A stretch of DNA of 64,000 nucleotides, taken from NCBI GenBank assembly GCA_012270485.1, contig JAAXIF010000105.1, positions 57,088 to 121,087 of the forward strand, read 5' to 3'. This document shows positions 1-64,000 of this stretch, piece after piece; the first letter of the stretch is position 1, and every line of letters starts with the position of its first letter. The position numbers and the translations under genes were made by a program. The DNA is from Sphingobacteriales bacterium. Lineage in GTDB: Bacteria > Bacteroidota > Bacteroidia > Chitinophagales > Chitinophagaceae. The notes beneath the pieces are model-generated. The model saw only the letters and a program-made list of their open reading frames with translations, had not been told where the DNA came from and ran no database searches.

Positions 1-1
1 C

Positions 2-166
2 TCAGTATTATGTGATGAAACAAACAACACTGATACTGTAATAGATAGAAACGAATTTGTTTGTTCTATCTTTGTGAAACCTGCTAGAAGTATTAACTTT
101 ATAACTCTCAACTTTGTCGCAGCCAGAAGTGGTGTAGACTTTGAAGAGATTTACAGTGCAGTTTAA
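2..166 (+). CDS. 18: Tail sheath protein C-terminus (gp18-like), truncated by window start
   Basis: Open frame from base 2 ending SVLCDETNNTDTVIDRNEFVCSIFVKPARSINFITLNFVAARSGVDFEEIYSAV*, the typical T4-like sheath C-terminus; directly upstream of gp19. Confidence 0.85.
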   Translation, partial: SVLCDETNNTDTVIDRNEFVCSIFVKPARSINFITLNFVAARSGVDFEEIYSAV

Positions 167-176
167 GGAGAACTAA

Positions 177-674
177 ATGGCAAGTATAGACCAATTTAAA
201 GCACAACTTATAGGTGGAGGCCCAAGAGCCAACAGATTTAAAGTTTTCATTCCAAGAGCTGGAAACAAAATTGAATTCTTGTGCAAAGCTGCTAATATCC
301 CAGCAGGAACTTTAGGAGAAGTTATTGTTCCTTTCAGAGGACATAACCTTAAACTTGCTGGAGAAAGAACATTCGAAGATTGGCAGATTACAGTAATCAA
401 CGATGTTGAGTTTTCAGTTAGAAGTGGTCTAGAAGCATGGCAAGAAGAAATTCAAGCATTAGATAGTGGTGAAGGTTCAACCTCTACAGACTATCTTATT
501 TCTAGAGCGTTCGTAGAACAACTTAACAAAGATGACTCCGTCCTTGCGAGATACGAGTTTTTCAACATGTTCCCTAAAGCAATAGGTGCAATCGAATTAT
601 CATACGATACAGTTGATGCACTAGAGGAATTTACAGTTGACTTTACTTTTTCTCACTGGGAAAGAGTCCTTTAA
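177..674 (+). CDS. 19: Tail tube protein gp19
   Basis: 165 aa; T4-like tail tube sequence (GGGPRANRFKVFIPRAG...) and synteny 18-19-20. Confidence 0.92.
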   Translation: MASIDQFKAQLIGGGPRANRFKVFIPRAGNKIEFLCKAANIPAGTLGEVIVPFRGHNLKLAGERTFEDWQITVINDVEFSVRSGLEAWQEEIQALDSGEGSTSTDYLISRAFVEQLNKDDSVLARYEFFNMFPKAIGAIELSYDTVDALEEFTVDFTFSHWERVL

Positions 675-704
675 ATCAAAGTGACATACCCCCTAAAAAG
701 GGAG

Positions 705-712
705 TATAAATA
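705..712 (+). promoter_or_regulatory. T4-type late promoter element TATAAATA, 5 nt before the gp20 ATG
   Basis: Exact TATAAATA; ATG at 718. Confidence 0.75.
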
Positions 713-717
713 ATAGT

Positions 718-2253
718 ATGGAATTATTTGGGTTTGAAATATCCCGTAAAAGGGAAGAATTAAGAGCAACAGAGGACAAGAACCAAAAGTCCTTTGTGCC
801 ACCCGTTGATGATGACGGAACCCCCGTCATTGAACAACAAAGTGGTTTCATATCAGGTGCAGCCTATGGGTCGTATGTCGATATGGAAGGTGGTATCAAG
901 AATGAGGCAGAACTCATTCGAAGATACCGCGAAACCTCTTTGGTTCCCGAGTGTGATTCGGCAATCGAAGATATAGTTAATGAGTGTATCACTTCTGACA
1001 CTTCAGATAAGATAGTATCACTCGACCTCAGAGATGTAAAGCTCTCTGACAGTATCAAAACTAAGATACAAGAAGAGTTTAATCACATCTTATCTATAAT
1101 GAAGTTCAATCAGAACTCTCATGAATTATTCAGAAAGTGGTATGTTGACGGAAGAATTTACTTCCATAAGGTCGTTGATTCGTCACGACCAAAATTAGGT
1201 ATTGTAGACCTAAGAAATGTTGACCCGATTAAGATTAAGAAGGTCAGAAACATAGAAAAACAGAAAGACCCTAAGACAAAGGTCGACAGAATTAAGAAAA
1301 TTGAAGAGTTTTATCTTTTCAATGATAAAGGTTTTGATAAGTCCACTGCAACAGAGGGGACTACAGTCAAAATTGCACCTGAAGCTGTGACATACACAAC
1401 TTCGGGTTTATTGGATTACACAAAAAATGTTGTAATCGGATATCTGCATAAAGCATTGAAGACTGCAAATCAGTTATCAATGATGGAAGATGCACTTGTT
1501 ATCTATAGGATTTCAAGAGCACCCGAAAGAAGGATTTTCTACATTGACGTAGGAAACCTTCCAAAAGCAAAGGCAGAACAGTATCTTGCAGACGTTATGA
1601 ACCGATACAAGAACAAGTTAGTCTACAATGCAGATACAGGTGAAATCAAAGATGATAGAAAACATATGAGTATGTTAGAAGATTTTTGGTTGCCTAGAAG
1701 AGAAGGTGGTAGAGGAACAGAGATTACTACCCTGCCTGGTGGACAAAACCTTGCAGATATAGACGATATAGAATACTTTAAGAAGAAACTATATCAGTCA
1801 TTAAATGTTCCTGCGTCTAGAATGGAAGCCGACAATGGATTTAACATGGGTCGTGCTTCAGAGATTTCTAGAGATGAACTTAAGTTTAATAAGTTCACAA
1901 ACAGACTTCAGAAGAAGTTTGCAAGAGTTTTTACAGATATTCTTAAGACTCAATTAGTTCTTAAGGAAATCGTAAGTGGTGAAGAGTTTGATAAAGTCAA
2001 AGACTTCATTCAATATGATTATGCAACGGACAACCACTTTACAGAGTTGAAAGATGCAGAAATCATGAGGGAGAGATTAGATACTCTCTCAAATATTTCT
2101 GATTATGTCGGACAATATTACTCAAAAGAATGGGTAAGAAAATATATTTTACGACAATCAGAAGAAGACATTAAATTAATTGATAAACAGATTACCGATG
2201 AAGGTGGGTCTGAATCAGATGAAGGAAGTGAAGATGACTTCGGAGGATTTTAA
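718..2253 (+). CDS. 20: Portal vertex protein gp20
   Basis: 511 aa, T4-like portal (YRETSLVPECDSAIEDIVNE..., ...GRGTEITTLPGGQNLADIDDIEYFKKKLYQSLNVP). Confidence 0.95.
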   Translation: MELFGFEISRKREELRATEDKNQKSFVPPVDDDGTPVIEQQSGFISGAAYGSYVDMEGGIKNEAELIRRYRETSLVPECDSAIEDIVNECITSDTSDKIVSLDLRDVKLSDSIKTKIQEEFNHILSIMKFNQNSHELFRKWYVDGRIYFHKVVDSSRPKLGIVDLRNVDPIKIKKVRNIEKQKDPKTKVDRIKKIEEFYLFNDKGFDKSTATEGTTVKIAPEAVTYTTSGLLDYTKNVVIGYLHKALKTANQLSMMEDALVIYRISRAPERRIFYIDVGNLPKAKAEQYLADVMNRYKNKLVYNADTGEIKDDRKHMSMLEDFWLPRREGGRGTEITTLPGGQNLADIDDIEYFKKKLYQSLNVPASRMEADNGFNMGRASEISRDELKFNKFTNRLQKKFARVFTDILKTQLVLKEIVSGEEFDKVKDFIQYDYATDNHFTELKDAEIMRERLDTLSNISDYVGQYYSKEWVRKYILRQSEEDIKLIDKQITDEGGSESDEGSEDDFGGF

Positions 2254-2256
2254 TAA

Positions 2257-2442
2257 ATGAGTAGTGAAATAGCAAAAGAAATAGTAAACTCAATCGAAGC
2301 AGGTAAGTTAGATACTGCAAAAGACCAAGTCTTTGACGGAATCAAACAGAAAGCTGCAGAAACAATCGATATGAAAAGAGTTGAAATGCAAGTAGATTGG
2401 ATGAATAAAACTCAAGAAGAACCAACAGGTGAAGCTGAGTAA
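2257..2442 (+). CDS. Small prohead core-type protein (position of gp67)
   Basis: 61 aa between gp20 and gp21; positional inference. Confidence 0.5.
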   Translation: MSSEIAKEIVNSIEAGKLDTAKDQVFDGIKQKAAETIDMKRVEMQVDWMNKTQEEPTGEAE

Positions 2443-2747
2443 TGAAATCCTTTGCAGACATTCAGGTCGAATTACGTGAGGCAAAATTTAAGTTGCCACG
2501 TGGTCATAAAGACCTGAAAACTGATGTTGTAAAGATTGGTGGTAAGAAGATTAGTATCTCTTACACCGAATACAGAGGTAAAGTTCATGTATACGTAGAT
2601 GGACAAGACTTCGGAGGTGCAACATACAAAAATTTAAAATCTGCAGAGAAAGAAATGAAAGGTATGAAAGATGTCATCAAACAAATGTCAGAAGAAGAGA
2701 ATATAGACATAGAGGAAATTTTCAATGAAATTAATATCAGAGTTTAA
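2442..2747 (+). CDS. Hypothetical prohead-associated protein (position of gp68); N-terminus MKSFADIQVE resembles a capsid-targeting peptide
   Basis: 101 aa ORF, overlaps stop/start with its neighbours; synteny. Confidence 0.5.
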   Translation: MKSFADIQVELREAKFKLPRGHKDLKTDVVKIGGKKISISYTEYRGKVHVYVDGQDFGGATYKNLKSAEKEMKGMKDVIKQMSEEENIDIEEIFNEINIRV

Positions 2748-3378
2748 TGACTACAGTGTTTCTCCTATTATTGTAGAGGAGAACGAAAAAGGACAAAAAG
2801 AATACTTTATTGAAGGTATCTTCATGCAGTCTGAAATAAAGAACAGAAATGGTCGTATTTACCCTAAAGAAGTAATGGAAAAAGAGGTAAAACGATACGT
2901 AAAAGAATTCGTTGAGAAAGATAGAGCATTCGGTGAGTTAGGACACCCTGACGGCCCGACTATCAATCTTGACAAAGTGTCACACTTAATTACTAAGTTA
3001 GAAGAAGACGGAAATAATTACGTGGGACGTGCAAAGATTTTAAGCACACCCAATGGTCAAATTGTGAGAAATTTGATTGATGATGGTGCTAAATTAGGAG
3101 TTTCATCTAGAGGTCTAGGTTCACTAGAACAAAAAGGTGGTTCTCAATATGTTAAAGATGACTTTCAACTTGCAACAGCAGGTGATATCGTTGCAGACCC
3201 TTCTGCTCCTGAAGCTTTCGTTAACGGAATTATGGAAGGAACAGAGTGGGTTTATGAAAACGGACTATTAACTGCAAGACAAATAGACGAAATGCAGACT
3301 GAAATTAGGTCAGCAAAGTCTACAAAGTTGGAAGAAGTCAAATTAAACCAATGGAAGAGGTTTGTTGAGAACCTCTAA
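2725..3378 (+). CDS. 21: Prohead core protease gp21
   Basis: 217 aa: EGIFMQSEIKNRNGRIYPKEVMEKEV, GELGHPDGP, GVSSRGLGSL, typical of T4-like prohead proteases. Confidence 0.93.
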   Translation: MKLISEFNDYSVSPIIVEENEKGQKEYFIEGIFMQSEIKNRNGRIYPKEVMEKEVKRYVKEFVEKDRAFGELGHPDGPTINLDKVSHLITKLEEDGNNYVGRAKILSTPNGQIVRNLIDDGAKLGVSSRGLGSLEQKGGSQYVKDDFQLATAGDIVADPSAPEAFVNGIMEGTEWVYENGLLTARQIDEMQTEIRSAKSTKLEEVKLNQWKRFVENL

Positions 3379-3380
3379 CA

Positions 3381-3388
3381 TATAAATA
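3381..3388 (+). promoter_or_regulatory. T4-type late promoter element TATAAATA upstream of gp22
   Basis: Exact TATAAATA; followed by AGGAG RBS and ATG at 3417. Confidence 0.7.
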
Positions 3389-3416
3389 AAAAAGTAAACT
3401 CAAACAGGAGAAAAAC

Positions 3417-4793
3417 ATGGCAGAGTTAGAAAAAAACCAAGAAACTGTTGAAGAAACAGTTGAAGCTATAGAGGAAGGTCAACAACCTAACGCTAAAGCT
3501 GAAGATGGTGACAAGAAGCCTGTAAAACAAGGGTCATCTGACGCTGAGAAAATCGAAAGCGGAAAAGGTGATGTCGTCAAACCTGAAGAAAATCCTGTTG
3601 ACAAAGCTGTTGCATCAGTAAAAGCTGCTGAGAAAGCTCCTTCAAATGAAGGTGACGCTCAGAAGAAAGGTGCAGACAAACCCGAAAAAATGGAAAAACT
3701 TAAAAAAGTTTCCGAGGGTGAAGAAGAATCTAAGAAAGATGTTGCAGAAACATCTAAAATGGAGAACATCAAAGCTATCGTCAACAACATGAAGGAAATG
3801 ACTAAAGAGGAACTTCAAAAAACTTTTGGTGAAGTATCAGAAGAAGAAGAAGAAGTTGACGAAAGTTTAACAAAAGCAGAAGTCGCTAGAAAAATTGTTG
3901 AAACACTCAAGAAACTTGACGCTGAAGAAGTTGCAAAGATTCGTGAGAAGTATGAAGACGAGGAAGATGATGACGATGATGATGACGATGATGACGATGA
4001 TGACAACGACATCGAGGAATCAAAATCTGCTGAACTTGAATCTTCATTAGTGGAGATAGAAGTAGAAGACGACCTATCTGCAATCTCAGAAGCACTAGAA
4101 CTATCAGAAGAGAATCAAGAAAAAGCAAAAACAATCTTCAAAGCTGCAGTGACTTCAAAAGTTGCTGAAATCAAAGAAGAACTTGAGACTCAGTATTCAG
4201 AAGAATTAAAAACCTCAGTAGATAAAGTTAAAGGTGACCTTGCGGAAGCTGTAGACAAATATCTAACATATTGTGCAGAAGAGTGGACGAAAGAAAACGA
4301 ACTCGCAATTGAGAGAGGTTTGAGGTCAGAAATGACTGAAAACTTTATCGAAGGATTAAAAACATTGTTCGTAGAACACTATGTTGATGTCCCTGAAGAT
4401 AAGTATAATGTTATTGACGAACTCGCAAATAGACTCGATGAGATGGAAGAGAAACTTGACAGTGAAGTGTCTAAAAACATGGAAATTGTTGAGGAGAACG
4501 ACTCTCTCAAAAGAGGTAATGTGATTAGAGAAGCCTGCGAAGACTTAACTGAATCACAAAAAGAGAAAATGGAATCACTTGCTAATGGTGTAGACTTTAA
4601 AGATATCGAAGACTTTGGTGACAAAGTTAACGAAATCAAAGAAGCTTACTTCCCAACAGAAGGTGAAACCATCTCTGAGGATACAATAGTAGAAGAAGGA
4701 ACTGGAGAAATCTCAGAAGAGAAAGAACCTGTTCTTGACCCTCAAATTGCACAATACTCAGAGGCATTAAGTAAACTAAAACCATTAGGTTAA
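3417..4793 (+). CDS. 22: Prohead scaffold protein gp22, with a long acidic N-terminal region
   Basis: 458 aa, between gp21 and gp23, highly charged; C-terminal scaffold-like region. Confidence 0.85.
   Translation: MAELEKNQETVEETVEAIEEGQQPNAKAEDGDKKPVKQGSSDAEKIESGKGDVVKPEENPVDKAVASVKAAEKAPSNEGDAQKKGADKPEKMEKLKKVSEGEEESKKDVAETSKMENIKAIVNNMKEMTKEELQKTFGEVSEEEEEVDESLTKAEVARKIVETLKKLDAEEVAKIREKYEDEEDDDDDDDDDDDDDNDIEESKSAELESSLVEIEVEDDLSAISEALELSEENQEKAKTIFKAAVTSKVAEIKEELETQYSEELKTSVDKVKGDLAEAVDKYLTYCAEEWTKENELAIERGLRSEMTENFIEGLKTLFVEHYVDVPEDKYNVIDELANRLDEMEEKLDSEVSKNMEIVEENDSLKRGNVIREACEDLTESQKEKMESLANGVDFKDIEDFGDKVNEIKEAYFPTEGETISEDTIVEEGTGEISEEKEPVLDPQIAQYSEALSKLKPLG
3957..4012 (+). repeat. GAT/GAC (poly-Asp) microsatellite-like tract inside gp22
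   Basis: gacgaggaagatgatgacgatgatgatgacgatgatgacgatgatgacaacgac. Confidence 0.85.
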
Positions 4794-4810
4794 ATTTAAA
4801 GGAATAAAAA

Positions 4811-6106
4811 ATGTTTTTATCAGAAAACTTACAGGAGAAGTGGGAGCCGATTCTAGAACATTCAGATTTGCCAAAAATCGAAGACAACTACAAACGTGCC
4901 GTCACAGCTGTTATCCTTGAAAACCAAGAGAAAGCTTTAAACGAAGATAGAGCTACTCTTGCAGAAGCAGCACCTTTAAATTCCACTGGCACAGGTATTT
5001 CTAACTGGGATCCGATATTGATTTCATTAGTAAGACGTGCTATGCCAAATCTCGTTGCATACGACATTTGCGGTGTTCAACCAATGACAGGCCCAACTGG
5101 TCTTATCTTTGCTATGAAAGCAAGATATAATGATGACGTAGACGCAGACAGATTGAACAAATCAGAAGCTCTTCATAACGAAGCTAGAACTGATTACTCA
5201 GCATCTGCTCAAACAACATCAACATCAGTAGGTAGTGACCACTCAGGTGACCCATTCAATGGTTCATACGCGTCACAAACTTCAGAGGGTATGTCAACTG
5301 CTTCAGCTGAGTCACTAGGTGACGCTGCTGGAAACCATTTTGCTGAAATGGCATTCTCAATTGAGAAAGCTACAGTGACAGCGAAATCAAGAGCACTTAA
5401 AGCGGAATACTCATTAGAACTTGCTCAAGACCTTAAAGCAATCCACGGCCTTGATGCAGAATCAGAACTTGCAAACATTCTATCATCAGAAATCCTTGCT
5501 GAAATAAACAGGGAAGTTGTAAGAAGTGTTAACAACCAAGCGAAAACTGGTGCAGCTGCTACAGCTTCAGCAGGAACTTTCAACTTGGACGTTGATGCAA
5601 ATGGTAGATGGTCTGTAGAGAAGTTCAAAGGTTTATTGTTCCAAATCGAAAGAGAATCAAATGTTATTGCTAAAGAAACAAGACGTGGTAAAGGAAACTT
5701 TATCCTATGTTCTTCAGACGTAGCTTCAGCATTATCAATGGCTGGTGTATTAGATTACGCACCTGCTCTTTCAACTAACCTTAACGTTGACGATACTGGT
5801 AATACTTTTGCTGGTGTATTAAACGGAAGAGTTAAAGTCTATATAGACCCATATGCGTCTGCAGACTACTTAACTGTAGGTTATAGAGGTTCAAACCCTT
5901 ATGACGCTGGATTATTCTATTGCCCATACGTTCCATTACAAATGGTTCGTGCAGTTGGTGAGAATACTTTCCAACCAAAAATTGGTTTCAAAACAAGATA
6001 CGGAATGGTATCTAATCCTTTTGTTGGTTCAACACCTTCAGACGGACTTGCTTCAGCAGGAACAAACCAATACTACAGAAAATTTGCAGTATCAAACATT
6101 CTGTAA
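4811..6106 (+). CDS. 23: Major capsid protein gp23
   Basis: 431 aa; ISNWDPILISLVRRAMPNLVAYDICGVQPMTGPTGLIFAMKARY is the T4-like gp23 signature. Confidence 0.97.
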   Translation: MFLSENLQEKWEPILEHSDLPKIEDNYKRAVTAVILENQEKALNEDRATLAEAAPLNSTGTGISNWDPILISLVRRAMPNLVAYDICGVQPMTGPTGLIFAMKARYNDDVDADRLNKSEALHNEARTDYSASAQTTSTSVGSDHSGDPFNGSYASQTSEGMSTASAESLGDAAGNHFAEMAFSIEKATVTAKSRALKAEYSLELAQDLKAIHGLDAESELANILSSEILAEINREVVRSVNNQAKTGAAATASAGTFNLDVDANGRWSVEKFKGLLFQIERESNVIAKETRRGKGNFILCSSDVASALSMAGVLDYAPALSTNLNVDDTGNTFAGVLNGRVKVYIDPYASADYLTVGYRGSNPYDAGLFYCPYVPLQMVRAVGENTFQPKIGFKTRYGMVSNPFVGSTPSDGLASAGTNQYYRKFAVSNIL

Positions 6107-6126
6107 TCGAATTAAATTTCGAACTA

Positions 6127-6152
6127 AAGGGGACTTCAAGTCCCCTTTTTTT
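6127..6152 (+). terminator. Rho-independent terminator after gp23
   Basis: AAGGGGACTTcaAGTCCCCTT hairpin followed by a T run. Confidence 0.9.
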
Positions 6153-6200
6153 ATGCACTAAATAAAAGGACGTAAACACACATACACACAGGAGGAAATT

Positions 6201-6416
6201 ATGTCAAATGGAAAATCAGGGTTCGAAATCCGAGCCGACTTACTAAATCAATCACAAAGTCTATTGGAAGGAAATCTCTATAGAGAGAATGAAAAAATCG
6301 ATAGACATAATGAAGTGTTCCCTAATGATAAAAAAGGATTAGGTGACCAATTCATTAGTGTTGAGGAAGTTATTTCAACTGCAAGACAATTAAACGAGTT
6401 TGTCAACGAGAAATAA
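6201..6416 (+). CDS. Hypothetical protein (conserved T4-like marine phage type)
   Basis: 71 aa, strong RBS aggagga. Confidence 0.6.
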   Translation: MSNGKSGFEIRADLLNQSQSLLEGNLYRENEKIDRHNEVFPNDKKGLGDQFISVEEVISTARQLNEFVNEK

Positions 6417-6430
6417 CTAAATAGTATAGT

Positions 6431-6450
6431 GGGGTGAAATTATTCACCCC
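6431..6450 (+). other. Perfect 8-bp hairpin GGGGTGAA-atta-TTCACCCC without U-tract
   Basis: Read directly between two small ORFs. Confidence 0.7.
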
Positions 6451-6468
6451 CTATTAGAAGGAAATACA

Positions 6469-6684
6469 ATGTCAGAATATGCAAAAACAGTGAAAGTGTT
6501 AGAAGGCCCTTGGGAGAAAAGTGCATTCCCAAATGGGGTTGAAACAACAGACGTTATCAGTAGAACGATATCTACACGATACATTCAAGACGGATACCTT
6601 TGTGAAGAAGTGGTTCAGAGAGAGTATCGTGGTGAAGATTATCAAGACACTTCAACGTCTAAAAGGATTATAAAACTTGACTGA
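6469..6684 (+). CDS. Hypothetical protein
   Basis: 71 aa ORF with RBS. Confidence 0.55.
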   Translation: MSEYAKTVKVLEGPWEKSAFPNGVETTDVISRTISTRYIQDGYLCEEVVQREYRGEDYQDTSTSKRIIKLD

Positions 6685-7213
6685 AATAAACAAATCAATT
6701 CTTAATAAGAATAATTTTAGATTACTAATTGACAAAGTTCCAACAGTGGAATACTATGTGCAATCAGTTAATATCCCAGGCTTATCATTTACAGAAACAA
6801 TAAGTGCAGCTGGTGTAGGATTAGATGCATTTTTCCCAGGCGATAAAGTGTCTTTTGAATCACTAAGTGTATCATTCTTAGTAGACGAAGACTTACAAAA
6901 CTTTAAAGAAATGTATGACTGGATGAATGCAATTGTTCCCGTATCAGACCCAAGTGCATATGAGTCCTATGTAGGGACTAAAAAGACCACTACAGGACTC
7001 CTCAGTGACGTTGAGAACGATTTAAATCAGTATTCCGACATAACTATAGTGGTTAATACCAATAAAAACATACCTAATAAGTTCTTTAGGTTTCACGATG
7101 CATTCCCTATATCCCTCAGTGGTATAGAACTGCAAAGTGGTGCTGAAACAGACGCTGTTGTTGCAACAGTTGAGTTCAGATTCACATATTACGATATCGA
7201 ATCAACCTCTTAA
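6677..7213 (+). CDS. Tail tube-like (gp19-fold?) structural protein, TTG start
   Basis: 178 aa; NNFRLLIDKVPTVEYYVQSVNIPGLSF resembles tail tube/baseplate-type proteins of T4-like marine phages. Confidence 0.55.
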   Translation: MTEINKSILNKNNFRLLIDKVPTVEYYVQSVNIPGLSFTETISAAGVGLDAFFPGDKVSFESLSVSFLVDEDLQNFKEMYDWMNAIVPVSDPSAYESYVGTKKTTTGLLSDVENDLNQYSDITIVVNTNKNIPNKFFRFHDAFPISLSGIELQSGAETDAVVATVEFRFTYYDIESTS

Positions 7214-7256
7214 AACACCTATTAATACTACCATAAATATGGTATAATAGTATATT

Positions 7257-7700
7257 ATGACTTTAGATGAAATTAAGAAAGAGTGGGAAAAGGATTGTGA
7301 GATAGACGATATCGAGTTAGATAAATCGTCTTTAGAAGTTCCTAAACTCCATGCAAAATATCAAGACTTATTGTCTAGTAAGATTCTTGTTATGAAACAG
7401 TATCAATTCAAATATGATACACTTCTAAAAGATAAGTGGTTGTGGTATAACGGAAAAATGTCACAAGAACAAATTCAAGAGTTGGGTTGGTCAGACGACC
7501 CTTTAGACGGATTAAAGATTATGAAAAATGATTTACAAATTTTCTATAATTCTGATAAAGATATTCAAGAACTCAATGCAAAAATCGAATACTTAAAAGT
7601 CACAATAGATTACCTCAAAGAGTGTATGCAAAATATCACTTGGAGACACCAAACGATTAAGAATACAATCGATTGGAGAAAGTTCATGGCGGGGTCATAA
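7257..7700 (+). CDS. uvsY: UvsY recombination mediator
   Basis: 147 aa, UvsY-like helical protein (KILVMKQYQFKYDTLLKDKWLWYNGKM...) directly upstream of an oxygenase gene and uvsW. Confidence 0.85.
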   Translation: MTLDEIKKEWEKDCEIDDIELDKSSLEVPKLHAKYQDLLSSKILVMKQYQFKYDTLLKDKWLWYNGKMSQEQIQELGWSDDPLDGLKIMKNDLQIFYNSDKDIQELNAKIEYLKVTIDYLKECMQNITWRHQTIKNTIDWRKFMAGS

Positions 7701-8389
7701 TGCCACTACACGCGAATCATGTTTGGATTGCAGAAGCATTCTTCACACCTACAGAAGTAGATTCTATACTTGCAATTGCAAATAAAAAAGATTGGGACGA
7801 AGGAAGGATTGGTGATGGACGTGAAAATGACCCTGATAGAGAAGAAACAGATAGTGGTGCAGTAAATAGTGAAATCAGACAATCACAAGTTAAGTGGTTA
7901 ATGGTTCCTGAAATGAGTAAAGAGTTTCACGATAAACTCTTTTCTGCAGTTCAATATGCGTGTGGAGATAATCATTGGAACTGGGACTTTACTAATTGGG
8001 AAAATTTTCAATTTACAAATTATACTGCAAAACCAAATTTACCTAAGGGTGATTTTTATACTTGGCATACTGATGCAGGCCCACCAACACGTTCAAATTA
8101 TGCAGACGGAAGTATTCGTAAATTAAGTTGCACTATTCAATTATCAGACCCCGATGATTATGAGGGTGGTTTATTTCAATGGTTAGAACCGACTCATACT
8201 TTTGACAGAATTCAATTAGGTCAGAGAACAGTTGGTTTAGATGATATGACTAAGACAGCACCATTTAGTGCAAAGACACGTGGTTCTATTATTCTATTTC
8301 CTTCAGACGTTCACCACCAAGTCACACCCGTGACACGTGGTTCTAGAAATTCATTAGTTGGTTGGTTATTAGGTCAACCTTATAAGTAA
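7700..8389 (+). CDS. 2OG-Fe(II) oxygenase (PKHD/PiuC-like)
   Basis: FYTWHTDAGPP (HxD), GGLFQW, SDVHHQVTPVTRGSRNSLVGW distal His/Arg; ATG at 7700 preferred over the track start. Confidence 0.85.
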   Translation: MPLHANHVWIAEAFFTPTEVDSILAIANKKDWDEGRIGDGRENDPDREETDSGAVNSEIRQSQVKWLMVPEMSKEFHDKLFSAVQYACGDNHWNWDFTNWENFQFTNYTAKPNLPKGDFYTWHTDAGPPTRSNYADGSIRKLSCTIQLSDPDDYEGGLFQWLEPTHTFDRIQLGQRTVGLDDMTKTAPFSAKTRGSIILFPSDVHHQVTPVTRGSRNSLVGWLLGQPYK

Positions 8390-8390
8390 A

Positions 8391-9836
8391 ATGGTCAGAG
8401 TATCTAAGATTGACGATGTCTTCATGAAAGTTCATTGTGACGATGGACTTGCACGTGACCTTTACGATTTCTTTTCTTTTACAGTTCCGAATGCAAAATT
8501 CATGCCGTCCTATAAAAATAAATTTTGGGACGGAAAGGTTAGACTCTTTTCAATCAAAACAAAAAAGATTTATATTGGTTTACTTCCATATGTAGACGAG
8601 TTCTGTAGAGAACGTGGTTTTGAGTTTGGTGGTATAGAAGAAGTAATCGGAACTAAAACAAAGATTACAGACGAGGACGTAGATTTCTTTATTAATGGTG
8701 ACGACCTAATCCCAGGCTTGGGACTTCCTTTTCAACCACGTGATTATCAGATAGACGCATTCAAGACTGCAGTGCAATATGGAAGACAATTATTACTTTC
8801 ACCAACTGCAAGTGGAAAGTCATTAATCATATATATGTTATGTAGGTGGTATGAGGGTGAAATGTCCTTACCTAATGCAAAAACAGTTATCATAGTTCCT
8901 ACAACTTCTCTAGTAGAACAAATGTCAAAAGACTTTGAGGACTATGGATACAATAAAAAGATTTGTAAAATTTATTCGGGTCAGCCTGTTTTTGATTCGG
9001 ACATCACAATCACCACTTGGCAGTCATTTGCCAAGGCTCCTAAAAATGTCTTGGAAAGTTTCGACATTGTCATCGGAGACGAAGCACACCTCTTCAAAGC
9101 ACAAACACTAAAAGGTATTCTAGAAAAAATGAAACACACTGGTGTTCGTTTTGGAACAACTGGAACACTAGACGGGTCAGAGGTTCATAGATTACAACTA
9201 GAAGGTCTGTTCGGCCCAGTCAAGAAAGTAATATCGTCATACCAACTCATGGAAGAAGGAACCATTGCAAATTTAGAGATAGATTGTGTCATACTTCGTC
9301 ATACTAAACAGAAAAAAATGTCATACCAAGAGGAAATGGATTACTTGGTATCGAGTGATAGTAGAAACAAATTTATAACAAATTTAGTTGCAAGTCTTAA
9401 AGGTAATACATTAGTATTGTTTCAATACGTAGAGAAACATGGTGAAGTGTTATATCCTATGTTAGAAGGGAGAGTAAAAGACTTACACTATGTCTATGGT
9501 GGAACAGACACCGAAGATAGAGAAACAGTTAGAGAGGTTGTAGAAAAGTCAGAAGATAGTGTCATACTTGCATCATACGGAACCTTCTCTACTGGTGTTA
9601 ATATAAAGAAAATTGATAATGTAGTTTTTGCAAGTCCTTCTAAATCAAGAATCAGAAACTTGCAGTCCATTGGTCGTGGTCTAAGAAAGACCGAAGGTAA
9701 AGAAAAAATGAGATTATTTGATATTGCAGACGATTTACAATGTGATAATTTCACCCTTGGTCACCTCAAAGAACGTATAAATATTTACAACGAGGAAAAT
9801 TTTTCATACGAAATAAAACAATTTGACTTAGACTAA
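8391..9836 (+). CDS. uvsW: UvsW DNA/RNA helicase
   Basis: SPTASGKSLI Walker A, GDEAH, SIGRGLRK; T4-like UvsW architecture. Confidence 0.93.
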   Translation: MVRVSKIDDVFMKVHCDDGLARDLYDFFSFTVPNAKFMPSYKNKFWDGKVRLFSIKTKKIYIGLLPYVDEFCRERGFEFGGIEEVIGTKTKITDEDVDFFINGDDLIPGLGLPFQPRDYQIDAFKTAVQYGRQLLLSPTASGKSLIIYMLCRWYEGEMSLPNAKTVIIVPTTSLVEQMSKDFEDYGYNKKICKIYSGQPVFDSDITITTWQSFAKAPKNVLESFDIVIGDEAHLFKAQTLKGILEKMKHTGVRFGTTGTLDGSEVHRLQLEGLFGPVKKVISSYQLMEEGTIANLEIDCVILRHTKQKKMSYQEEMDYLVSSDSRNKFITNLVASLKGNTLVLFQYVEKHGEVLYPMLEGRVKDLHYVYGGTDTEDRETVREVVEKSEDSVILASYGTFSTGVNIKKIDNVVFASPSKSRIRNLQSIGRGLRKTEGKEKMRLFDIADDLQCDNFTLGHLKERINIYNEENFSYEIKQFDLD

Positions 9837-10321
9837 TGGCAACCCCAAACGATTTACTAAAACAACAATACGAAGTAGTAAAACTGAAGACTGGTTCAGA
9901 GATTGTTGGTATGGTCAGAGAAACTCCCGAAGCATTACTTGTGACACTTCCTATGATATGTCACTTATCAGTTCAACAACCAATCAATCAAACACTTGCA
10001 ACCTTTTATCCGTATGCACCTTTGAGTGAAGACCCAATCATTAAGATTCCTTTTGACCAAGTGTTGCATAGAAGTAATATGAATTCTCAATTCATTCCGT
10101 TCTATGACGAAGCTTCTGCAAAGTGGTTGAAAATGGTTGAAGATAAAAACATTCCTCTAACGAATGACATTCATGCATCAAAAGATTACATGAGAAAAGC
10201 AGTTGACCAAATTCTTAAAAATGTCAGAGACGAAGATTTGTATGACGAGTTCTATGAAGAAGCACTCGAAGACGAATTCGAAAATGCAGTTCCACCAACC
10301 GATAAAAAGAAAATTCACTAG
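9836..10321 (+). CDS. Sm/LSm-like domain protein (putative)
   Basis: 161 aa; VVKLKTGSEIVGMV...IIKIPFDQVLHRSN resembles phage Sm-like small beta-barrel proteins. Confidence 0.5.
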   Translation: MATPNDLLKQQYEVVKLKTGSEIVGMVRETPEALLVTLPMICHLSVQQPINQTLATFYPYAPLSEDPIIKIPFDQVLHRSNMNSQFIPFYDEASAKWLKMVEDKNIPLTNDIHASKDYMRKAVDQILKNVRDEDLYDEFYEEALEDEFENAVPPTDKKKIH

Positions 10322-10420
10322 TCCTAATTCTTAGGATTTTAATTTACCTATATAGTATCGTTATTACGAGAAGTTATAACATATTATTAGTAGTAATTAT
10401 ATTTACATAAGGAAAAAACC

Positions 10421-10588
10421 ATGACCAAAGCTATATTGATAGCGAAGAGCATGGTGAGTGAAATCGAAAACATTAGAGAATCAGCGATTTTATCAAAGGC
10501 TATCGAAGCAGTAGAATTCATAACACTGTTGACTCTTCCAATATTATTACCATTAGGTATTATGATAATATCCTCTAACGGGTATTAA
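10421..10588 (+). CDS. Tiny membrane protein (55 aa)
   Basis: MTKAILIAKSMVSEIENIRESAILSKAIEAVEFITLLTLPILLPLGIMIISSNGY*; below the ORF-track cutoff; RBS aagga. Confidence 0.6.
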   Translation: MTKAILIAKSMVSEIENIRESAILSKAIEAVEFITLLTLPILLPLGIMIISSNGY

Positions 10589-10611
10589 GCAAGGTTGTGG
10601 CGTAAAGGAAT

Positions 10612-10713
10612 ATGTCACAAAAAAAGATAGAACACATCAAGGAACGATTAGAGTTAATCACACTCTGTTCTATCTTTGTGCTTGCATTATTGGGAGTTAA
10701 TCCACCAACATGA
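10612..10713 (+). CDS. Tiny membrane protein (33 aa)
   Basis: MSQKKIEHIKERLELITLCSIFVLALLGVNPPT*; stop overlaps next start (ATGA). Confidence 0.5.
   Translation: MSQKKIEHIKERLELITLCSIFVLALLGVNPPT
10623..10677 (+). repeat. 12-bp perfect inverted repeat AAAGATAGAACA/TGTTCTATCTTT
   Basis: Arms 10623-10634 and 10666-10677, inside a tiny ORF. Confidence 0.75.
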
Positions 10714-10814
10714 TTGAGTATATACAAAACATTATTGAGTTCTGTAAACAATTCCCAGGCTGGTCAATTGCATTTTTCTTTTGTGGATATGTAATAGGGA
10801 GTGTATATTTCTAA
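10710..10814 (+). CDS. Tiny membrane protein (34 aa)
   Basis: MIEYIQNIIEFCKQFPGWSIAFFFCGYVIGSVYF*; ATGA coupling. Confidence 0.5.
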   Translation: MIEYIQNIIEFCKQFPGWSIAFFFCGYVIGSVYF

Positions 10815-10815
10815 C

Positions 10816-10998
10816 ATGGAATTTATAATCATATCAATTTTAGCAATTATCGTGTCTGCATTGTATCTTAAGTATGCACCTATGCACGATTTACGTATGG
10901 CAATCTATAGTGCAGAAGATTTGAACGCTGCAATGAACGTAAGAAAATTACAAAAGGAAGAAAATGAGTCTAGAAAAGAAAGCATTGCAAGTAGTTAA
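10816..10998 (+). CDS. Small membrane protein (60 aa)
   Basis: MEFIIISILAIIVSALYLKYAPMHDLRMAIYSAEDLNAAMNVRKLQKEENESRKESIASS*. Confidence 0.6.
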   Translation: MEFIIISILAIIVSALYLKYAPMHDLRMAIYSAEDLNAAMNVRKLQKEENESRKESIASS

Positions 10999-11137
10999 TT
11001 TATCTCCAAGTGAATCAATAGTGGAGAAAATTGTCGAGGTTCACCCCATGAAACAAGTTGCAGTCATGTCAGTTGTCCAAGTCCTCGTATTTGGATTCAT
11101 GTTATTGTCGTTTTGGACAATAGGACAATTTGTATGA
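10964..11137 (+). CDS. Tiny membrane protein (57 aa)
   Basis: MSLEKKALQVVNLSPSESIVEKIVEVHPMKQVAVMSVVQVLVFGFMLLSFWTIGQFV*. Confidence 0.5.
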   Translation: MSLEKKALQVVNLSPSESIVEKIVEVHPMKQVAVMSVVQVLVFGFMLLSFWTIGQFV

Positions 11138-11265
11138 GATATATAATATATACAATGGTTGCAATAACATTCTTTTACATTACAATTGGAGAAAAGGATA
11201 GAATGGGAACCCGTGCAATCATGAGAGAGAATGTTGTAGTATCGGGTGCATATATCCCTTCTTAG
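11134..11265 (+). CDS. Tiny membrane protein (43 aa)
   Basis: MRYIIYTMVAITFFYITIGEKDRMGTRAIMRENVVVSGAYIPS*; ATGA overlap with upstream stop. Confidence 0.45.
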   Translation: MRYIIYTMVAITFFYITIGEKDRMGTRAIMRENVVVSGAYIPS

Positions 11266-11306
11266 TATATATCCCCGCTGGGACATAATTATTTTATCAT
11301 AGATTT

Positions 11307-11329
11307 CCCACATGTCTAGTGGGTTTTTT
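11307..11329 (+). terminator. Rho-independent terminator
   Basis: CCCAC-atgtcta-GTGGG followed by TTTTTT. Confidence 0.8.
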
Positions 11330-11364
11330 CAAAAAATTCAAAAAAATAAATATATAAAAACCCC

Positions 11365-11393
11365 CTTACAATATAAGGATTTTTGTGTATAAT
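11365..11393 (+). promoter_or_regulatory. sigma70-type promoter (AAAACCCCC-CTTACA-17-TATAAT) for gene 55
   Basis: -35 at 11365-11370, -10 TATAAT at 11388-11393. Confidence 0.65.
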
Positions 11394-11399
11394 AGATAC

Positions 11400-11948
11400 A
11401 TGACTACTAAAAAACAAAATGAACACTATGTTAATAACAAGGAGTTCACACTAGCAGTCGCCGAGTATAACGAATCAGTTAAACTTGCCGAAGAAAAGGG
11501 TAAAACACCCCCAAGAATGACAGAATACATTGGTGAATGTATCTATAAAATTGCGACTCGATTATCGACTCGTCCTAATTTTATCAATTACACATATAGA
11601 GATGAAATGATATGTGATGCAATCGAGAATTGTATCCAATATATCGGAAATTTCAACAGAGAGAAATCAGATAATGCATTCGCATATATCACTCAAATCT
11701 GTTATTATGCCTTCCTAAGACGAATTCAAAAGGAGAAAAAACAAGTCTTTATCAAACAACAGGCAACAGACGCAGCTGGTATGATTACTGATGCATTTAA
11801 TACCATAGACGGAGAACACGACCCAACACTTATCAATACGAATGTTGAGTGGATGCAAGAGAATATGAATCGTGTCGACTATGAACCTCGAAAGTCAAGG
11901 AAATCAACAAAAAAGAAAACATCAAACTTAGAAAAATTTACTGAATGA
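11400..11948 (+). CDS. 55: Late-transcription sigma factor gp55
   Basis: gp55-like sigma-70 family fragment (EYIGECIYKIATRLSTRPNFINYTYRDEMICDAIENCIQYIGNF...AFAYITQICYYAFLRRIQKEKKQ). Confidence 0.9.
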   Translation: MTTKKQNEHYVNNKEFTLAVAEYNESVKLAEEKGKTPPRMTEYIGECIYKIATRLSTRPNFINYTYRDEMICDAIENCIQYIGNFNREKSDNAFAYITQICYYAFLRRIQKEKKQVFIKQQATDAAGMITDAFNTIDGEHDPTLINTNVEWMQENMNRVDYEPRKSRKSTKKKTSNLEKFTE

Positions 11949-13012
11949 AGATAGCATTACTGAATGATACCCATTGTGGTGTTCGTGGTGATATGATAGA
12001 AATGTCAAATTACCAAGGTCGATTTTATAATGAAGTGTTCTTCCCTTATTTGGACGAACATGACATTAAACACATAATACACTTAGGTGATTATTTTGAC
12101 CGAAGAAAGTATATAAATTTTGCTTCCATGAAAGCAAATATCAAACACTTTATCGAACCTATGAATGAACGTGGTATTACTATGGACTTGATTCTTGGTA
12201 ATCATGATACTTATTATAAGAATACCAATGAAGTCAATTCCCCCGAGTTGTTATTATACAACCAACCAAATGTGAATGTTATTCAAGAGTGTGAAGTAAA
12301 AGAGTATGACGGATTCAATATTGCACTTGTCCCATGGATTAATCCCGAGAACTATGCAGATGCAGTAGACTTTTTATTGTCTGCAAATGCAAGTTGGTGT
12401 ATGGGTCACTTTGAGTTTGAAGGTGCATTAATGATGCCAGGCATGACGTGTCAACATGGACTTGACCATTCTTATGTAAAAAGATTTGAGAAAGTATTAA
12501 GTGGACATTTTCACCAAAAATCTGAGTTTGCAAATATCAGATATCTTGGTTCTCAAATGCAATTTACTTGGTCAGATTATGGAGATAACAAATACTTCCA
12601 TATCTTTGATACTGATACACAAGAACTTTCACCTATTCTAAATCCAATTACAATGTTTGAAAAGGCATTCTATAATGACGAGAAAGAAACTTTTGAAACT
12701 ATTAGTAATGCAGATTATGAAAAATACAGAGGTAAATTTGTAAAAGTTATCGTAGTGAATAAAGAAAACCCATATTGGTTTGATACATTCTTAGATAAAT
12801 TACATTCTTCAAATCCACTACACGTTGCAGTTGTAGACGATAACAAACACATGGATTTCTATGGGGACGATGATATAGAAGATATCGAAGACACCCTAAC
12901 TATATTAAACAATTATATTGACGGACTTGAAATACAAGGAAAGAAAAAACCACTTTCCGATTTAATGACTTCTTTATATAATGAGGCTTTGGACGAACAT
13001 AACTATCTATGA
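11945..13012 (+). CDS. 47: gp47 recombination endonuclease subunit (Mre11/SbcD-like)
   Basis: NDTHCGVRGD, GDYFDRRKY, LGNHD, GHFHQ metallophosphoesterase motifs. Confidence 0.95.
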   Translation: MKIALLNDTHCGVRGDMIEMSNYQGRFYNEVFFPYLDEHDIKHIIHLGDYFDRRKYINFASMKANIKHFIEPMNERGITMDLILGNHDTYYKNTNEVNSPELLLYNQPNVNVIQECEVKEYDGFNIALVPWINPENYADAVDFLLSANASWCMGHFEFEGALMMPGMTCQHGLDHSYVKRFEKVLSGHFHQKSEFANIRYLGSQMQFTWSDYGDNKYFHIFDTDTQELSPILNPITMFEKAFYNDEKETFETISNADYEKYRGKFVKVIVVNKENPYWFDTFLDKLHSSNPLHVAVVDDNKHMDFYGDDDIEDIEDTLTILNNYIDGLEIQGKKKPLSDLMTSLYNEALDEHNYL

Positions 13013-14724
13013 TAAATTTTAAGAAAGTAAGATATAAGAACTTACTATCCAGTGGAAATAAATTTACTGAAATACAACTAGACAAACACCAAACAACACT
13101 TATCTTAGGTGATAATGGTGCTGGTAAATCTACACTTTTAGATGCATTGTGTTTTGGTTTGTATGGTAAAGGATTTAGAAATCTTAAGAAAGACCTTCTA
13201 ATCAATTCTGTAAATGGTGGAGGACTCATAGTAGTCGTAGAGTTCTCTATTGGTAAGAAACAATACAAAGTAATTCGTGGTGCAAAACCAAACAAATTCG
13301 AACTATATGTCAATGACGTGTTGGTCAATCAAGATGCAACAGTCAGAGATTATCAAGAACACTTAGAAAAGAACATACTCAAAATGAGTTATCGTTCCTT
13401 TACTCAAGTTGCAATCCTAGGGTCGGCAAACTTTACACCTTTCATGCAATTAAGAGCAGTTGAAAGACGTAAACTTGTAGAAGACCTTTTGGATATATCA
13501 ATCTTTTCCACAATGGGAGATATCCTAAAGAAAAAGATTTCTAACCATACTGTTGAGGTTAGAGAGAATAATCATGAAATCGAACTTCTTGAAGAAAGAA
13601 TTAATGGATTGAATGAACAACTTAATGCACTTCGTGAAAATAGAGATGCAAAAATATCAAAATATGAGAACACTGTTAATGAAACTCAAGAGAATATTAA
13701 TAACCTTTTGGGAGAAATAGATGAAAAGACGGAAAATGTGGTGGAGAAAAAATCCACCATCTCAGATAAAGATACTAAAGAAGATAGACTCAAACAAAGT
13801 GTCGACATGGAGGCTAGACTCGAGGACGCTCGAAGAAAAGCAGTTAAAGATATTGAATTCTACGAGAACAATGACGATTGTCCCACATGCAAACAGGGTT
13901 TAGATAGTGAACACAAGAAGAAACACATTAAGGAAAAAGAGGATAAGATTGCAGAAATCAAGGAGGCGGTGTCAAAACTCGAACTCCAAACTGAGGAACT
14001 CAATGACAGAATCCAAGAAATCAATGGAATCCAAGACGAGATAACTCAGATTCAAAAAGAGATTGGTATTCTTCAAACAGAAGTTGTATCTAACCAAAAG
14101 TTTGTTCAAAAGATTCAGAAAGAAATTGCAGAACTAAAAGCAGAAGGAAATGGTAATGGTGACGTTTCAGAACGAATCAATGATAGTGAAGACAAATTAG
14201 ATATTCTACATGCAAAGAAAGAAACACTTACAGAGAATGGACACTATTATGAAATTGCACAAGTGTTATTACGTGACCAAGGTGTAAGACAAAAGATTAT
14301 CAAACAGTATGTTCCAATCATGAACAAACTCATAAACAAGTATCTTGCACAATTAGAATTCTATGTAGGTTTTGAATTGAATGAAAAGTTTGAAGAAACA
14401 ATCAAGTCTAGATTTAGGGACGTATTCAAATATGATAACTTCTCACAAGGAGAGAAAATGAGAATCGACCTTGCACTTCTATTTACATGGAGAGCCGTTG
14501 CAAGAATGAAGAACTCAGTAAATACTAACTTATTGATATTAGACGAAGTTTTCGATTCTTCATTAGACTCACAAGGAACAGACGATTTCTTAAAATTACT
14601 AAACACCTTGACGGAAAAGACAAATGCATTTATCATATCTCATAAAGGAGAAACATTATATGATAAATTTAATGACGTTATTAGGTTTGAGAAATACAAA
14701 AACTTCTCAAGAATTGCAGAATAA
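13009..14724 (+). CDS. 46: gp46 recombination endonuclease subunit (Rad50/SbcC-like)
   Basis: GDNGAGKSTLLDALCFGLYG; CPTC zinc hook; FSQGEKMRIDLALLF; LLILDEVFDSSLD. Confidence 0.95.
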   Translation: MINFKKVRYKNLLSSGNKFTEIQLDKHQTTLILGDNGAGKSTLLDALCFGLYGKGFRNLKKDLLINSVNGGGLIVVVEFSIGKKQYKVIRGAKPNKFELYVNDVLVNQDATVRDYQEHLEKNILKMSYRSFTQVAILGSANFTPFMQLRAVERRKLVEDLLDISIFSTMGDILKKKISNHTVEVRENNHEIELLEERINGLNEQLNALRENRDAKISKYENTVNETQENINNLLGEIDEKTENVVEKKSTISDKDTKEDRLKQSVDMEARLEDARRKAVKDIEFYENNDDCPTCKQGLDSEHKKKHIKEKEDKIAEIKEAVSKLELQTEELNDRIQEINGIQDEITQIQKEIGILQTEVVSNQKFVQKIQKEIAELKAEGNGNGDVSERINDSEDKLDILHAKKETLTENGHYYEIAQVLLRDQGVRQKIIKQYVPIMNKLINKYLAQLEFYVGFELNEKFEETIKSRFRDVFKYDNFSQGEKMRIDLALLFTWRAVARMKNSVNTNLLILDEVFDSSLDSQGTDDFLKLLNTLTEKTNAFIISHKGETLYDKFNDVIRFEKYKNFSRIAE

Positions 14725-14732
14725 TATAAATA
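14725..14732 (+). promoter_or_regulatory. T4-type late promoter element TATAAATA, 5 nt before ATG 14738
   Basis: Exact motif. Confidence 0.7.
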
Positions 14733-14737
14733 GTAAT

Positions 14738-16240
14738 ATGAAATCATTCTCACAATTTACTAATCCAACATACGAAGGGGTCAAATTAGACTTACCTAAA
14801 GTTATATCTGAAGGGTCTAAAATGTCTAAAGGTGATTTATTTAAAAGACAAAATAGACAAGGATTCATTAACAAAGCAGAAGACGGAGTATTACTGGATA
14901 AAGACGGGAATGAATTAAAGATAAGAGATAAAGACCTTTGGAACGAATTGTCTAGTGAACTTGCAAGAGCAGGTGACGAAAAAGATTTAACACTATGGAC
15001 ACCTAAGAACTTCAAACAAGTGTTTGGAACTACATTAGGAAATGTTCTAAAAGGTGGTAATGGTTTCTCACCCGTAAATCAAAAAAATCCAACTGGTGAA
15101 GATTGGGAAGCTGGTATTGCAGTAGGACTTCAAAAATTAGGAAAAGGTATCGACTATAACTCACCCGAATGGTTGAGATTCGATAAGTATTGGACTGATT
15201 GGGAAGAGTCTGCAATGAAAACTGCGATAGATTTCAAAAACAAATTAGGTATAACAGAACTCAGACAAACTGGTGCAATGAAAGTGGGTGGACTTTCTAA
15301 AGAATGGAAAGGAACAAACACTACACCTAAAACCGACCTTATGGATAAGAGTGGTAAGATTAGAGTATCACTTAAAAAATCGGGTGGTTCTCAGTTAATG
15401 TCTGCTGGTAAATCAGAAGCAATATCTACAGTAGAAGCTGCAATGAGAGCATATGGAAATTCTTCCAGTGGTCAAAAAGAAGCACAAAAGTTAGTCAAAG
15501 AACTAGAAGAGAAAATGATTAAGTTATCTCATAAAGGTGCTGTAGGTGATTTAGAACAACTAAAAGGTAAAGACGATATATCAAGAGAAGAAGCAGACAA
15601 ACTTTCAGAATTAGATATTGGTCATAACTTTGCAAAAGAATTAAATGAAAGAATTGAAAAAACCTTTAACAATAATGACGACCTGAAAAAACTATTTTGT
15701 TATGAAGCTGCGACAGGTCATGCAAAGTTTGGTAAAGATACTTGGCCAACTGCTACAATGATTGCAACCTTCTATGAAGGTGGTGGTTTATCTCACGTTC
15801 AAAAATTAACAGACCCAATCAAACATGGTGGAGCACTTGCCTCAGGAAATGATTTTTATGTATCATTTAAATCAAGTGGTAAAAGTTCACCATATCTATC
15901 TTTAAGAAGTAAGAAAGCAAAACAAAAACTAAACATGGACACCCTCTCAGACATTGTATATAACGAGTGTGGTAATTCGAATCTATTTTTAACAGAAGAG
16001 GTTGAAAATCTCACTGAATCTCAGTTGATAAATAAACTTATAAAAATGTCAAAAGACTTTTCTTCAAAAGTTGCAAGAGCAGCTAAGAAGATTCTTGGAG
16101 AAATAACTAAGAGAATACAAAGTGCATTTAACTGGATTAAGAAACAAGGTCAAAAAATATGGAATGCAATATTGTATTTCTTTGGATTCGAAATATCAAA
16201 CGTGCAAGTCAAAGGAGGAGGGGTTTACCCGTTAGTATAA
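14738..16240 (+). CDS. Hypothetical, putative virion/internal protein (500 aa)
   Basis: ATG at 14738 gives N-terminus MKSFSQFTNPTYEG; late-promoter-proximal; amphipathic C-terminus. Confidence 0.6.
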   Translation: MKSFSQFTNPTYEGVKLDLPKVISEGSKMSKGDLFKRQNRQGFINKAEDGVLLDKDGNELKIRDKDLWNELSSELARAGDEKDLTLWTPKNFKQVFGTTLGNVLKGGNGFSPVNQKNPTGEDWEAGIAVGLQKLGKGIDYNSPEWLRFDKYWTDWEESAMKTAIDFKNKLGITELRQTGAMKVGGLSKEWKGTNTTPKTDLMDKSGKIRVSLKKSGGSQLMSAGKSEAISTVEAAMRAYGNSSSGQKEAQKLVKELEEKMIKLSHKGAVGDLEQLKGKDDISREEADKLSELDIGHNFAKELNERIEKTFNNNDDLKKLFCYEAATGHAKFGKDTWPTATMIATFYEGGGLSHVQKLTDPIKHGGALASGNDFYVSFKSSGKSSPYLSLRSKKAKQKLNMDTLSDIVYNECGNSNLFLTEEVENLTESQLINKLIKMSKDFSSKVARAAKKILGEITKRIQSAFNWIKKQGQKIWNAILYFFGFEISNVQVKGGGVYPLV

Positions 16241-16241
16241 T

Positions 16242-16868
16242 ATGTTAGAATTGATAGACGAGGCTTCAAGAGTCTTACGCACACCACCACCTGAGTTCGA
16301 CTTCGAGAATCCACCCGAAGACCCAAAAGAAATTGAAAAGAACCTTGCAACTGCAATGGAACAATTTGGTGGTATTGGATTATCTGCAAATCAAGTTGGA
16401 TTAAACTACAGAGTTTTTGTTATGAGAACTGCAGATAAAGGAATCGTTGCATTTTTTAATCCCGAAATAACTAAAGTTTCACAAGATACAGATTTAATGA
16501 AAGAGGGTTGTCTATCTTTTCCCGACCTTTACCTTATGATAAAAAGGTCAAAAGAAATAGAATTTAAATATCAAGATGCAGAAGGTGAAGAACATACACT
16601 TTATCTTAATGGTTTAGGTGCAAGGTGTGTTCAACATGAGTGTGACCACTTGAATGGTATCCTATTCTTACAACGTGCATCTAGACTCAAATTAGAACGT
16701 GCATTGAAAGTTCGTCCTAAAGAGAGGAGAAAGAGAATTGAATATGAACAAAGAATGGCCTATGCAAGAGCAATCGCAGAACGTGAATCTAATCAGAATG
16801 CCGAACCTGATAACGGAACAGGAATCGAAGAATCTGATAGTGTGGTTCAAGAATCACAAGCATCTTAG
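16242..16868 (+). CDS. def: Peptide deformylase
   Basis: GIGLSANQVG, EGCLSFP, QHECDHLNG motifs. Confidence 0.95.
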   Translation: MLELIDEASRVLRTPPPEFDFENPPEDPKEIEKNLATAMEQFGGIGLSANQVGLNYRVFVMRTADKGIVAFFNPEITKVSQDTDLMKEGCLSFPDLYLMIKRSKEIEFKYQDAEGEEHTLYLNGLGARCVQHECDHLNGILFLQRASRLKLERALKVRPKERRKRIEYEQRMAYARAIAERESNQNAEPDNGTGIEESDSVVQESQAS

Positions 16869-17400
16869 ACAAGTCGGAGATGGTTCGGACTATAGAGGAA
16901 TTGACCTCATTCATATACACACGAACTGGGTAAGAGATATTTTCAATAGAGTTGGTCATGACGTGACCAGTGAAATATATCATGCAGTGGGAACAAGAGT
17001 ATATCCCGAAATGACTGCAATCAATGAGTGGGAAATCGGTGGTGTTCAAGAACCACACTTAGACACTTATTCTACAGTAGAAATAGAAAACCAAGCAATA
17101 GAAGAATCACCTAGTAGAGAATGGACTGTTATTCTCTATTTAAATGGTCATGAATCATTTAGAGGTGGTGAAACTTATTTTCCCGAGATGGGGCCGACTG
17201 GAACTATTATTGAACCAGTTGCAAATGAAGGTATCGTATTCAAAGGTTTAGAACTAAAACATGGAGTCTATCCAGTTCGTAGAGGTTCTAGATTTACCAT
17301 TTCAATGTGGTTTTCAAACAACAGAGAAAATATCCTTACAGACGAGAGAACAAAAGACTTCTCGGCAGACCACTTCAAATTAAGACAAAATAATCCTTAA
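16738..17400 (+). CDS. 2OG-Fe(II) oxygenase (prolyl-4-hydroxylase-like); start may be 16738 or 16798
   Basis: EPHLDTY (HxD), FRGGETYFP, LKHGVYPVRRGSRFTISMWF. Confidence 0.85.
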   Translation: MNMNKEWPMQEQSQNVNLIRMPNLITEQESKNLIVWFKNHKHLRQVGDGSDYRGIDLIHIHTNWVRDIFNRVGHDVTSEIYHAVGTRVYPEMTAINEWEIGGVQEPHLDTYSTVEIENQAIEESPSREWTVILYLNGHESFRGGETYFPEMGPTGTIIEPVANEGIVFKGLELKHGVYPVRRGSRFTISMWFSNNRENILTDERTKDFSADHFKLRQNNP

Positions 17401-17405
17401 AAAAT

Positions 17406-17435
17406 TTGACAATGACCCTCACTTTTTAGTATACT
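17406..17435 (+). promoter_or_regulatory. Early promoter TTGACA-ATGACCCTCACTTTTTAG-TATACT
   Basis: -35/-10 with 18-bp spacer; near-identical copies at 17967, 20598 and 63757. Confidence 0.85.
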
Positions 17436-17461
17436 AGTATAGTAGAAAAAAAGGAGTAAAT

Positions 17462-17686
17462 ATGTCAAATATCTATAACGACCAAATAATGGACGGAATC
17501 ATACAAGACGTTGATTCTATGTCCGATATCGATGTGGTTTCTGCACTCGATATAGTAAACGTATATAAAGTATCTAAATTCACTGGAGATGACGTGCATG
17601 GTGCAAATATCATAGACTATGCAAGAAGTGTCTTAGTGTCCCAAATGTGGGACGATGTGGTAGACATGGGAGGCCCTTGTGGATAA
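17462..17686 (+). CDS. Hypothetical protein
   Basis: 74 aa, RBS aaggag, downstream of early promoter. Confidence 0.55.
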   Translation: MSNIYNDQIMDGIIQDVDSMSDIDVVSALDIVNVYKVSKFTGDDVHGANIIDYARSVLVSQMWDDVVDMGGPCG

Positions 17687-17963
17687 TATAGATTTTTTAA
17701 GTGAACACGATTTTATTAGATACAAGCAAAGTGGTAAAATCTATGAGGGTTATATTACTAAGGTTGTGAACAACGACTTTCCATTTATTGAATGTAGAGT
17801 CCAAGAAACAAATGACTTCAGTGAAAGAATGGGTTCATTTTTCAATGGTATCATTTATGCAAAATCATTCAAAGGTTTAGAAGTTGAATGGTGGTTTGAC
17901 GGACAAGGTTGTGATAACTCTGCAATAGGTGTCAGTGGTTCTTGGGAATTAATTTGTTCCTAG
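17679..17963 (+). CDS. Hypothetical protein (GTG start)
   Basis: 94 aa, overlaps upstream ORF by 8 nt. Confidence 0.55.
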   Translation: MDNIDFLSEHDFIRYKQSGKIYEGYITKVVNNDFPFIECRVQETNDFSERMGSFFNGIIYAKSFKGLEVEWWFDGQGCDNSAIGVSGSWELICS

Positions 17964-17966
17964 GTA

Positions 17967-17996
17967 TTGACAATGACCTTCACTTTTTAGTATACT
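17967..17996 (+). promoter_or_regulatory. Early promoter TTGACA-ATGACCTTCACTTTTTAG-TATACT
   Basis: Copy 2 of the promoter family; only 6 nt before ATG 18003. Confidence 0.85.
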
Positions 17997-18002
17997 TACA
18001 TT

Positions 18003-20348
18003 ATGACAAATCAAATTAGAAATCAAAAAGACTCACTTGCCAAGTTAATGGCTACGGAAAACCTTACTATAGTTCATAAGAAGGTTCCAACTGCATATTT
18101 CGATTTAGAGAATAGAATACTTTGTTGTCCTATTCTTAAAGACGAAATATCACCCGAACTTTATGACTTGTTTATGGGTCATGAAGTATCTCATGCACTG
18201 AATACACCATACGAAGGTGTTCACTCTGCAGTGACAAAAAACAGAACACTTAAAGGATATCTTAATGTTGTTGAAGACGTTAGGATTGAGAAAATGATTA
18301 AGAACAAATATCAAGGTCTTAGAAAATCATTTTACAAAGCTTACAACGAATTAATGGATATGGATTTCTTTGGAATCAAAGGAAGAAATCTACAAGAACT
18401 TTCATTGATTGACAAAATCAACCTTATCACAAAATGTGGTTCAAGGGTTAATATCACACTTACTAAAGAAGAACAATTCTTCCTTGACTGGTCTAACAAA
18501 TGTCAGACTTGGGAAGAGGTTGAAGAGTGTGCAACTGCAATCTATGAGTGGTCAAAAGAAAACGAAACAAGAACTGAGGAAGACGAAAAAATGGTTCCTC
18601 AAATGTTTGATATTGGTGATGACGAAGAAGACGAAGAAGGAGATGAGTCTGAAGAATTCAACAATGACTTTGGTGACTCAGACGAAGATTACGAAGACGA
18701 AGACAACCTTCCCGAACTAGATTCAGAAAACTCTGAAGGTGGTGAAGAAAAAGAAGAAGGTGAAGAAGAGTCTGAGGAAGAAACTGAAAACGAAGGTGAA
18801 TCAAAAAGAAAAATGACTGGTGGTAAAGAAGCTTCCAGTGGTGAGTATGATGACGAAGATGGTGCAAGGGAATCTATTACAGAACAAAATGCACATAACA
18901 ACGAAGGTAAATTATACTCTGAAGAAAACATTCTAAAACTCAGTGTTGACCTTGGTAAAAAGTTCAACAAAGAAAATGACATGTTGAGAAGTGTCAAAGT
19001 GTCTTACAAAGAATTACTAAAAGATATGAGAGGTTCATTCTTTGTTGACGGAAAAGAAAAGAACAAAGAAGTTGCACTTCACACTATGAACAAACTAGAT
19101 GCAAAAAACAAAAAGATTGTGAATCATATGGTGAAGGAATTCGAAATGAAACAATCTGCAAAAAGAGCTGTTCATGCATTCAGTGGTAAAACTGGTAAAC
19201 TTGATATGAATAGACTTGCAAAGTATCAGATTGTTGACGACATTTTCAAAAGAGTGACTTACTTGCCTGAAGGTGAGAATCATGGTGTTAACGTATTGAT
19301 TGACTGGAGTGGTTCTATTTCAAGAGAAGTTCTTGACCTTCTAGAACAAGCACTTATCCTAACAATGTTCTGTAGAAAAGCAAACATTCCTCATAGAGTG
19401 TATCTCTTCTCAGACGTTTACAATAGACAAGACGAAGACTGGACTAGAGAAGACGGACAATTACTTGAACTATTCTCAGACAAACAAAACACTAGAGAAT
19501 ACAAAGAAATGTTCATGTATGTTTCTCAGATTTGGAATGACTACTTTGCAGATAGACTAAGTGGTTATGGAAGAAAATTCGAGAAGTCTTTAGAGATTTG
19601 GAATGACTGGTTCGAAGGAACACACTATGTGAAAAACTATGACGGATATTACATTTACTTGGATAGTCATACAATTCCACATAGATTCAATCTTGGTGGA
19701 ACACCTCTTGACCATACACTATTTGCAATGAGAACACTTCTAAGAGATTTCAGAAAAGACTATGGTATTGAGAAATCAATTCTAACAGTTATCACTGATG
19801 GGTATTCTCATGGTTCTAGTATCTTATCTTCAGACGAAGGTATGAGAGAACAAGAAAAAGAACAATTGAATGGTGAAGATTCTTGGGACTTTGAAAGACA
19901 TATAGAAATCATTGACCCTTATTCAAGAAGAGTCTATCCTATTTCTCAAGGAAGATACTACAGAGGTGGTGACTTCAAAAGAACTCAGAATATCCTTGAC
20001 TGGATTGCACAAGAAACTGGTGTGATTGTCACTGGATACTTCGTTGTTGGTAAGAAACAAGACTTTGTTCAAATCTACAGTGAAGTGAAAAATGAAAATG
20101 ACTACTACAGAGATTACAAAACTGAGTGGTTAGAGTGTAGAAAAACTGGTATGGTTGTGAAGTGTCACGGATATAACAAACTCTTCATTACCGCTGCTAG
20201 TGCAATCGGAACTGAAGGAACTGATGAGTTAGACGATGAGTTTATTGATGCGAAAAAAGTTAGAGTTCTAGCTGCTTTCAAAAGAAACCAAAAGTCTAAA
20301 ACAACTTCAAGATTTTTAACTAATGAATTTATTAAGGAGATAGCATAA
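18003..20348 (+). CDS. CobT-like protein with zincin-like HExxH and VWA domain
   Basis: GHEVSHALNTP (HEVSH), long acidic linker, VNVLIDWSGSISREVLDLLEQAL (MIDAS-like DxSxS). Confidence 0.8.
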   Translation: MTNQIRNQKDSLAKLMATENLTIVHKKVPTAYFDLENRILCCPILKDEISPELYDLFMGHEVSHALNTPYEGVHSAVTKNRTLKGYLNVVEDVRIEKMIKNKYQGLRKSFYKAYNELMDMDFFGIKGRNLQELSLIDKINLITKCGSRVNITLTKEEQFFLDWSNKCQTWEEVEECATAIYEWSKENETRTEEDEKMVPQMFDIGDDEEDEEGDESEEFNNDFGDSDEDYEDEDNLPELDSENSEGGEEKEEGEEESEEETENEGESKRKMTGGKEASSGEYDDEDGARESITEQNAHNNEGKLYSEENILKLSVDLGKKFNKENDMLRSVKVSYKELLKDMRGSFFVDGKEKNKEVALHTMNKLDAKNKKIVNHMVKEFEMKQSAKRAVHAFSGKTGKLDMNRLAKYQIVDDIFKRVTYLPEGENHGVNVLIDWSGSISREVLDLLEQALILTMFCRKANIPHRVYLFSDVYNRQDEDWTREDGQLLELFSDKQNTREYKEMFMYVSQIWNDYFADRLSGYGRKFEKSLEIWNDWFEGTHYVKNYDGYYIYLDSHTIPHRFNLGGTPLDHTLFAMRTLLRDFRKDYGIEKSILTVITDGYSHGSSILSSDEGMREQEKEQLNGEDSWDFERHIEIIDPYSRRVYPISQGRYYRGGDFKRTQNILDWIAQETGVIVTGYFVVGKKQDFVQIYSEVKNENDYYRDYKTEWLECRKTGMVVKCHGYNKLFITAASAIGTEGTDELDDEFIDAKKVRVLAAFKRNQKSKTTSRFLTNEFIKEIA

Positions 20349-20590
20349 TGAAGACATATCAAGTAGACCCTGCTTACTATATTTCAAGTGTAAATGATTA
20401 TAGTAAATTTGCAGATGCAGTTATGGACGTGGGGCCTTCACCCTGCGTCAGATATGATTGTCCTATGATTAATGAATGTAAGACTGAAGAAAAAGAATGT
20501 TTTGCATTTAGAATATGGGTCAATAATGGTGGTGAGTTGAATGAGAAACAACAAGCTAAAATGGGAACTAGATTTGAAGATATTAAGTAA
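20348..20590 (+). CDS. Small Cys-containing hypothetical protein
   Basis: 80 aa; CVRYDCPMINECKTEEKECFAF. Confidence 0.6.
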   Translation: MKTYQVDPAYYISSVNDYSKFADAVMDVGPSPCVRYDCPMINECKTEEKECFAFRIWVNNGGELNEKQQAKMGTRFEDIK

Positions 20591-20597
20591 TATGGGG

Positions 20598-20627
20598 TTG
20601 ACAATGACCCTCACTTTTTTATATAAT
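20598..20627 (+). promoter_or_regulatory. Early promoter TTGACA-ATGACCCTCACTTTTTTA-TATAAT
   Basis: Copy 3 of the promoter family. Confidence 0.85.
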
Positions 20628-20669
20628 AATAACTGATGAGAAATTTAACAACTTTTAAAAGGAGAAAAT

Positions 20670-21914
20670 ATGGATAAAAGAAGTTATGACAGAAGTGAGT
20701 CGATAGACATATGTGGGAAACCATTTCACTTCACACCCGATAGGAAGGAATTCTTGGACGCATTGTCTAAGACGTTTCCCGAACAATCGGTTTTTACGAA
20801 GGAAGAAATTGAAACAGTGGGTTCATTCCCATATTGGGTCAAGTCTTCTAGATACAATTTTAGAGATAATGGGGTATTTAATTTAACCCAAGTTCTCAGT
20901 GGATACAATGGTGGATATTCTGAAAATGCAGTTGTTCCTCCAGTTGCACCTCAAGTGGTTTCTATTGCACCACCAGTTGCTCCACAAAATATGCCAGTTG
21001 CCGCTGCGACTGAGTCTGTTAATCTGAATGACAATGTAAAAATCATTCCCGAGAAAATGTCTAATTATGTTCCTTTTGGACACTTCAAAGATGTCAAGAA
21101 CATAATCAAGTCTAAAATCTTCTTCCCAGTATTCATTACTGGATTGAGTGGTAATGGTAAAACTCTTATGATTGAACAAACATGTGCTCAATTGAAGAGA
21201 GAACTTTTCAGAGTTAATATTACTATTGAAACTGATGAAGACGACCTAATGGGTGGTCATACTCTAGTCAATGGTAATGTAGTCTTCAGAGAAGGCCCTG
21301 TTATCAAAGCTATGAGAAAAGGTGCTGTCCTTCTCTTAGACGAAGTTGACTTAGGTTCTAACAAACTTATGTGTCTACAATCAGTTCTTGAAGGTAAAGG
21401 ATACCTAATCAAGAAAACTGGTGAGTGGGTGACTCCAAAACAAGGTTTCACAATTCTTGCAACTGCAAACACTAAAGGACAAGGTTCTGAAGATGGAAAG
21501 TTCATTGGAACTCAAATCATGAACGAAGCCATGTTGGAAAGGTTTGCAATCACAATGCAACAAGAATATCCTCCAGTGACTACTGAGAGAAAAATTCTTT
21601 CAAAAGAAATGGAATTGACTGGTGAAGTTGATTCAGAGTTCGTGACCAAACTAGTAGATTGGGCAGACATAATCAGAAAAACCTTCTACGAAGGTGCGAT
21701 TGATGACGTTGTCACTACTAGAAGACTGGTTCACATTGTGAATGCATACAGAATGTTTGGTGACAAACTGAAGTCAATCCAAATGTGTATTTCAAGGTTT
21801 GACGAAGAAACTAGAAATAGTATCCTCGACCTTTACACTAAGATTGACGCAGGTGTCGATTTAAATGCTGAAAACCCAGTTGACGAAACTGAAACCTCAG
21901 AGTATAATGACTAG
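20670..21914 (+). CDS. cobS: CobS-like MoxR-family AAA+ ATPase
   Basis: TGLSGNGKTLMIEQ Walker A, AVLLLDEVDLG Walker B, ATANTKGQG; CobS-like as in T4-like cyanophages. Confidence 0.9.
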   Translation: MDKRSYDRSESIDICGKPFHFTPDRKEFLDALSKTFPEQSVFTKEEIETVGSFPYWVKSSRYNFRDNGVFNLTQVLSGYNGGYSENAVVPPVAPQVVSIAPPVAPQNMPVAAATESVNLNDNVKIIPEKMSNYVPFGHFKDVKNIIKSKIFFPVFITGLSGNGKTLMIEQTCAQLKRELFRVNITIETDEDDLMGGHTLVNGNVVFREGPVIKAMRKGAVLLLDEVDLGSNKLMCLQSVLEGKGYLIKKTGEWVTPKQGFTILATANTKGQGSEDGKFIGTQIMNEAMLERFAITMQQEYPPVTTERKILSKEMELTGEVDSEFVTKLVDWADIIRKTFYEGAIDDVVTTRRLVHIVNAYRMFGDKLKSIQMCISRFDEETRNSILDLYTKIDAGVDLNAENPVDETETSEYND

Positions 21915-22215
21915 TATGTTTGGAAAAAACAAGAAGATTGACTACAAATATAACGAGGGTGAACTCATTAAAGAGTTCTCCTCGTATATTGATTCGACTT
22001 ACGACAAACATTATAGTTTAAACAAATACCAGTCCACTGAATTCATTATTGACAGTGGTCATGGGGAAGGATTTTGTATCGGAAACATAATGAAATATGC
22101 ACAAAGATACGGAAAAAAAGATGGTAGGAATAGAGCAGACCTTTTGAAGGTTTTACATTATGGTCTATTCATGCTTCACGTTCACGATAAGGCAGAAAAG
22201 GAGGCTAAAAAGTGA
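21907..22215 (+). CDS. DUF3310-like protein
   Basis: NIMKYAQRYGKKDGRNRADLLKVLHYG motif. Confidence 0.65.
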   Translation: MTSMFGKNKKIDYKYNEGELIKEFSSYIDSTYDKHYSLNKYQSTEFIIDSGHGEGFCIGNIMKYAQRYGKKDGRNRADLLKVLHYGLFMLHVHDKAEKEAKK

Positions 22216-22880
22216 TGAAAATTAGTAATGAAACGAGAGATGTATTGAAAAACTTTTCAACAATCAACCAAGGTATAAAGGTTGGTCAAGGAAACACACT
22301 TCAGACAATCTCAAATATGAAAAATATTCTTGCAGTTGCAACTGTAGAAGAATCATTCCCAACGGATTTTTCTATCTACAACTTACCCGAGTTTTTGGGT
22401 GCAACTTCTTTATTGGAAGACCCCGATTTTCAATTCGGTGATGCAAGTCTAACAGTTGCAGACAACAATTCCAGTCTTGCGTATTTCTATGCAAGTGAAG
22501 GTATGGTGACTGCACCCGAGAAAATGATAACAATGCCTGATGCAGAAATTGGTATTGATATCTCATCTACACTATTGAACGAGTTGCAGAAAGCAGCTAG
22601 TGTGTTAGGTGTTGGTGATTTGGTTCTAAGTTCAGACGGAACTACAATCAAATTGGAAGTGACAGATAAGAAGAATACAACTTCAAACACATTCTCAAGA
22701 ATCGTGGGTGAAGGAAATGGTGTTTCATACACTATGAACTTTAAGATTGAGAACCTTAAAGTGTTAGATGGAAACTATGAAGTCTTAGTTTCGTCTAAAG
22801 GTATTTCACACTTCAAGAACAAAGATATTGACTTGGAGTATTTTATTGCATTGGAGCCTGATTCTAAATACAATGTTTAA
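22212..22880 (+). CDS. 45: Sliding clamp gp45
   Basis: 222 aa, T4-like clamp sequence and synteny 45-44-62-regA. Confidence 0.92.
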   Translation: MMKISNETRDVLKNFSTINQGIKVGQGNTLQTISNMKNILAVATVEESFPTDFSIYNLPEFLGATSLLEDPDFQFGDASLTVADNNSSLAYFYASEGMVTAPEKMITMPDAEIGIDISSTLLNELQKAASVLGVGDLVLSSDGTTIKLEVTDKKNTTSNTFSRIVGEGNGVSYTMNFKIENLKVLDGNYEVLVSSKGISHFKNKDIDLEYFIALEPDSKYNV

Positions 22881-22994
22881 CCTATATATTAGTGTAAGTA
22901 TTGTGCCAGCCTTTTACAATGCATACGGGAGTAGTCCTTCTCATCAATCTTCAAGGGTGGATTACACTGTAGTTTCGGAGGGGATTCTGCAACC

Positions 22995-23939
22995 ATGAGT
23001 GAATTTTTATTCGTAGAAAAGTATCGTCCTCAAACAATTGAGGACACGATACTACCTCAGAGTCTTAAAGACACATTCAAAGAATTCGTCAATCAAGGTG
23101 AGATACCCAATCTTATGTTATGTGGTTCTGCTGGTGTAGGTAAAACTACAGTTGCAAAAGCATTATGTAATGAAATGGGTGCCGACTTTATCGTTATCAA
23201 TGGTTCTGATGAAGGTAGATTGATTGACACACTAAGAACCAAAATCAAAAACTTTGCATCTACAGTATCCCTAAGTGGTGGTGCAAAGGTTGTGATACTG
23301 GACGAAGCAGATTATATTTCTGCAGACTCAGTTCAACCTGCGTTGAGAAACTTTATTGAAGAGTTCTCTTCTAACTGTAGATTCATATTCACTTGTAATT
23401 ACAAGAATAGAATAATCAAACCACTACATTCAAGAACAACTGTAATAGATTTTAAACTAACACCAAAAGATAAACAAACACTTGCTGGTGTTTTCCTCAC
23501 AAGACTCAAAGAGATTTGTGATTTGGAAGATATCAAATATGACGAAAAGGTTTTGGTCGAACTTATTCTAAAGTTCTTCCCCGATTTCAGAAGGTGTATC
23601 AACGAAGTCCAAAGATATGGTGTTGGTGGTGTTATTGACACTGGTCTTATTGCAACACTAGCCGAAGAAAAACTTACACCTCTCATTGATATGATTGCAG
23701 ACAAGAACTGGAAAGGAATGAGAAAGTGGGTTGGTCAGAATAGTGATAATGACTTTGATACACTATACAGAAAAGTTTTCAATGCATTGGAACAAAGACT
23801 AGAACCTTCTAGTGTTCCAGCTGCAGTTCTTTTTATTGCAGACTATCAATACAAGTCTGCTTTTGCAATGGATTCAGAAATTAATTTCGTTGCATGTCTA
23901 ACAGAAATCATGTCGGAGTGTAAATTCAAAAATGGGTAA
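22995..23939 (+). CDS. 44: Clamp loader large subunit gp44
   Basis: RFC-like AAA+: EKYRPQTIEDTILP, CGSAGVGKTTVAKAL, VVILDEADYIS. Confidence 0.95.
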   Translation: MSEFLFVEKYRPQTIEDTILPQSLKDTFKEFVNQGEIPNLMLCGSAGVGKTTVAKALCNEMGADFIVINGSDEGRLIDTLRTKIKNFASTVSLSGGAKVVILDEADYISADSVQPALRNFIEEFSSNCRFIFTCNYKNRIIKPLHSRTTVIDFKLTPKDKQTLAGVFLTRLKEICDLEDIKYDEKVLVELILKFFPDFRRCINEVQRYGVGGVIDTGLIATLAEEKLTPLIDMIADKNWKGMRKWVGQNSDNDFDTLYRKVFNALEQRLEPSSVPAAVLFIADYQYKSAFAMDSEINFVACLTEIMSECKFKNG

Positions 23940-24057
23940 ACTTAGACAATGGTTTTTTAGGTGGTTTGACAGACAAATCGAAAAGTCTTTTCAAAGACAA
24001 GCGAATAAATTGTTTGACAAATCGAAAGTTAAATATAATGACGGAGATAATACATGA
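23932..24057 (+). CDS. Tiny basic protein (41 aa)
   Basis: MGKLRQWFFRWFDRQIEKSFQRQANKLFDKSKVKYNDGDNT*; overlaps gp44 stop. Confidence 0.45.
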   Translation: MGKLRQWFFRWFDRQIEKSFQRQANKLFDKSKVKYNDGDNT

Positions 24058-24236
24058 AAGCATTATTAAGTAAAGAAGATTACGAAACATTTACTGAGAA
24101 GGTGGACACTGCCTCAAGTAAAGGTATATCAATCCCATATTCAGTTGAGTATGGTGGAACTGTAGGTGAACCCACTTTTGAAGTGACACTTCTTGACGAA
24201 AATCAAGATTTAGATTTATTGGATAAAATAACATGA
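24054..24236 (+). CDS. Hypothetical protein
   Basis: 60 aa, ATGA coupling. Confidence 0.5.
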   Translation: MKALLSKEDYETFTEKVDTASSKGISIPYSVEYGGTVGEPTFEVTLLDENQDLDLLDKIT

Positions 24237-24502
24237 CACAATATAACGACAGAGTTCAAAAACAAAGGGACTTACTAAAAGCAGAAGAGTGGGCAAAACA
24301 AGTTAAATCAATTCATGCACACTCAATTAGTTCAATGTTCTATGACACTAGACCACAAGACACTGAAGACGGGAAATCTGTAATGGATATTCAATATAAC
24401 AGTGGACTTGTTGAAAGAAAAACACATGACGGATATACAGTTTACTTTGGAGAAGAACTCAAAGGTGATAAACTGTTAGACGAATATCTAAGAAATGTCT
24501 AA
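24233..24502 (+). CDS. Hypothetical protein
   Basis: 89 aa, ATGA coupling. Confidence 0.55.
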   Translation: MTQYNDRVQKQRDLLKAEEWAKQVKSIHAHSISSMFYDTRPQDTEDGKSVMDIQYNSGLVERKTHDGYTVYFGEELKGDKLLDEYLRNV

Positions 24503-24887
24503 ACGAAATCCTTTTGATTTTGTAAAGTCGGTCTCTTACGACAAAAAAGACCTCATGGTTGATGAGGTCGAAGAGAAAGCATATCAACCATTCTTAACTA
24601 ACAAAGCATTATCTTATCACCAAGATTCTGTTTTTCTTACTAACGAAATGAATGTCAGACACGGGGTAGACAATCGTCTTCAATACGTGTTTTTCCTAAA
24701 TACTCTAAGGAAAAGACAAAGGTTTTCCAAATGGAGTAAACCTTATGTTAGTAAAAAACTCGATACTTTAAAAGAGTATTATCAGATATCAACGAGAGAG
24801 GCAAAAGAGTATGTCAACCTGCTATCTGAGAAACAATATCGTGAATTGAAAAACAGAATGAAAACTGGTGGTAAAGATGATAGATGA
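24495..24887 (+). CDS. 62: Clamp loader small subunit gp62
   Basis: 130 aa, gp62-like (NPFDFVKSVSYDKKDLM...YQPFLTNKALSYHQDSVFLTNEMN) between gp44 and regA. Confidence 0.88.
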   Translation: MSKRNPFDFVKSVSYDKKDLMVDEVEEKAYQPFLTNKALSYHQDSVFLTNEMNVRHGVDNRLQYVFFLNTLRKRQRFSKWSKPYVSKKLDTLKEYYQISTREAKEYVNLLSEKQYRELKNRMKTGGKDDR

Positions 24888-25290
24888 CCAAGATAATATA
24901 GTCAAAGACCTAGTAGAGGTCACATTTCCCGAAAAAGAGGACTTTTTAAAAATAAGAGAAACACTCTCTAGAATTGGTGTAGCTTCTCGTAAAGATAAAG
25001 AACTCTTCCAATCATGTCATATACTTCACAAACGTGGTAAGTATTATATAACACATTTCAAAGAATTATTCTTGTTAGACGGGAAACCTTCTAACTTAGA
25101 TGAATCAGATATTGCAAGAAGGAACACTATAGTGTCACTTTTAGAACAATGGAACCTAGTTTCAGTAGTTCATGCGCACCAAGTATCTGAACCCAAAGCA
25201 CCCTTAAGTCAGATAAAAATCATTCCATTTAGAGAAAAAAACGAGTGGAAATTGACAACAAAATACTCAATTGGGTCAAATAATACCTAA
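24877..25290 (+). CDS. regA: RegA translational repressor
   Basis: RegA-like: DFLKIRETLSRIGVASRKDKELFQSCHILHKRGKYYITHFKELFLLDG. Confidence 0.92.
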   Translation: MIDDQDNIVKDLVEVTFPEKEDFLKIRETLSRIGVASRKDKELFQSCHILHKRGKYYITHFKELFLLDGKPSNLDESDIARRNTIVSLLEQWNLVSVVHAHQVSEPKAPLSQIKIIPFREKNEWKLTTKYSIGSNNT

Positions 25291-25300
25291 ATATAGGGAT

Positions 25301-25308
25301 TATAAATA
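25301..25308 (+). promoter_or_regulatory. T4-type late promoter element TATAAATA
   Basis: Exact motif, ATG at 25323 with aggagg RBS. Confidence 0.65.
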
Positions 25309-25322
25309 TAACAGGAGGAACT

Positions 25323-25529
25323 ATGTTCTCAGCTATCATAGATTTCATTATGGGGATTTGGAATTTACTTATGGTAATTCCAGTGGTAATATCAATCTGT
25401 AGTGTGATTGTTGCTTTAACACCAACACCAGCAGATGATAAACTTTGGGCTAAAGTGTATAAGTGGTTAGAAGTCCTTGCACTTGCAATAGGTAAAGCAA
25501 AAGACAAAAACCCTTTGTTAGATAAATAA
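25323..25529 (+). CDS. Small membrane protein
   Basis: 68 aa with hydrophobic N-terminal half. Confidence 0.6.
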   Translation: MFSAIIDFIMGIWNLLMVIPVVISICSVIVALTPTPADDKLWAKVYKWLEVLALAIGKAKDKNPLLDK

Positions 25530-25546
25530 ATTAGAGGTAATAAATT

Positions 25547-25792
25547 ATGGAAATTATCGGAATTATAGTTGTAGTTCTAGTAGTTGCTTACTTTGTTTCA
25601 AACAACAAAAAAGATAAAAAGGTAAAGGTTCAAGCACCAGTTGCAAAACCAAAACCAAAAAAACCAAGTGTTGCAGAATTAAAGAAGTTAACTAAGAACC
25701 AATTGATTGAACTTGCAGAAAAGAAAAATCTGAAAGTCAAGAAGAGTGGTGCTAAAGCTGCAGTTATTTCAGAAATTCGTGACCAACTTTAA
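25547..25792 (+). CDS. Membrane-anchored small protein with Rho-N/SAP-like C-terminus
   Basis: N-terminal TM (IIGIIVVVLVVAYFV), C-terminal ELKKLTKNQLIELAEKKNLKVKKSGAKAAVISEI. Confidence 0.6.
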   Translation: MEIIGIIVVVLVVAYFVSNNKKDKKVKVQAPVAKPKPKKPSVAELKKLTKNQLIELAEKKNLKVKKSGAKAAVISEIRDQL

Positions 25793-25815
25793 TTAGTTGA
25801 CAAAAAGTCATTTTA

Positions 25816-25838
25816 GGGGGACACTGTCCCCCTTTTTA
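25816..25838 (+). terminator. Rho-independent terminator
   Basis: GGGGGACA-c-TGTCCCCC followed by TTTTTATT. Confidence 0.9.
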
Positions 25839-25839
25839 T

Positions 25840-25847
25840 TATAAATA
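25840..25847 (+). promoter_or_regulatory. T4-type late promoter TATAAATA at head of the curli/CHASE2 cassette
   Basis: Exact motif, 6 nt before ATG 25854, immediately after terminator. Confidence 0.75.
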
Positions 25848-25853
25848 GAAGGT

Positions 25854-26150
25854 ATGGAAGAAGTATTTAATTTGATAGGTGACGTTGGAGTTCCCATTGC
25901 AATGGCATTGATAATGGGATTCTTTATATTCATGGTAATCAAACAAATCTTCGAAGGGATAGTCGATAGTATTAAGACACTTACAATGTTTTGTGAATCG
26001 TTAGAGAATCGTGCAAGAACAATGTCTAACGAAATGATAAAGATTGATATGCTAGTGTCAAGTGCATTAGAGTTAAGACCTGATATAGAGAGAGTTGCAA
26101 GAGCAGAGAACTTTATAGAGGACGGGAAACTTGATGTAAGAAGGGATTAA
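25854..26150 (+). CDS. Small membrane protein A (single TM + coiled coil)
   Basis: 98 aa; VGVPIAMALIMGFFIFMVIKQI TM. Confidence 0.65.
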   Translation: MEEVFNLIGDVGVPIAMALIMGFFIFMVIKQIFEGIVDSIKTLTMFCESLENRARTMSNEMIKIDMLVSSALELRPDIERVARAENFIEDGKLDVRRD

Positions 26151-26152
26151 TT

Positions 26153-26437
26153 ATGGAAGCTGAAGTCCCCTTTATTGTCGAACTAATAACCGATTACGGA
26201 TTCCCAGTTGTTATGATGGTAGGACTAGGATATTTCGTATATTATGTATGGTGGTTTATTGGTGAAAAGATAGACCCCGAAATTGAAAAAATGCATTTTG
26301 CATTAATCCGAGTAATTGACCAAACTAGAATGTTAGACCAAGACCTCATACGTCTTAAAGAAAAGGTTGACGTGGTTCTAGAATATCGTGAAAATGAAAA
26401 GAAAAAGATTTCGGCTAAAACCATTAATAATGATTAA
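26153..26437 (+). CDS. Small membrane protein B, same architecture as 25854-26150
   Basis: 94 aa; YGFPVVMMVGLGYFVYYVWWFIGEKI then acidic/helical tail. Confidence 0.65.
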   Translation: MEAEVPFIVELITDYGFPVVMMVGLGYFVYYVWWFIGEKIDPEIEKMHFALIRVIDQTRMLDQDLIRLKEKVDVVLEYRENEKKKISAKTINND

Positions 26438-26927
26438 ATATATTTTACCATTTTGTTTTATATCGTTTTTACTATCATTCCAACTTAACGGAACGGAGAT
26501 AGTTCACAAGTTTAAAAATCCCTCATTCTCAGGTATTGGAACGGGTGCTCATTATCTTACAATTGAGAACCAAGAATCCAGCCGTAAGAAAGCAATAGAG
26601 GACGCATTAGAATCTGCAAGGAAAGCTGCTGAGAGGGAAGCAGATAACACTACGCTTGCAAAATTTATCAGAAACCTAGAGAGCAGAATTTATGCTCAGT
26701 TCGCAAAACAATTAGTTGAATCAATGTTTGCAAATGATAATCCTGCTGGTTTCGGGTCATTCATATTAGAAGGAAACACTATAACATGGGAAGTTATCAC
26801 CGATGAATCGGGTGCTGAGTTTATCAAACTTACAGTGGTTGCGGAGGACGGAACTTCTACAGTTATAGAAATCCCAGTCGGAACAGGTAATTTTGCTCAA
26901 GACCCTGATGGTGGTTCAGGTGGTTAA
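26388..26927 (+). CDS. csgF: Curli assembly protein CsgF-like (start possibly 26430, ATGATTAAATATATTTTACC)
   Basis: Signal peptide then VHKFKNPSFSGIGTGAHYLTIENQ (CsgF FxNPxFGG-like N-terminus), SRIYAQFAKQLVESMF, GNTITWEVITDE. Confidence 0.8.
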   Translation: MKMKRKRFRLKPLIMIKYILPFCFISFLLSFQLNGTEIVHKFKNPSFSGIGTGAHYLTIENQESSRKKAIEDALESARKAAEREADNTTLAKFIRNLESRIYAQFAKQLVESMFANDNPAGFGSFILEGNTITWEVITDESGAEFIKLTVVAEDGTSTVIEIPVGTGNFAQDPDGGSGG

Positions 26928-27822
26928 GTATTTACTTGCACTTACACTACTAATTAGTGGGTGTGCCTCAGTTCCAAAATTTACAGATTATCCACAAGAC
27001 TGTAAGAATTGGGAACAAGGTGTCCGTAAGGATATGATAACTGGAATTAAGAAACCAGTCACAAGAGATTATATTTGTGTAGAGTTTCCCGAAGTTGTCA
27101 AATTACCTTCGTATGTAGAGTTATTAAACCTTCCACCTGCGGAAGAACGACCAATTGTTGCAGTATATACTTTCAATGATAAAACTGGTCAAAGAAAAGC
27201 AAGAGAGGGAATCGCAGACTTCTCGACTGCAGTCACCCAAGGTGGTGTCGAAATGGTTATCGATGCACTTAAGACTGCTGGAGGTGGAACTTGGTTTAGA
27301 GTTGTAGAACGAAATGGAATCGATGCGTTGGTTCGAGAAAGACAAATCATTCGTTCTGCAAGACAAGATTTTGCGAAAATTTCAGGGGAAGACCCCAAAG
27401 GAGTTCAACCATTATTATTTGCTGGAATTATAATTGAAGGTGGAATAATAGGGTATGATACTAATATTCAAACTGGAGGCTCAGGCGCAAGAACCCTCGG
27501 TATTGGATTTAGTCAACAATATCGTCAAGATGTTGTGACCATTTCAATGAGAGCAGTTAGTGTTCTCACTGGAGAGGTATTACTTAATGTTCAAACTCGG
27601 AAGTCGATACTATCCGTTGGTGGAGGTGGTGACATATTTAAATTTGTCGAACAAGGAACCCAACTAGTAGAGATTGAAGACGGAGTGGGAAATAATGAAT
27701 CAGTGACTTACGCAGTAAGGACTGCTATTGAAGCAGCCGTGCTGGAATTAGTATACCAAGGCCATGAACGTGGTTTTTGGAAAATAAAAGAGGTAGAAAA
27801 CGAAAATGAAGAAACTAATTAG
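26893..27822 (+). CDS. csgG: Curli secretion channel lipoprotein CsgG-like
   Basis: Lipobox LISGCASVP; AVYTFNDKTGQRK; WFRVVERNGIDALVRERQIIRSAR; LFAGIIIEGGIIGYDTNIQTGGSGARTLGIGFSQQYRQDVVTISMRAVSVLTGEVL, diagnostic CsgG features. Confidence 0.93.
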   Translation: MLKTLMVVQVVKYLLALTLLISGCASVPKFTDYPQDCKNWEQGVRKDMITGIKKPVTRDYICVEFPEVVKLPSYVELLNLPPAEERPIVAVYTFNDKTGQRKAREGIADFSTAVTQGGVEMVIDALKTAGGGTWFRVVERNGIDALVRERQIIRSARQDFAKISGEDPKGVQPLLFAGIIIEGGIIGYDTNIQTGGSGARTLGIGFSQQYRQDVVTISMRAVSVLTGEVLLNVQTRKSILSVGGGGDIFKFVEQGTQLVEIEDGVGNNESVTYAVRTAIEAAVLELVYQGHERGFWKIKEVENENEETN

Positions 27823-28546
27823 TTTAGGATTATTATCCTTAATGTCGACAACATTCCTTTTCGCACAAGCCACTGATGACAACGAAATCAAGATTACACA
27901 AACTGGTGACACTCTTGATTTATACATCGACCAAATTGGATTCGGTAATAAGATAGGGGGAGATAATGGGTCTTCGGGTTCACTATCTGCAATGAGTATT
28001 ACTGGTTCTACTTTGGACTTTGATTTGGATTTCTCAGGAAACAATAACGTCCTATTCGGGCCAGTTGTTGCTGATAGTTCTGTTTATAAGTTAGATTTCA
28101 CTGGAGATTCTAACAGCATAGATTGGAATATTGGATACCAAGGAAGTGCGGATTCATCAGACATAAACTTTGACGTGACTGGAAGTAGTAATACTTTCGA
28201 CCTCGACCAAGGTTATTTCTTTAGTGCAGAGAGGTTAGACGCAGACTTAATACTAATCGGTAGTTCAAATGTTTTTGACGTTGATTGGGAAAGTGACGAT
28301 TTAACTTGGAACTTCGATATTACTGGAGGTTCTAACAATGTTAATACATTGCAAAAAGATGGAGAACAGTCTTTAACGTTTACACTTGATGGAGATAGTG
28401 CAGACGTAGACATAAACCAACTTTCAGGAACTTGTGCAGCTTCTGTTAGTGGTTGTGCTTCACCTGATTCAATAATTACATTGGATATAACAAGTGACAA
28501 TGCAACAATTCAAATCAATCAAAAAGATTCAGCTAACGATTCTTAA
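27806..28546 (+). CDS. Curlin-like (CsgA/CsgB-type) secreted repeat protein 1
   Basis: Signal peptide; NEIKITQTGDTLDLYIDQIGFGNKIGGDNG and repeated N/D-rich strands ending INQKDSAN. Confidence 0.75.
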   Translation: MKKLISLGLLSLMSTTFLFAQATDDNEIKITQTGDTLDLYIDQIGFGNKIGGDNGSSGSLSAMSITGSTLDFDLDFSGNNNVLFGPVVADSSVYKLDFTGDSNSIDWNIGYQGSADSSDINFDVTGSSNTFDLDQGYFFSAERLDADLILIGSSNVFDVDWESDDLTWNFDITGGSNNVNTLQKDGEQSLTFTLDGDSADVDINQLSGTCAASVSGCASPDSIITLDITSDNATIQINQKDSANDS

Positions 28547-29648
28547 TTTGTTGTTATTCAGTGGGGTTGCATTCAGTGACCCCATTGGAGATATCGTAGA
28601 GTCAGTCGGACTCGGAAAAATTACACGTCAAAATACAGATTTCGTATCACCTGAAGTAGGTTATGATATTGAATTGTATGACGTTGCAGAAACAGTAAAC
28701 GGAAGAATGAAGATTGAGTTCTTAGACGAAGAAGAACTTGATTTAATTGAACACACTATCGTATACATTGACGAAGTGTATTATGACCCTAATCCGTCCA
28801 AATCAAAAATGGCTATGAGAATGGTTCAAGGGACGGCACGATTTGCTTCAGGTCAAGGTAAAAAAATAAAGAAAGCAAATATAGACATATCAACACCGAC
28901 AGCACAAATTGCAATTAACGGAACAGATTTTACAACTACAGTTGACGAGCTAGGAAGAACACTCGTTATACTTTTGCCTGACGAAGACGGAATTACACCT
29001 TCAGGTGAGATTAGAGTTTATAATGAAGGAGGTGAAACTATACTGAATAAGGCATATCAAGCAACAATGGTATCAAGTGTTGACCAACCACCAACAGGTT
29101 CAGTAGTAATACAAAACTTAACAACTTCAATGATTGATAATATGTTTATTGTCAATCCACCAACAGAGGTTAGAGAACAAATAGAAGAAGAAGCAAAGGA
29201 CGACCAAAATCAAGACCAAGGAATACTAGACGTAGACTTCTTAGAATTTAATGAGTTAGAAGGAGATGCACTTGAGGATACACTTGAAGACGACTTCACT
29301 GAATTAGATATAGACCTATTAGACGTAGACTTCCTCACCGACCTACTAGACGTAGTAGAGGAATTAGAGAGAACAACAGTTAAATTAGGAGATGCACAAA
29401 AGAAAGGTGGTGCTGGTGACTTCAATTTACAAGGTGCTGTAGTAGGATTTAACAAAGATTCACAATATAATGTGTTTGTGCAAGACGGAGATTTATATCT
29501 TTTCAGAAATGTGAATGGTGTAATTGAAATTATCATTACACAAGGTGGAAGTGGTTTTATTGAAACAAATGTCGAAGGTTATCAAGGTATTATTGAGTTT
29601 GGAAATGGTGACCCAAGTATACGTATCTTTATCAACCAATCCAACTAA
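28500..29648 (+). CDS. FecR-domain-like secreted/periplasmic protein
   Basis: Signal peptide; ARFASGQGKKIKKANIDISTPTAQIAINGTDFTTTVDELGRTLVILLPDEDG (FecR-like). Confidence 0.75.
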   Translation: MQQFKSIKKIQLTILNLLLFSGVAFSDPIGDIVESVGLGKITRQNTDFVSPEVGYDIELYDVAETVNGRMKIEFLDEEELDLIEHTIVYIDEVYYDPNPSKSKMAMRMVQGTARFASGQGKKIKKANIDISTPTAQIAINGTDFTTTVDELGRTLVILLPDEDGITPSGEIRVYNEGGETILNKAYQATMVSSVDQPPTGSVVIQNLTTSMIDNMFIVNPPTEVREQIEEEAKDDQNQDQGILDVDFLEFNELEGDALEDTLEDDFTELDIDLLDVDFLTDLLDVVEELERTTVKLGDAQKKGGAGDFNLQGAVVGFNKDSQYNVFVQDGDLYLFRNVNGVIEIIITQGGSGFIETNVEGYQGIIEFGNGDPSIRIFINQSN

Positions 29649-29669
29649 ATAATACATAGGAGGCAACTT

Positions 29670-29816
29670 ATGGATATTTTATCAAAAGTCTTTAAGTGGC
29701 ATGAGAGAAGAACCGAATGGTGGTTAAACGAATTCGGTATGACTCAATATCAAGCTATGTGGTTTGCATGGTTTAAAGGTATATTAACAATATTAATATT
29801 ACAATGGATATTTTAA
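29670..29816 (+). CDS. Tiny Trp-rich membrane protein (48 aa)
   Basis: MDILSKVFKWHERRTEWWLNEFGMTQYQAMWFAWFKGILTILILQWIF*, RBS aggagg. Confidence 0.6.
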   Translation: MDILSKVFKWHERRTEWWLNEFGMTQYQAMWFAWFKGILTILILQWIF

Positions 29817-30607
29817 AGAAAACATTTCTTATCATAGGGATTTCTATAATCCCTATGTTTTCCTATGCAGACGATAATCACGTTCATGTAGAACAAGTCA
29901 ATGGTGGTGATAATACAGATTTACAGATAGACCAAATAGGTTATAATAACCTTACACGTTTTTCTTTTGACCACCAAAATAATACAATAGACCTTTTACA
30001 ATCAGGAAACAATTTGTATATTGGTTGGACTGATACATGGGGTTCGGGTAAAAGTTGGGGTGGTGATTTAGACGGATATAATAATGAATTAGAAGTTAGA
30101 CAAAAATGTTCTGTCACAAGTTGTAATGATAATGATTTTGGATTTCATATATGGGGTAATTACAACCAAGTTGTTTTTGGTCAAGGATATGAAATCAACA
30201 ACTCACTTACACCTACTTGGAATTATGACGGAACGGAGCCTGGTGGAAACTATGTAAGATTAGACATTCATGGTGACTACAATGACTTTAAAGGAAGTCA
30301 GAAACAAGATTCGGATTCAATATATCATTCAATGACTTGGAACATTTATGGTGATTACAATGACGTATTTTCAAAACAATTGCAGAATGGTGATAAGACA
30401 CTTACTGGAACAATTAACAACGATTACAATGAAGTTAGTGTAATTCAAAAAAAGACTGGAGCTCACACTGCAACAATAACACTAGACGGAACATACGGAA
30501 CAGATTTAACCTTAGTTCAAACTGGAACTGTTTCACAAACATATACACTATCTCAAACATGTAATACAATAGGTGGTTGCACTGTAAACGTCACTCAAGG
30601 TAATTAA
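29804..30607 (+). CDS. Curlin-like secreted repeat protein 2
   Basis: Signal peptide; HVHVEQVNGGDNTDLQIDQIGYNN; repeated GDYNDxxxxQ motifs. Confidence 0.75.
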   Translation: MDILKKTFLIIGISIIPMFSYADDNHVHVEQVNGGDNTDLQIDQIGYNNLTRFSFDHQNNTIDLLQSGNNLYIGWTDTWGSGKSWGGDLDGYNNELEVRQKCSVTSCNDNDFGFHIWGNYNQVVFGQGYEINNSLTPTWNYDGTEPGGNYVRLDIHGDYNDFKGSQKQDSDSIYHSMTWNIYGDYNDVFSKQLQNGDKTLTGTINNDYNEVSVIQKKTGAHTATITLDGTYGTDLTLVQTGTVSQTYTLSQTCNTIGGCTVNVTQGN

Positions 30608-32451
30608 TGTATTCGTGGAAAACAGTTGTAATAACCATAGGGTTATTATTCGGTCTTAAGATATGGAATCCCTATTTCATAGAAAATATATCATGGTCTT
30701 ATTTTGATTATCTACACCAATCTCAGGAAGTAGTTCAGGTAGATAATATTGTCTTAGTAGATATAGACGAACCTTCACTTGAAGTGTATGGTCAGTATCC
30801 TTGGCCAAGGTCTATTTACAGGGATTTAATGTTAGACACTTCATACACTAATACACATGTTTTCACTCAACTCTTTAAAGAACCTGATAGATTTCAGGGT
30901 GACGAAGCATTTGCAGAAGGTTTAGTAAATCGATTATCAATTCTATCTTCTGCACCAACAGTTCAAAAAGATACTGGTTCAGCACCTTTTGTAAGAACTA
31001 GTGTTTTCGGTGGAGGAAATATAGACGACCATATATGGAGTTTCTCAGGAATCTCTTCACCGATTCCAATACTAGAACAAAATTCATATGGTTCAGGTGT
31101 GACAATTACTACACCACCAATCAGTGGAACTGCAAACTTTGACGGAACAGTTCGTTCTGCACCATTAATTGTTTCTGCAAATGGTGTAGTGTATCCCTCA
31201 GTTGCACTAGAAGTTTTACGTGCAATGTATGACCAACCTAATTATCAGACTCGTGTGACACCCGAAGTTGGAATCGAATGGATTCGTATCGGAAGACAAC
31301 CCCCAATCGAAACCACTCCAACTGCAGATATCCTTATAGGATATTGGAATGACTTCGAGAGGGTGTCTGCAAAAGATTTACCAAATTCTAACCTAGAGAA
31401 CAAGATTCTAATTTGGGGTCTGACGGCTGAAGGTCTGAATAATCCAGTTTCAACCCCAGTGGGTGTAAAGTATCCTCACGAAGTTCAAGGTGCAATCCTC
31501 CACTCCGTCGCCACAGGAGTTCAAATACAACAATCCTACTATCTTGAATTCTTAGAAGTCGTTCTTCTATTGACAGTCCTTTTAGGAATAATGGTATCGG
31601 TCTACACACTTCCCACAATTTTTTCGGGGATAGTGAGTCTAGGTATCGTTGGATTTCAGGTGGGTTTGGGTTTCTATTTGTGGACTTCAAGTTTCGTTCT
31701 TTTCGATATCTTCTACTCATCGATGGCCTCCATAATAGTGTTTGGACATGCTTCCTTCAACAAATATTATAAAACCTATCAACTCAAAGAACAAATTAAG
31801 AAGCAGTTTCAAAAGTATTTATCTCCCGACATGGTTGACCAACTTGCAGAGAATCCTGAACTATTAAAGTTAGGTGGTGAGAGAAAAGAAATGACATTCA
31901 TGTTCATGGACATATGTGGATTCACTCCAATATCAGAAGCATATAAAAATAAAGACGACCCCGAAGGATTGGTTGATTTGATAAACAAGTTCTTAGATGT
32001 CCAAACAAAGATTATCCTAAATAATAAAGGAACCATAGACAAATATATGGGTGACTGTATCATGAGTTTTTGGAATGCTCCCTTGGATTGTGAAGACCAT
32101 GCAGAACTCGCCGTTAAATCTGCAATAGAAGTATTAGAGGCAACAAAAGAATTAAATGAAGAACTTAAACCTCTCAACCTACCTCCTATCAATGTTGGTA
32201 TTGGTATCTCTACAGGTGAATGCATTGTCGGAAACATGGGGTCAGAAGTTAGATTTGACTATTCCGTCATTGGAGACGCCGTTAACCTCGGTGCTAGACT
32301 CGAGGGACAAACTCGCAATTACGATGGGGTGGACGTGTTGTTATCATCAGAAACATATCGACAGTGTCCTAACAGAAAATTCTCAGAAGTTGATAGAATT
32401 AAAGTTAAGGGAAAATCCGAGGAAGTCACAATTTACACTCCTCTCACCTAG
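30607..32451 (+). CDS. CHASE2-domain class III adenylate cyclase
   Basis: N-terminal TM + CHASE2-like (VDIDEPSLEVYGQYPWPRSIYRDLM), three TMs, then FMDICGFTPISE, GTIDKYMGDCIMSFW, GIGISTGECIVGNMGSE, DYSVIGDAVNLGARLEG catalytic motifs. Confidence 0.92.
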   Translation: MYSWKTVVITIGLLFGLKIWNPYFIENISWSYFDYLHQSQEVVQVDNIVLVDIDEPSLEVYGQYPWPRSIYRDLMLDTSYTNTHVFTQLFKEPDRFQGDEAFAEGLVNRLSILSSAPTVQKDTGSAPFVRTSVFGGGNIDDHIWSFSGISSPIPILEQNSYGSGVTITTPPISGTANFDGTVRSAPLIVSANGVVYPSVALEVLRAMYDQPNYQTRVTPEVGIEWIRIGRQPPIETTPTADILIGYWNDFERVSAKDLPNSNLENKILIWGLTAEGLNNPVSTPVGVKYPHEVQGAILHSVATGVQIQQSYYLEFLEVVLLLTVLLGIMVSVYTLPTIFSGIVSLGIVGFQVGLGFYLWTSSFVLFDIFYSSMASIIVFGHASFNKYYKTYQLKEQIKKQFQKYLSPDMVDQLAENPELLKLGGERKEMTFMFMDICGFTPISEAYKNKDDPEGLVDLINKFLDVQTKIILNNKGTIDKYMGDCIMSFWNAPLDCEDHAELAVKSAIEVLEATKELNEELKPLNLPPINVGIGISTGECIVGNMGSEVRFDYSVIGDAVNLGARLEGQTRNYDGVDVLLSSETYRQCPNRKFSEVDRIKVKGKSEEVTIYTPLT

Positions 32452-32764
32452 AATTATTGACCCACCTTCAACTGCAGATTGGGCTATCTTTCTCACATTA
32501 CAAATTGCAGATATCTATACCACATATCGTGGACTCAAATATGATTGTGTAAGAGAACTAAATCCACTCATAGGTGAAAGACCTTCAGTCAGTGATATGA
32601 TGTTTACTAAGACTGTAATACTTGTTCCAGCAATACAATATGACTTAGAGAATGGTAATTTGACTAAAAAATCCATAAGACAGATAAATGGATTTATGGC
32701 TATGGTTGTAGGAAATAACTACAATGTCTGGCATCGTTCTGAAAAATATTGCAAAAAAAGATAA
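32324..32764 (+). CDS. DUF5658-like/hypothetical membrane protein, start uncertain
   Basis: Conserved-looking part WAIFLTLQIADIYTTYRGLKYDCVRELNPLIGERPS starts near 32470; the overlap with the cyclase gene is probably not all coding. Confidence 0.45.
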   Translation: MGWTCCYHQKHIDSVLTENSQKLIELKLRENPRKSQFTLLSPRIIDPPSTADWAIFLTLQIADIYTTYRGLKYDCVRELNPLIGERPSVSDMMFTKTVILVPAIQYDLENGNLTKKSIRQINGFMAMVVGNNYNVWHRSEKYCKKR

Positions 32765-32772
32765 AAACCCTC

Positions 32773-32802
32773 TTGAAAAAACCATAAAAGACCCTATATA
32801 AT
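32773..32802 (+). promoter_or_regulatory. Promoter AAAAACCCTC-TTGAAA-18-TATAAT upstream of hsp20
   Basis: -35 32773-32778, -10 32797-32802. Confidence 0.7.
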
Positions 32803-32808
32803 ATAGTA

Positions 32809-32871
32809 GAGAACTTAAAAAGAGCTCGGATTATCACTCGGAGAAATAATCTTCAAAAGAGCTCGGTTCTC
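32809..32871 (+). other. Structured 5' leader of hsp20 (nested hairpin built from a 12-nt direct repeat)
   Basis: GAGAAC/GTTCTC, GAGCTC/GAGCTC and GATTAT/ATAATC nest; AAAAGAGCTCGG at 32817 and 32855. Confidence 0.6.
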
Positions 32872-32928
32872 ACACCTAATGCTCAAATGAGGTTAGGATA
32901 TATTAACTTGCTAAAATTAGGAGAAAAT

Positions 32929-33339
32929 ATGACGCATTTAGATATATTTGGTCAATTCAGACCGCTCACAATTGGATTCGATAGATACTTTGATGAACTT
33001 AATCGTCTATCTAATCATACAACAACAAACTACCCACCTTACAACATTGTAAAGGAAGATTCAGAGAATTACTGTATCGAACTTGCAATCGCAGGGTTCG
33101 GTAAAAAAGACATTGAAATCACTAAAGAAAGAAATGTCTTGACTATCGAAGGTAAAGTTGACGAAGACTCAAAAGACTTTGTTCATAAAGGACTTGCTTC
33201 AAGAGCCTTCAAAAGAACTTTTACACTTGCAGACGATGTTGAAGTCAAGGGTGCCGACATGGTAGATGGAATTCTACATGTTAAACTGGTAAGAATTATT
33301 CCCGAAGAGGATAAACCAGTTTCTATTAAAATTAAATAG
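32929..33339 (+). CDS. Hsp20/alpha-crystallin small heat shock protein
   Basis: YNIVKEDSENYCIELAIAGFGKKDIEI...LASRAFKRTFTLADDVEVKGADMVDGILHVKL. Confidence 0.93.
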   Translation: MTHLDIFGQFRPLTIGFDRYFDELNRLSNHTTTNYPPYNIVKEDSENYCIELAIAGFGKKDIEITKERNVLTIEGKVDEDSKDFVHKGLASRAFKRTFTLADDVEVKGADMVDGILHVKLVRIIPEEDKPVSIKIK

Positions 33340-33348
33340 AAAACCCCC

Positions 33349-33378
33349 TTTACGTATACACCCGTTATATAGTATAAT
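33349..33378 (+). promoter_or_regulatory. Promoter AAAACCCCC-TTTACG-18-TATAAT, with ATACACCC/GGGTGTAT palindrome around the -10
   Basis: -10 at 33373-33378; arms 33356-33363 and 33379-33386. Confidence 0.65.
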
Positions 33379-33408
33379 GGGTGTATCTTTATATAAAGGA
33401 GATTTATT

Positions 33409-33930
33409 ATGTTAACAGTTGGACAACAATTCCCTGCGTTCTCACTGCAAGGAATAAATGAAAACAACGAGTTTGTGAGAGTCGGTGTAGACGAAAACTA
33501 TCAACCATTAAAACATGATTGGTCAGTAGTTTACTTTTATCCAAAAGACTTTACCTTTATATGTCCTACAGAGATTGCTGGTTTTGACACTTTAGTCGAC
33601 CATGCAAACGTGATAGGAATTAGTGGTGATAATGAGTTCTGTAAATTAGCATGGAAACAAGATAATGAACTGATAGGTAATATCAGACATACACTTGCAG
33701 CTGATTGTGGACTAGGATTATCTTCAGTATTAGGTATTGTTAATGAAGAAGAAGGTGTATGTTATCGTGCAACCTTTATCTTTGATAAAAACAGAATCAT
33801 TCAACATGCTTCAGTCAATGCATTAGACACTGGAAGAAACCATACAGAAGTTCTAAGAACTTTGAAAGGTTTACAAGCAGGTGGACTAACTGGTTGTGCA
33901 TGGGACGATGGGGACGAGTTTGTCGGATAA
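33409..33930 (+). CDS. Peroxiredoxin (AhpC/TSA family)
   Basis: VVYFYPKDFTFICPTEIAGFD, peroxidatic Cys motif. Confidence 0.93.
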   Translation: MLTVGQQFPAFSLQGINENNEFVRVGVDENYQPLKHDWSVVYFYPKDFTFICPTEIAGFDTLVDHANVIGISGDNEFCKLAWKQDNELIGNIRHTLAADCGLGLSSVLGIVNEEEGVCYRATFIFDKNRIIQHASVNALDTGRNHTEVLRTLKGLQAGGLTGCAWDDGDEFVG

Positions 33931-35344
33931 ACTATACCAAGTCCTTAAAGACAATGCAAATGAGAAGGGTTTACCCATTATTGAGGGTGAACTCTTCGAT
34001 GCATTAACAGAAGAATACGGAAGGGAAAAGTTCCGTGAGGTTCTTGCAGATTACATAGAAAAAGAAAGACCCGAATTCCCACTCAAACCTATTTCTCACG
34101 AAGAAATGAGAAATACCTTTATTAGACTTCTAGAATATGACGTATGGAAGTTTATATATCCACACGAAAATTTAGAACAAGAAGTTGTAGAAAAGTATGA
34201 CGATTACAAATATCCATATTCAGAATGGGGTCATGGAATGGTCAATGCACCTTCTACTTTTAATGATGCAAGTGATTACTTTATGCAACACTTAAGACTT
34301 GCTTGTGATTCATATGGTCATAGAGCTCCATTGAATGCATTCAAAGAATCAACTGCACAACAACTTAAATCACCATTGGGTGCAATATGGAGAGGTGTAA
34401 ATGATATCAAAAAAGAAATATCTACAGGAGTAGACGGACAAGAAATAGTTAAGTTAGTAGGTGGTTCACTTAAAGAAGACACTTACAGAATGGCATTTAG
34501 ATTGGGTGCCTATATTGCAACACAATTCAAACCAGTTGTTGCAAAATGTTTTTATGAAATGACTAATGCAAAAACAGTTTTGGATACCAGTTGTGGTTGG
34601 GGAGATAGACTATGTGGATTCTTTGCAACCAAAGGAACAGAAATCTATATTGGTTGTGACCCGAACCCAAACACTTTTGAAGTGTATAAAAAACAATGTG
34701 TAGAATATGAAAAGATTCTTACAGGTCATGCACCAAAGATTACAGAAACCAAAGATAAGTTTATGTCAGTTGGTGAGAAGAGAGTTATAATCTATAGAAG
34801 TGGTGCTGAGGATATTCCTTATGGTCAGTTCCCACCAATAGATTGTGCATTCACTTCACCACCTTATTTCTCTACAGAAACATATAACAAAGGTGGAGAA
34901 CATGAAGAAGACCAATCATGGAGTAAGTTTTCAGAATATGATTCTTGGAGAGATGATTTCTTTTTACCAGTTTCTTCAAAATCATTCGAAGTGTTATCAG
35001 AGAATGGACACTTATTGATAAATATAATGAACCCAAAGGTTAAGGGAAAAATGTTTCCTTCGTGTGACGAAGTTGTAGATTTACTCAGACCATATTTCAA
35101 AGGTCAGATTGGAATGAGAATTATGCAACGACCTCAATCTTCTGAATCATTCTTAGAGAAATGGTCAGACGTGAAAGGTGATAGTGACGACAATCAAGTA
35201 TCAGATAAAGAAGGAATCGATAGAACTGCAATGCAAGATTTCATGAAAAAATTATACATGGAAAATGTATGGTGGTTCTCAAAAGAGGATAAGGATTTAT
35301 TCTTACCTAATAGAAGAAATACATTGGAGAGTTTTTTTGGATAG
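33908..35344 (+). CDS. DNA methyltransferase (TSPPY-type, probable N4-C or N6-A amino-MTase)
   Basis: TVLDTSCGWGDRLCGFFA motif I-like, DCAFTSPPYFSTE motif IV. Confidence 0.8.
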   Translation: MGTSLSDKLYQVLKDNANEKGLPIIEGELFDALTEEYGREKFREVLADYIEKERPEFPLKPISHEEMRNTFIRLLEYDVWKFIYPHENLEQEVVEKYDDYKYPYSEWGHGMVNAPSTFNDASDYFMQHLRLACDSYGHRAPLNAFKESTAQQLKSPLGAIWRGVNDIKKEISTGVDGQEIVKLVGGSLKEDTYRMAFRLGAYIATQFKPVVAKCFYEMTNAKTVLDTSCGWGDRLCGFFATKGTEIYIGCDPNPNTFEVYKKQCVEYEKILTGHAPKITETKDKFMSVGEKRVIIYRSGAEDIPYGQFPPIDCAFTSPPYFSTETYNKGGEHEEDQSWSKFSEYDSWRDDFFLPVSSKSFEVLSENGHLLINIMNPKVKGKMFPSCDEVVDLLRPYFKGQIGMRIMQRPQSSESFLEKWSDVKGDSDDNQVSDKEGIDRTAMQDFMKKLYMENVWWFSKEDKDLFLPNRRNTLESFFG

Positions 35345-35654
35345 TATAACACCATTATTTGACGAGGGAGTTTATTGTGTCGTAGACAATAACAAGCTTG
35401 ATATGTCGGGTATTCAAATTCTCAAAGGAGAATGGAAGGACGTTATCTATGTTTATGGTAAAGTTGGATTCGAAGAAGGAAAACCAAACATAAATTTTCA
35501 GAGAGATATTGTTGTTGTTCCCGAAAATCATGACTTAGACGAACTCCTAAATAATAAGGAATTAAATAACCTTATGGGTGATATACTCGTAGAATTACTA
35601 CAGGAACAAATGAGGAAAGAGAATGAACAAGGAATTACTGAAGGAACAGATTAA
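35337..35654 (+). CDS. Hypothetical protein (TTG start likely)
   Basis: LDSITPLFDEGVYCVVDNNKLDMSGIQILKGEWKDVIYVYGK...; overlaps the MTase end. Confidence 0.55.
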   Translation: MDSITPLFDEGVYCVVDNNKLDMSGIQILKGEWKDVIYVYGKVGFEEGKPNINFQRDIVVVPENHDLDELLNNKELNNLMGDILVELLQEQMRKENEQGITEGTD

Positions 35655-36087
35655 AAGACACGAAGGTGAAGTTTTAGAAATTTACGAAGACTCACTAGGA
35701 TATTTAACGTTTGGTGTTGGACACTTAGTTAAAGAAGACGACCCCGAATACGGACAACCAGTCGGAACACCAGTTTCACAAGAGAGAGTAGACGAAGTTT
35801 ACGAACATGATTTTGAGAAACACTTAAAAGAAACTATACACTTGTATACAACAAAAGGTGGTTCAGAAGCTGGATTCCAAACACTACCCGAAAACATTCA
35901 ACACGTATTAGTCAATATGACTTTCAATTTAGGTATCACTAGATTTGGTAAGTTTAATAATATGTGGAAAGCAGTTATCCAAGAAGATTGGTTAAAAATG
36001 GGTGAGGAAATGGAAGACTCACGTTGGTTTGGACAAGTAGGAAGAAGGTCAGTAGAACTACAAGAAATGGTGTGGAAACATGCCTAA
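35623..36087 (+). CDS. T4-type lysozyme (GH24 endolysin)
   Basis: RHEGEVLEIYEDSLGYLTFGVGHL (E/D/T catalytic arrangement), NMTFNLG. Confidence 0.93.
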   Translation: MNKELLKEQIKRHEGEVLEIYEDSLGYLTFGVGHLVKEDDPEYGQPVGTPVSQERVDEVYEHDFEKHLKETIHLYTTKGGSEAGFQTLPENIQHVLVNMTFNLGITRFGKFNNMWKAVIQEDWLKMGEEMEDSRWFGQVGRRSVELQEMVWKHA

Positions 36088-36361
36088 AGTTCAGTGTATC
36101 AGACTCGATACAGGAGAAGTGATAATCGGGTTTGTAGATAAAACACTATGGGGTGATTACAAAATCCAAGAGGCACAACTTTGTATTACAGACGTGCAAG
36201 ACGGAAAGTTTGAAGTAAAACTTGCACCATGGATTCCATATGCAAAAGAATATAACTTTGTTATTAACAAAGATTTAGTGCAAACAGTTTTTGAACCAAG
36301 ACCACAATTAGAAACAAATTTTAAGGTTGCAACTGGTAATAATAACCAAAGAGGTAAATAA
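36080..36361 (+). CDS. Sm/LSm-like small protein (putative)
   Basis: CIRLDTGEVIIGFVDKTLWGDYKIQEAQLCITD; similar layout to 9836-10321. Confidence 0.45.
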   Translation: MPKVQCIRLDTGEVIIGFVDKTLWGDYKIQEAQLCITDVQDGKFEVKLAPWIPYAKEYNFVINKDLVQTVFEPRPQLETNFKVATGNNNQRGK

Positions 36362-36600
36362 TGAAAGATATGACTAATGATATTTTGAAAGGTGTTGTTG
36401 CACACGCTGACGGAAAGATTGCAAAACACAAAACTAACATTTTAGTTCAATGTAAAAATTCAGTAGGAGTCGCAGAACATGGTGACCACATTGAAACAAT
36501 CGAAAAAGAACTAGAACAAATTGCACATTACGAAGATTTAAAAGACGTAGTAAGAAAACATTTCTCAGAATATACCGACAAAATCACATTGACAGAATAA
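36361..36600 (+). CDS. Hypothetical protein
   Basis: 79 aa ORF, stop/start overlap. Confidence 0.55.
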   Translation: MKDMTNDILKGVVAHADGKIAKHKTNILVQCKNSVGVAEHGDHIETIEKELEQIAHYEDLKDVVRKHFSEYTDKITLTE

Positions 36601-36618
36601 CCCCGATTGTAGTATAAT
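36589..36618 (+). promoter_or_regulatory. Promoter TTGACA-18-TATAAT for gene 43
   Basis: Consensus boxes 7 nt before ATG 36625. Confidence 0.75.
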
Positions 36619-36624
36619 AACTAC

Positions 36625-39141
36625 ATGGATTTCTATACAAATGTTTGTAGGACTAGGGACAAGATTCTAGTCAAGGGTTATAAGAACGGGAAACAACAAA
36701 AACTTTCTGTTGCATATAGACCCAATCATTTTATTCCTTCAAAGAAAGGAGAAACCCCATTCAAGAGTTTAGACGGAAGGTCACTGGAAGCAGTGAACCT
36801 CAACTCTATGGGTGGTGCAAGAAAGTTCAGAGAGAGATACAGTGGTGTCGAAGGATTCGAAATCCATGGATACGACAGATATATCTACACTTACATTGCA
36901 GATAAATTTCAAGGTGATATCAAGTGGGACTTGAAACACATAAAGATTGCAACACTTGATATTGAGTGTGAGTGTGAAGACGGATTCCCCGAACCAATCT
37001 ATGCAAATGAAAAGGTCAATGCAGTATCAATCAAACCTATTGGTGAAGATACACAAGTGTTTGGTATCGGCCCTTGGGAACACAACAGAACAGACGTAGT
37101 TTATCACAACTGCAAAAACGAATCAGAACTCTTACTCAAGTTTATAAAATACTGGAGAACAGAAAACTTTGATATCATTACTGGTTGGAATGTAAACAGT
37201 TTCGATATCACATATCTTTGTAATCGTATCGACAGAATACTTGGTGAAGGAGAACACAAGAAACTTTCACCATGGAATCAATGTGACGTAAGAGAATTCC
37301 ACTCAGGTTTTGGTCAGAAACAAATGATATTCAATCTTTATGGTATCAATGTTCTTGACTATCTTGAACTCTATCGTAAACACACTTTTGTAAATCAAGA
37401 ATCATACAAACTAGAAAACATTGCACAAGTAGAACTTGGTAAAGGTAAGATTGATTACTCAGAGTATGGTAATCTACATACACTATACAAACAAGACTAT
37501 GGAAAGTTCTTAGACTATAATGTCAAAGACGTTGTCCTTGTTGAAGAACTAGAAGAGAAACTAGGACTGATTGAATTGACTTGTGCAATGTCATACAATG
37601 CAAAGTGTAATTACAATGACACTTTCGGAATGGTGAAGTATTGGGAAACCATAATCTACAATCACCTCAAAGAACAAAACATTCAGACACCACCACAAAG
37701 ACTGAAGACTGGTAATGATAAGACACACCAAATCGTTGGTGCATATGTCAAAGACCCAATCGTTGGAGGTCACAACTGGGTAGTGTCATTCGACTTGAAC
37801 TCACTGTATCCTCATATTATTATGCAATACAATATCTCACCTGAGAAAATGGTAAAAGGAAACAGACAAGATATCAACGTAGAAAGAATGTTAACCAAAC
37901 AAGCAGACTTATCTTATGTTTATCAATGTGGAAATACAGTCACACCAAATGGTGTAATGTATACAAAAGACAAACAAGGATTCCTTCCCGAACTTATGGA
38001 GAAACTCTATGACGAGAGGAAAGCTTGGAAGAAGAAAATGATTGCATATCAGATTGAACGTGAAGATTGTAAAGAACTAAAACGTAAAAGAGAACTTGAT
38101 ACACTTATCAAACGTGCATACAACAATCAACAGGTTCGTAAGATTGCACTTAACTCAGCATATGGTGCTCTTGCAAATCAATACTTTGCATTCTTTTCTA
38201 TTGACCTTGCAGAGTCAATCACTACTAGTGGTCAGTTGATTATCAAGTGGTCAGAGAAAACTATTAATGAATTCCTAAACAAAACACTTGGGACAGAGAA
38301 CGAAGACTATGTGATTGCAATGGATACTGATTCAGTCTATATCACTATGGACAAATTGGTTAAACAAGTTTTACCCGAAGAAACAGACAAGACTAAGATT
38401 GTGGATTTCCTAAACAAATCTGAAGGAATGATTGAACAGGTTCTTGCAAAAGGATTCAAAGAACTTGCAGAATACACCAATGCATTCCAACAGAAAATGC
38501 AAATGGGACGTGAGGTGATTGCAGACAGAGGTATATGGACTGCAAAGAAAAGATATATTCTAAATGTTCACGACAACGAAGGTGTCAGACTTGCAGAACC
38601 TAAACTCAAAATGATGGGAATTGAAACTGCAAAATCTTCTACACCTCAATGGGTCAGAACAAAACTAACAGAAGCCTTAAAGGTGGTTATGAATGGAACT
38701 GAACAAGAATTGTGGGAGTTCGTAGAGAATGCACGTAAAGAATTCAGAAACCTTCCACCCGAAGAGGTTGCATTTCCAAGAGGTGTAAAGAATCTTGCAC
38801 AATACTCTTGTCCAACAAACATTTATTCTAAAGGAACACCAATTCATGTTCGAGGTTCTCTACTACACAACCATTTATTGAAATCCAAGAACCTCGACAT
38901 GAGATATGAAATGATTAAGAACTCAGATAAGATTCGTTTTTCATATCTCACAACACCAAACCCAATCAATGAGAATGTAATATCATTTATCAGTTCACTT
39001 CCTAGAGAACTAGATTTACATAGATTCATTGATTATGATATGCAATTCGATAAAGCATTTACAGAACCATTGAAGAATATCGTAAACTTAATTAACTGGA
39101 ATGTAGAACCAGTTGCAAGTTTAGATTCATTTTTTGGATAA
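36625..39141 (+). CDS. 43: DNA polymerase gp43 (family B)
   Basis: TLDIECECEDGFPEP, SFDLNSLYPHIIMQYN, LNSAYGALANQYFAF, AMDTDSVY. Confidence 0.97.
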   Translation: MDFYTNVCRTRDKILVKGYKNGKQQKLSVAYRPNHFIPSKKGETPFKSLDGRSLEAVNLNSMGGARKFRERYSGVEGFEIHGYDRYIYTYIADKFQGDIKWDLKHIKIATLDIECECEDGFPEPIYANEKVNAVSIKPIGEDTQVFGIGPWEHNRTDVVYHNCKNESELLLKFIKYWRTENFDIITGWNVNSFDITYLCNRIDRILGEGEHKKLSPWNQCDVREFHSGFGQKQMIFNLYGINVLDYLELYRKHTFVNQESYKLENIAQVELGKGKIDYSEYGNLHTLYKQDYGKFLDYNVKDVVLVEELEEKLGLIELTCAMSYNAKCNYNDTFGMVKYWETIIYNHLKEQNIQTPPQRLKTGNDKTHQIVGAYVKDPIVGGHNWVVSFDLNSLYPHIIMQYNISPEKMVKGNRQDINVERMLTKQADLSYVYQCGNTVTPNGVMYTKDKQGFLPELMEKLYDERKAWKKKMIAYQIEREDCKELKRKRELDTLIKRAYNNQQVRKIALNSAYGALANQYFAFFSIDLAESITTSGQLIIKWSEKTINEFLNKTLGTENEDYVIAMDTDSVYITMDKLVKQVLPEETDKTKIVDFLNKSEGMIEQVLAKGFKELAEYTNAFQQKMQMGREVIADRGIWTAKKRYILNVHDNEGVRLAEPKLKMMGIETAKSSTPQWVRTKLTEALKVVMNGTEQELWEFVENARKEFRNLPPEEVAFPRGVKNLAQYSCPTNIYSKGTPIHVRGSLLHNHLLKSKNLDMRYEMIKNSDKIRFSYLTTPNPINENVISFISSLPRELDLHRFIDYDMQFDKAFTEPLKNIVNLINWNVEPVASLDSFFG

Positions 39142-39150
39142 ATAACTATA

Positions 39151-39573
39151 ATGGCATATAGTAAAGAAGTAGTAGAACGATTTGAGTCAGTTCTAAATAA
39201 CCCCGAAAAACATGCTGTTGGAAGATTCGACCCCAACGACCCTATGGTTGCAACAGGAATGGAAGGAGCTCCAGCATGTGGTGACGTTATGAAACTTCAA
39301 TTGAAGTTAGACCTAGACGAAAGAATCATTGACGTAAAATTCAAAACCTATGGGTGTGGAAGTGCAATTGCAAGTTCCACTACTTTTGTAGAAATGTTAA
39401 AAGGTAAAACTATAGAAGAAGCAAAACTTATCAAAGATAAAGACATTGCAGATATCTTAGATTTACCACCAATTAAATTGCATTGTTCTGTTCTTGCAGA
39501 AGGTTCGATTAGAAGAGCTATCGAAGACTGGGAACAGAAATCTGCACATAGGAAACACAATCAAAATGTATGA
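39151..39573 (+). CDS. iscU: IscU/NifU-N-like Fe-S cluster scaffold
   Basis: GAPACGDVMKLQL, KTYGCGSAIASSTTFVEMLKGKTIEEA, PIKLHCSVLAEGSIRRAIEDW: three conserved Cys. Confidence 0.93.
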   Translation: MAYSKEVVERFESVLNNPEKHAVGRFDPNDPMVATGMEGAPACGDVMKLQLKLDLDERIIDVKFKTYGCGSAIASSTTFVEMLKGKTIEEAKLIKDKDIADILDLPPIKLHCSVLAEGSIRRAIEDWEQKSAHRKHNQNV

Positions 39574-40006
39574 GTATAAAGTATCAGTAGTAAAAGTGGT
39601 CGATGGTGACACTGTAGACGTAGATATCGATTTAGGATTCGGTATGGTTTATAAAAAACAACGTGTTAGAATGTTAGGAATCGACACGCCAGAATCTAGA
39701 ACTAGAGATTTAACCGAAAAGAAATTTGGTAAAGCAAGTAAAAAACATCTCAAAAAACTATTAGAGGAGTGTGAAAGTGTATCCCTTGTATCACATGATA
39801 AAGGAAAATTTGGTAGAATATTGGGTGAATTATATGCTCACCATATCGAAGGACACCCAGTCTTCGGACACAAAGTTAACATAAATGAACAAATGATTTT
39901 AGATTACCATGCAGTAAAATACACTGGTGGTAATAAAGAAGAAATCGAAGAAGGTCATTTAAAAAACAGAGAAAAATTAATCCAATTAGGTGAGGTAGTA
40001 TTATGA
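39566..40006 (+). CDS. Staphylococcal/thermonuclease-like nuclease
   Basis: VVDGDTVDVDIDLGFG, RMLGIDTPESR, DKGKFGRILGELY. Confidence 0.9.
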   Translation: MYEYKVSVVKVVDGDTVDVDIDLGFGMVYKKQRVRMLGIDTPESRTRDLTEKKFGKASKKHLKKLLEECESVSLVSHDKGKFGRILGELYAHHIEGHPVFGHKVNINEQMILDYHAVKYTGGNKEEIEEGHLKNREKLIQLGEVVL

Positions 40007-40173
40007 TTATAACACCTATGGATTGTTTCTATATCTTAATGATTGGTGTAATCTTTGCATTTATCATACACTTAGAAGTCAAAGTATCTTCCTTAGTTTC
40101 TATGATGGAAGAACATGTCAGAATAGACGACAGACTTTGTGATATTTCTAAAAAATTAGACGAAACCCACTAG
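40003..40173 (+). CDS. Tiny membrane protein (56 aa)
   Basis: MIITPMDCFYILMIGVIFAFIIHLEVKVSSLVSMMEEHVRIDDRLCDISKKLDETH*; ATGA coupling. Confidence 0.5.
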   Translation: MIITPMDCFYILMIGVIFAFIIHLEVKVSSLVSMMEEHVRIDDRLCDISKKLDETH

Positions 40174-40225
40174 ACAAAATCTAACATAGATACTATAATG
40201 TATATAAACATTATGGAGAAGTGTT

Positions 40226-41278
40226 ATGTCATTTATTAAAGACTTAGTGAAATCCTCGGGAAACGAGTATGCAAATATCGTTTCTGAAGGGGTTGCAGCT
40301 GGAGACGTAGATACCTTTGTTGATACAGGTTCTTATGTCTTCAATGCATTACTCAGTGGTTCACTTTATGGTGGACTTCCTAAAAACAAAATTACTGCAA
40401 TCGCAGGTGAATCAGCAACTGGTAAAACATTCTTTGCATTAGGAATGGTCAAACAGTTTCTAGAAGATAATCCTGAGTCTGCAGTTATCTACTTCGAATC
40501 CGAATCAGCAATCAGTAAACAAATGATTGAAGAGAGAGGAATCGATTCAAACAGAATGGTTATCGTGCCTGTGGTCACTGTTCAAGAATTCAGACAACAG
40601 GCAATATCTATACTTGATAAGTATCTCGAAACTCCAAAAGATAAAAGACCACCTATGATGATGTGTCTTGATTCACTTGGAATGTTATCGACTACTAAAG
40701 AAATCGAGGATACTGCAGCGGGTAAAGAAACTCGTGACATGACTCGTGCTCAAGTTGTTAAAGGTGCATTCAGAGTTCTAACACTTAAGTTAGGACGTGC
40801 TGGTGTTCCTATGATTGTGACTAATCACACTTATGACGTGATTGGTTCAATGTTCCCACAAAAAGAAATGGGTGGTGGAAGTGGTCTTAAATATGCAGCC
40901 TCTTCAATTATCTATCTTTCTAAGAAGAAAGAAAAAGAAGGAACAGAAGTCATTGGAAATATCATTCATTGTAAGAATGCAAAATCAAGACTTACAGTTG
41001 AGAACAGAATCGTAGACGTAAGATTGTCATACGATAGTGGTCTTGATAGATACTATGGTCTTCTAGACCTTGCACTTGCAAGTGGTATCTTCAAGAAGTC
41101 TTCAACAAGAATTGAATTACCAAATGGTAAAACAGAGTTTGGTAAAACTATTAACAACAACCCCGAGAAATACTTTACTGATGAAGTAATGGAAAGACTC
41201 GAAAAGGTCGTAGAAGGATACTTTAAATATGGAAACGAGAATAGAACAGACAATACTGAAGAATCTGATTCAGAGTGA
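40226..41278 (+). CDS. uvsX: UvsX RecA-like recombinase
   Basis: [16 protein letters not shown] Walker [24 protein letters not shown]. Confidence 0.95.
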
Positions 41279-42617
41279 AGAGTTTACACGGAAGTGTGTC
41301 CCTTTCATTAAATCAGAGTATTTTGCCGATACTGAAGAAAGAACTGTATTCAATGAGATATATGATTACTTTCAGAAGTATACTAAACCACCAACAGTAG
41401 AAGCACTTCTCATAAACCTTGATAACAATACCTCATTGAATGAGAATATTGCAAAAGGTTCAAAAACTATTGTTGAGAAAATTGGTAATGAGAAAGACCA
41501 AACCCCTAGTGATTGGTTAATAGACGAAACAGAGAAATGGTGCAAAGATAGAGCAATCTATATTGCAGTCATGGACTCTATCGAAGTTATAGATAAAAAA
41601 TCACAAAGGTCTACTGGTGAAATACCTGAGTTATTGAAGGACGCACTTTCCGTGTCCTTTGACACTCATATTGGACATGATGTGTTAGAGGATACAGACG
41701 AAAGATTTGAGTTCTATCATACGGAAGAAGAGAAGATTCCTTTTGATTTAGAATACTTCAACAAAATTACAAAAGGTGGTCTACCTAATAAAACACTTAA
41801 CATTGTTCTTGCTGGAACAGGTGTTGGTAAATCATTGTTTATGTGTCACCAAGCAAGTTCTTGTTTAATGATGGGTAAGAATGTTCTCTATATTACACTA
41901 GAAATGTCAGAGGAAAGGATTGCAGAAAGAATTGACTCTAACACTATGAACATTCCTATGAAAGAACTTCCCGACTTATCTAAGAAAATGTATGATAAGA
42001 AGGTTGAGAAACTCAAAAACAAAACAAAAGGTAAATTGATTGTCAAAGAATATCCAACTGCAGCTGCTCATGTTGGACACTTCAGACACTTATTACAAGA
42101 ATTGGATATCAAAAAAGACTTTCAACCCGATATAATTTTCATAGATTATCTAAACATATGTGCTTCCCATAGAATCAGGCCAGGCAGTGGTGCAAACTCA
42201 TACACATTGGTGAAGAGTATTGCAGAAGAACTCAGAGGTCTTGCAGTCGAATATGACGTTCCATTGGTAAGTGCAACACAAACAACCCGAAGTGGTTATG
42301 GTTCCACGGATATTGGACTCGAAGACACTTCGGAATCTTTTGGACTGCCTGCAACTGCAGACTTAATGTTTGCATTGATTACTAGTGACGAACTAGAAGA
42401 ACTAGACCAACTCGTAGTCAAACAGTTAAAGAATCGATACAATGACCCTACAATCTTCAAAAGATTTGTGATTGGTATTGATAGAAGTCGTATGAAACTC
42501 TATGATTGTGAACAAGAAGCACAAGAAGAGTTATTCGATAGTGACGATTATGATGATGATACACCAGTGTTTGATAGAAACAGAGGTGCAGAAAAATTCA
42601 ATGATTTTAAAGTTTAA
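41229..42617 (+). CDS. 41: Replicative helicase gp41 (DnaB-like)
   Basis: [54 protein letters not shown]. Confidence 0.95.
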
Positions 42618-42625
42618 AAACCCAC

Positions 42626-42654
42626 TTTACAGGACACATAAATAATGGTATACT
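42626..42654 (+). promoter_or_regulatory. Promoter AAAAACCCAC-TTTACA-17-TATACT
   Basis: -35 42626-42631, -10 42649-42654. Confidence 0.6.
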
Positions 42655-42667
42655 GGTAAGTTAGATT

Positions 42668-42844
42668 ATGAAAAAGACCCTTAAAAGTCAAGACGTGATA
42701 TCCTCTATCTCAGAGAAGATAGAATTAAAGAAGGCCTTAAGACAGGCACGTTCAGATAAAGACAAGAAAGAAATCGATAAAATATCTAAAAAAATTAATA
42801 AAATAGAAACAAAATTGTCTTCCTCACCCCTTTCAAAATCCTAA
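42668..42844 (+). CDS. Small basic hypothetical protein (58 aa)
   Basis: MKKTLKSQDVISSISEKIELKKALRQARSDKDKKEIDKISKKINKIETKLSSSPLSKS*. Confidence 0.5.
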   Translation: MKKTLKSQDVISSISEKIELKKALRQARSDKDKKEIDKISKKINKIETKLSSSPLSKS

Positions 42845-42871
42845 ATAATAGTATAAAATCACGGAGATACT

Positions 42872-43288
42872 ATGTCTAGAGCAGACTCAAAAACACAACT
42901 TCAAACTTTACTTGCAAATGCGCAAAAAGAAATTGATTGGGAATCCAATGTGAATGGTGATTACAACATGTGCAACACCACAGCTCCTTATTCTACAAGG
43001 GTTGATTACACTGGTATAGACGGATATAAAGGTTGGTTAATACAGTGGCAGTCCGATAACTCAGGTGTTAGTTATGACGCAGATTATAGTTTTACTGATA
43101 CACGTTGGAGAGATAAGTCAAACGAAGAGAAAGACCAGTGGTTTGCACATGCTCATAAAGAACGTGTGACAGACGCTGTTGTTCCTAACATTGACGGATT
43201 AAACACTCATAAAGCAACATTACAATCAGACCTTGACGATTTAATCGCAGGTGAAGACGCTGGTGATGTTGACCGAGTTTCAGGTTAA
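42872..43288 (+). CDS. Hypothetical protein
   Basis: 138 aa; RBS ggag. Confidence 0.6.
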   Translation: MSRADSKTQLQTLLANAQKEIDWESNVNGDYNMCNTTAPYSTRVDYTGIDGYKGWLIQWQSDNSGVSYDADYSFTDTRWRDKSNEEKDQWFAHAHKERVTDAVVPNIDGLNTHKATLQSDLDDLIAGEDAGDVDRVSG

Positions 43289-43340
43289 AAATTCCCATAA
43301 ATAGTAGTATTACCACCAAGATTGTGGTATAATTACTATT

Positions 43341-44543
43341 ATGGGTGCAAAAAATCTACATTTAGAACACTTAGAAGACGAGATAATCAATCAAGGTATT
43401 GACGGAGGTCGTGGGGCTATAAACTTCTTACAGGGTCTTAGGGACATGTTGAAGGGTAATTCCAATTCAGGTGTTAATATGACTGTAAAGTGGGACGGAG
43501 CTCCTGCTATCTTTTGTGGATTACACCCCGAAACCAATCAATTCTTTGTTGCAAAGAAATCACTCTTTAACAAAGAACCCAAATTTTACACTTCAGAATC
43601 AGAAATCAAAAATGCAAGTGAGTTATCAGGAACACTTCAGGAAAAGTTCTTGACTTCATTCCAGTGTTTGTCTAAACTATCTTGGAATACAATACTTCAA
43701 GGTGATTTAATGTATACCAACGATAAGAAAATGCAGAAGATTGACGGGAAATCCTTTGTCACATTTCAACCTAACACAATCATGTATGCAGTTAATACAG
43801 AATCAGACTTAGGTAAAAAGATTGCAAAATCTAAAATGGGAATAGTGTTTCACACTACTTACACTGGTGGAACTATAGAAGACTTATCTGCAAGTTTCGG
43901 TGCTAACATATCCAAACTAGGAAACAGTTCAGACGTATGGATTGACGATGCAACTTATAAAGATGTCAGTGGTAAAGGTTCAATGACTGCAAAAGAAACA
44001 CTTGCACTTACACAAGAGTTATCTAAAACAGGTAAAGCTTTCCATGGAATCAAAAGAAAAGACTTAACTAAGTTCATGGAAATACAAGGTGAAATACTTA
44101 GAAAAGGTTCAGGTGCAAGTTATAAAACATATTGTAATACACTTATTAGAGGTGGTTCATACAAACCAACTTACGAAGGATATATGAAACACTTCGAAGG
44201 ATATTGGGAAGAGAAAGTAGTTGGTAAAGTAAAACAAGAAAAAACAAAAGCAATCAAAAGAGAAATCGGTGAACAACTTTATAACGAACTTAGAAGTTTA
44301 AAGAAAATGATTCAGAATCTTACTTCATTTATGGGACACTTGGTCGTTGCAAAACAACTTATCATAAATGCACTAAATAGAGTAAAGAGTATCGGAACTT
44401 TCAAAAAGACTGCAAATGGTTTTGAAGTGGTCAATCCCGAAGGATACGTTGCAATCGATAAAACAGGAAGTGCAGTCAAACTCGTAGATAGAATGGAGTT
44501 TGCATATAATAACTTTACTGCACAAAAGAATTGGGATAAGTAA
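43341..44543 (+). CDS. Ligase/nucleotidyltransferase-fold-like protein (KxDG; DUF6267-like)
   Basis: MTVKWDGAPAIFCG (motif I-like KxDG), LQGDLMYT, NPEGYVAIDKTGSAVKLVDR (motif IV/V-like). Confidence 0.65.
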   Translation: MGAKNLHLEHLEDEIINQGIDGGRGAINFLQGLRDMLKGNSNSGVNMTVKWDGAPAIFCGLHPETNQFFVAKKSLFNKEPKFYTSESEIKNASELSGTLQEKFLTSFQCLSKLSWNTILQGDLMYTNDKKMQKIDGKSFVTFQPNTIMYAVNTESDLGKKIAKSKMGIVFHTTYTGGTIEDLSASFGANISKLGNSSDVWIDDATYKDVSGKGSMTAKETLALTQELSKTGKAFHGIKRKDLTKFMEIQGEILRKGSGASYKTYCNTLIRGGSYKPTYEGYMKHFEGYWEEKVVGKVKQEKTKAIKREIGEQLYNELRSLKKMIQNLTSFMGHLVVAKQLIINALNRVKSIGTFKKTANGFEVVNPEGYVAIDKTGSAVKLVDRMEFAYNNFTAQKNWDK

Positions 44544-45823
44544 TGAAAACGTTTAACGGATTTTTAGTAGAGGCAAAAGAGAAAGGTGCAGTATTTACCT
44601 TTGGTCGTTTCAATCCACCTACTACAGGTCATGCAAAGTTAGTAGATAAACTTAAAAAAGAATCAAGAGGTGATGACGTTCTGTTATTCACTTCACACTC
44701 CAACGACAAACAAAAGAATCCACTCAATCATAGAGATAAAATTAAATACCTTAGAAACTTCTTTGGAAAGATTGTTGCAGACGTAAACGCAAGAACAGTA
44801 TTCGAGATTGCAACAGAATTACATAAAAAGAAATACACTAGAATCAAAATGGTTGTTGGGTCAGATAGAGTGAGAGAGTTTGATACACTTTTAAACAAAT
44901 ATAATGGTGTAAAAGCAAGACACGGATTCTATAAGTTTGACGAAATCAATATAGTATCAGCTGGTGAACGTGACCCTGATGCAGATGATGTCAGTGGAAT
45001 GTCTGCAAGTAAACTCAGAGGATATGCAGAAGCAGGTGACTTTGATAATTTCAAACAAGGTGTTCCTACAAAGAATAAAGGATTAGTTCAGAAACTTTAT
45101 AACGATATCCGTAAAGGAATGGGTATTGCAGAATCAACACTACCACACTACATGGTCGAAGATTTGATAGACGAAGGTGTTTACGACCCAGGCACCTTTA
45201 AAGCAGTTTTCCTAATGGGTGGGCCAGGTTCAGGTAAATCAACAGTTGTGAAAAAACTAGGATTGACTGCACTTGGTTTAAAAATGGTTAACACTGATAA
45301 AGCATTCGAAACAGGATTAAAGAAAGCAGGATTAGGATTAGATTTAAGAAACATGCCTGCAGATTTACGTGACCCAATTAGAAAACGTGCGAAAGATATC
45401 ACCAAAAAGAATATGGATTCATATATCAACAACAGACTTGGAATGATATTTGACACTACAAGTGCTGATTCAAACAAGATTAAGAACTACAAAAAAATGT
45501 TAGATAAAATCGGATACGAATACAAAATGATATTCGTTAGTGCAAGTCTTGAAAATGCACAAAAGAGAAATGAAATGCGTGCAAGAAAATTACCACCTGA
45601 AATAGTTAAAAAGGATTGGGAAGCTTCTAGAAAGAATGCAGATTTATTTAAATCTATGTTTAAAAAAGATTTTGTTGAAGTGACAAATGACGATGATATT
45701 GGAACACTAGAGAAGAAAGCAAACAAACTCTATGCAAAATTATTGGGTTGGTCTTCTTCATTCCCTAAAAACAAACTTGCACTTGCATGGAAACAAGCAG
45801 AGTTAGACGCAAAAAGGTCATAA
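44543..45823 (+). CDS. Nucleotidylyltransferase-P-loop kinase fusion with capsid-targeting-like N-terminus
   Basis: MKTFNGFLVEAKEKG; GRFNPPTTGH (TxGH), GMSASKLR; FLMGGPGSGKSTVVKKLG Walker A. Confidence 0.85.
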   Translation: MKTFNGFLVEAKEKGAVFTFGRFNPPTTGHAKLVDKLKKESRGDDVLLFTSHSNDKQKNPLNHRDKIKYLRNFFGKIVADVNARTVFEIATELHKKKYTRIKMVVGSDRVREFDTLLNKYNGVKARHGFYKFDEINIVSAGERDPDADDVSGMSASKLRGYAEAGDFDNFKQGVPTKNKGLVQKLYNDIRKGMGIAESTLPHYMVEDLIDEGVYDPGTFKAVFLMGGPGSGKSTVVKKLGLTALGLKMVNTDKAFETGLKKAGLGLDLRNMPADLRDPIRKRAKDITKKNMDSYINNRLGMIFDTTSADSNKIKNYKKMLDKIGYEYKMIFVSASLENAQKRNEMRARKLPPEIVKKDWEASRKNADLFKSMFKKDFVEVTNDDDIGTLEKKANKLYAKLLGWSSSFPKNKLALAWKQAELDAKRS

Positions 45824-45826
45824 ATA
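45819..45826 (+). promoter_or_regulatory. Late promoter-like CATAAATA, 5 nt before ATG 45832
   Basis: Same spacing as 705, 14725 and 53959. Confidence 0.6.
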
Positions 45827-45831
45827 GTATT

Positions 45832-47196
45832 ATGTATTACGAATTAATAATAGAAAAGTTGAGAAAAACCCAACAGGATAAAGATATCGAGGGCAAGAAA
45901 GGAACTCAACCTAAGAAATATTATGCAAAAGACGCAGACGGGGACGAAATGTCTAAGTCTACAAAAGATAAACGTGCAGCTCACTTTGCCAAAAACGCAA
46001 AGAAAGATGACGATAATGATAATGCATATGAACCTGCTCCAGGCGATAAGTCTGCAGAAACTAAACCTTCACAACACACTAAGAAGTATAAGAAAATGTT
46101 CGGAGAGAATGCAGACACTTCACTAAAGAAAAAAGCAGAGAAGACTGGAATGCCTTTTGGTATTCTAAAACAAGTCTATAATCGTGGAGTTGCAGCTTGG
46201 AAATCAGGTCACAGGCCTGGAACTACACCTGAACAATGGGGACATGCACGCGTGAATTCCTTTGTGACTAAATCAAAAGGAACATGGGGTGGTGCAGACC
46301 AAGACCTTGCAAGAAAAGTTAGAGGTGAAGAATACTCACCAGTTGTAGAAGAGTCAATTGATATCAAAAAACAATTAAAGAAAGTTAAAGGTCTTACAAA
46401 GAAACAAGCACAAATGTTAGCAACATTACCTTCACCAGTAGTGACTCAATTAGTTCAACAATTATCAAATTTAGTTATGGGTGAAGATATCAAAGAAGGT
46501 AAATACGTTGCACCAAGACTTGAAGTGTTATCTTATGTCTTGAAAATGATTGAAAAGAAAGTCACCAAAGAAATAGAAAAGAATCAAGAACGTGGAATTG
46601 CAATTATAAATCAATTAGGTTCATACGTAAATGCAAAAGTCACTGATAAGAAACAAAAGGATAATAAACTATTCCTTAAGTTTGGTGATAATTTAGAAGG
46701 TAATGATTTACAAGAAACCAATGCAGCCGAAGACGCTGCAATTCTAAAAGCAAAACAAGTTGAAGAACTTGAAAGAATGAAAAATAGACACATTGAAGAG
46801 TTAGAAGCACTTCAAGATAGACACGAGAGAGAAACAGAGAAGGTCAACAAACAGAAAGAAAAAGAAACTCTCAACAAACAAATTCAAGCAAAACGTGACG
46901 CAGAAAGAAAAGCTGCAGAGAAATCACAACAATCTGAAGAAAGAGATTACAAAAAAGAGTATGCAAATTATCACTCTAAACCCGAACAAATTAAAAGACG
47001 TGCAAAAAGAAATGAAGCACGTAGAAGTCTAAAAGATAGAAAAGATATAAAAGGAAAGGACGTTCACCATAAAGATAACAATCCTATGAATAATGATAAG
47101 TCTAATCTTTCAGTTGTATCACAAAACTACAACAGAAAGGAACCAAGACTAAGAAAATTGAAAGAGAAAGGACTACTTCCAAATGGCAGGAAATAA
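45832..47196 (+). CDS. Phage structural-type (DUF5872/DUF5824-like) protein with C-terminal HNH-like domain
   Basis: KKGTQPKKYYAKDADGDEMSKSTKDKRAAHFAKNAK; GVAAWKSGHRPGTTPEQWGHARVNSF; C-terminal DVHHKDNNPMNNDKSNLSVV (HNH). Confidence 0.75.
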   Translation: MYYELIIEKLRKTQQDKDIEGKKGTQPKKYYAKDADGDEMSKSTKDKRAAHFAKNAKKDDDNDNAYEPAPGDKSAETKPSQHTKKYKKMFGENADTSLKKKAEKTGMPFGILKQVYNRGVAAWKSGHRPGTTPEQWGHARVNSFVTKSKGTWGGADQDLARKVRGEEYSPVVEESIDIKKQLKKVKGLTKKQAQMLATLPSPVVTQLVQQLSNLVMGEDIKEGKYVAPRLEVLSYVLKMIEKKVTKEIEKNQERGIAIINQLGSYVNAKVTDKKQKDNKLFLKFGDNLEGNDLQETNAAEDAAILKAKQVEELERMKNRHIEELEALQDRHERETEKVNKQKEKETLNKQIQAKRDAERKAAEKSQQSEERDYKKEYANYHSKPEQIKRRAKRNEARRSLKDRKDIKGKDVHHKDNNPMNNDKSNLSVVSQNYNRKEPRLRKLKEKGLLPNGRK

Positions 47197-47857
47197 ACAC
47201 GACAACGGAGTTCACGAACAGGGAACAGACGAAACTAGGAAAGCATATCAAGAAGATACGCCTGGTCAAAAAGTAGAGAAATACGTTAAAGAGAATCAAA
47301 AAGCATATCACAATTCAAAGAAAACATTCTCTCAAATTGCAATAAACGAAACACTCGATACACTTCAACAGGAAAAAATTAACATACTAGACAATCCATT
47401 TCGTTTGGGTTCAATGATGTATTTTGAAACAATTAATGAAGTCCGTAGATTAGTTGCAGAAGACCGATATAAACTCACTGAAGTAGATAAGAACATTTTA
47501 GATACAGATATAGGGGATTTCGAAGTATATGAAGGGGAGTTAGTCCCACTTGATTGTCCACAATACGAATTAATCGAAGCAGAAGAACCCGAACTCAACA
47601 GTCCTAAGAAGGGAGGCCCAAAGAAATACTATGTGTATGTTCGTGACCCCCAAACAAAGAAAATCAAAAAGGTCACATGGGGTGACACTACAGGTTTAAA
47701 AGTCAAATTAGGAAACGAAAAAGCAAGAAAATCCTTTGCAGCTAGACATAAATGTTCACAACAAAAGGATAAGACTACTGCATCATATTGGGCATGTAGA
47801 TTACCTTATTATGCAAAACAATTAGGTCTTAGTGACGGAGGAAACTTTTACTGGTAA
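47183..47857 (+). CDS. Conserved T4-like marine phage virion-type protein
   Basis: KKVTWGDTTGLKVKLGNEKARKSFAARHKCSQQKDKTTASYWACRLPYYAKQLGL. Confidence 0.65.
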   Translation: MAGNKHDNGVHEQGTDETRKAYQEDTPGQKVEKYVKENQKAYHNSKKTFSQIAINETLDTLQQEKINILDNPFRLGSMMYFETINEVRRLVAEDRYKLTEVDKNILDTDIGDFEVYEGELVPLDCPQYELIEAEEPELNSPKKGGPKKYYVYVRDPQTKKIKKVTWGDTTGLKVKLGNEKARKSFAARHKCSQQKDKTTASYWACRLPYYAKQLGLSDGGNFYW

Positions 47858-47867
47858 GGAGTATATA

Positions 47868-48113
47868 ATGTTAGTAAGTGAATACTGGGATAATGACAGA
47901 AGAGCAGTTATCCGAAAAGAAAAAGAAGGATTCGAAGTTGACCTTTTCAAAAACAACTACAAAGAAACAAGAAAAGTCCACAATCATTCTGAATCATATG
48001 CAGAAGACGTTGCTGAGAACTTTGTCCAAGGGTTATTTGACATAGAAGAGGAAGGAAGTTTCTATGGATATAAAGAAAAAACAGACAATTTTGACCCTGA
48101 AGTAGATGACTAG
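47868..48113 (+). CDS. Hypothetical protein
   Basis: 81 aa; ATG at 47868 after aaggag RBS. Confidence 0.6.
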   Translation: MLVSEYWDNDRRAVIRKEKEGFEVDLFKNNYKETRKVHNHSESYAEDVAENFVQGLFDIEEEGSFYGYKEKTDNFDPEVDD

Positions 48114-48393
48114 ACCATATATTGATACAGAACATACCCAACACGGGACAGGTGTTAAATACGTCATTAGAACGTTTCTAAGGGACGTAGACGAACAAGA
48201 ATTGGTATGGCATAGGGACGATAGTAATAGAACTGTTCATGTTTTAAGGGGTTCAGGTTGGAAATTACAGAAAGATGACGAACTTCCTTTAGATTTAGAA
48301 ACAGGAAAAGATTATTACATATTAAAAGACGAATATCATAGATTATTAAAAGGTGAAGAGGATTTAGTCCTCAGAATAGAGAATGGAACCTAA
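48106..48393 (+). CDS. Hypothetical (cupin-like) protein
   Basis: 95 aa; HVLRGSGWKLQKDDELPLDLETGKDYYILKDEYHRLLKG. Confidence 0.5.
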   Translation: MTRPYIDTEHTQHGTGVKYVIRTFLRDVDEQELVWHRDDSNRTVHVLRGSGWKLQKDDELPLDLETGKDYYILKDEYHRLLKGEEDLVLRIENGT

Positions 48394-48781
48394 TCTTTGT
48401 CTTGATTGTGGATTGTGTTGTAGTGGAGTCATGTTTAGAGGACTTACTTTAGAACAAAATGAAGTAAGAAAGTTCTCTAGACCAGTCAAACACACGTATG
48501 ACCTAATTCCTACACATACAATTTACAAGACTAAAAACAGGATTGCATATCCGTTTGAGGCAGGTTGTGAACACCTACAAAAGGATAATAAATGTAAGAT
48601 TTATGAGGATAGGCCTGGAAACTGTCAAAGATATGAGTGTCCAATGTTGATAAGATATAGGAACAAAGAAATCTCTTATGAGGTTGCACTAAATAAAATT
48701 AAGAGAATTAAGGAATTGAAGGTGACTTCACTTAAAGTGTTAGGATACCCTGATAAAATTCAAGCAATAATGAAGGCGTGA
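48383..48781 (+). CDS. YkgJ-family Cys-cluster protein
   Basis: CLDCGLCCSGVMF...CEHLQKDNKCKIYEDRPGNCQRYECPM. Confidence 0.85.
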   Translation: MEPNLCLDCGLCCSGVMFRGLTLEQNEVRKFSRPVKHTYDLIPTHTIYKTKNRIAYPFEAGCEHLQKDNKCKIYEDRPGNCQRYECPMLIRYRNKEISYEVALNKIKRIKELKVTSLKVLGYPDKIQAIMKA

Positions 48782-48793
48782 CCTTTTAAATAT

Positions 48794-48801
48794 TATAAAT
48801 A
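48794..48801 (+). promoter_or_regulatory. Late promoter-like TATAAATA, 8 nt before ATG 48810
   Basis: Exact motif. Confidence 0.6.
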
Positions 48802-48809
48802 ATACTGTT

Positions 48810-49385
48810 ATGAGTTATAAGTCAGAAAACTGGAAAGAGAAACTAGAACAAGTTCGTGGACACATTGCCTTAAAGGAAGGGAGTGTAGAGAAGTCTGCAG
48901 ACGAGATTCTTAACGACCAAATCGAAGAAGAACTTTCAACTTTCTTCCAAGAAGAAGAGGTTATTGAAGAAGAATTAGTTCTTGAAGCTTCAATGGGTGA
49001 CATGATTAAGAAAGTATTCAATACAGATAGTGAAACAGAATCACTAGGTATTGCAAAACTTCTTAGTATGACTGATGTTAAAGTTGCACTTGCAATGCAG
49101 AAACAAAATCCTAGTGGATTTAAGAAGACTACATTCAGTATGGGTGCAGACAATAAACAAAGAGACATGATTAAGGATAAAGACCTTATGAAAATGTTCA
49201 AGAAAGCAGGAGTCAAACCACTCAAAGACGAAGTTGAGATTCAATCAGAAGAGTCAATTGAAAAGACTACAGAAAAACTCGTAGAAAGAAACATGTTAGG
49301 TCGTCTTGCAAAACAGTTAAGACTTAACGAAGAAGGTAAACAAAAAATGTTTGCATATTTTGAAAAAGGGGAATTAGAACAATGA
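48810..49385 (+). CDS. Putative virion protein
   Basis: 191 aa; synteny within late block. Confidence 0.5.
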   Translation: MSYKSENWKEKLEQVRGHIALKEGSVEKSADEILNDQIEEELSTFFQEEEVIEEELVLEASMGDMIKKVFNTDSETESLGIAKLLSMTDVKVALAMQKQNPSGFKKTTFSMGADNKQRDMIKDKDLMKMFKKAGVKPLKDEVEIQSEESIEKTTEKLVERNMLGRLAKQLRLNEEGKQKMFAYFEKGELEQ

Positions 49386-49831
49386 TACACGACCTACCTA
49401 AATCACTCGTAGAAGATTCAAGAAAGATTCTAGAGGGTTCAAAAGAATACCAAGAGTTCTTTAAGAAAGCATTAAAGAAATTTGGTGTAGACTCACCAGC
49501 TGATTTTAAATCAGACGAAGAAAAGAAAAAGTTTTTTGACTATGTAGATAAGAACTACAAAGGTGAAAAAGAAGAACAAGTTTCAGAAGGAAGTTGTGAT
49601 TCCTCTAAGAAGAAAAAATATGAATACGTAGAATTAGACGAAGCTAAGGTTTCATTCGTATTTCATGACAAAGCAGAAGCAAAACAATTTGCAACTAAAG
49701 TTAAGAGTTTTGTCGACAATGTAGAAATCCAAAAGATTGCTTCAGTTGGTCAATTCAACGTTATACTTACAGGGGAAAAAGAAGGTTTCAAGAAAGCAGT
49801 CGCAGTTGCTGTTAAAATGTCAGGGGAATAA
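49382..49831 (+). CDS. Putative virion protein (conserved in T4-like marine phages)
   Basis: 149 aa; ATGA coupling. Confidence 0.5.
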   Translation: MIHDLPKSLVEDSRKILEGSKEYQEFFKKALKKFGVDSPADFKSDEEKKKFFDYVDKNYKGEKEEQVSEGSCDSSKKKKYEYVELDEAKVSFVFHDKAEAKQFATKVKSFVDNVEIQKIASVGQFNVILTGEKEGFKKAVAVAVKMSGE

Positions 49832-49833
49832 TC

Positions 49834-51678
49834 ATGAACCTATTCCACGAAGCCAAGAAAGTATTAGATAAGGACGGGAAAGTCAATGCACTCGGCCCTT
49901 ACGGAAAACAAAAACTTACAGGTCGTGAGATTCAAACCTATTTCCGTAGAAATAAAGTCAAAGATAAAACAGTCAGAAAAGCAGTAGAGGTTGCATTAGA
50001 CCTCGGTGGTGCAATGGATATAGCAATCAAAGCTATCAAAGACTATTACGGAAACAAAATCCTAAAAGCAAAAGAAGTTCAGTATGCACTTAAGTTCGCA
50101 AACGAAGAGAACTTCAAAGATTCATTCGAATTACTAGACGAGAATTACAAAGACGTAATCAAAATGTATCCAAGAGATAGAGATTGGAAAAAACTCGTAT
50201 CAAAGTATAGACGTGACATTGATAAATTCAGAAACAACAATAAAGATTTACCTAAGAAAGTCGAAGACGACTTAATCTCATGGGCATTAGACGCAGGTGA
50301 GATTAGTAATAAAGGTGAAGTAGAAGACTTCATAGATGCAATTCTAAATGAGTCAACATTATCAGAAGGTAAAAACCTTATGCCTGATATCCAAAAGATT
50401 GTTGACACTAAAGGTGCAAAAAAAGTTGGTGGTATAATGATTGATATGTTTACTGCTTCAATGATTAACCAAATCTACAACAAAGTAAACGACAAAAACA
50501 AACAGAGAATGGAGAAATCCAATATCTCTACACTTGTTGACCTTGCACAAAGAATGATGCAGAAAATGGGTGACAACTTAGGTGAAGGTAAAGGAACAGA
50601 CATATTTAAAAAGTATAATAAACTAATCGGTAGACTTTCTGATAACGAACAGTCAGAAATATTAGATGCATTATACACTATGAACACTCAATCAGGTAGA
50701 AGATACAAAGAAGCATTCGGTAAAGTCAAAGAACTTTTAAACATGGACTACACACCTGAAGGTGTAAACCTACAAGAAGGAACATGGGCAGTTCCCGATT
50801 CATATCCAAAATTAGTAAAACTACAAAAGATTTTAAATACAAAGAATATTGCAAAAGACGCTAAAACAGTTTTTAAATTTACAGATATGATTTATGACAT
50901 TTTTGGTGACGATTCATTCTTTGATAGACTCGGAGTATTAGAAGTTATCTCCAAAGGTGGAGAACGTGACCAATACGATGGTGAAAAACGTAGTGAAGAA
51001 TATATCAAAAAAGCACATGAGTATGCAAAGAAAAATGGACTCAAAGCTGGTATGGATATGAATGAATTACTCAAGAAATACTTATCAGATTGGACTGGTG
51101 GTGATATGAAATTCAAGGGAAATAAAATCGTTCAAATGCCTAGAGAATGGTATTTCAAAGATAACCCTGAACATTCACCTGATAATGCACCAGTAAAAGC
51201 AACTCTAAAACAAGGTGATAACGTGCAAGAAAGATTCAAAGGATTCGACAAATTACCAAGGGGTAGAATGAAAAGACCTAGAGGTGGTTCAATCAAAGCA
51301 GAAGCAGTATCAAGAGCTCAACAAGCTGCAATTGCAATCTCTAAGAAAGAAAAAGAGAAAAAAGAATCAGTTATGGATTCATACAGAAAAATGTGGGAAT
51401 CTGAAAACCTTGAAGAGAAAAAAGAATTCAAACAAAGTGATATCGATAAAGTTGCAAAACTTACCGATAGAAACGAACACACTAAATCACTTGTTCACAT
51501 TGCAAAAGTAATGGGTGACAAAGATTCATTTAAAAAATTACAACTAATTGACAAATTACATAACGAGTATGGTCATTTACATTCAGGTCTTAAATCTATG
51601 AGAGATGAAGTCTATCAAGACCTTAAAGACGGAATGAAGAAGTATTCTAATGGTCAAGACATGTATGGAGCTACATAA
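49834..51678 (+). CDS. Large putative virion/internal protein
   Basis: 614 aa; N-terminus MNLFHEAKKVL. Confidence 0.55.
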   Translation: MNLFHEAKKVLDKDGKVNALGPYGKQKLTGREIQTYFRRNKVKDKTVRKAVEVALDLGGAMDIAIKAIKDYYGNKILKAKEVQYALKFANEENFKDSFELLDENYKDVIKMYPRDRDWKKLVSKYRRDIDKFRNNNKDLPKKVEDDLISWALDAGEISNKGEVEDFIDAILNESTLSEGKNLMPDIQKIVDTKGAKKVGGIMIDMFTASMINQIYNKVNDKNKQRMEKSNISTLVDLAQRMMQKMGDNLGEGKGTDIFKKYNKLIGRLSDNEQSEILDALYTMNTQSGRRYKEAFGKVKELLNMDYTPEGVNLQEGTWAVPDSYPKLVKLQKILNTKNIAKDAKTVFKFTDMIYDIFGDDSFFDRLGVLEVISKGGERDQYDGEKRSEEYIKKAHEYAKKNGLKAGMDMNELLKKYLSDWTGGDMKFKGNKIVQMPREWYFKDNPEHSPDNAPVKATLKQGDNVQERFKGFDKLPRGRMKRPRGGSIKAEAVSRAQQAAIAISKKEKEKKESVMDSYRKMWESENLEEKKEFKQSDIDKVAKLTDRNEHTKSLVHIAKVMGDKDSFKKLQLIDKLHNEYGHLHSGLKSMRDEVYQDLKDGMKKYSNGQDMYGAT

Positions 51679-52229
51679 TGTCTAGAAAACTTATAGAAGA
51701 TTCAAAGAATATCCTTATCAACGAGGTTCAAGAAAAAGAAGTCAAGATGATGAAAGCATTGTCTAAAGACATGCAAAAAGTCTTGAAAGGATATCAAAAG
51801 ATTGTAAAATCAGGTGATAAAACATTATCTGATAAACAATACAATTATGAATACGAAACAGTTTTAAAAGCAAGAGATACAATCATTCAAATGATTGGTC
51901 GACTTGAAACCAAAATGATAACCCAACAGAAAATGAGGGGAGAGGAAGTTCAATTAGACGAGAAACTTGGATACAGTGGTAATTACCAACAGAAAAGTAA
52001 GTATGACGGAAAGGAGTTTAACAAAACAAAAGAACTCAAAACAGTTTATAAAATCCAAAATGCATTGGTAAAATTAGACAAAATACATTCAGACTTACAG
52101 TATCCTAATACAGTAGACGCTGTTAATGGTATATGGAAACCTATAAACGATGCATACTTGGGTTGTTTAAAGTATGCAGAAGAGATTAAAAAGGGTTCAT
52201 ATGACGGGGAAATCGACATAGACTCATAA
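51678..52229 (+). CDS. Putative virion protein
   Basis: 183 aa; stop/start overlap. Confidence 0.5.
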   Translation: MSRKLIEDSKNILINEVQEKEVKMMKALSKDMQKVLKGYQKIVKSGDKTLSDKQYNYEYETVLKARDTIIQMIGRLETKMITQQKMRGEEVQLDEKLGYSGNYQQKSKYDGKEFNKTKELKTVYKIQNALVKLDKIHSDLQYPNTVDAVNGIWKPINDAYLGCLKYAEEIKKGSYDGEIDIDS

Positions 52230-52768
52230 TGGATAGAATAGACGCAAGATACAGAACGTTTAAAGAGAAACTTAAGAAACTCGGATACGTTAAAGCAGAC
52301 GCAAAAAAAGTCAATGCAGTCATGGAAAAGATTGGTGACTTTGGAATGATGTCAGACGCAGGTAATAAAAAGATTGCACGTGCTGTATCACAAGCAAAGA
52401 ACGAAAAAGATTTAAAGTCAAAGTTGATGAAAATATCAACAATGGCAAAAGGTAAGTATGCCGAAGCAGAGGAAGACGAAGTGTATCAAAGAGCTTTAGA
52501 TGCATTTCAATCCAAAGCAAAAGGTGTTCAAAACAGACCTGACGCTGCAATATTAATGCAACTTCGTAAGTTTAAAGACGGAACTAAAGATGGTGAGGTC
52601 AGAACAGACGATATGAAGAAAATTAAGGTAAAAAATGCAGATGCAGTGAAAGTTCATGACGCTTTAATGTCTGTTAGAGCACCCATTAGGACTAAATACT
52701 TACAACTATTACAAAAGGACAAAAAGTCTTTTGAAAAGGCTTTTAAAGCAATCTTAAGGGTTGCATAA
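52229..52768 (+). CDS. Putative virion protein
   Basis: 179 aa; stop/start overlap. Confidence 0.5.
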   Translation: MDRIDARYRTFKEKLKKLGYVKADAKKVNAVMEKIGDFGMMSDAGNKKIARAVSQAKNEKDLKSKLMKISTMAKGKYAEAEEDEVYQRALDAFQSKAKGVQNRPDAAILMQLRKFKDGTKDGEVRTDDMKKIKVKNADAVKVHDALMSVRAPIRTKYLQLLQKDKKSFEKAFKAILRVA

Positions 52769-52784
52769 CAACTAGGAGAAAAAC

Positions 52785-53069
52785 ATGGCACTTTGGGGAT
52801 TATTAGATAACGAAGCTTCTAAACCTAAATATCTAACAGACGCTGATAAAGCGGAATGTTATGGTGCTGATACAGCTGAAGTCGGTGCAAATGCTGGTGT
52901 AAATTCTGAAGGTTGGGTATTAAGAAAAGTAGTAGGGTCAAGAACTCAATTTGAAACATTGGTTGCAATGTCTTCAGGTTCAATGGGTGCTGACGTTGCA
53001 GACTTTGACGATGACTCAGACGCAGGAACACCTGATATTGATGACGATACAGTATTAGCAGATAGTTAA
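52785..53069 (+). CDS. Conserved T4-like marine phage structural protein
   Basis: MALWGLLDNEASKPKYL...GWVLRKVVGSRTQFETLVAMSSGSMGAD. Confidence 0.6.
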   Translation: MALWGLLDNEASKPKYLTDADKAECYGADTAEVGANAGVNSEGWVLRKVVGSRTQFETLVAMSSGSMGADVADFDDDSDAGTPDIDDDTVLADS

Positions 53070-53082
53070 TAGAGGATAAATT

Positions 53083-53523
53083 ATGAAAACATTTAAAAAC
53101 TTTATCTTGGAAGAGGGTGGAGCTCAGATTCCAACGGATTCTAATGCCTTTTTTGTGGGTGCAGCTGGACTAAGTTCAGAAAAAGTCCCACATGATATAG
53201 ACGATGCAGACGTTAAGTCTAAGGTTAATGCAATCTTAGGACAAACTGCAGTATCAGAATGGTTGAATCCAAAAGCTGCCGTTGCACAAATGGAAGCAAA
53301 ACTTTCTCTTTTAGGTTTAAACAAAACTGGTGAAGGTGATTTAGAATTTGCATCTGAATCAGGTTCTTTTGACCTACAATTTAATAGATACGGAGTAGTC
53401 ACTGGTAAAACAGTTGATACACCTCATGACGAATTCGAGAGGGAAGAAAAAATCGTATCATTAAACGTTAAATACGAACAGAACGAAAACGGAACTTATA
53501 AAGTTATCGGTTCTTTAGTTTAA
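53083..53523 (+). CDS. Putative internal/virion protein with capsid-targeting-like N-terminus
   Basis: MKTFKNFILEEGGAQIP. Confidence 0.6.
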   Translation: MKTFKNFILEEGGAQIPTDSNAFFVGAAGLSSEKVPHDIDDADVKSKVNAILGQTAVSEWLNPKAAVAQMEAKLSLLGLNKTGEGDLEFASESGSFDLQFNRYGVVTGKTVDTPHDEFEREEKIVSLNVKYEQNENGTYKVIGSLV

Positions 53524-53524
53524 A

Positions 53525-53563
53525 GTAGTAGGACACGGATTGTCCTATTACTTCCCTTCGGGG
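53525..53563 (+). other. Two consecutive hairpins (TAGTAGGACA/TGTCCTATTA and TCCC-TTCG-GGGA)
   Basis: Read directly in the 53524-53581 intergenic region; no clear U-tract. Confidence 0.6.
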
Positions 53564-53581
53564 ACACCTACATAATATAAC

Positions 53582-53953
53582 ATGAGTCTATTTGATAAAT
53601 TAACTGCAAAGAACTTTTCTGCATATGCAATGAAGCATTATGATGACCCTCAGTGTGAAGACATTGAGGACTTCCAAGAAGACCTACGCAGATTCCGATA
53701 TTTAAAACGTCTATTGCATAGATACCACGAAAATGGAGAACTTCGTGAGCGTCTTATGTTAAATCACCTTATTTGTCTATTCAATGTCTTTGGATACGAC
53801 CCATGTATGAGAATGTTAGAGTTCAAAATCAAGGACGATAACTACTGGTCTTCCATAAAAACTATGTTATTATACCTAGAATACATAGAAGAAGGTTGGA
53901 AAACGGAGATACCTATTGATTTAAATCTTGCAGAACGTTTAAGAGACCTTTAA
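53582..53953 (+). CDS. Conserved hypothetical protein
   Basis: 123 aa; typical of T4-like marine phages. Confidence 0.6.
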   Translation: MSLFDKLTAKNFSAYAMKHYDDPQCEDIEDFQEDLRRFRYLKRLLHRYHENGELRERLMLNHLICLFNVFGYDPCMRMLEFKIKDDNYWSSIKTMLLYLEYIEEGWKTEIPIDLNLAERLRDL

Positions 53954-53958
53954 AAAAA

Positions 53959-53966
53959 CATAAATA
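53959..53966 (+). promoter_or_regulatory. Late promoter-like CATAAATA, 5 nt before ATG 53972
   Basis: Same spacing as other sites. Confidence 0.6.
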
Positions 53967-53971
53967 GTTCT

Positions 53972-54562
53972 ATGAGAATCGTAGATACACTTATAGTCTT
54001 TCGTATATTGAAGATGTTAACAACTCCCTTCAATAAAATGAAGGCATACAAGTTTGGTTTTATTGATAAAGACGGAAATAGAATCAAAAAAATTGAGAAT
54101 GAAGACGGGAAAATGGTTCCAAATGACCCATTTACCAAAGCAGAGAAAGCTTCACTCACACCTTTACATAGACTTGTATTCAATCTAAAGAAAATCATTG
54201 CAAAAGTTCCTTTCGGAAAAACACAATTCGCCTCATATGCAATTGCACTTTTATTACTAAAGGAAGAAGCAGAACTTGACAATGAACAAGGGGAAGAACT
54301 ATATGAGAAATTCTACAGATATCTAAAAGAACAAGAACTACTCACTGCAGAAACAATCAGTGAGTCAATCAATGTAGGTAAACTAATCGAAGGGGAAACT
54401 TATAAAATTAGATTCCCAATCAAAGAACAGGGTGAAATGATACACCAACACAAAGACGAGGTTTACATTGTCAGTGAATATGAAAAGATATATGGTATTC
54501 AGACATACATTGGTTATGCAAACACGGAGAGAGTCTTAGTGACTGCAGATGATGTTTATTGA
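53972..54562 (+). CDS. Putative virion protein
   Basis: 196 aa; late promoter; conserved-type sequence. Confidence 0.5.
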   Translation: MRIVDTLIVFRILKMLTTPFNKMKAYKFGFIDKDGNRIKKIENEDGKMVPNDPFTKAEKASLTPLHRLVFNLKKIIAKVPFGKTQFASYAIALLLLKEEAELDNEQGEELYEKFYRYLKEQELLTAETISESINVGKLIEGETYKIRFPIKEQGEMIHQHKDEVYIVSEYEKIYGIQTYIGYANTERVLVTADDVY

Positions 54563-55310
54563 AGCAATACAAGAAATAGATAATCTTACTTTTGCACCAC
54601 AAAAGGATTTAAAGAAACCCAAGTATAAGAAACTTACACTATGGGACGAAGGTTGGGAAACTATAATGTTAGGAGCTCCACCTAAAGGTCAAAAGATTGT
54701 AGACGAACTCAAAGAGATTCAGAAGTTGGTCAGTGGTGCAACACCTGAACAAAAACGTCAATACATAAATTGTGACGAAGACGCCTCATACTATATCAAA
54801 CAATACATGGACGAAAATGAATTAGAATATAGTCAAGACACTATAGATTTCATTAGGGGTCAATGCAGTCCAGTTATCAAACACCATAAAAATCATTTTA
54901 ATCGTGCAAGACCATATCAAGTTGCAGAACACTTAGGTATGGAATTCGATAGGTTTAAAACAGACACCTCTAAAACACCTTCTTATCCCAGTGGACACAC
55001 CACTCAACCTTATGTGATTGGACTATATTACAGTAAAATGTATCCCCAACATAGTGCTGGGATAATGAAAGGTGCAAAGATTAGTGGATTCGGAAGAGTT
55101 ATCGCAGGTTTACACTATCCTTCAGATTACGAAGCAGGTGTTAAACTTGGAAAAGAATTATTTGAGTTTATGAGAGTCGAAGAGATAAACGAAGACGCAC
55201 CTATGAACTCAACAGGAGGTGCAATTGCAATGCCTCCTACAATGAAAAAGAAACGTGATAAGAGATATGATACAGATAGCATGTATAAACTCTTAAGACG
55301 ATACATTTAA
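54549..55310 (+). CDS. PAP2-superfamily phosphatase-like protein
   Basis: KHHKNHFNRARP, TPSYPSGHTTQ, GRVIAGLHYPSDYEAG: the three PAP2 motifs. Confidence 0.85.
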   Translation: MMFIEAIQEIDNLTFAPQKDLKKPKYKKLTLWDEGWETIMLGAPPKGQKIVDELKEIQKLVSGATPEQKRQYINCDEDASYYIKQYMDENELEYSQDTIDFIRGQCSPVIKHHKNHFNRARPYQVAEHLGMEFDRFKTDTSKTPSYPSGHTTQPYVIGLYYSKMYPQHSAGIMKGAKISGFGRVIAGLHYPSDYEAGVKLGKELFEFMRVEEINEDAPMNSTGGAIAMPPTMKKKRDKRYDTDSMYKLLRRYI

Positions 55311-55316
55311 TAAACT

Positions 55317-56474
55317 ATGAAATTTTTGAATTACCTCGCCCTTTTTACGTCTTTAGGAATAGCAGGCATAGCTGCATATTTCTCTGTTCTTGGGCTTGCA
55401 ACTATATTCAGTGGTGCATTCTTAGGTATTGTCATTATGGCAGGTGCATTAGAATTTGGTAAGATTGTCAGTGCAGCCTATCTTCACTTGTTTTGGGAAA
55501 AACTAAATTACTTTAAGTATTATTTGGTAGTAAGTGTTATAGTGTTAATGTTGATTACCTCATTAGGTATTTTTGGATATCTTGCAAAAGCAAGTTCAGA
55601 CACTTCATATGCAACTGCTTCAGCACAACAAGAAATCAGTCAGATTGACGGACAAATTCTCAGAGAACAGAACAAAATTACACTATTAGAAGAAAGAATA
55701 TCAGGTTTAAACTCAGGTGGATTAGACGTATCCGATTCAGTCAATGCACAAATAGAGATTAGAGATGGTGCATGGGATAGAGTTCAAGGGGATATTGACT
55801 TTGCACAAGGTCAAATCGATAGTTTAAGAGCTGAATTGACAACACTTGATACTCAGGTAGCGGAACTCAGAAACAGGGGTGTAGAGACGATTACAGTGAA
55901 CGAGGGAGTGTTTAATGACGAGGTTCAGGTCATTGACTATGTTGCACAAGCAGAGGAATTATATACTTCTCAACAACCTCAAAGAGAACAAATCAGGTCA
56001 GATATTAAAGAACAACAGGATAATATAGACAAATATAGGGAGTCTGCTCAGAACACTATAGACACTGCGAATGCAGAAATTAGTAGACTACAAGACCTCT
56101 CGACTGGAGATGCAGACGAAAAATTATTAAAAATAGAAGAATACAATAGTCAAATCGATACCATATATGATACAATACAGGTATTGAGAGAGGAAAAGTT
56201 CCCCATAGAACAAGAATTGTTGAACTTTGAACGTGAAGTTGGCCCTATACAGTATATTGCAGAGGTCATTTATGGTCAAGAAGAGTCTGTCAAGTATCTT
56301 GACAATGCAATTAGATGGGTGATTTTTGCACTTATTTTTGTGTTTGACCCACTAGCAGTGTTATTATTAGTGACTAGTGTTGCACTTATATACAATCCAA
56401 GTGGTAAATCTCCAAGAGTTGTTAGAGTTTTGGATAGACCAACAGTGATAAGAGTTCCGAAAAAAACTAAATAA
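55317..56474 (+). CDS. Multi-TM protein with periplasmic coiled coil
   Basis: N-terminal TM segments, long coiled coil 110-270, C-terminal TM. Confidence 0.7.
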   Translation: MKFLNYLALFTSLGIAGIAAYFSVLGLATIFSGAFLGIVIMAGALEFGKIVSAAYLHLFWEKLNYFKYYLVVSVIVLMLITSLGIFGYLAKASSDTSYATASAQQEISQIDGQILREQNKITLLEERISGLNSGGLDVSDSVNAQIEIRDGAWDRVQGDIDFAQGQIDSLRAELTTLDTQVAELRNRGVETITVNEGVFNDEVQVIDYVAQAEELYTSQQPQREQIRSDIKEQQDNIDKYRESAQNTIDTANAEISRLQDLSTGDADEKLLKIEEYNSQIDTIYDTIQVLREEKFPIEQELLNFEREVGPIQYIAEVIYGQEESVKYLDNAIRWVIFALIFVFDPLAVLLLVTSVALIYNPSGKSPRVVRVLDRPTVIRVPKKTK

Positions 56475-56500
56475 AAGGTTAAATTTAACAGGAGAAACAC

Positions 56501-56698
56501 ATGTCAGAAGAAGTAATTTCAGAAGGAATTAGTCTTGCAGATAGAATGACAAGGTTGAATTCAGCAGAACCAGTATTTACTGATGGTGGTCATGCAGAAG
56601 GAACCGATGGTTATAATGCAGCGAAGTCTTCATTCGACGCTGCTCATGCAGCTTGGACAACTCAAAAAGCAGAACTACAAGCTGAAATAGACGGCTAA
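56501..56698 (+). CDS. Hypothetical protein
   Basis: 65 aa, aggag RBS. Confidence 0.55.
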   Translation: MSEEVISEGISLADRMTRLNSAEPVFTDGGHAEGTDGYNAAKSSFDAAHAAWTTQKAELQAEIDG

Positions 56699-56705
56699 AA
56701 CCCAC

Positions 56706-56734
56706 TTGTATTTTCTCTCTTTTCATAGTATAAT
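56706..56734 (+). promoter_or_regulatory. Promoter AAAACCCAC-TTGTAT-17-TATAAT for gene 61
   Basis: Boxes 6 nt upstream of ATG 56741. Confidence 0.65.
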
Positions 56735-56740
56735 GAATTC

Positions 56741-57769
56741 ATGCTATGGTTAGAGAGAAAATATCTTTCCCGTATTGTTTCACTCGTTGAACAGGGAAAA
56801 TGGAAAAACGACAATACACTGAATCATCGGTGTCCCTATTGTGGTGATTCCCAAAAAAATCAGTTCAAGGCACGTGGATTCCACTTTACTATAGGACAAA
56901 ACTTTGTCTATAAATGTCACAATTGTGGTCACTCCACCTCTTCTGTTAATTTTCTCAAAGACCATTTCCCAGTTATTCATAAGGAGTATCTAAAGGAGTG
57001 GTTGACTGAGTCAGGTAAGAAACCTAAGAAACCTCAGAAAATGTTGAGTGCAAATGAATTCAAGTTCACTCCAAACAAAGAATTACTAAATATGAAGAAA
57101 GTCGATTTGAGTGCAGTAGCCTTTAAGGTGACCGATAAGGTCGATGCACAGGAATTTGTAAAACGTAGACGAATTCCAAAAGAAAGAATTGACGAACTTT
57201 GGTTCACACCTCAGGCTCAATCTTTAGGTTTATTATCACCTAAGTATAAGGATAGAGTTTTGGGGAATGACCCAAGAGTTGTATTACCATTCTTAAATGA
57301 GAATGGGGAATTAGTCGGTATCACGGGTCGTGCAATTAACGATTCACCCCTCAGATATTTGACCATGAGATTCCTAGATGACGTTCCACTCATCTATAAC
57401 ATAGGAAATGTGGACAAAACTAAAACTGTTTATGTGACTGAAGGGCCTATAGACAGTTTATTCCTACCAAACAGTATTGCAGTCGGTGGTAGTGATTTCA
57501 AAAAACTAGATGACTCGTTAAAAGAAAATGCAGTAATCATTTATGACAACGAACCACGAAATGCACAAATAATTAAACAGATAGAAGAGGTAATAGACCT
57601 CGGCTATAAAGTGTGCATATGGAATGAAAGAAGAGTGAGTGAGTATAAAGATATTAATGATATGGTAATTGGTGGTTTGAGTCAGAATGAGATAATTGAA
57701 ATTATAAATTCTAATACTTATAGTGGCCTTTCAGCAAAAGCAAAATTACAGGAGTATAAGAAGATATGA
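56741..57769 (+). CDS. 61: DNA primase gp61
   Basis: CPYCGDSQKNQFKARGFHF...CHNCGH zinc motif; VTEGPIDSLFLPN TOPRIM. Confidence 0.92.
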   Translation: MLWLERKYLSRIVSLVEQGKWKNDNTLNHRCPYCGDSQKNQFKARGFHFTIGQNFVYKCHNCGHSTSSVNFLKDHFPVIHKEYLKEWLTESGKKPKKPQKMLSANEFKFTPNKELLNMKKVDLSAVAFKVTDKVDAQEFVKRRRIPKERIDELWFTPQAQSLGLLSPKYKDRVLGNDPRVVLPFLNENGELVGITGRAINDSPLRYLTMRFLDDVPLIYNIGNVDKTKTVYVTEGPIDSLFLPNSIAVGGSDFKKLDDSLKENAVIIYDNEPRNAQIIKQIEEVIDLGYKVCIWNERRVSEYKDINDMVIGGLSQNEIIEIINSNTYSGLSAKAKLQEYKKI

Positions 57770-60093
57770 ATTCAGACATTAGAGTTGTAAAGTCAGACGG
57801 GTCAAAAGTAGAAATCGATTTAGACAAAATCCATAAAATGGTTCATAAAGCCTGTAAGAGGATTACAGGTGTATCAGAGTCATTAGTAGAAATGAACAGT
57901 GGTTTACAATTCTATGACGGAATCACAACAAAAGAAATTCAAAAGATACTTGTCAAAAGTGCAAGTGATTTGATATCATTAGAGTCACCAAATTATCAAT
58001 TCGTTGCAAGTAGATTACTTTTATTTGCAATCCAAAAACAAGTCTTTAATACAAAGTGGAAGGATTCAGAAATCTATCCACCTCTTAAAGATATCATTGA
58101 GAGAAACATAGACTACGGAGTATATGACGATGACATATTGAAATGGTATAAGGAAGAAGAGTTAGAAATATTAGACAAATATATCAAACACTCACGTGAC
58201 CTTACATTTACATATGCTGGATTACAACAAATAGTAGACAAATATCTAGTGCAAGATAGGTCGAGTGGAATGGTATATGAAACCCCACAATTCATGTATA
58301 TGTTAATTGCTATGACTTTATTTAAAAAGTATAGTGGTGAACTAGGAGACAAAATAGAGTATGTCAAAAAATACTACGACGCAATCTCAACATTCAAAAT
58401 CAATATCCCAACCCCTATCATGGCTGGAGTTCGAACTCCTTTACGACAATTTGCATCGTGTGTCCTTGTCGATACAGACGACACTCTCGACAGTATCTTC
58501 TCAAGTGATATGGCGATTGGAAAATATGTTGCACAAAGAGCTGGTATCGGAATTAACGCAGGAAGAATTAGAGGACTCGGTTCGAGAATTAGAGGAGGTG
58601 AAGTCCAACATACGGGAGTTATCCCATTCCTTAAAAAATTTGAGTCAACTGTTAGATGTTGCACCCAAAATGGTGTCAGAGGAGGAAGTGCAACAGTTCA
58701 TTTCCCAATATGGCACCAAGAAATAGAAGACATTCTAGTATTAAAGAACAACAAAGGAACAGAAGATAATAGAGTTCGTAAACTTGATTACTCAATACAA
58801 TTAAGTGAACTCTTTTATCAACGTTTCCTAAAGAACGAAGACATTACACTATTCTCACCACATGACGTGGACGGATTGTATGATGCATTCGGAACACCTG
58901 AGTTTGACGAATTATATGAGAAATATGAACGTGCAACTTCAGTTCCAAAATCTAAAGTAAATGCAAGAGAATTATTCTCTAGTTTATTGAAAGAACGTGC
59001 TGAAACAGGTAGAATTTACATTATGAATATCGACCATAGTAATAGTCATAGTTCATTCAAAGATAAAGTGAACATGAGTAATCTATGTCAAGAGATAACA
59101 TTACCTACAGACCCTATTCAACACATTGAAGGGAATGGTGAGATTGCACTTTGTATTTTAAGTGCAATCAATGTAGGTATTGTTAAAGAAGAAGAGTTGG
59201 AATCTCTTTGTGATTTATCAGTGAGAGGACTTGAAGAACTGATAGATTTTCAAGAATATCCAGTATTAGCTGCAGAACAATCAACCATTGCAAGACGTAG
59301 TCTTGGTATCGGTTATATAGGGCTGGCACATTACCTTGCAAAAAACAAGGTCAATTATAGTGACCCTGAAGCATGGAAACTGGTTCATGACTTAACAGAG
59401 AGGTTCCAATATTATCTTCTTAAATCGTCAAACAATCTTGCACGAATCAATGGTGCATGTATAGATTTCAACAGAACAAAATATCATGACGGAATCTTAC
59501 CTATTGATACATACAAGAAAGACGTAGACGAATTGGTTCCAAACAAACTTAATATGGATTGGGAACAACTCAGAAAAGATATCAAACAATATGGATTAAG
59601 ACACTCGACATTGACTGCACAAATGCCGTCAGAGAGTTCTAGTGTCGTTTCTAATGCAACCAATGGTATTGAACCACCACGTGACCACCTAAGTGTTAAG
59701 AAGAGTAAAAAGGGAACACTCAAACAGGTTGTCCCTCAATATTCTATATTGAAGAATGCATACACACTACTATGGGATATGCCTGATAATACAGGATATA
59801 TCAATGTGGTTGCAGTTATGCAGAAGTTCTTTGACCAAGCAATCAGTGGAAACTGGTCTTATAACCCTGAAAATTATGAGAACGGAGAAGTTCCAGTGTC
59901 AGTAATGGCAAGGGATTTACTCAACACATATAAATACGGGTGGAAAACAAGTTATTATCAGAATACTATGGACGGGAAAACTGAAGACGTAATTACAGAC
60001 CCTAACTCAGCGTCTAATGATTACATACCACCTATGTTGGATTCAGTGAGTAATGATGAAGGAGAAGAAGATTGTGAAGCATGTGCCATTTGA
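57766..60093 (+). CDS. nrdA: Ribonucleotide reductase class Ia alpha subunit NrdA
   Basis: PTPIMAGVRTPLRQFASCVL, GIGINAGRIRGLGSRIRGGEVQHTGVIPFLK, NLCQEI, C-terminal CEACAI. Confidence 0.97.
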   Translation: MNSDIRVVKSDGSKVEIDLDKIHKMVHKACKRITGVSESLVEMNSGLQFYDGITTKEIQKILVKSASDLISLESPNYQFVASRLLLFAIQKQVFNTKWKDSEIYPPLKDIIERNIDYGVYDDDILKWYKEEELEILDKYIKHSRDLTFTYAGLQQIVDKYLVQDRSSGMVYETPQFMYMLIAMTLFKKYSGELGDKIEYVKKYYDAISTFKINIPTPIMAGVRTPLRQFASCVLVDTDDTLDSIFSSDMAIGKYVAQRAGIGINAGRIRGLGSRIRGGEVQHTGVIPFLKKFESTVRCCTQNGVRGGSATVHFPIWHQEIEDILVLKNNKGTEDNRVRKLDYSIQLSELFYQRFLKNEDITLFSPHDVDGLYDAFGTPEFDELYEKYERATSVPKSKVNARELFSSLLKERAETGRIYIMNIDHSNSHSSFKDKVNMSNLCQEITLPTDPIQHIEGNGEIALCILSAINVGIVKEEELESLCDLSVRGLEELIDFQEYPVLAAEQSTIARRSLGIGYIGLAHYLAKNKVNYSDPEAWKLVHDLTERFQYYLLKSSNNLARINGACIDFNRTKYHDGILPIDTYKKDVDELVPNKLNMDWEQLRKDIKQYGLRHSTLTAQMPSESSSVVSNATNGIEPPRDHLSVKKSKKGTLKQVVPQYSILKNAYTLLWDMPDNTGYINVVAVMQKFFDQAISGNWSYNPENYENGEVPVSVMARDLLNTYKYGWKTSYYQNTMDGKTEDVITDPNSASNDYIPPMLDSVSNDEGEEDCEACAI

Positions 60094-61042
60094 AGATAGA
60101 ACTGTAGAATTAGTTATAGAAGAAGATTTACCAAACGGAAAGATTAAAAAATATCCTTGGAATACAAATAGACTTACTGCAGATTTTGTTAAAAATAGAT
60201 ATGTGGTATTAAGGAATTTCATTCCTAAAGATATCATAAATTTTACAATGGATTGTTGGAAAGCAACTGAACATAAGAGAGAAGTTCATAATGCAATCTT
60301 TAAACGTGAAGAAACAGACATAACTATTAATTCACCAAAGAATTCAATAGGAAAATCTGATGGTGCTTATAGTTCTCCATGGGGTATTGCACTAAATAGA
60401 TACCTATGTGATAAACTCAGAGGTGTTCTTGACATAGATATAAGGGAAACATATTCCTACACAAGAAAATATGACAGAGGTGCATATCTATCTTCACATA
60501 GAGATAGACCTGCTTGTGAGATATCTACAACTGTTTGTTTAGATTATCAAACAGACGATGGTAAACCATGGGTAATATGGGTTGACAATTCTAAGAATTG
60601 GGTCGATTTTGAAGACACTCTCACAATGCAACAAGAAACTCAAGGAATACCCAATAGAAAAAGAGAGTCAGTTGCATTATCATTAGAGGTTGGTGACGTA
60701 TTAGTATATCAGGGGCCTAATGTTGCACACTGGAGAGATTATTTGGTTGGTGACTATAGTTATCATATATTTTGTCATTTCTTTAATGCAGAGGGAATGT
60801 TTAGTAGACACCCTAGAAATAGGTGGACAGGTGAAGACACTAATTTACAAAGTCAGATTACAAAATATCCTATGCCTTTAGAATATGACGGAAGATTATC
60901 AAGGTATAGTTCACAAGACGATGCACCTGAAGAATTAAAGAAAGCATATAGAGAATTTTTAGATTCTTACGAAGAAAAAGAATATGGACTACGTAGTGAA
61001 TTCTCAAATAACTACGGAGATTTTAAGGAAAAAGAAGAATGA
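60053..61042 (+). CDS. 2OG-Fe(II) oxygenase-like protein between nrdA and nrdB
   Basis: YLSSHRDRPACEIS (HxD), VALSLEVGDVLVYQGPNVAHWRD (distal His). Confidence 0.75.
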   Translation: MMKEKKIVKHVPFEDRTVELVIEEDLPNGKIKKYPWNTNRLTADFVKNRYVVLRNFIPKDIINFTMDCWKATEHKREVHNAIFKREETDITINSPKNSIGKSDGAYSSPWGIALNRYLCDKLRGVLDIDIRETYSYTRKYDRGAYLSSHRDRPACEISTTVCLDYQTDDGKPWVIWVDNSKNWVDFEDTLTMQQETQGIPNRKRESVALSLEVGDVLVYQGPNVAHWRDYLVGDYSYHIFCHFFNAEGMFSRHPRNRWTGEDTNLQSQITKYPMPLEYDGRLSRYSSQDDAPEELKKAYREFLDSYEEKEYGLRSEFSNNYGDFKEKEE

Positions 61043-62136
61043 CAGTTTTTAATAAAAATAAAATAGATTTCACTAAGAACAAATTGTTCTTTGGTGAAGA
61101 ATTGAACACTCAAAGATTTGACGAGTTCAAATATCCTATTTTTGATAAATTGACCCAAAAACAATTGGGATTCTTTTGGAGGCCTGAAGAAGTATCTCTA
61201 CAAAAAGATAGAGCAGATTATCAACAATTAACAGATGCACAAAAACACATATTTACCTCTAATTTGAGGTATCAAACCTTACTCGACTCAGTTCAAGGTA
61301 GAGCTCCGTCCATAGCATTCTTACCTTTCGTGACTTTACCTGAACTTGAGTCTTGTATTATCACTTGGGACTTTATGGAAACAATCCATAGTAGAAGTTA
61401 TACACATATCATTAAGAATGTGTATGCAAACCCAAGTGATATCTTTGACACCATACTGGACGAAGAAGCAATCGTGAAACGTGCAGAAATGGTCACTCAA
61501 AAATATGACGAATTTATTGCACTTGGTCGTAGAAGATTACTTGGTTTAAAAGTTGACGATTATGACCTTTATAAAGCATTATATCTTGCACTTATATCTG
61601 TAAACATATTAGAAGGATTGAGATTCTTTGTATCCTTTGCATGTAGTTTTGGATTCGGAGAACTTAAACTTATGGAAGGAAGTGCAAAGATTATATCTTT
61701 CATTGCAAGGGACGAATCACAACACCTTGCAATCTCACAACACATATTGAAGTGTTATAAGAATCATGAGAATGATAAACTTATGAACAAAGTCATGAAG
61801 GATTGTGAGAAGGAAGTGTATCAATTATATGAGGACGCAGTTCAACAAGAGAAAGATTGGGCAGAGTTCTTATTTAAGGACGGGTCAATGATTGGACTAA
61901 GTGTTCCATTGTTGGGTCAATATATAGAATTTATTGCAAACAAGAGATTACGTGCAATAGGACTAAATCCTATATACGATATCTCCAGTGCAAATAACCC
62001 TTTACCTTGGACACAACATTGGTTCAACAGTAGAGGACTTCAGAATGCACCACAAGAAACAGAGATTGAATCTTATGTGATTGGGGGTATTAAACAGGAC
62101 GTGTCAGACGATACGTTTGCAGACTTTAAATTATAA
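61039..62136 (+). CDS. nrdB: Ribonucleotide reductase beta subunit NrdB
   Basis: WDFMETIHSRSYTHI, EGLRFFVSFA, FIARDESQHLAISQH. Confidence 0.97.
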   Translation: MTVFNKNKIDFTKNKLFFGEELNTQRFDEFKYPIFDKLTQKQLGFFWRPEEVSLQKDRADYQQLTDAQKHIFTSNLRYQTLLDSVQGRAPSIAFLPFVTLPELESCIITWDFMETIHSRSYTHIIKNVYANPSDIFDTILDEEAIVKRAEMVTQKYDEFIALGRRRLLGLKVDDYDLYKALYLALISVNILEGLRFFVSFACSFGFGELKLMEGSAKIISFIARDESQHLAISQHILKCYKNHENDKLMNKVMKDCEKEVYQLYEDAVQQEKDWAEFLFKDGSMIGLSVPLLGQYIEFIANKRLRAIGLNPIYDISSANNPLPWTQHWFNSRGLQNAPQETEIESYVIGGIKQDVSDDTFADFKL

Positions 62137-62138
62137 TT

Positions 62139-62303
62139 ATGGAACTAGGATTACTATTTGCAATTTCAATCTTATCACTTGCAGCCATTTATGGTTTGTT
62201 GGTAAGAAACTTGGAAGGGACTAAAGGTCTTACAAGACCTTATAGGACTAAAAATGGTAAACTTAGAACCGCATTAAAAACTAGGGAAAGACATATAATA
62301 TGA
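62139..62303 (+). CDS. Tiny membrane protein (54 aa)
   Basis: MELGLLFAISILSLAAIYGLLVRNLEGTKGLTRPYRTKNGKLRTALKTRERHII*; stop overlaps cytochrome start. Confidence 0.6.
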   Translation: MELGLLFAISILSLAAIYGLLVRNLEGTKGLTRPYRTKNGKLRTALKTRERHII

Positions 62304-62743
62304 AAGAATTAGGAATGGCATTAATGGGAACTTTTGCAATTGCATTGTTCTTTGGATTTAAAATATACCCCGATTTAGAATATACGGGTGGAACAAGTGT
62401 ATCTTCATGCACTGGAATGTGTTATGCAGAATATGTAGAAACATATGGAACTCCAGCAGAGATAGAAAGAAAGAAACAAGAACTTGCAAGTGCAGACGAA
62501 TTTAGTTCTATTAGAGGTTTATGGGCTGGTTGTGCAGCCTGTCATGGTCAGAATGGTGAAGGAATGGCAGTGTTCCCAGCACTTAAAGGTCAGACAAAAG
62601 AGTATATTACAGATAGACTCTATGCATACAAAAACAGAGAAACAATAGGTGCAATGTCCCAAACTATGTGGGGACAAGCTGCAATGTTGTCAGATAGTGA
62701 TATCGAAACAATTGGTAAATTTATTCAACAGGAGTTAAAATAA
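62300..62743 (+). CDS. Membrane-anchored c-type cytochrome (c553/c4-like)
   Basis: N-terminal TM/signal; CAACHGQNGEGMAVFPALKGQ; distal MSQTMWGQAAMLSDSDIETIGKFI. Confidence 0.9.
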   Translation: MKELGMALMGTFAIALFFGFKIYPDLEYTGGTSVSSCTGMCYAEYVETYGTPAEIERKKQELASADEFSSIRGLWAGCAACHGQNGEGMAVFPALKGQTKEYITDRLYAYKNRETIGAMSQTMWGQAAMLSDSDIETIGKFIQQELK

Positions 62744-63000
62744 TGGGTAAAGACGATATAGTAGTAATATACGGAAAAGAACAATGTCCGTATTGTGATA
62801 AAGCAAAGGCACTTTGTGAACAAAGAGGTTTTACTTACACTTATAAACAATTAGGTGTAGATTTTGATAGGGAAGAAATGTTAGAAGAATTCCCTACTGC
62901 AAGAACATTCCCTCAAATTATCTTTAATGGTGGTAAAGTTGGTGGATACGATGCACTTGAAGCTATTGTTGCACACCAAAAAGAAACTGCTGGTGAGTAG
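62743..63000 (+). CDS. Glutaredoxin
   Basis: YGKEQCPYCDKAKALCEQRG; TFPQIIFNGGKVGGYDAL. Confidence 0.95.
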   Translation: MGKDDIVVIYGKEQCPYCDKAKALCEQRGFTYTYKQLGVDFDREEMLEEFPTARTFPQIIFNGGKVGGYDALEAIVAHQKETAGE

Positions 63001-63266
63001 TGAAACAGTTTCGGTTATATCTGAACCCACCTCATAAACAATCAGTTCAAGATAGAAGGTGGGAACACTTATTTAAAAATATAGATAGAGAGTTCCAAGA
63101 AGTCAGAACACTAGTTGCTGGATTGGATTTCTATCAACCTGAGGCAAAACACCCACTTCCGTATGCAACACTTGACGGAAAGAAAAAGAGTTTTGAGAAT
63201 CTATACAAAACTATTATGGTGGACTCGGGTTTAACAGATGACGATTATATCCCAAAGGAGGAATAA
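63000..63266 (+). CDS. Hypothetical protein
   Basis: 88 aa; start at 63000 overlaps upstream stop. Confidence 0.5.
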   Translation: MKQFRLYLNPPHKQSVQDRRWEHLFKNIDREFQEVRTLVAGLDFYQPEAKHPLPYATLDGKKKSFENLYKTIMVDSGLTDDDYIPKEE

Positions 63267-63428
63267 ATGGAAGAATTTGCATATAGACTCTATTGTCAAT
63301 CATGTAAATCAGAGTGTGAAGTGTATCACCATATGGATTCACACCAATACGAACTAGATTACTGTCCATTTTGTGGTGCAGAAATTGACGAAGACACTAG
63401 AGAAGAGATACACGAAGAGGAAGAATAG
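63267..63428 (+). CDS. Small zinc-ribbon protein (53 aa)
   Basis: MEEFAYRLYCQSCKSECEVYHHMDSHQYELDYCPFCGAEIDEDTREEIHEEEE*. Confidence 0.65.
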   Translation: MEEFAYRLYCQSCKSECEVYHHMDSHQYELDYCPFCGAEIDEDTREEIHEEEE

Positions 63429-63739
63429 TGGAAATCTACTGCAAAGACAACAAAATGTTGGATAAGGCTACCAGTCTTGCAGAACAGTTGAATATTGCAG
63501 ACGAAGAGGGTGTCACTGTATACATAAAAAGACTTCCACCTTCATTCAAACAGAAGGGAATCATAGAATTCCCTCGATATTTCAAAGAAGAAACCCATAT
63601 TGATATCTATATCAAATATGACTCAGAAAGATATGTGACACTTGCACACGAAATGGTGCATTTAAGACAAGTTATTACAGACGGAGTCTTAGACGAAAAC
63701 GAAGCATATACCCTCGAAAAAACCCTAAAAATAGACTAA
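63428..63739 (+). CDS. SprT-like/zincin-like small protein (HExxH)
   Basis: YVTLAHEMVHLRQVITDG. Confidence 0.65.
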   Translation: MEIYCKDNKMLDKATSLAEQLNIADEEGVTVYIKRLPPSFKQKGIIEFPRYFKEETHIDIYIKYDSERYVTLAHEMVHLRQVITDGVLDENEAYTLEKTLKID

Positions 63740-63756
63740 AAAAACCCCCAAAAAGC

Positions 63757-63786
63757 TTGACAATGGGTGTCACTTTTTACTATAAT
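63757..63786 (+). promoter_or_regulatory. Early promoter TTGACA-ATGGGTGTCACTTTTTAC-TATAAT
   Basis: Copy 4 of the promoter family. Confidence 0.8.
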
Positions 63787-63792
63787 AACAGT

Positions 63793-64000
63793 ATGGAAAT
63801 GAAAGAGAAAAACGTGAAAAGAATCTTCGTTGATATGGACGGAGTCGTTGCAGACTTCCTTGCTGGTTGTTCTGAAATGATGGGTAAACCATTGACCAGT
63901 GACGATGCTGGTCACACTGAGTATGACCTCAGAAAAGAAGAATTGACTAACAAGAGATTATTTGGAATGTTGCCTCCTATGGTGGACTATGCAGACTTGA
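63793..64000 (+). CDS. HAD-family 5'(3')-deoxyribonucleotidase-like, truncated by window end
   Basis: RIFVDMDGVVADFLAGCSEMMGKPLT (DxDGV motif). Confidence 0.85.
   Translation, partial: MEMKEKNVKRIFVDMDGVVADFLAGCSEMMGKPLTSDDAGHTEYDLRKEELTNKRLFGMLPPMVDYADL

Follow-up and report, generated by a model that had tools for sequence, protein, structure and literature searches.

What does a phage gain from a curli-type secretion pore encoded together with its substrates and a signalling branch? The question is raised by a packed plus-strand gene run at positions 25854-32764 of the window, the whole 64,000-nucleotide stretch of contig JAAXIF010000105.1 analysed here. The cassette takes up ~7 kb, in a phage whose relatives infect bacteria that rank among the most abundant in the ocean.

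An earlier note on this DNA had read the run as csgF-like, csgG-like, FecR-like and CHASE2-cyclase genes with two curlin-like genes and one for a tiny Trp-rich protein, tightly packed and mostly overlapping on the plus strand. The packing was confirmed, and Pfam searches for CsgG, CsgF, curlin repeat, FecR, CHASE2 and class III cyclase, which the note had proposed, all gave matches and bore out the gene identities, that of the second curlin through curlin profiles and a structural model. The named genes are thus right, but the list lacked a pair of small membrane proteins that are paralogues of each other, as well as the final, DUF5658-like ORF. The complete unit comprises the following features:

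25815..25834, plus strand: intrinsic terminator with an 8-bp stem and a T run, separating the unit from the upstream genes
25840..25847, plus strand: T4-type late-promoter motif TATAAATA, 6 nt 5' of the first start codon
25854..26150, plus strand: sTM1, 98 aa (phrog_18771, 1.6e-23), one N-terminal TM helix beginning at about residue 11 and a coiled-coil-like tail
26153..26437, plus strand: sTM2, 94 aa, paralogue of sTM1 by alignment (phrog_18771, 2.7e-23)
26430..26927, plus strand: csgF, signal peptide (PF10614, 1.6e-10, above cut-off; phrog_35372; ATG 26430 by eye)
26920..27822, plus strand: csgG, lipoprotein (PF03783, 2.4e-49, 167.9 bits; GTG 26920 and lipobox LISGC by eye)
27806..28546, plus strand: Cur1, secreted curlin-like protein 1 (PF07012 Curlin_rpt, 6.5e-5, 23.2 bits, cut-off 20.7)
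28500..29648, plus strand: FecR-domain protein, signal peptide (PF04773, 6.7e-8), C-terminal beta domain, curlin-like end strand SIRIFINQSN
29670..29816, plus strand: Trp-rich membrane protein, 48 aa (ORF)
29804..30607, plus strand: Cur2, secreted, beta-solenoid-like curlin-like protein 2 (AF2 pLDDT 77, pTM 0.79), end VNVTQGN
30607..32451, plus strand: CHASE2-class III adenylate cyclase (CHASE2 PF05226, 2.3e-26; Guanylate_cyc PF00211, 2.8e-19; phrog_35576, 5e-169)
32156..32764, plus strand: DUF5658-like small protein (PF18902, 6e-5, just under cut-off)

The CsgG and CsgF expected of type VIII secretion are present, and so are curlin substrates, Cur2 being assigned by its profile relation and beta-repeat model. 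CsgG also matches the NCBIfam CsgG model (3.7e-48, under the equivalog cut-off), and Cur1 the CsgA model (1.7e-4, under cut-off). Cur2 has no Pfam match; its AF2 model is an all-beta repeat protein with a weak match to the CsgA fibril 8enq (E 1.5), and profiles of the phage curlins match curlins adjoining bacterial csgG, down to 4e-13. Among the ten cassette ORFs, Pfam searches gave no match to CsgE or CsgC, in agreement with the earlier note; the CsgE gate and CsgC chaperone are absent from published phage modules too (PMC9599517).

Both curlins carry a C-terminal Cys pair, which recurs in 74 of 76 Cur1 and all 58 Cur2 sequences, and a strand-plus-Gln tail is found in 55/58 Cur2 proteins. Canonical QxGxxN motifs are scarce in the phage curlins, mostly one to three per protein, a contrast with bacterial curlins that is exaggerated because those used for comparison were picked for at least four motifs. 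The Cys contrast is less affected by this choice. With few QxGxxN motifs and with Cys pairs, the phage curlins may therefore not polymerise.

The same gene order as in the window was found in the 160 viral loci surveyed. Because the order is identical in well above 100 contigs and omega (~0.06-0.32) is below 0.35 in every gene allowing computation, indicative of purifying selection, the cassette is not a chance assembly. The gene-neighbourhood survey suggested in the earlier note thus showed the co-localization to be kept: pore, CsgF, curlin, FecR and cyclase are retained in 57/57 viral loci with enough flank, and the two small membrane proteins go with them. Among the loci with enough flank, Cur1, FecR and cyclase were each recovered in 37/37 window-like and 20/20 HTVC008M-like cases, and CsgF in 78/78 and 76/76; in this set the pore never occurs without substrate and sensor. 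Nearly all complete loci have two secreted curlin-like genes, which are under purifying selection. A reading of the locus as a lone pore was rejected on account of the substrate and sensor that accompany it throughout.

Many related cassettes have a terminator arranged in this way ahead of them. The motif after the terminator corresponds to the late-promoter consensus, TATAAATA in T4 and NATAAATA in cyanophages (PMC2984593), and its position just upstream is that of a T4-like late transcription unit. Of 92 non-redundant leaders, 60 have it directly ahead of the cassette's opening gene, compared with 5 of 359 internal starts, and in 51 of these 60 it lies 4-8 nt upstream of the start codon. The portal gene at 718 has equal geometry, with TATAAATA at 705, and HTVC008M-type leaders lack the motif. 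Since the motif is very near the ATG, the transcript would be almost leaderless. This conserved motif lends support to the earlier suggestion that the cassette is probably expressed late in infection; for superinfection exclusion, late expression is a poorer fit than an early gene. An Rfam search of the window gave no match.

The cassette itself is not new: the same gene order has been published for pelagiphages and for the Methylophilales phage Melnitz (PMC7029224, PMC9004378, PMC9599517). The earlier description of an unusual near-complete set is accordingly outdated, HK-CsgF-CsgG-CsgA/B-FecR-CsgA/B-AC having been reported for HTVC023P-type podoviruses and pelagimyophages in PMC9599517. The window follows the order CsgF-CsgG-CsgA/B-FecR-(CsgA/B)-AC of that module, described there without CsgC, CsgD or CsgE. 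Upstream, the module is given one or two histidine kinases, whereas the loci analysed here have small membrane proteins without a kinase domain: sTM1 and sTM2 accompany csgF in 153-154/154 loci, and 28 upstream small proteins gave no kinase match at E up to 1. A histidine kinase at these positions was therefore rejected, and the upstream genes, probably the ones published as 'histidine kinase', encode membrane proteins of 95-98 aa. New here are the late-promoter motif, the non-kinase upstream genes, and the FecR tail and curlin Cys pairs (the motif, tail and Cys pairs are not reported for the module in the available part of PMC9599517), as well as a chromosomal operon in Hyphomonas and an intact cyclase set against a Pelagibacter group without class III cyclase.

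The pelagimyophage HTVC008M (PMC7029224) shares the CsgF, CsgG and curlin cluster in the same order, and its CsgG is 51% identical to that of the window over 226 aa. The insertion sites differ, regA to hsp20 in the window and ssb/oxygenase genes to the tail tape measure in HTVC008M, and the window additionally contains the 48-aa protein (19/37 window-like and 0/20 HTVC008M-like loci) and the DUF5658-like gene (35/37 window-like loci). The start of the latter is unsure, ATG 32156 or 32327, each within the cyclase gene; as a long overlapping gene it is a weak candidate, third-base variation being reduced only in cyclase codons 550-599. In Melnitz (PMC9004378) the order is again the same, FecR, both curlins and the cyclase included, and TATAAATA stands ahead of the first gene, but the cyclase belongs to another catalytic-domain lineage with Asn replaced by Ser; csgA/B were called missing in that paper, whereas the phage's own record annotates two curlin-repeat proteins. 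Melnitz cultures showed no clumping (PMC9004378). E. coli curli (csgBAC/csgDEFG) have the CsgG and CsgF families and curlin-type repeats in common with the phages, which differ in lacking CsgE, CsgC and CsgD, in curlins with few canonical motifs and C-terminal Cys, and in the added FecR and cyclase.

The periplasmic FecR/CSS domain of FecR/PupR systems is represented by the PF04773 match and by a model resembling the PupR C-terminal signalling domain 6ovk (Foldseek E 1.2e-3, prob 1.00); a FecR profile had no match among PDB sequences. The FecR protein ends in the strand-plus-Gln tail of the curlins in 68/68 cases, compared with 0/723 other ORFs of at least 100 aa. In the cyclase, the metal, adenine and transition-state residues D435, K479, D483, D557, N560 and R564 are all present and mostly conserved across loci. 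In Sinorhizobium, the outer-membrane barrel NsrA feeds the CHASE2 cyclases CyaD1/D2/K (PMC13001267), and the phage cassette likewise combines a CHASE2-class III cyclase with an outer-membrane barrel protein upstream of the signal; for the CRP-type receptor Clr no counterpart was found in the phage case.

The function we consider most likely is that curlin-like beta-solenoids are exported late onto the dying cell while FecR/CHASE2 monitors the process, fibres and cAMP being putative. That the cassette is a late phage operon for alphaproteobacterial-type curli export with a built-in FecR/CHASE2 sensor, coating the dying cell, has in our estimate a probability of about 0.45. Once late gene expression starts, nine CsgG together with CsgF would form an outer-membrane channel, and Cur1 and Cur2, after passage through it, would assemble on the surface of the infected cell as a beta-solenoid coat or fibre. 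Periplasmic FecR might bind curlin subunits or the pore via its curlin-like C-terminal strand and signal the export via the CHASE2 domain so that the cyclase is switched. Such a coat could give the doomed cell, or its debris, an altered surface that keeps competitors from adsorbing or holds neighbouring cells together. A curlin-like coat on infected cells, if they indeed receive one, would mean a virus-made surface new to marine microbiology. A vague auxiliary-gene story becomes testable through the late promoter, the FecR tail, what the 'histidine kinase' genes really are, and the absence of an obvious cAMP receptor. The domain matches, the conserved order, purifying selection, the late-promoter motif, spanin-adjacent podovirus-like cassettes, the PupR match, the FecR tail and the NsrA precedent were counted in favour of export with a sensor; the few QxGxxN motifs, Cys pairs, weak 8enq match, poorer fit of late expression to superinfection exclusion, proximity of the motif to the ATG, its lack in HTVC008M-type leaders, the Foldseek E of only ~1e-3 for FecR and the lack of clumping in Melnitz cultures were counted against it.

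An unlikely alternative is that CsgG/CsgF were repurposed as a gated outer-membrane channel aiding depolarisation or lysis, as in the pinholin/secretin idea put forward in PMC9004378; the small membrane proteins would then act as its inner-membrane partners, and the curlins would plug it. The late-promoter motif, curlins poor in amyloid motifs and a weak likeness of the sTM proteins to holin and YvrJ models would suit such a channel, as would the podovirus-like cassettes, which directly follow Rz-type spanin genes (in locus L253 the next upstream genes are spanins). Yet the holin similarity is at E 0.0056 only, the window phage carries its own lysozyme, FecR and cyclase would be needless for a pore alone, and the Melnitz argument relied on missing csgA/B, whereas two curlin-like genes occur in nearly all complete loci. 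That an ungated CsgG pore admits larger nutrients or cofactors, with FecR as an iron-related regulator (PMC7029224, PMC9599517), is highly improbable: a CsgE gate was not found in the cassette ORFs and a FecR domain is present, but FecR is secreted, its N-terminus being a signal peptide, the cassette has no FecI, TonB receptor or cytoplasmic anti-sigma part, and the late-promoter motif and obligatory curlins fit poorly.

It is also doubtful that the cassette chiefly serves its cAMP branch, in which case the curli part would sense the outside and the CHASE2 cyclase would act on the physiology of host or phage by way of a cAMP-binding regulator. The cyclase occurs in all complete loci with its catalytic residues intact and mostly conserved, but neither phage contig has a cNMP-binding domain, and a CRP-type receptor was not found. 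Should the host be SAR11-like, a simple output through one of its cAMP regulators is disfavoured, because class III cyclase is found in 0/101 Pelagibacter-group genomes and a cNMP-binding domain of any kind in 10/101. The matches in these ten are weak and recur in a frame of 870 aa, which in the one case read encodes a large protein not of CRP type; the other 91 have none. The cAMP output would therefore require another kind of receptor or another host. We regard it as a long shot that FecR serves as a decoy subunit that docks on the curlins or on CsgG/F, and that CHASE2 turns the amyloid-export state into cAMP; the phage would then run an orthogonal second-messenger circuit, with late secretion setting its timing, in a host without class III cyclase or CRP-type receptor. 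Least credible of all is that the phages simply keep an ordinary bacterial operon they once acquired, with no role dedicated to the phage: bacterial origin is likely, but the order is kept across highly divergent phages of two kinds, with purifying selection and a phage-type promoter.

As for the host, the window's own assembly, a genome of 4 Mb, contains genes that look SusC/SusD-like by eye. Because csgG is absent from 36 genomes of the same genus and a second cassette-bearing phage contig lies in the same bin, the phage contigs were treated as probably mis-binned, and the host suggested by the assembly was set aside. The tRNA genes were no help on the host. In the CsgG tree, which bears on whether Hyphomonas sp. 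TMED17 was donor or recipient, phage monophyly was not rejected (p-AU 0.41), and a bacterial origin of the cassette is likely. Compared with the phages, TMED17 has a 504-aa curlin, no small membrane proteins and a FecR without the curlin-like tail; a FecR of its type lies near csgG in 0/28 other csgG-bearing genomes of its order. TMED17 has all five main genes, csgF-csgG-curlin-fecR-CHASE2 cyclase, contiguous on a bacterial chromosome, in a 705-kb contig (locus L015).

The window is part of the genome of a T4-like myovirus, whose gp23 shares 67% identity with its counterpart in Methylophilales phage Melnitz and 66% with the one in Pelagibacter phage HTVC008M. The cassette stretch comprises twelve features, all on the + strand.

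Features of the cassette stretch, in order (window positions)
+ strand, intrinsic terminator at the cassette start
25840-25847, + strand, TATAAATA motif, just after the intrinsic terminator
+ strand, sTM1, small membrane protein
+ strand, sTM2, small membrane protein
+ strand, CsgF, Pfam match above cut-off
+ strand, CsgG, Pfam match above cut-off
+ strand, curlin-like 1 (Cur1), Pfam Curlin_rpt above cut-off
+ strand, FecR-domain protein, Pfam FecR above cut-off
+ strand, 48-aa membrane protein
+ strand, curlin-like 2 (Cur2)
+ strand, CHASE2-class III cyclase, Pfam CHASE2 and Guanylate_cyc above cut-offs
32156-32764, + strand, DUF5658-like ORF

These Pfam matches bear out the earlier note's identification of CsgF, CsgG, curlin, FecR, CHASE2 and cyclase; unnamed PHROGs families already exist for sTM, CsgF, CsgG, FecR and the cyclase. 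The note presented the cassette as an unusual find; the gene set was correct, but the cassette is already in print, so this central point is right yet not new. The curli operon is widespread in pelagimyophages (PMC7029224), csgGF of Melnitz has been described, with a proposed pinholin or secretin role (PMC9004378), and PMC9599517 gives the order HK-CsgF-CsgG-CsgA/B-FecR-CsgA/B-AC for podo- and myovirus pelagiphages, along with metatranscriptomic expression of the module and its presence at all 65 GOV2.0 stations. The gene order in the HTVC008M and Melnitz database records is identical to that of this cassette. The cassette is a further example of this published type, with several new details.

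Co-localisation in related phages, the lack of which the note named as a refutation, was borne out by a survey of 160 loci from two scans of viral contigs, in which the order sTM1-sTM2-CsgF-CsgG-Cur1-FecR-[48 aa]-Cur2-cyclase-[DUF5658] recurs. Among window-like and HTVC008M-like loci with sufficient flank, respectively, CsgF was found in 78/78 and 76/76, Cur1, FecR and cyclase each in 37/37 and 20/20, and at least two curlins in 37/37 and 17/20. Pairwise dN/dS between the window and three relatives, for those cassette genes where it was computable, was ~0.06 to 0.32. A minority arrangement, sTM2-CsgF-sTM1-CsgG, occurs in podovirus-like contigs (L242-L244); their relative L253 carries a T7-like primase and, directly upstream of the cassette, Rz-type spanin genes (7125-7899), which L242-L244 also have. 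C58, a second phage contig in the genome bin that includes the window, carries the complete cassette in diverged form (71% for CsgG, 49% for the cyclase).

The TATAAATA motif, 6 nt ahead of the first ATG and immediately past the terminator, is the T4 late promoter; that of T4-like cyanophages is NATAAATA (PMC2984593). The motif is not significantly over-represented in the window (8 observed vs 5.5 expected), and therefore its position is the telling feature. Among 92 non-redundant cassette leaders searched for [CT]ATAAATA or CCTAAATA at most 50 nt from the first start codon, 60 contain it, 51 of these with a gap of 4-8 nt, compared with 5/359 starts of genes inside these operons. A terminator-like hairpin is additionally present in 35 of the leaders compared, and the portal gene of the window phage shows the same motif spacing. 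The motif was not seen in leaders of HTVC008M-type cassettes. On this sequence evidence, predicted expression late in infection, as the note proposed, is well supported for window-like phages.

According to PMC9599517, csgF is preceded by one or two histidine kinases. In the surveyed loci this position is occupied by ~95-98 aa proteins with a single N-terminal TM helix, and no kinase domain was detected in 28 of them, even at E up to 1. The published kinase genes probably correspond to these small membrane proteins, whose weak likeness to a holin family (E 0.0056) and YvrJ (0.044) is a lead only.

Unlike bacterial curlins, those of the phages are poor in QxGxxN motifs and carry a pair of C-terminal Cys residues (Cur1 74/76, Cur2 58/58); 114/135 bacterial curlins, from a set picked for motif-rich proteins, lack Cys. 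Profile matches are the basis for the putative kinship of Cur2 to curlins. Its structure is predicted to be built of repeated short strands (pLDDT 77, pTM 0.79), with weak best PDB matches, mostly to beta-helical proteins (CsgA fibril 8enq, E 1.5). The FecR protein has a signal peptide and lacks the cytoplasmic anti-sigma part; in its model, the FecR domain matches the C-terminal signalling domain of PupR (6ovk, E 1.2e-3, prob 1.00), followed by a separate C-terminal beta domain. An alternating strand then Gln ends 68/68 complete window-like FecR and 55/58 Cur2, vs 0/723 other ORFs of at least 100 aa (mechanical ORFs; homologues not independent). The strict pattern occurs in 21/49 HTVC008M-like FecR, and a looser one in 118/135 bacterial curlins. 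That FecR and curlins end alike suggests that they may touch.

The cyclase has all three pairs of catalytic residues: D435 and D483 for the metal, K479 and D557 for adenine, N560 and R564 for the transition state. The cyclases of Melnitz and locus L016 belong to another catalytic lineage, with Ser in place of Asn. In most related phages, the DUF5658-like ORF starts within the cyclase gene, by ~296 nt; cyclase third-base variation drops in codons 550-599, so some of the overlapping stretch may encode protein. No cNMP-binding domain was detected on phage contigs C79 or C58. A class III cyclase is missing from all 101 genomes of the group of one Pelagibacter MAG. Weak cNMP-binding matches occur in ten of them, each within a frame of 870 aa, and the single such frame that was read encodes a large protein not of the CRP type. 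To a SAR11-like host, if the phage has one, cAMP would be foreign.

Sequence evidence supports the protein families and the apparent late timing. The favoured reading is a late export system by which curlin-like proteins would reach the exterior of the infected cell and which FecR-CHASE2 would monitor; the fibre, sensing, cAMP output and benefit to the phage are what we infer.

According to the abstract of PMC9599517, bacterial T8SS operons contain neither FecR nor cyclase. Of 80 genome loci, the ones in which csgG is accompanied by FecR and cyclase resemble phage contigs that were binned with bacterial genomes. Only Hyphomonas sp. TMED17 (L015, 7363-13386) differs, with csgF-csgG-curlin-fecR-CHASE2 cyclase on a chromosomal contig of 705 kb. 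This sole bacterial example of the five-gene set in the survey is one exception to that statement. In the CsgG tree, TMED17 groups with the phages, within or adjacent to them, so transfer may have gone either way; its FecR lacks the curlin-like ending. In the 249 genomes examined from its order, csgG occurs in 28 besides TMED17, none with such a FecR nearby.

Directly 3' of the cassette lie hsp20-like (32887-33339) and peroxiredoxin-like (33409-33930) genes, a position kept in several related contigs. Elsewhere, the window encodes a nucleotidyltransferase-like domain fused to a zeta-toxin/AAA kinase-like domain (44543-45823), three 2OG-Fe(II) oxygenase-like genes recognised by eye (7673-8389, 16738-17400, 60053-61042) and, adjoining ribonucleotide reductase genes, a phage-borne c-type cytochrome (62300-62743; Cytochrom_C 1.8e-8) with a CAACH haem motif and an N-terminal membrane segment.
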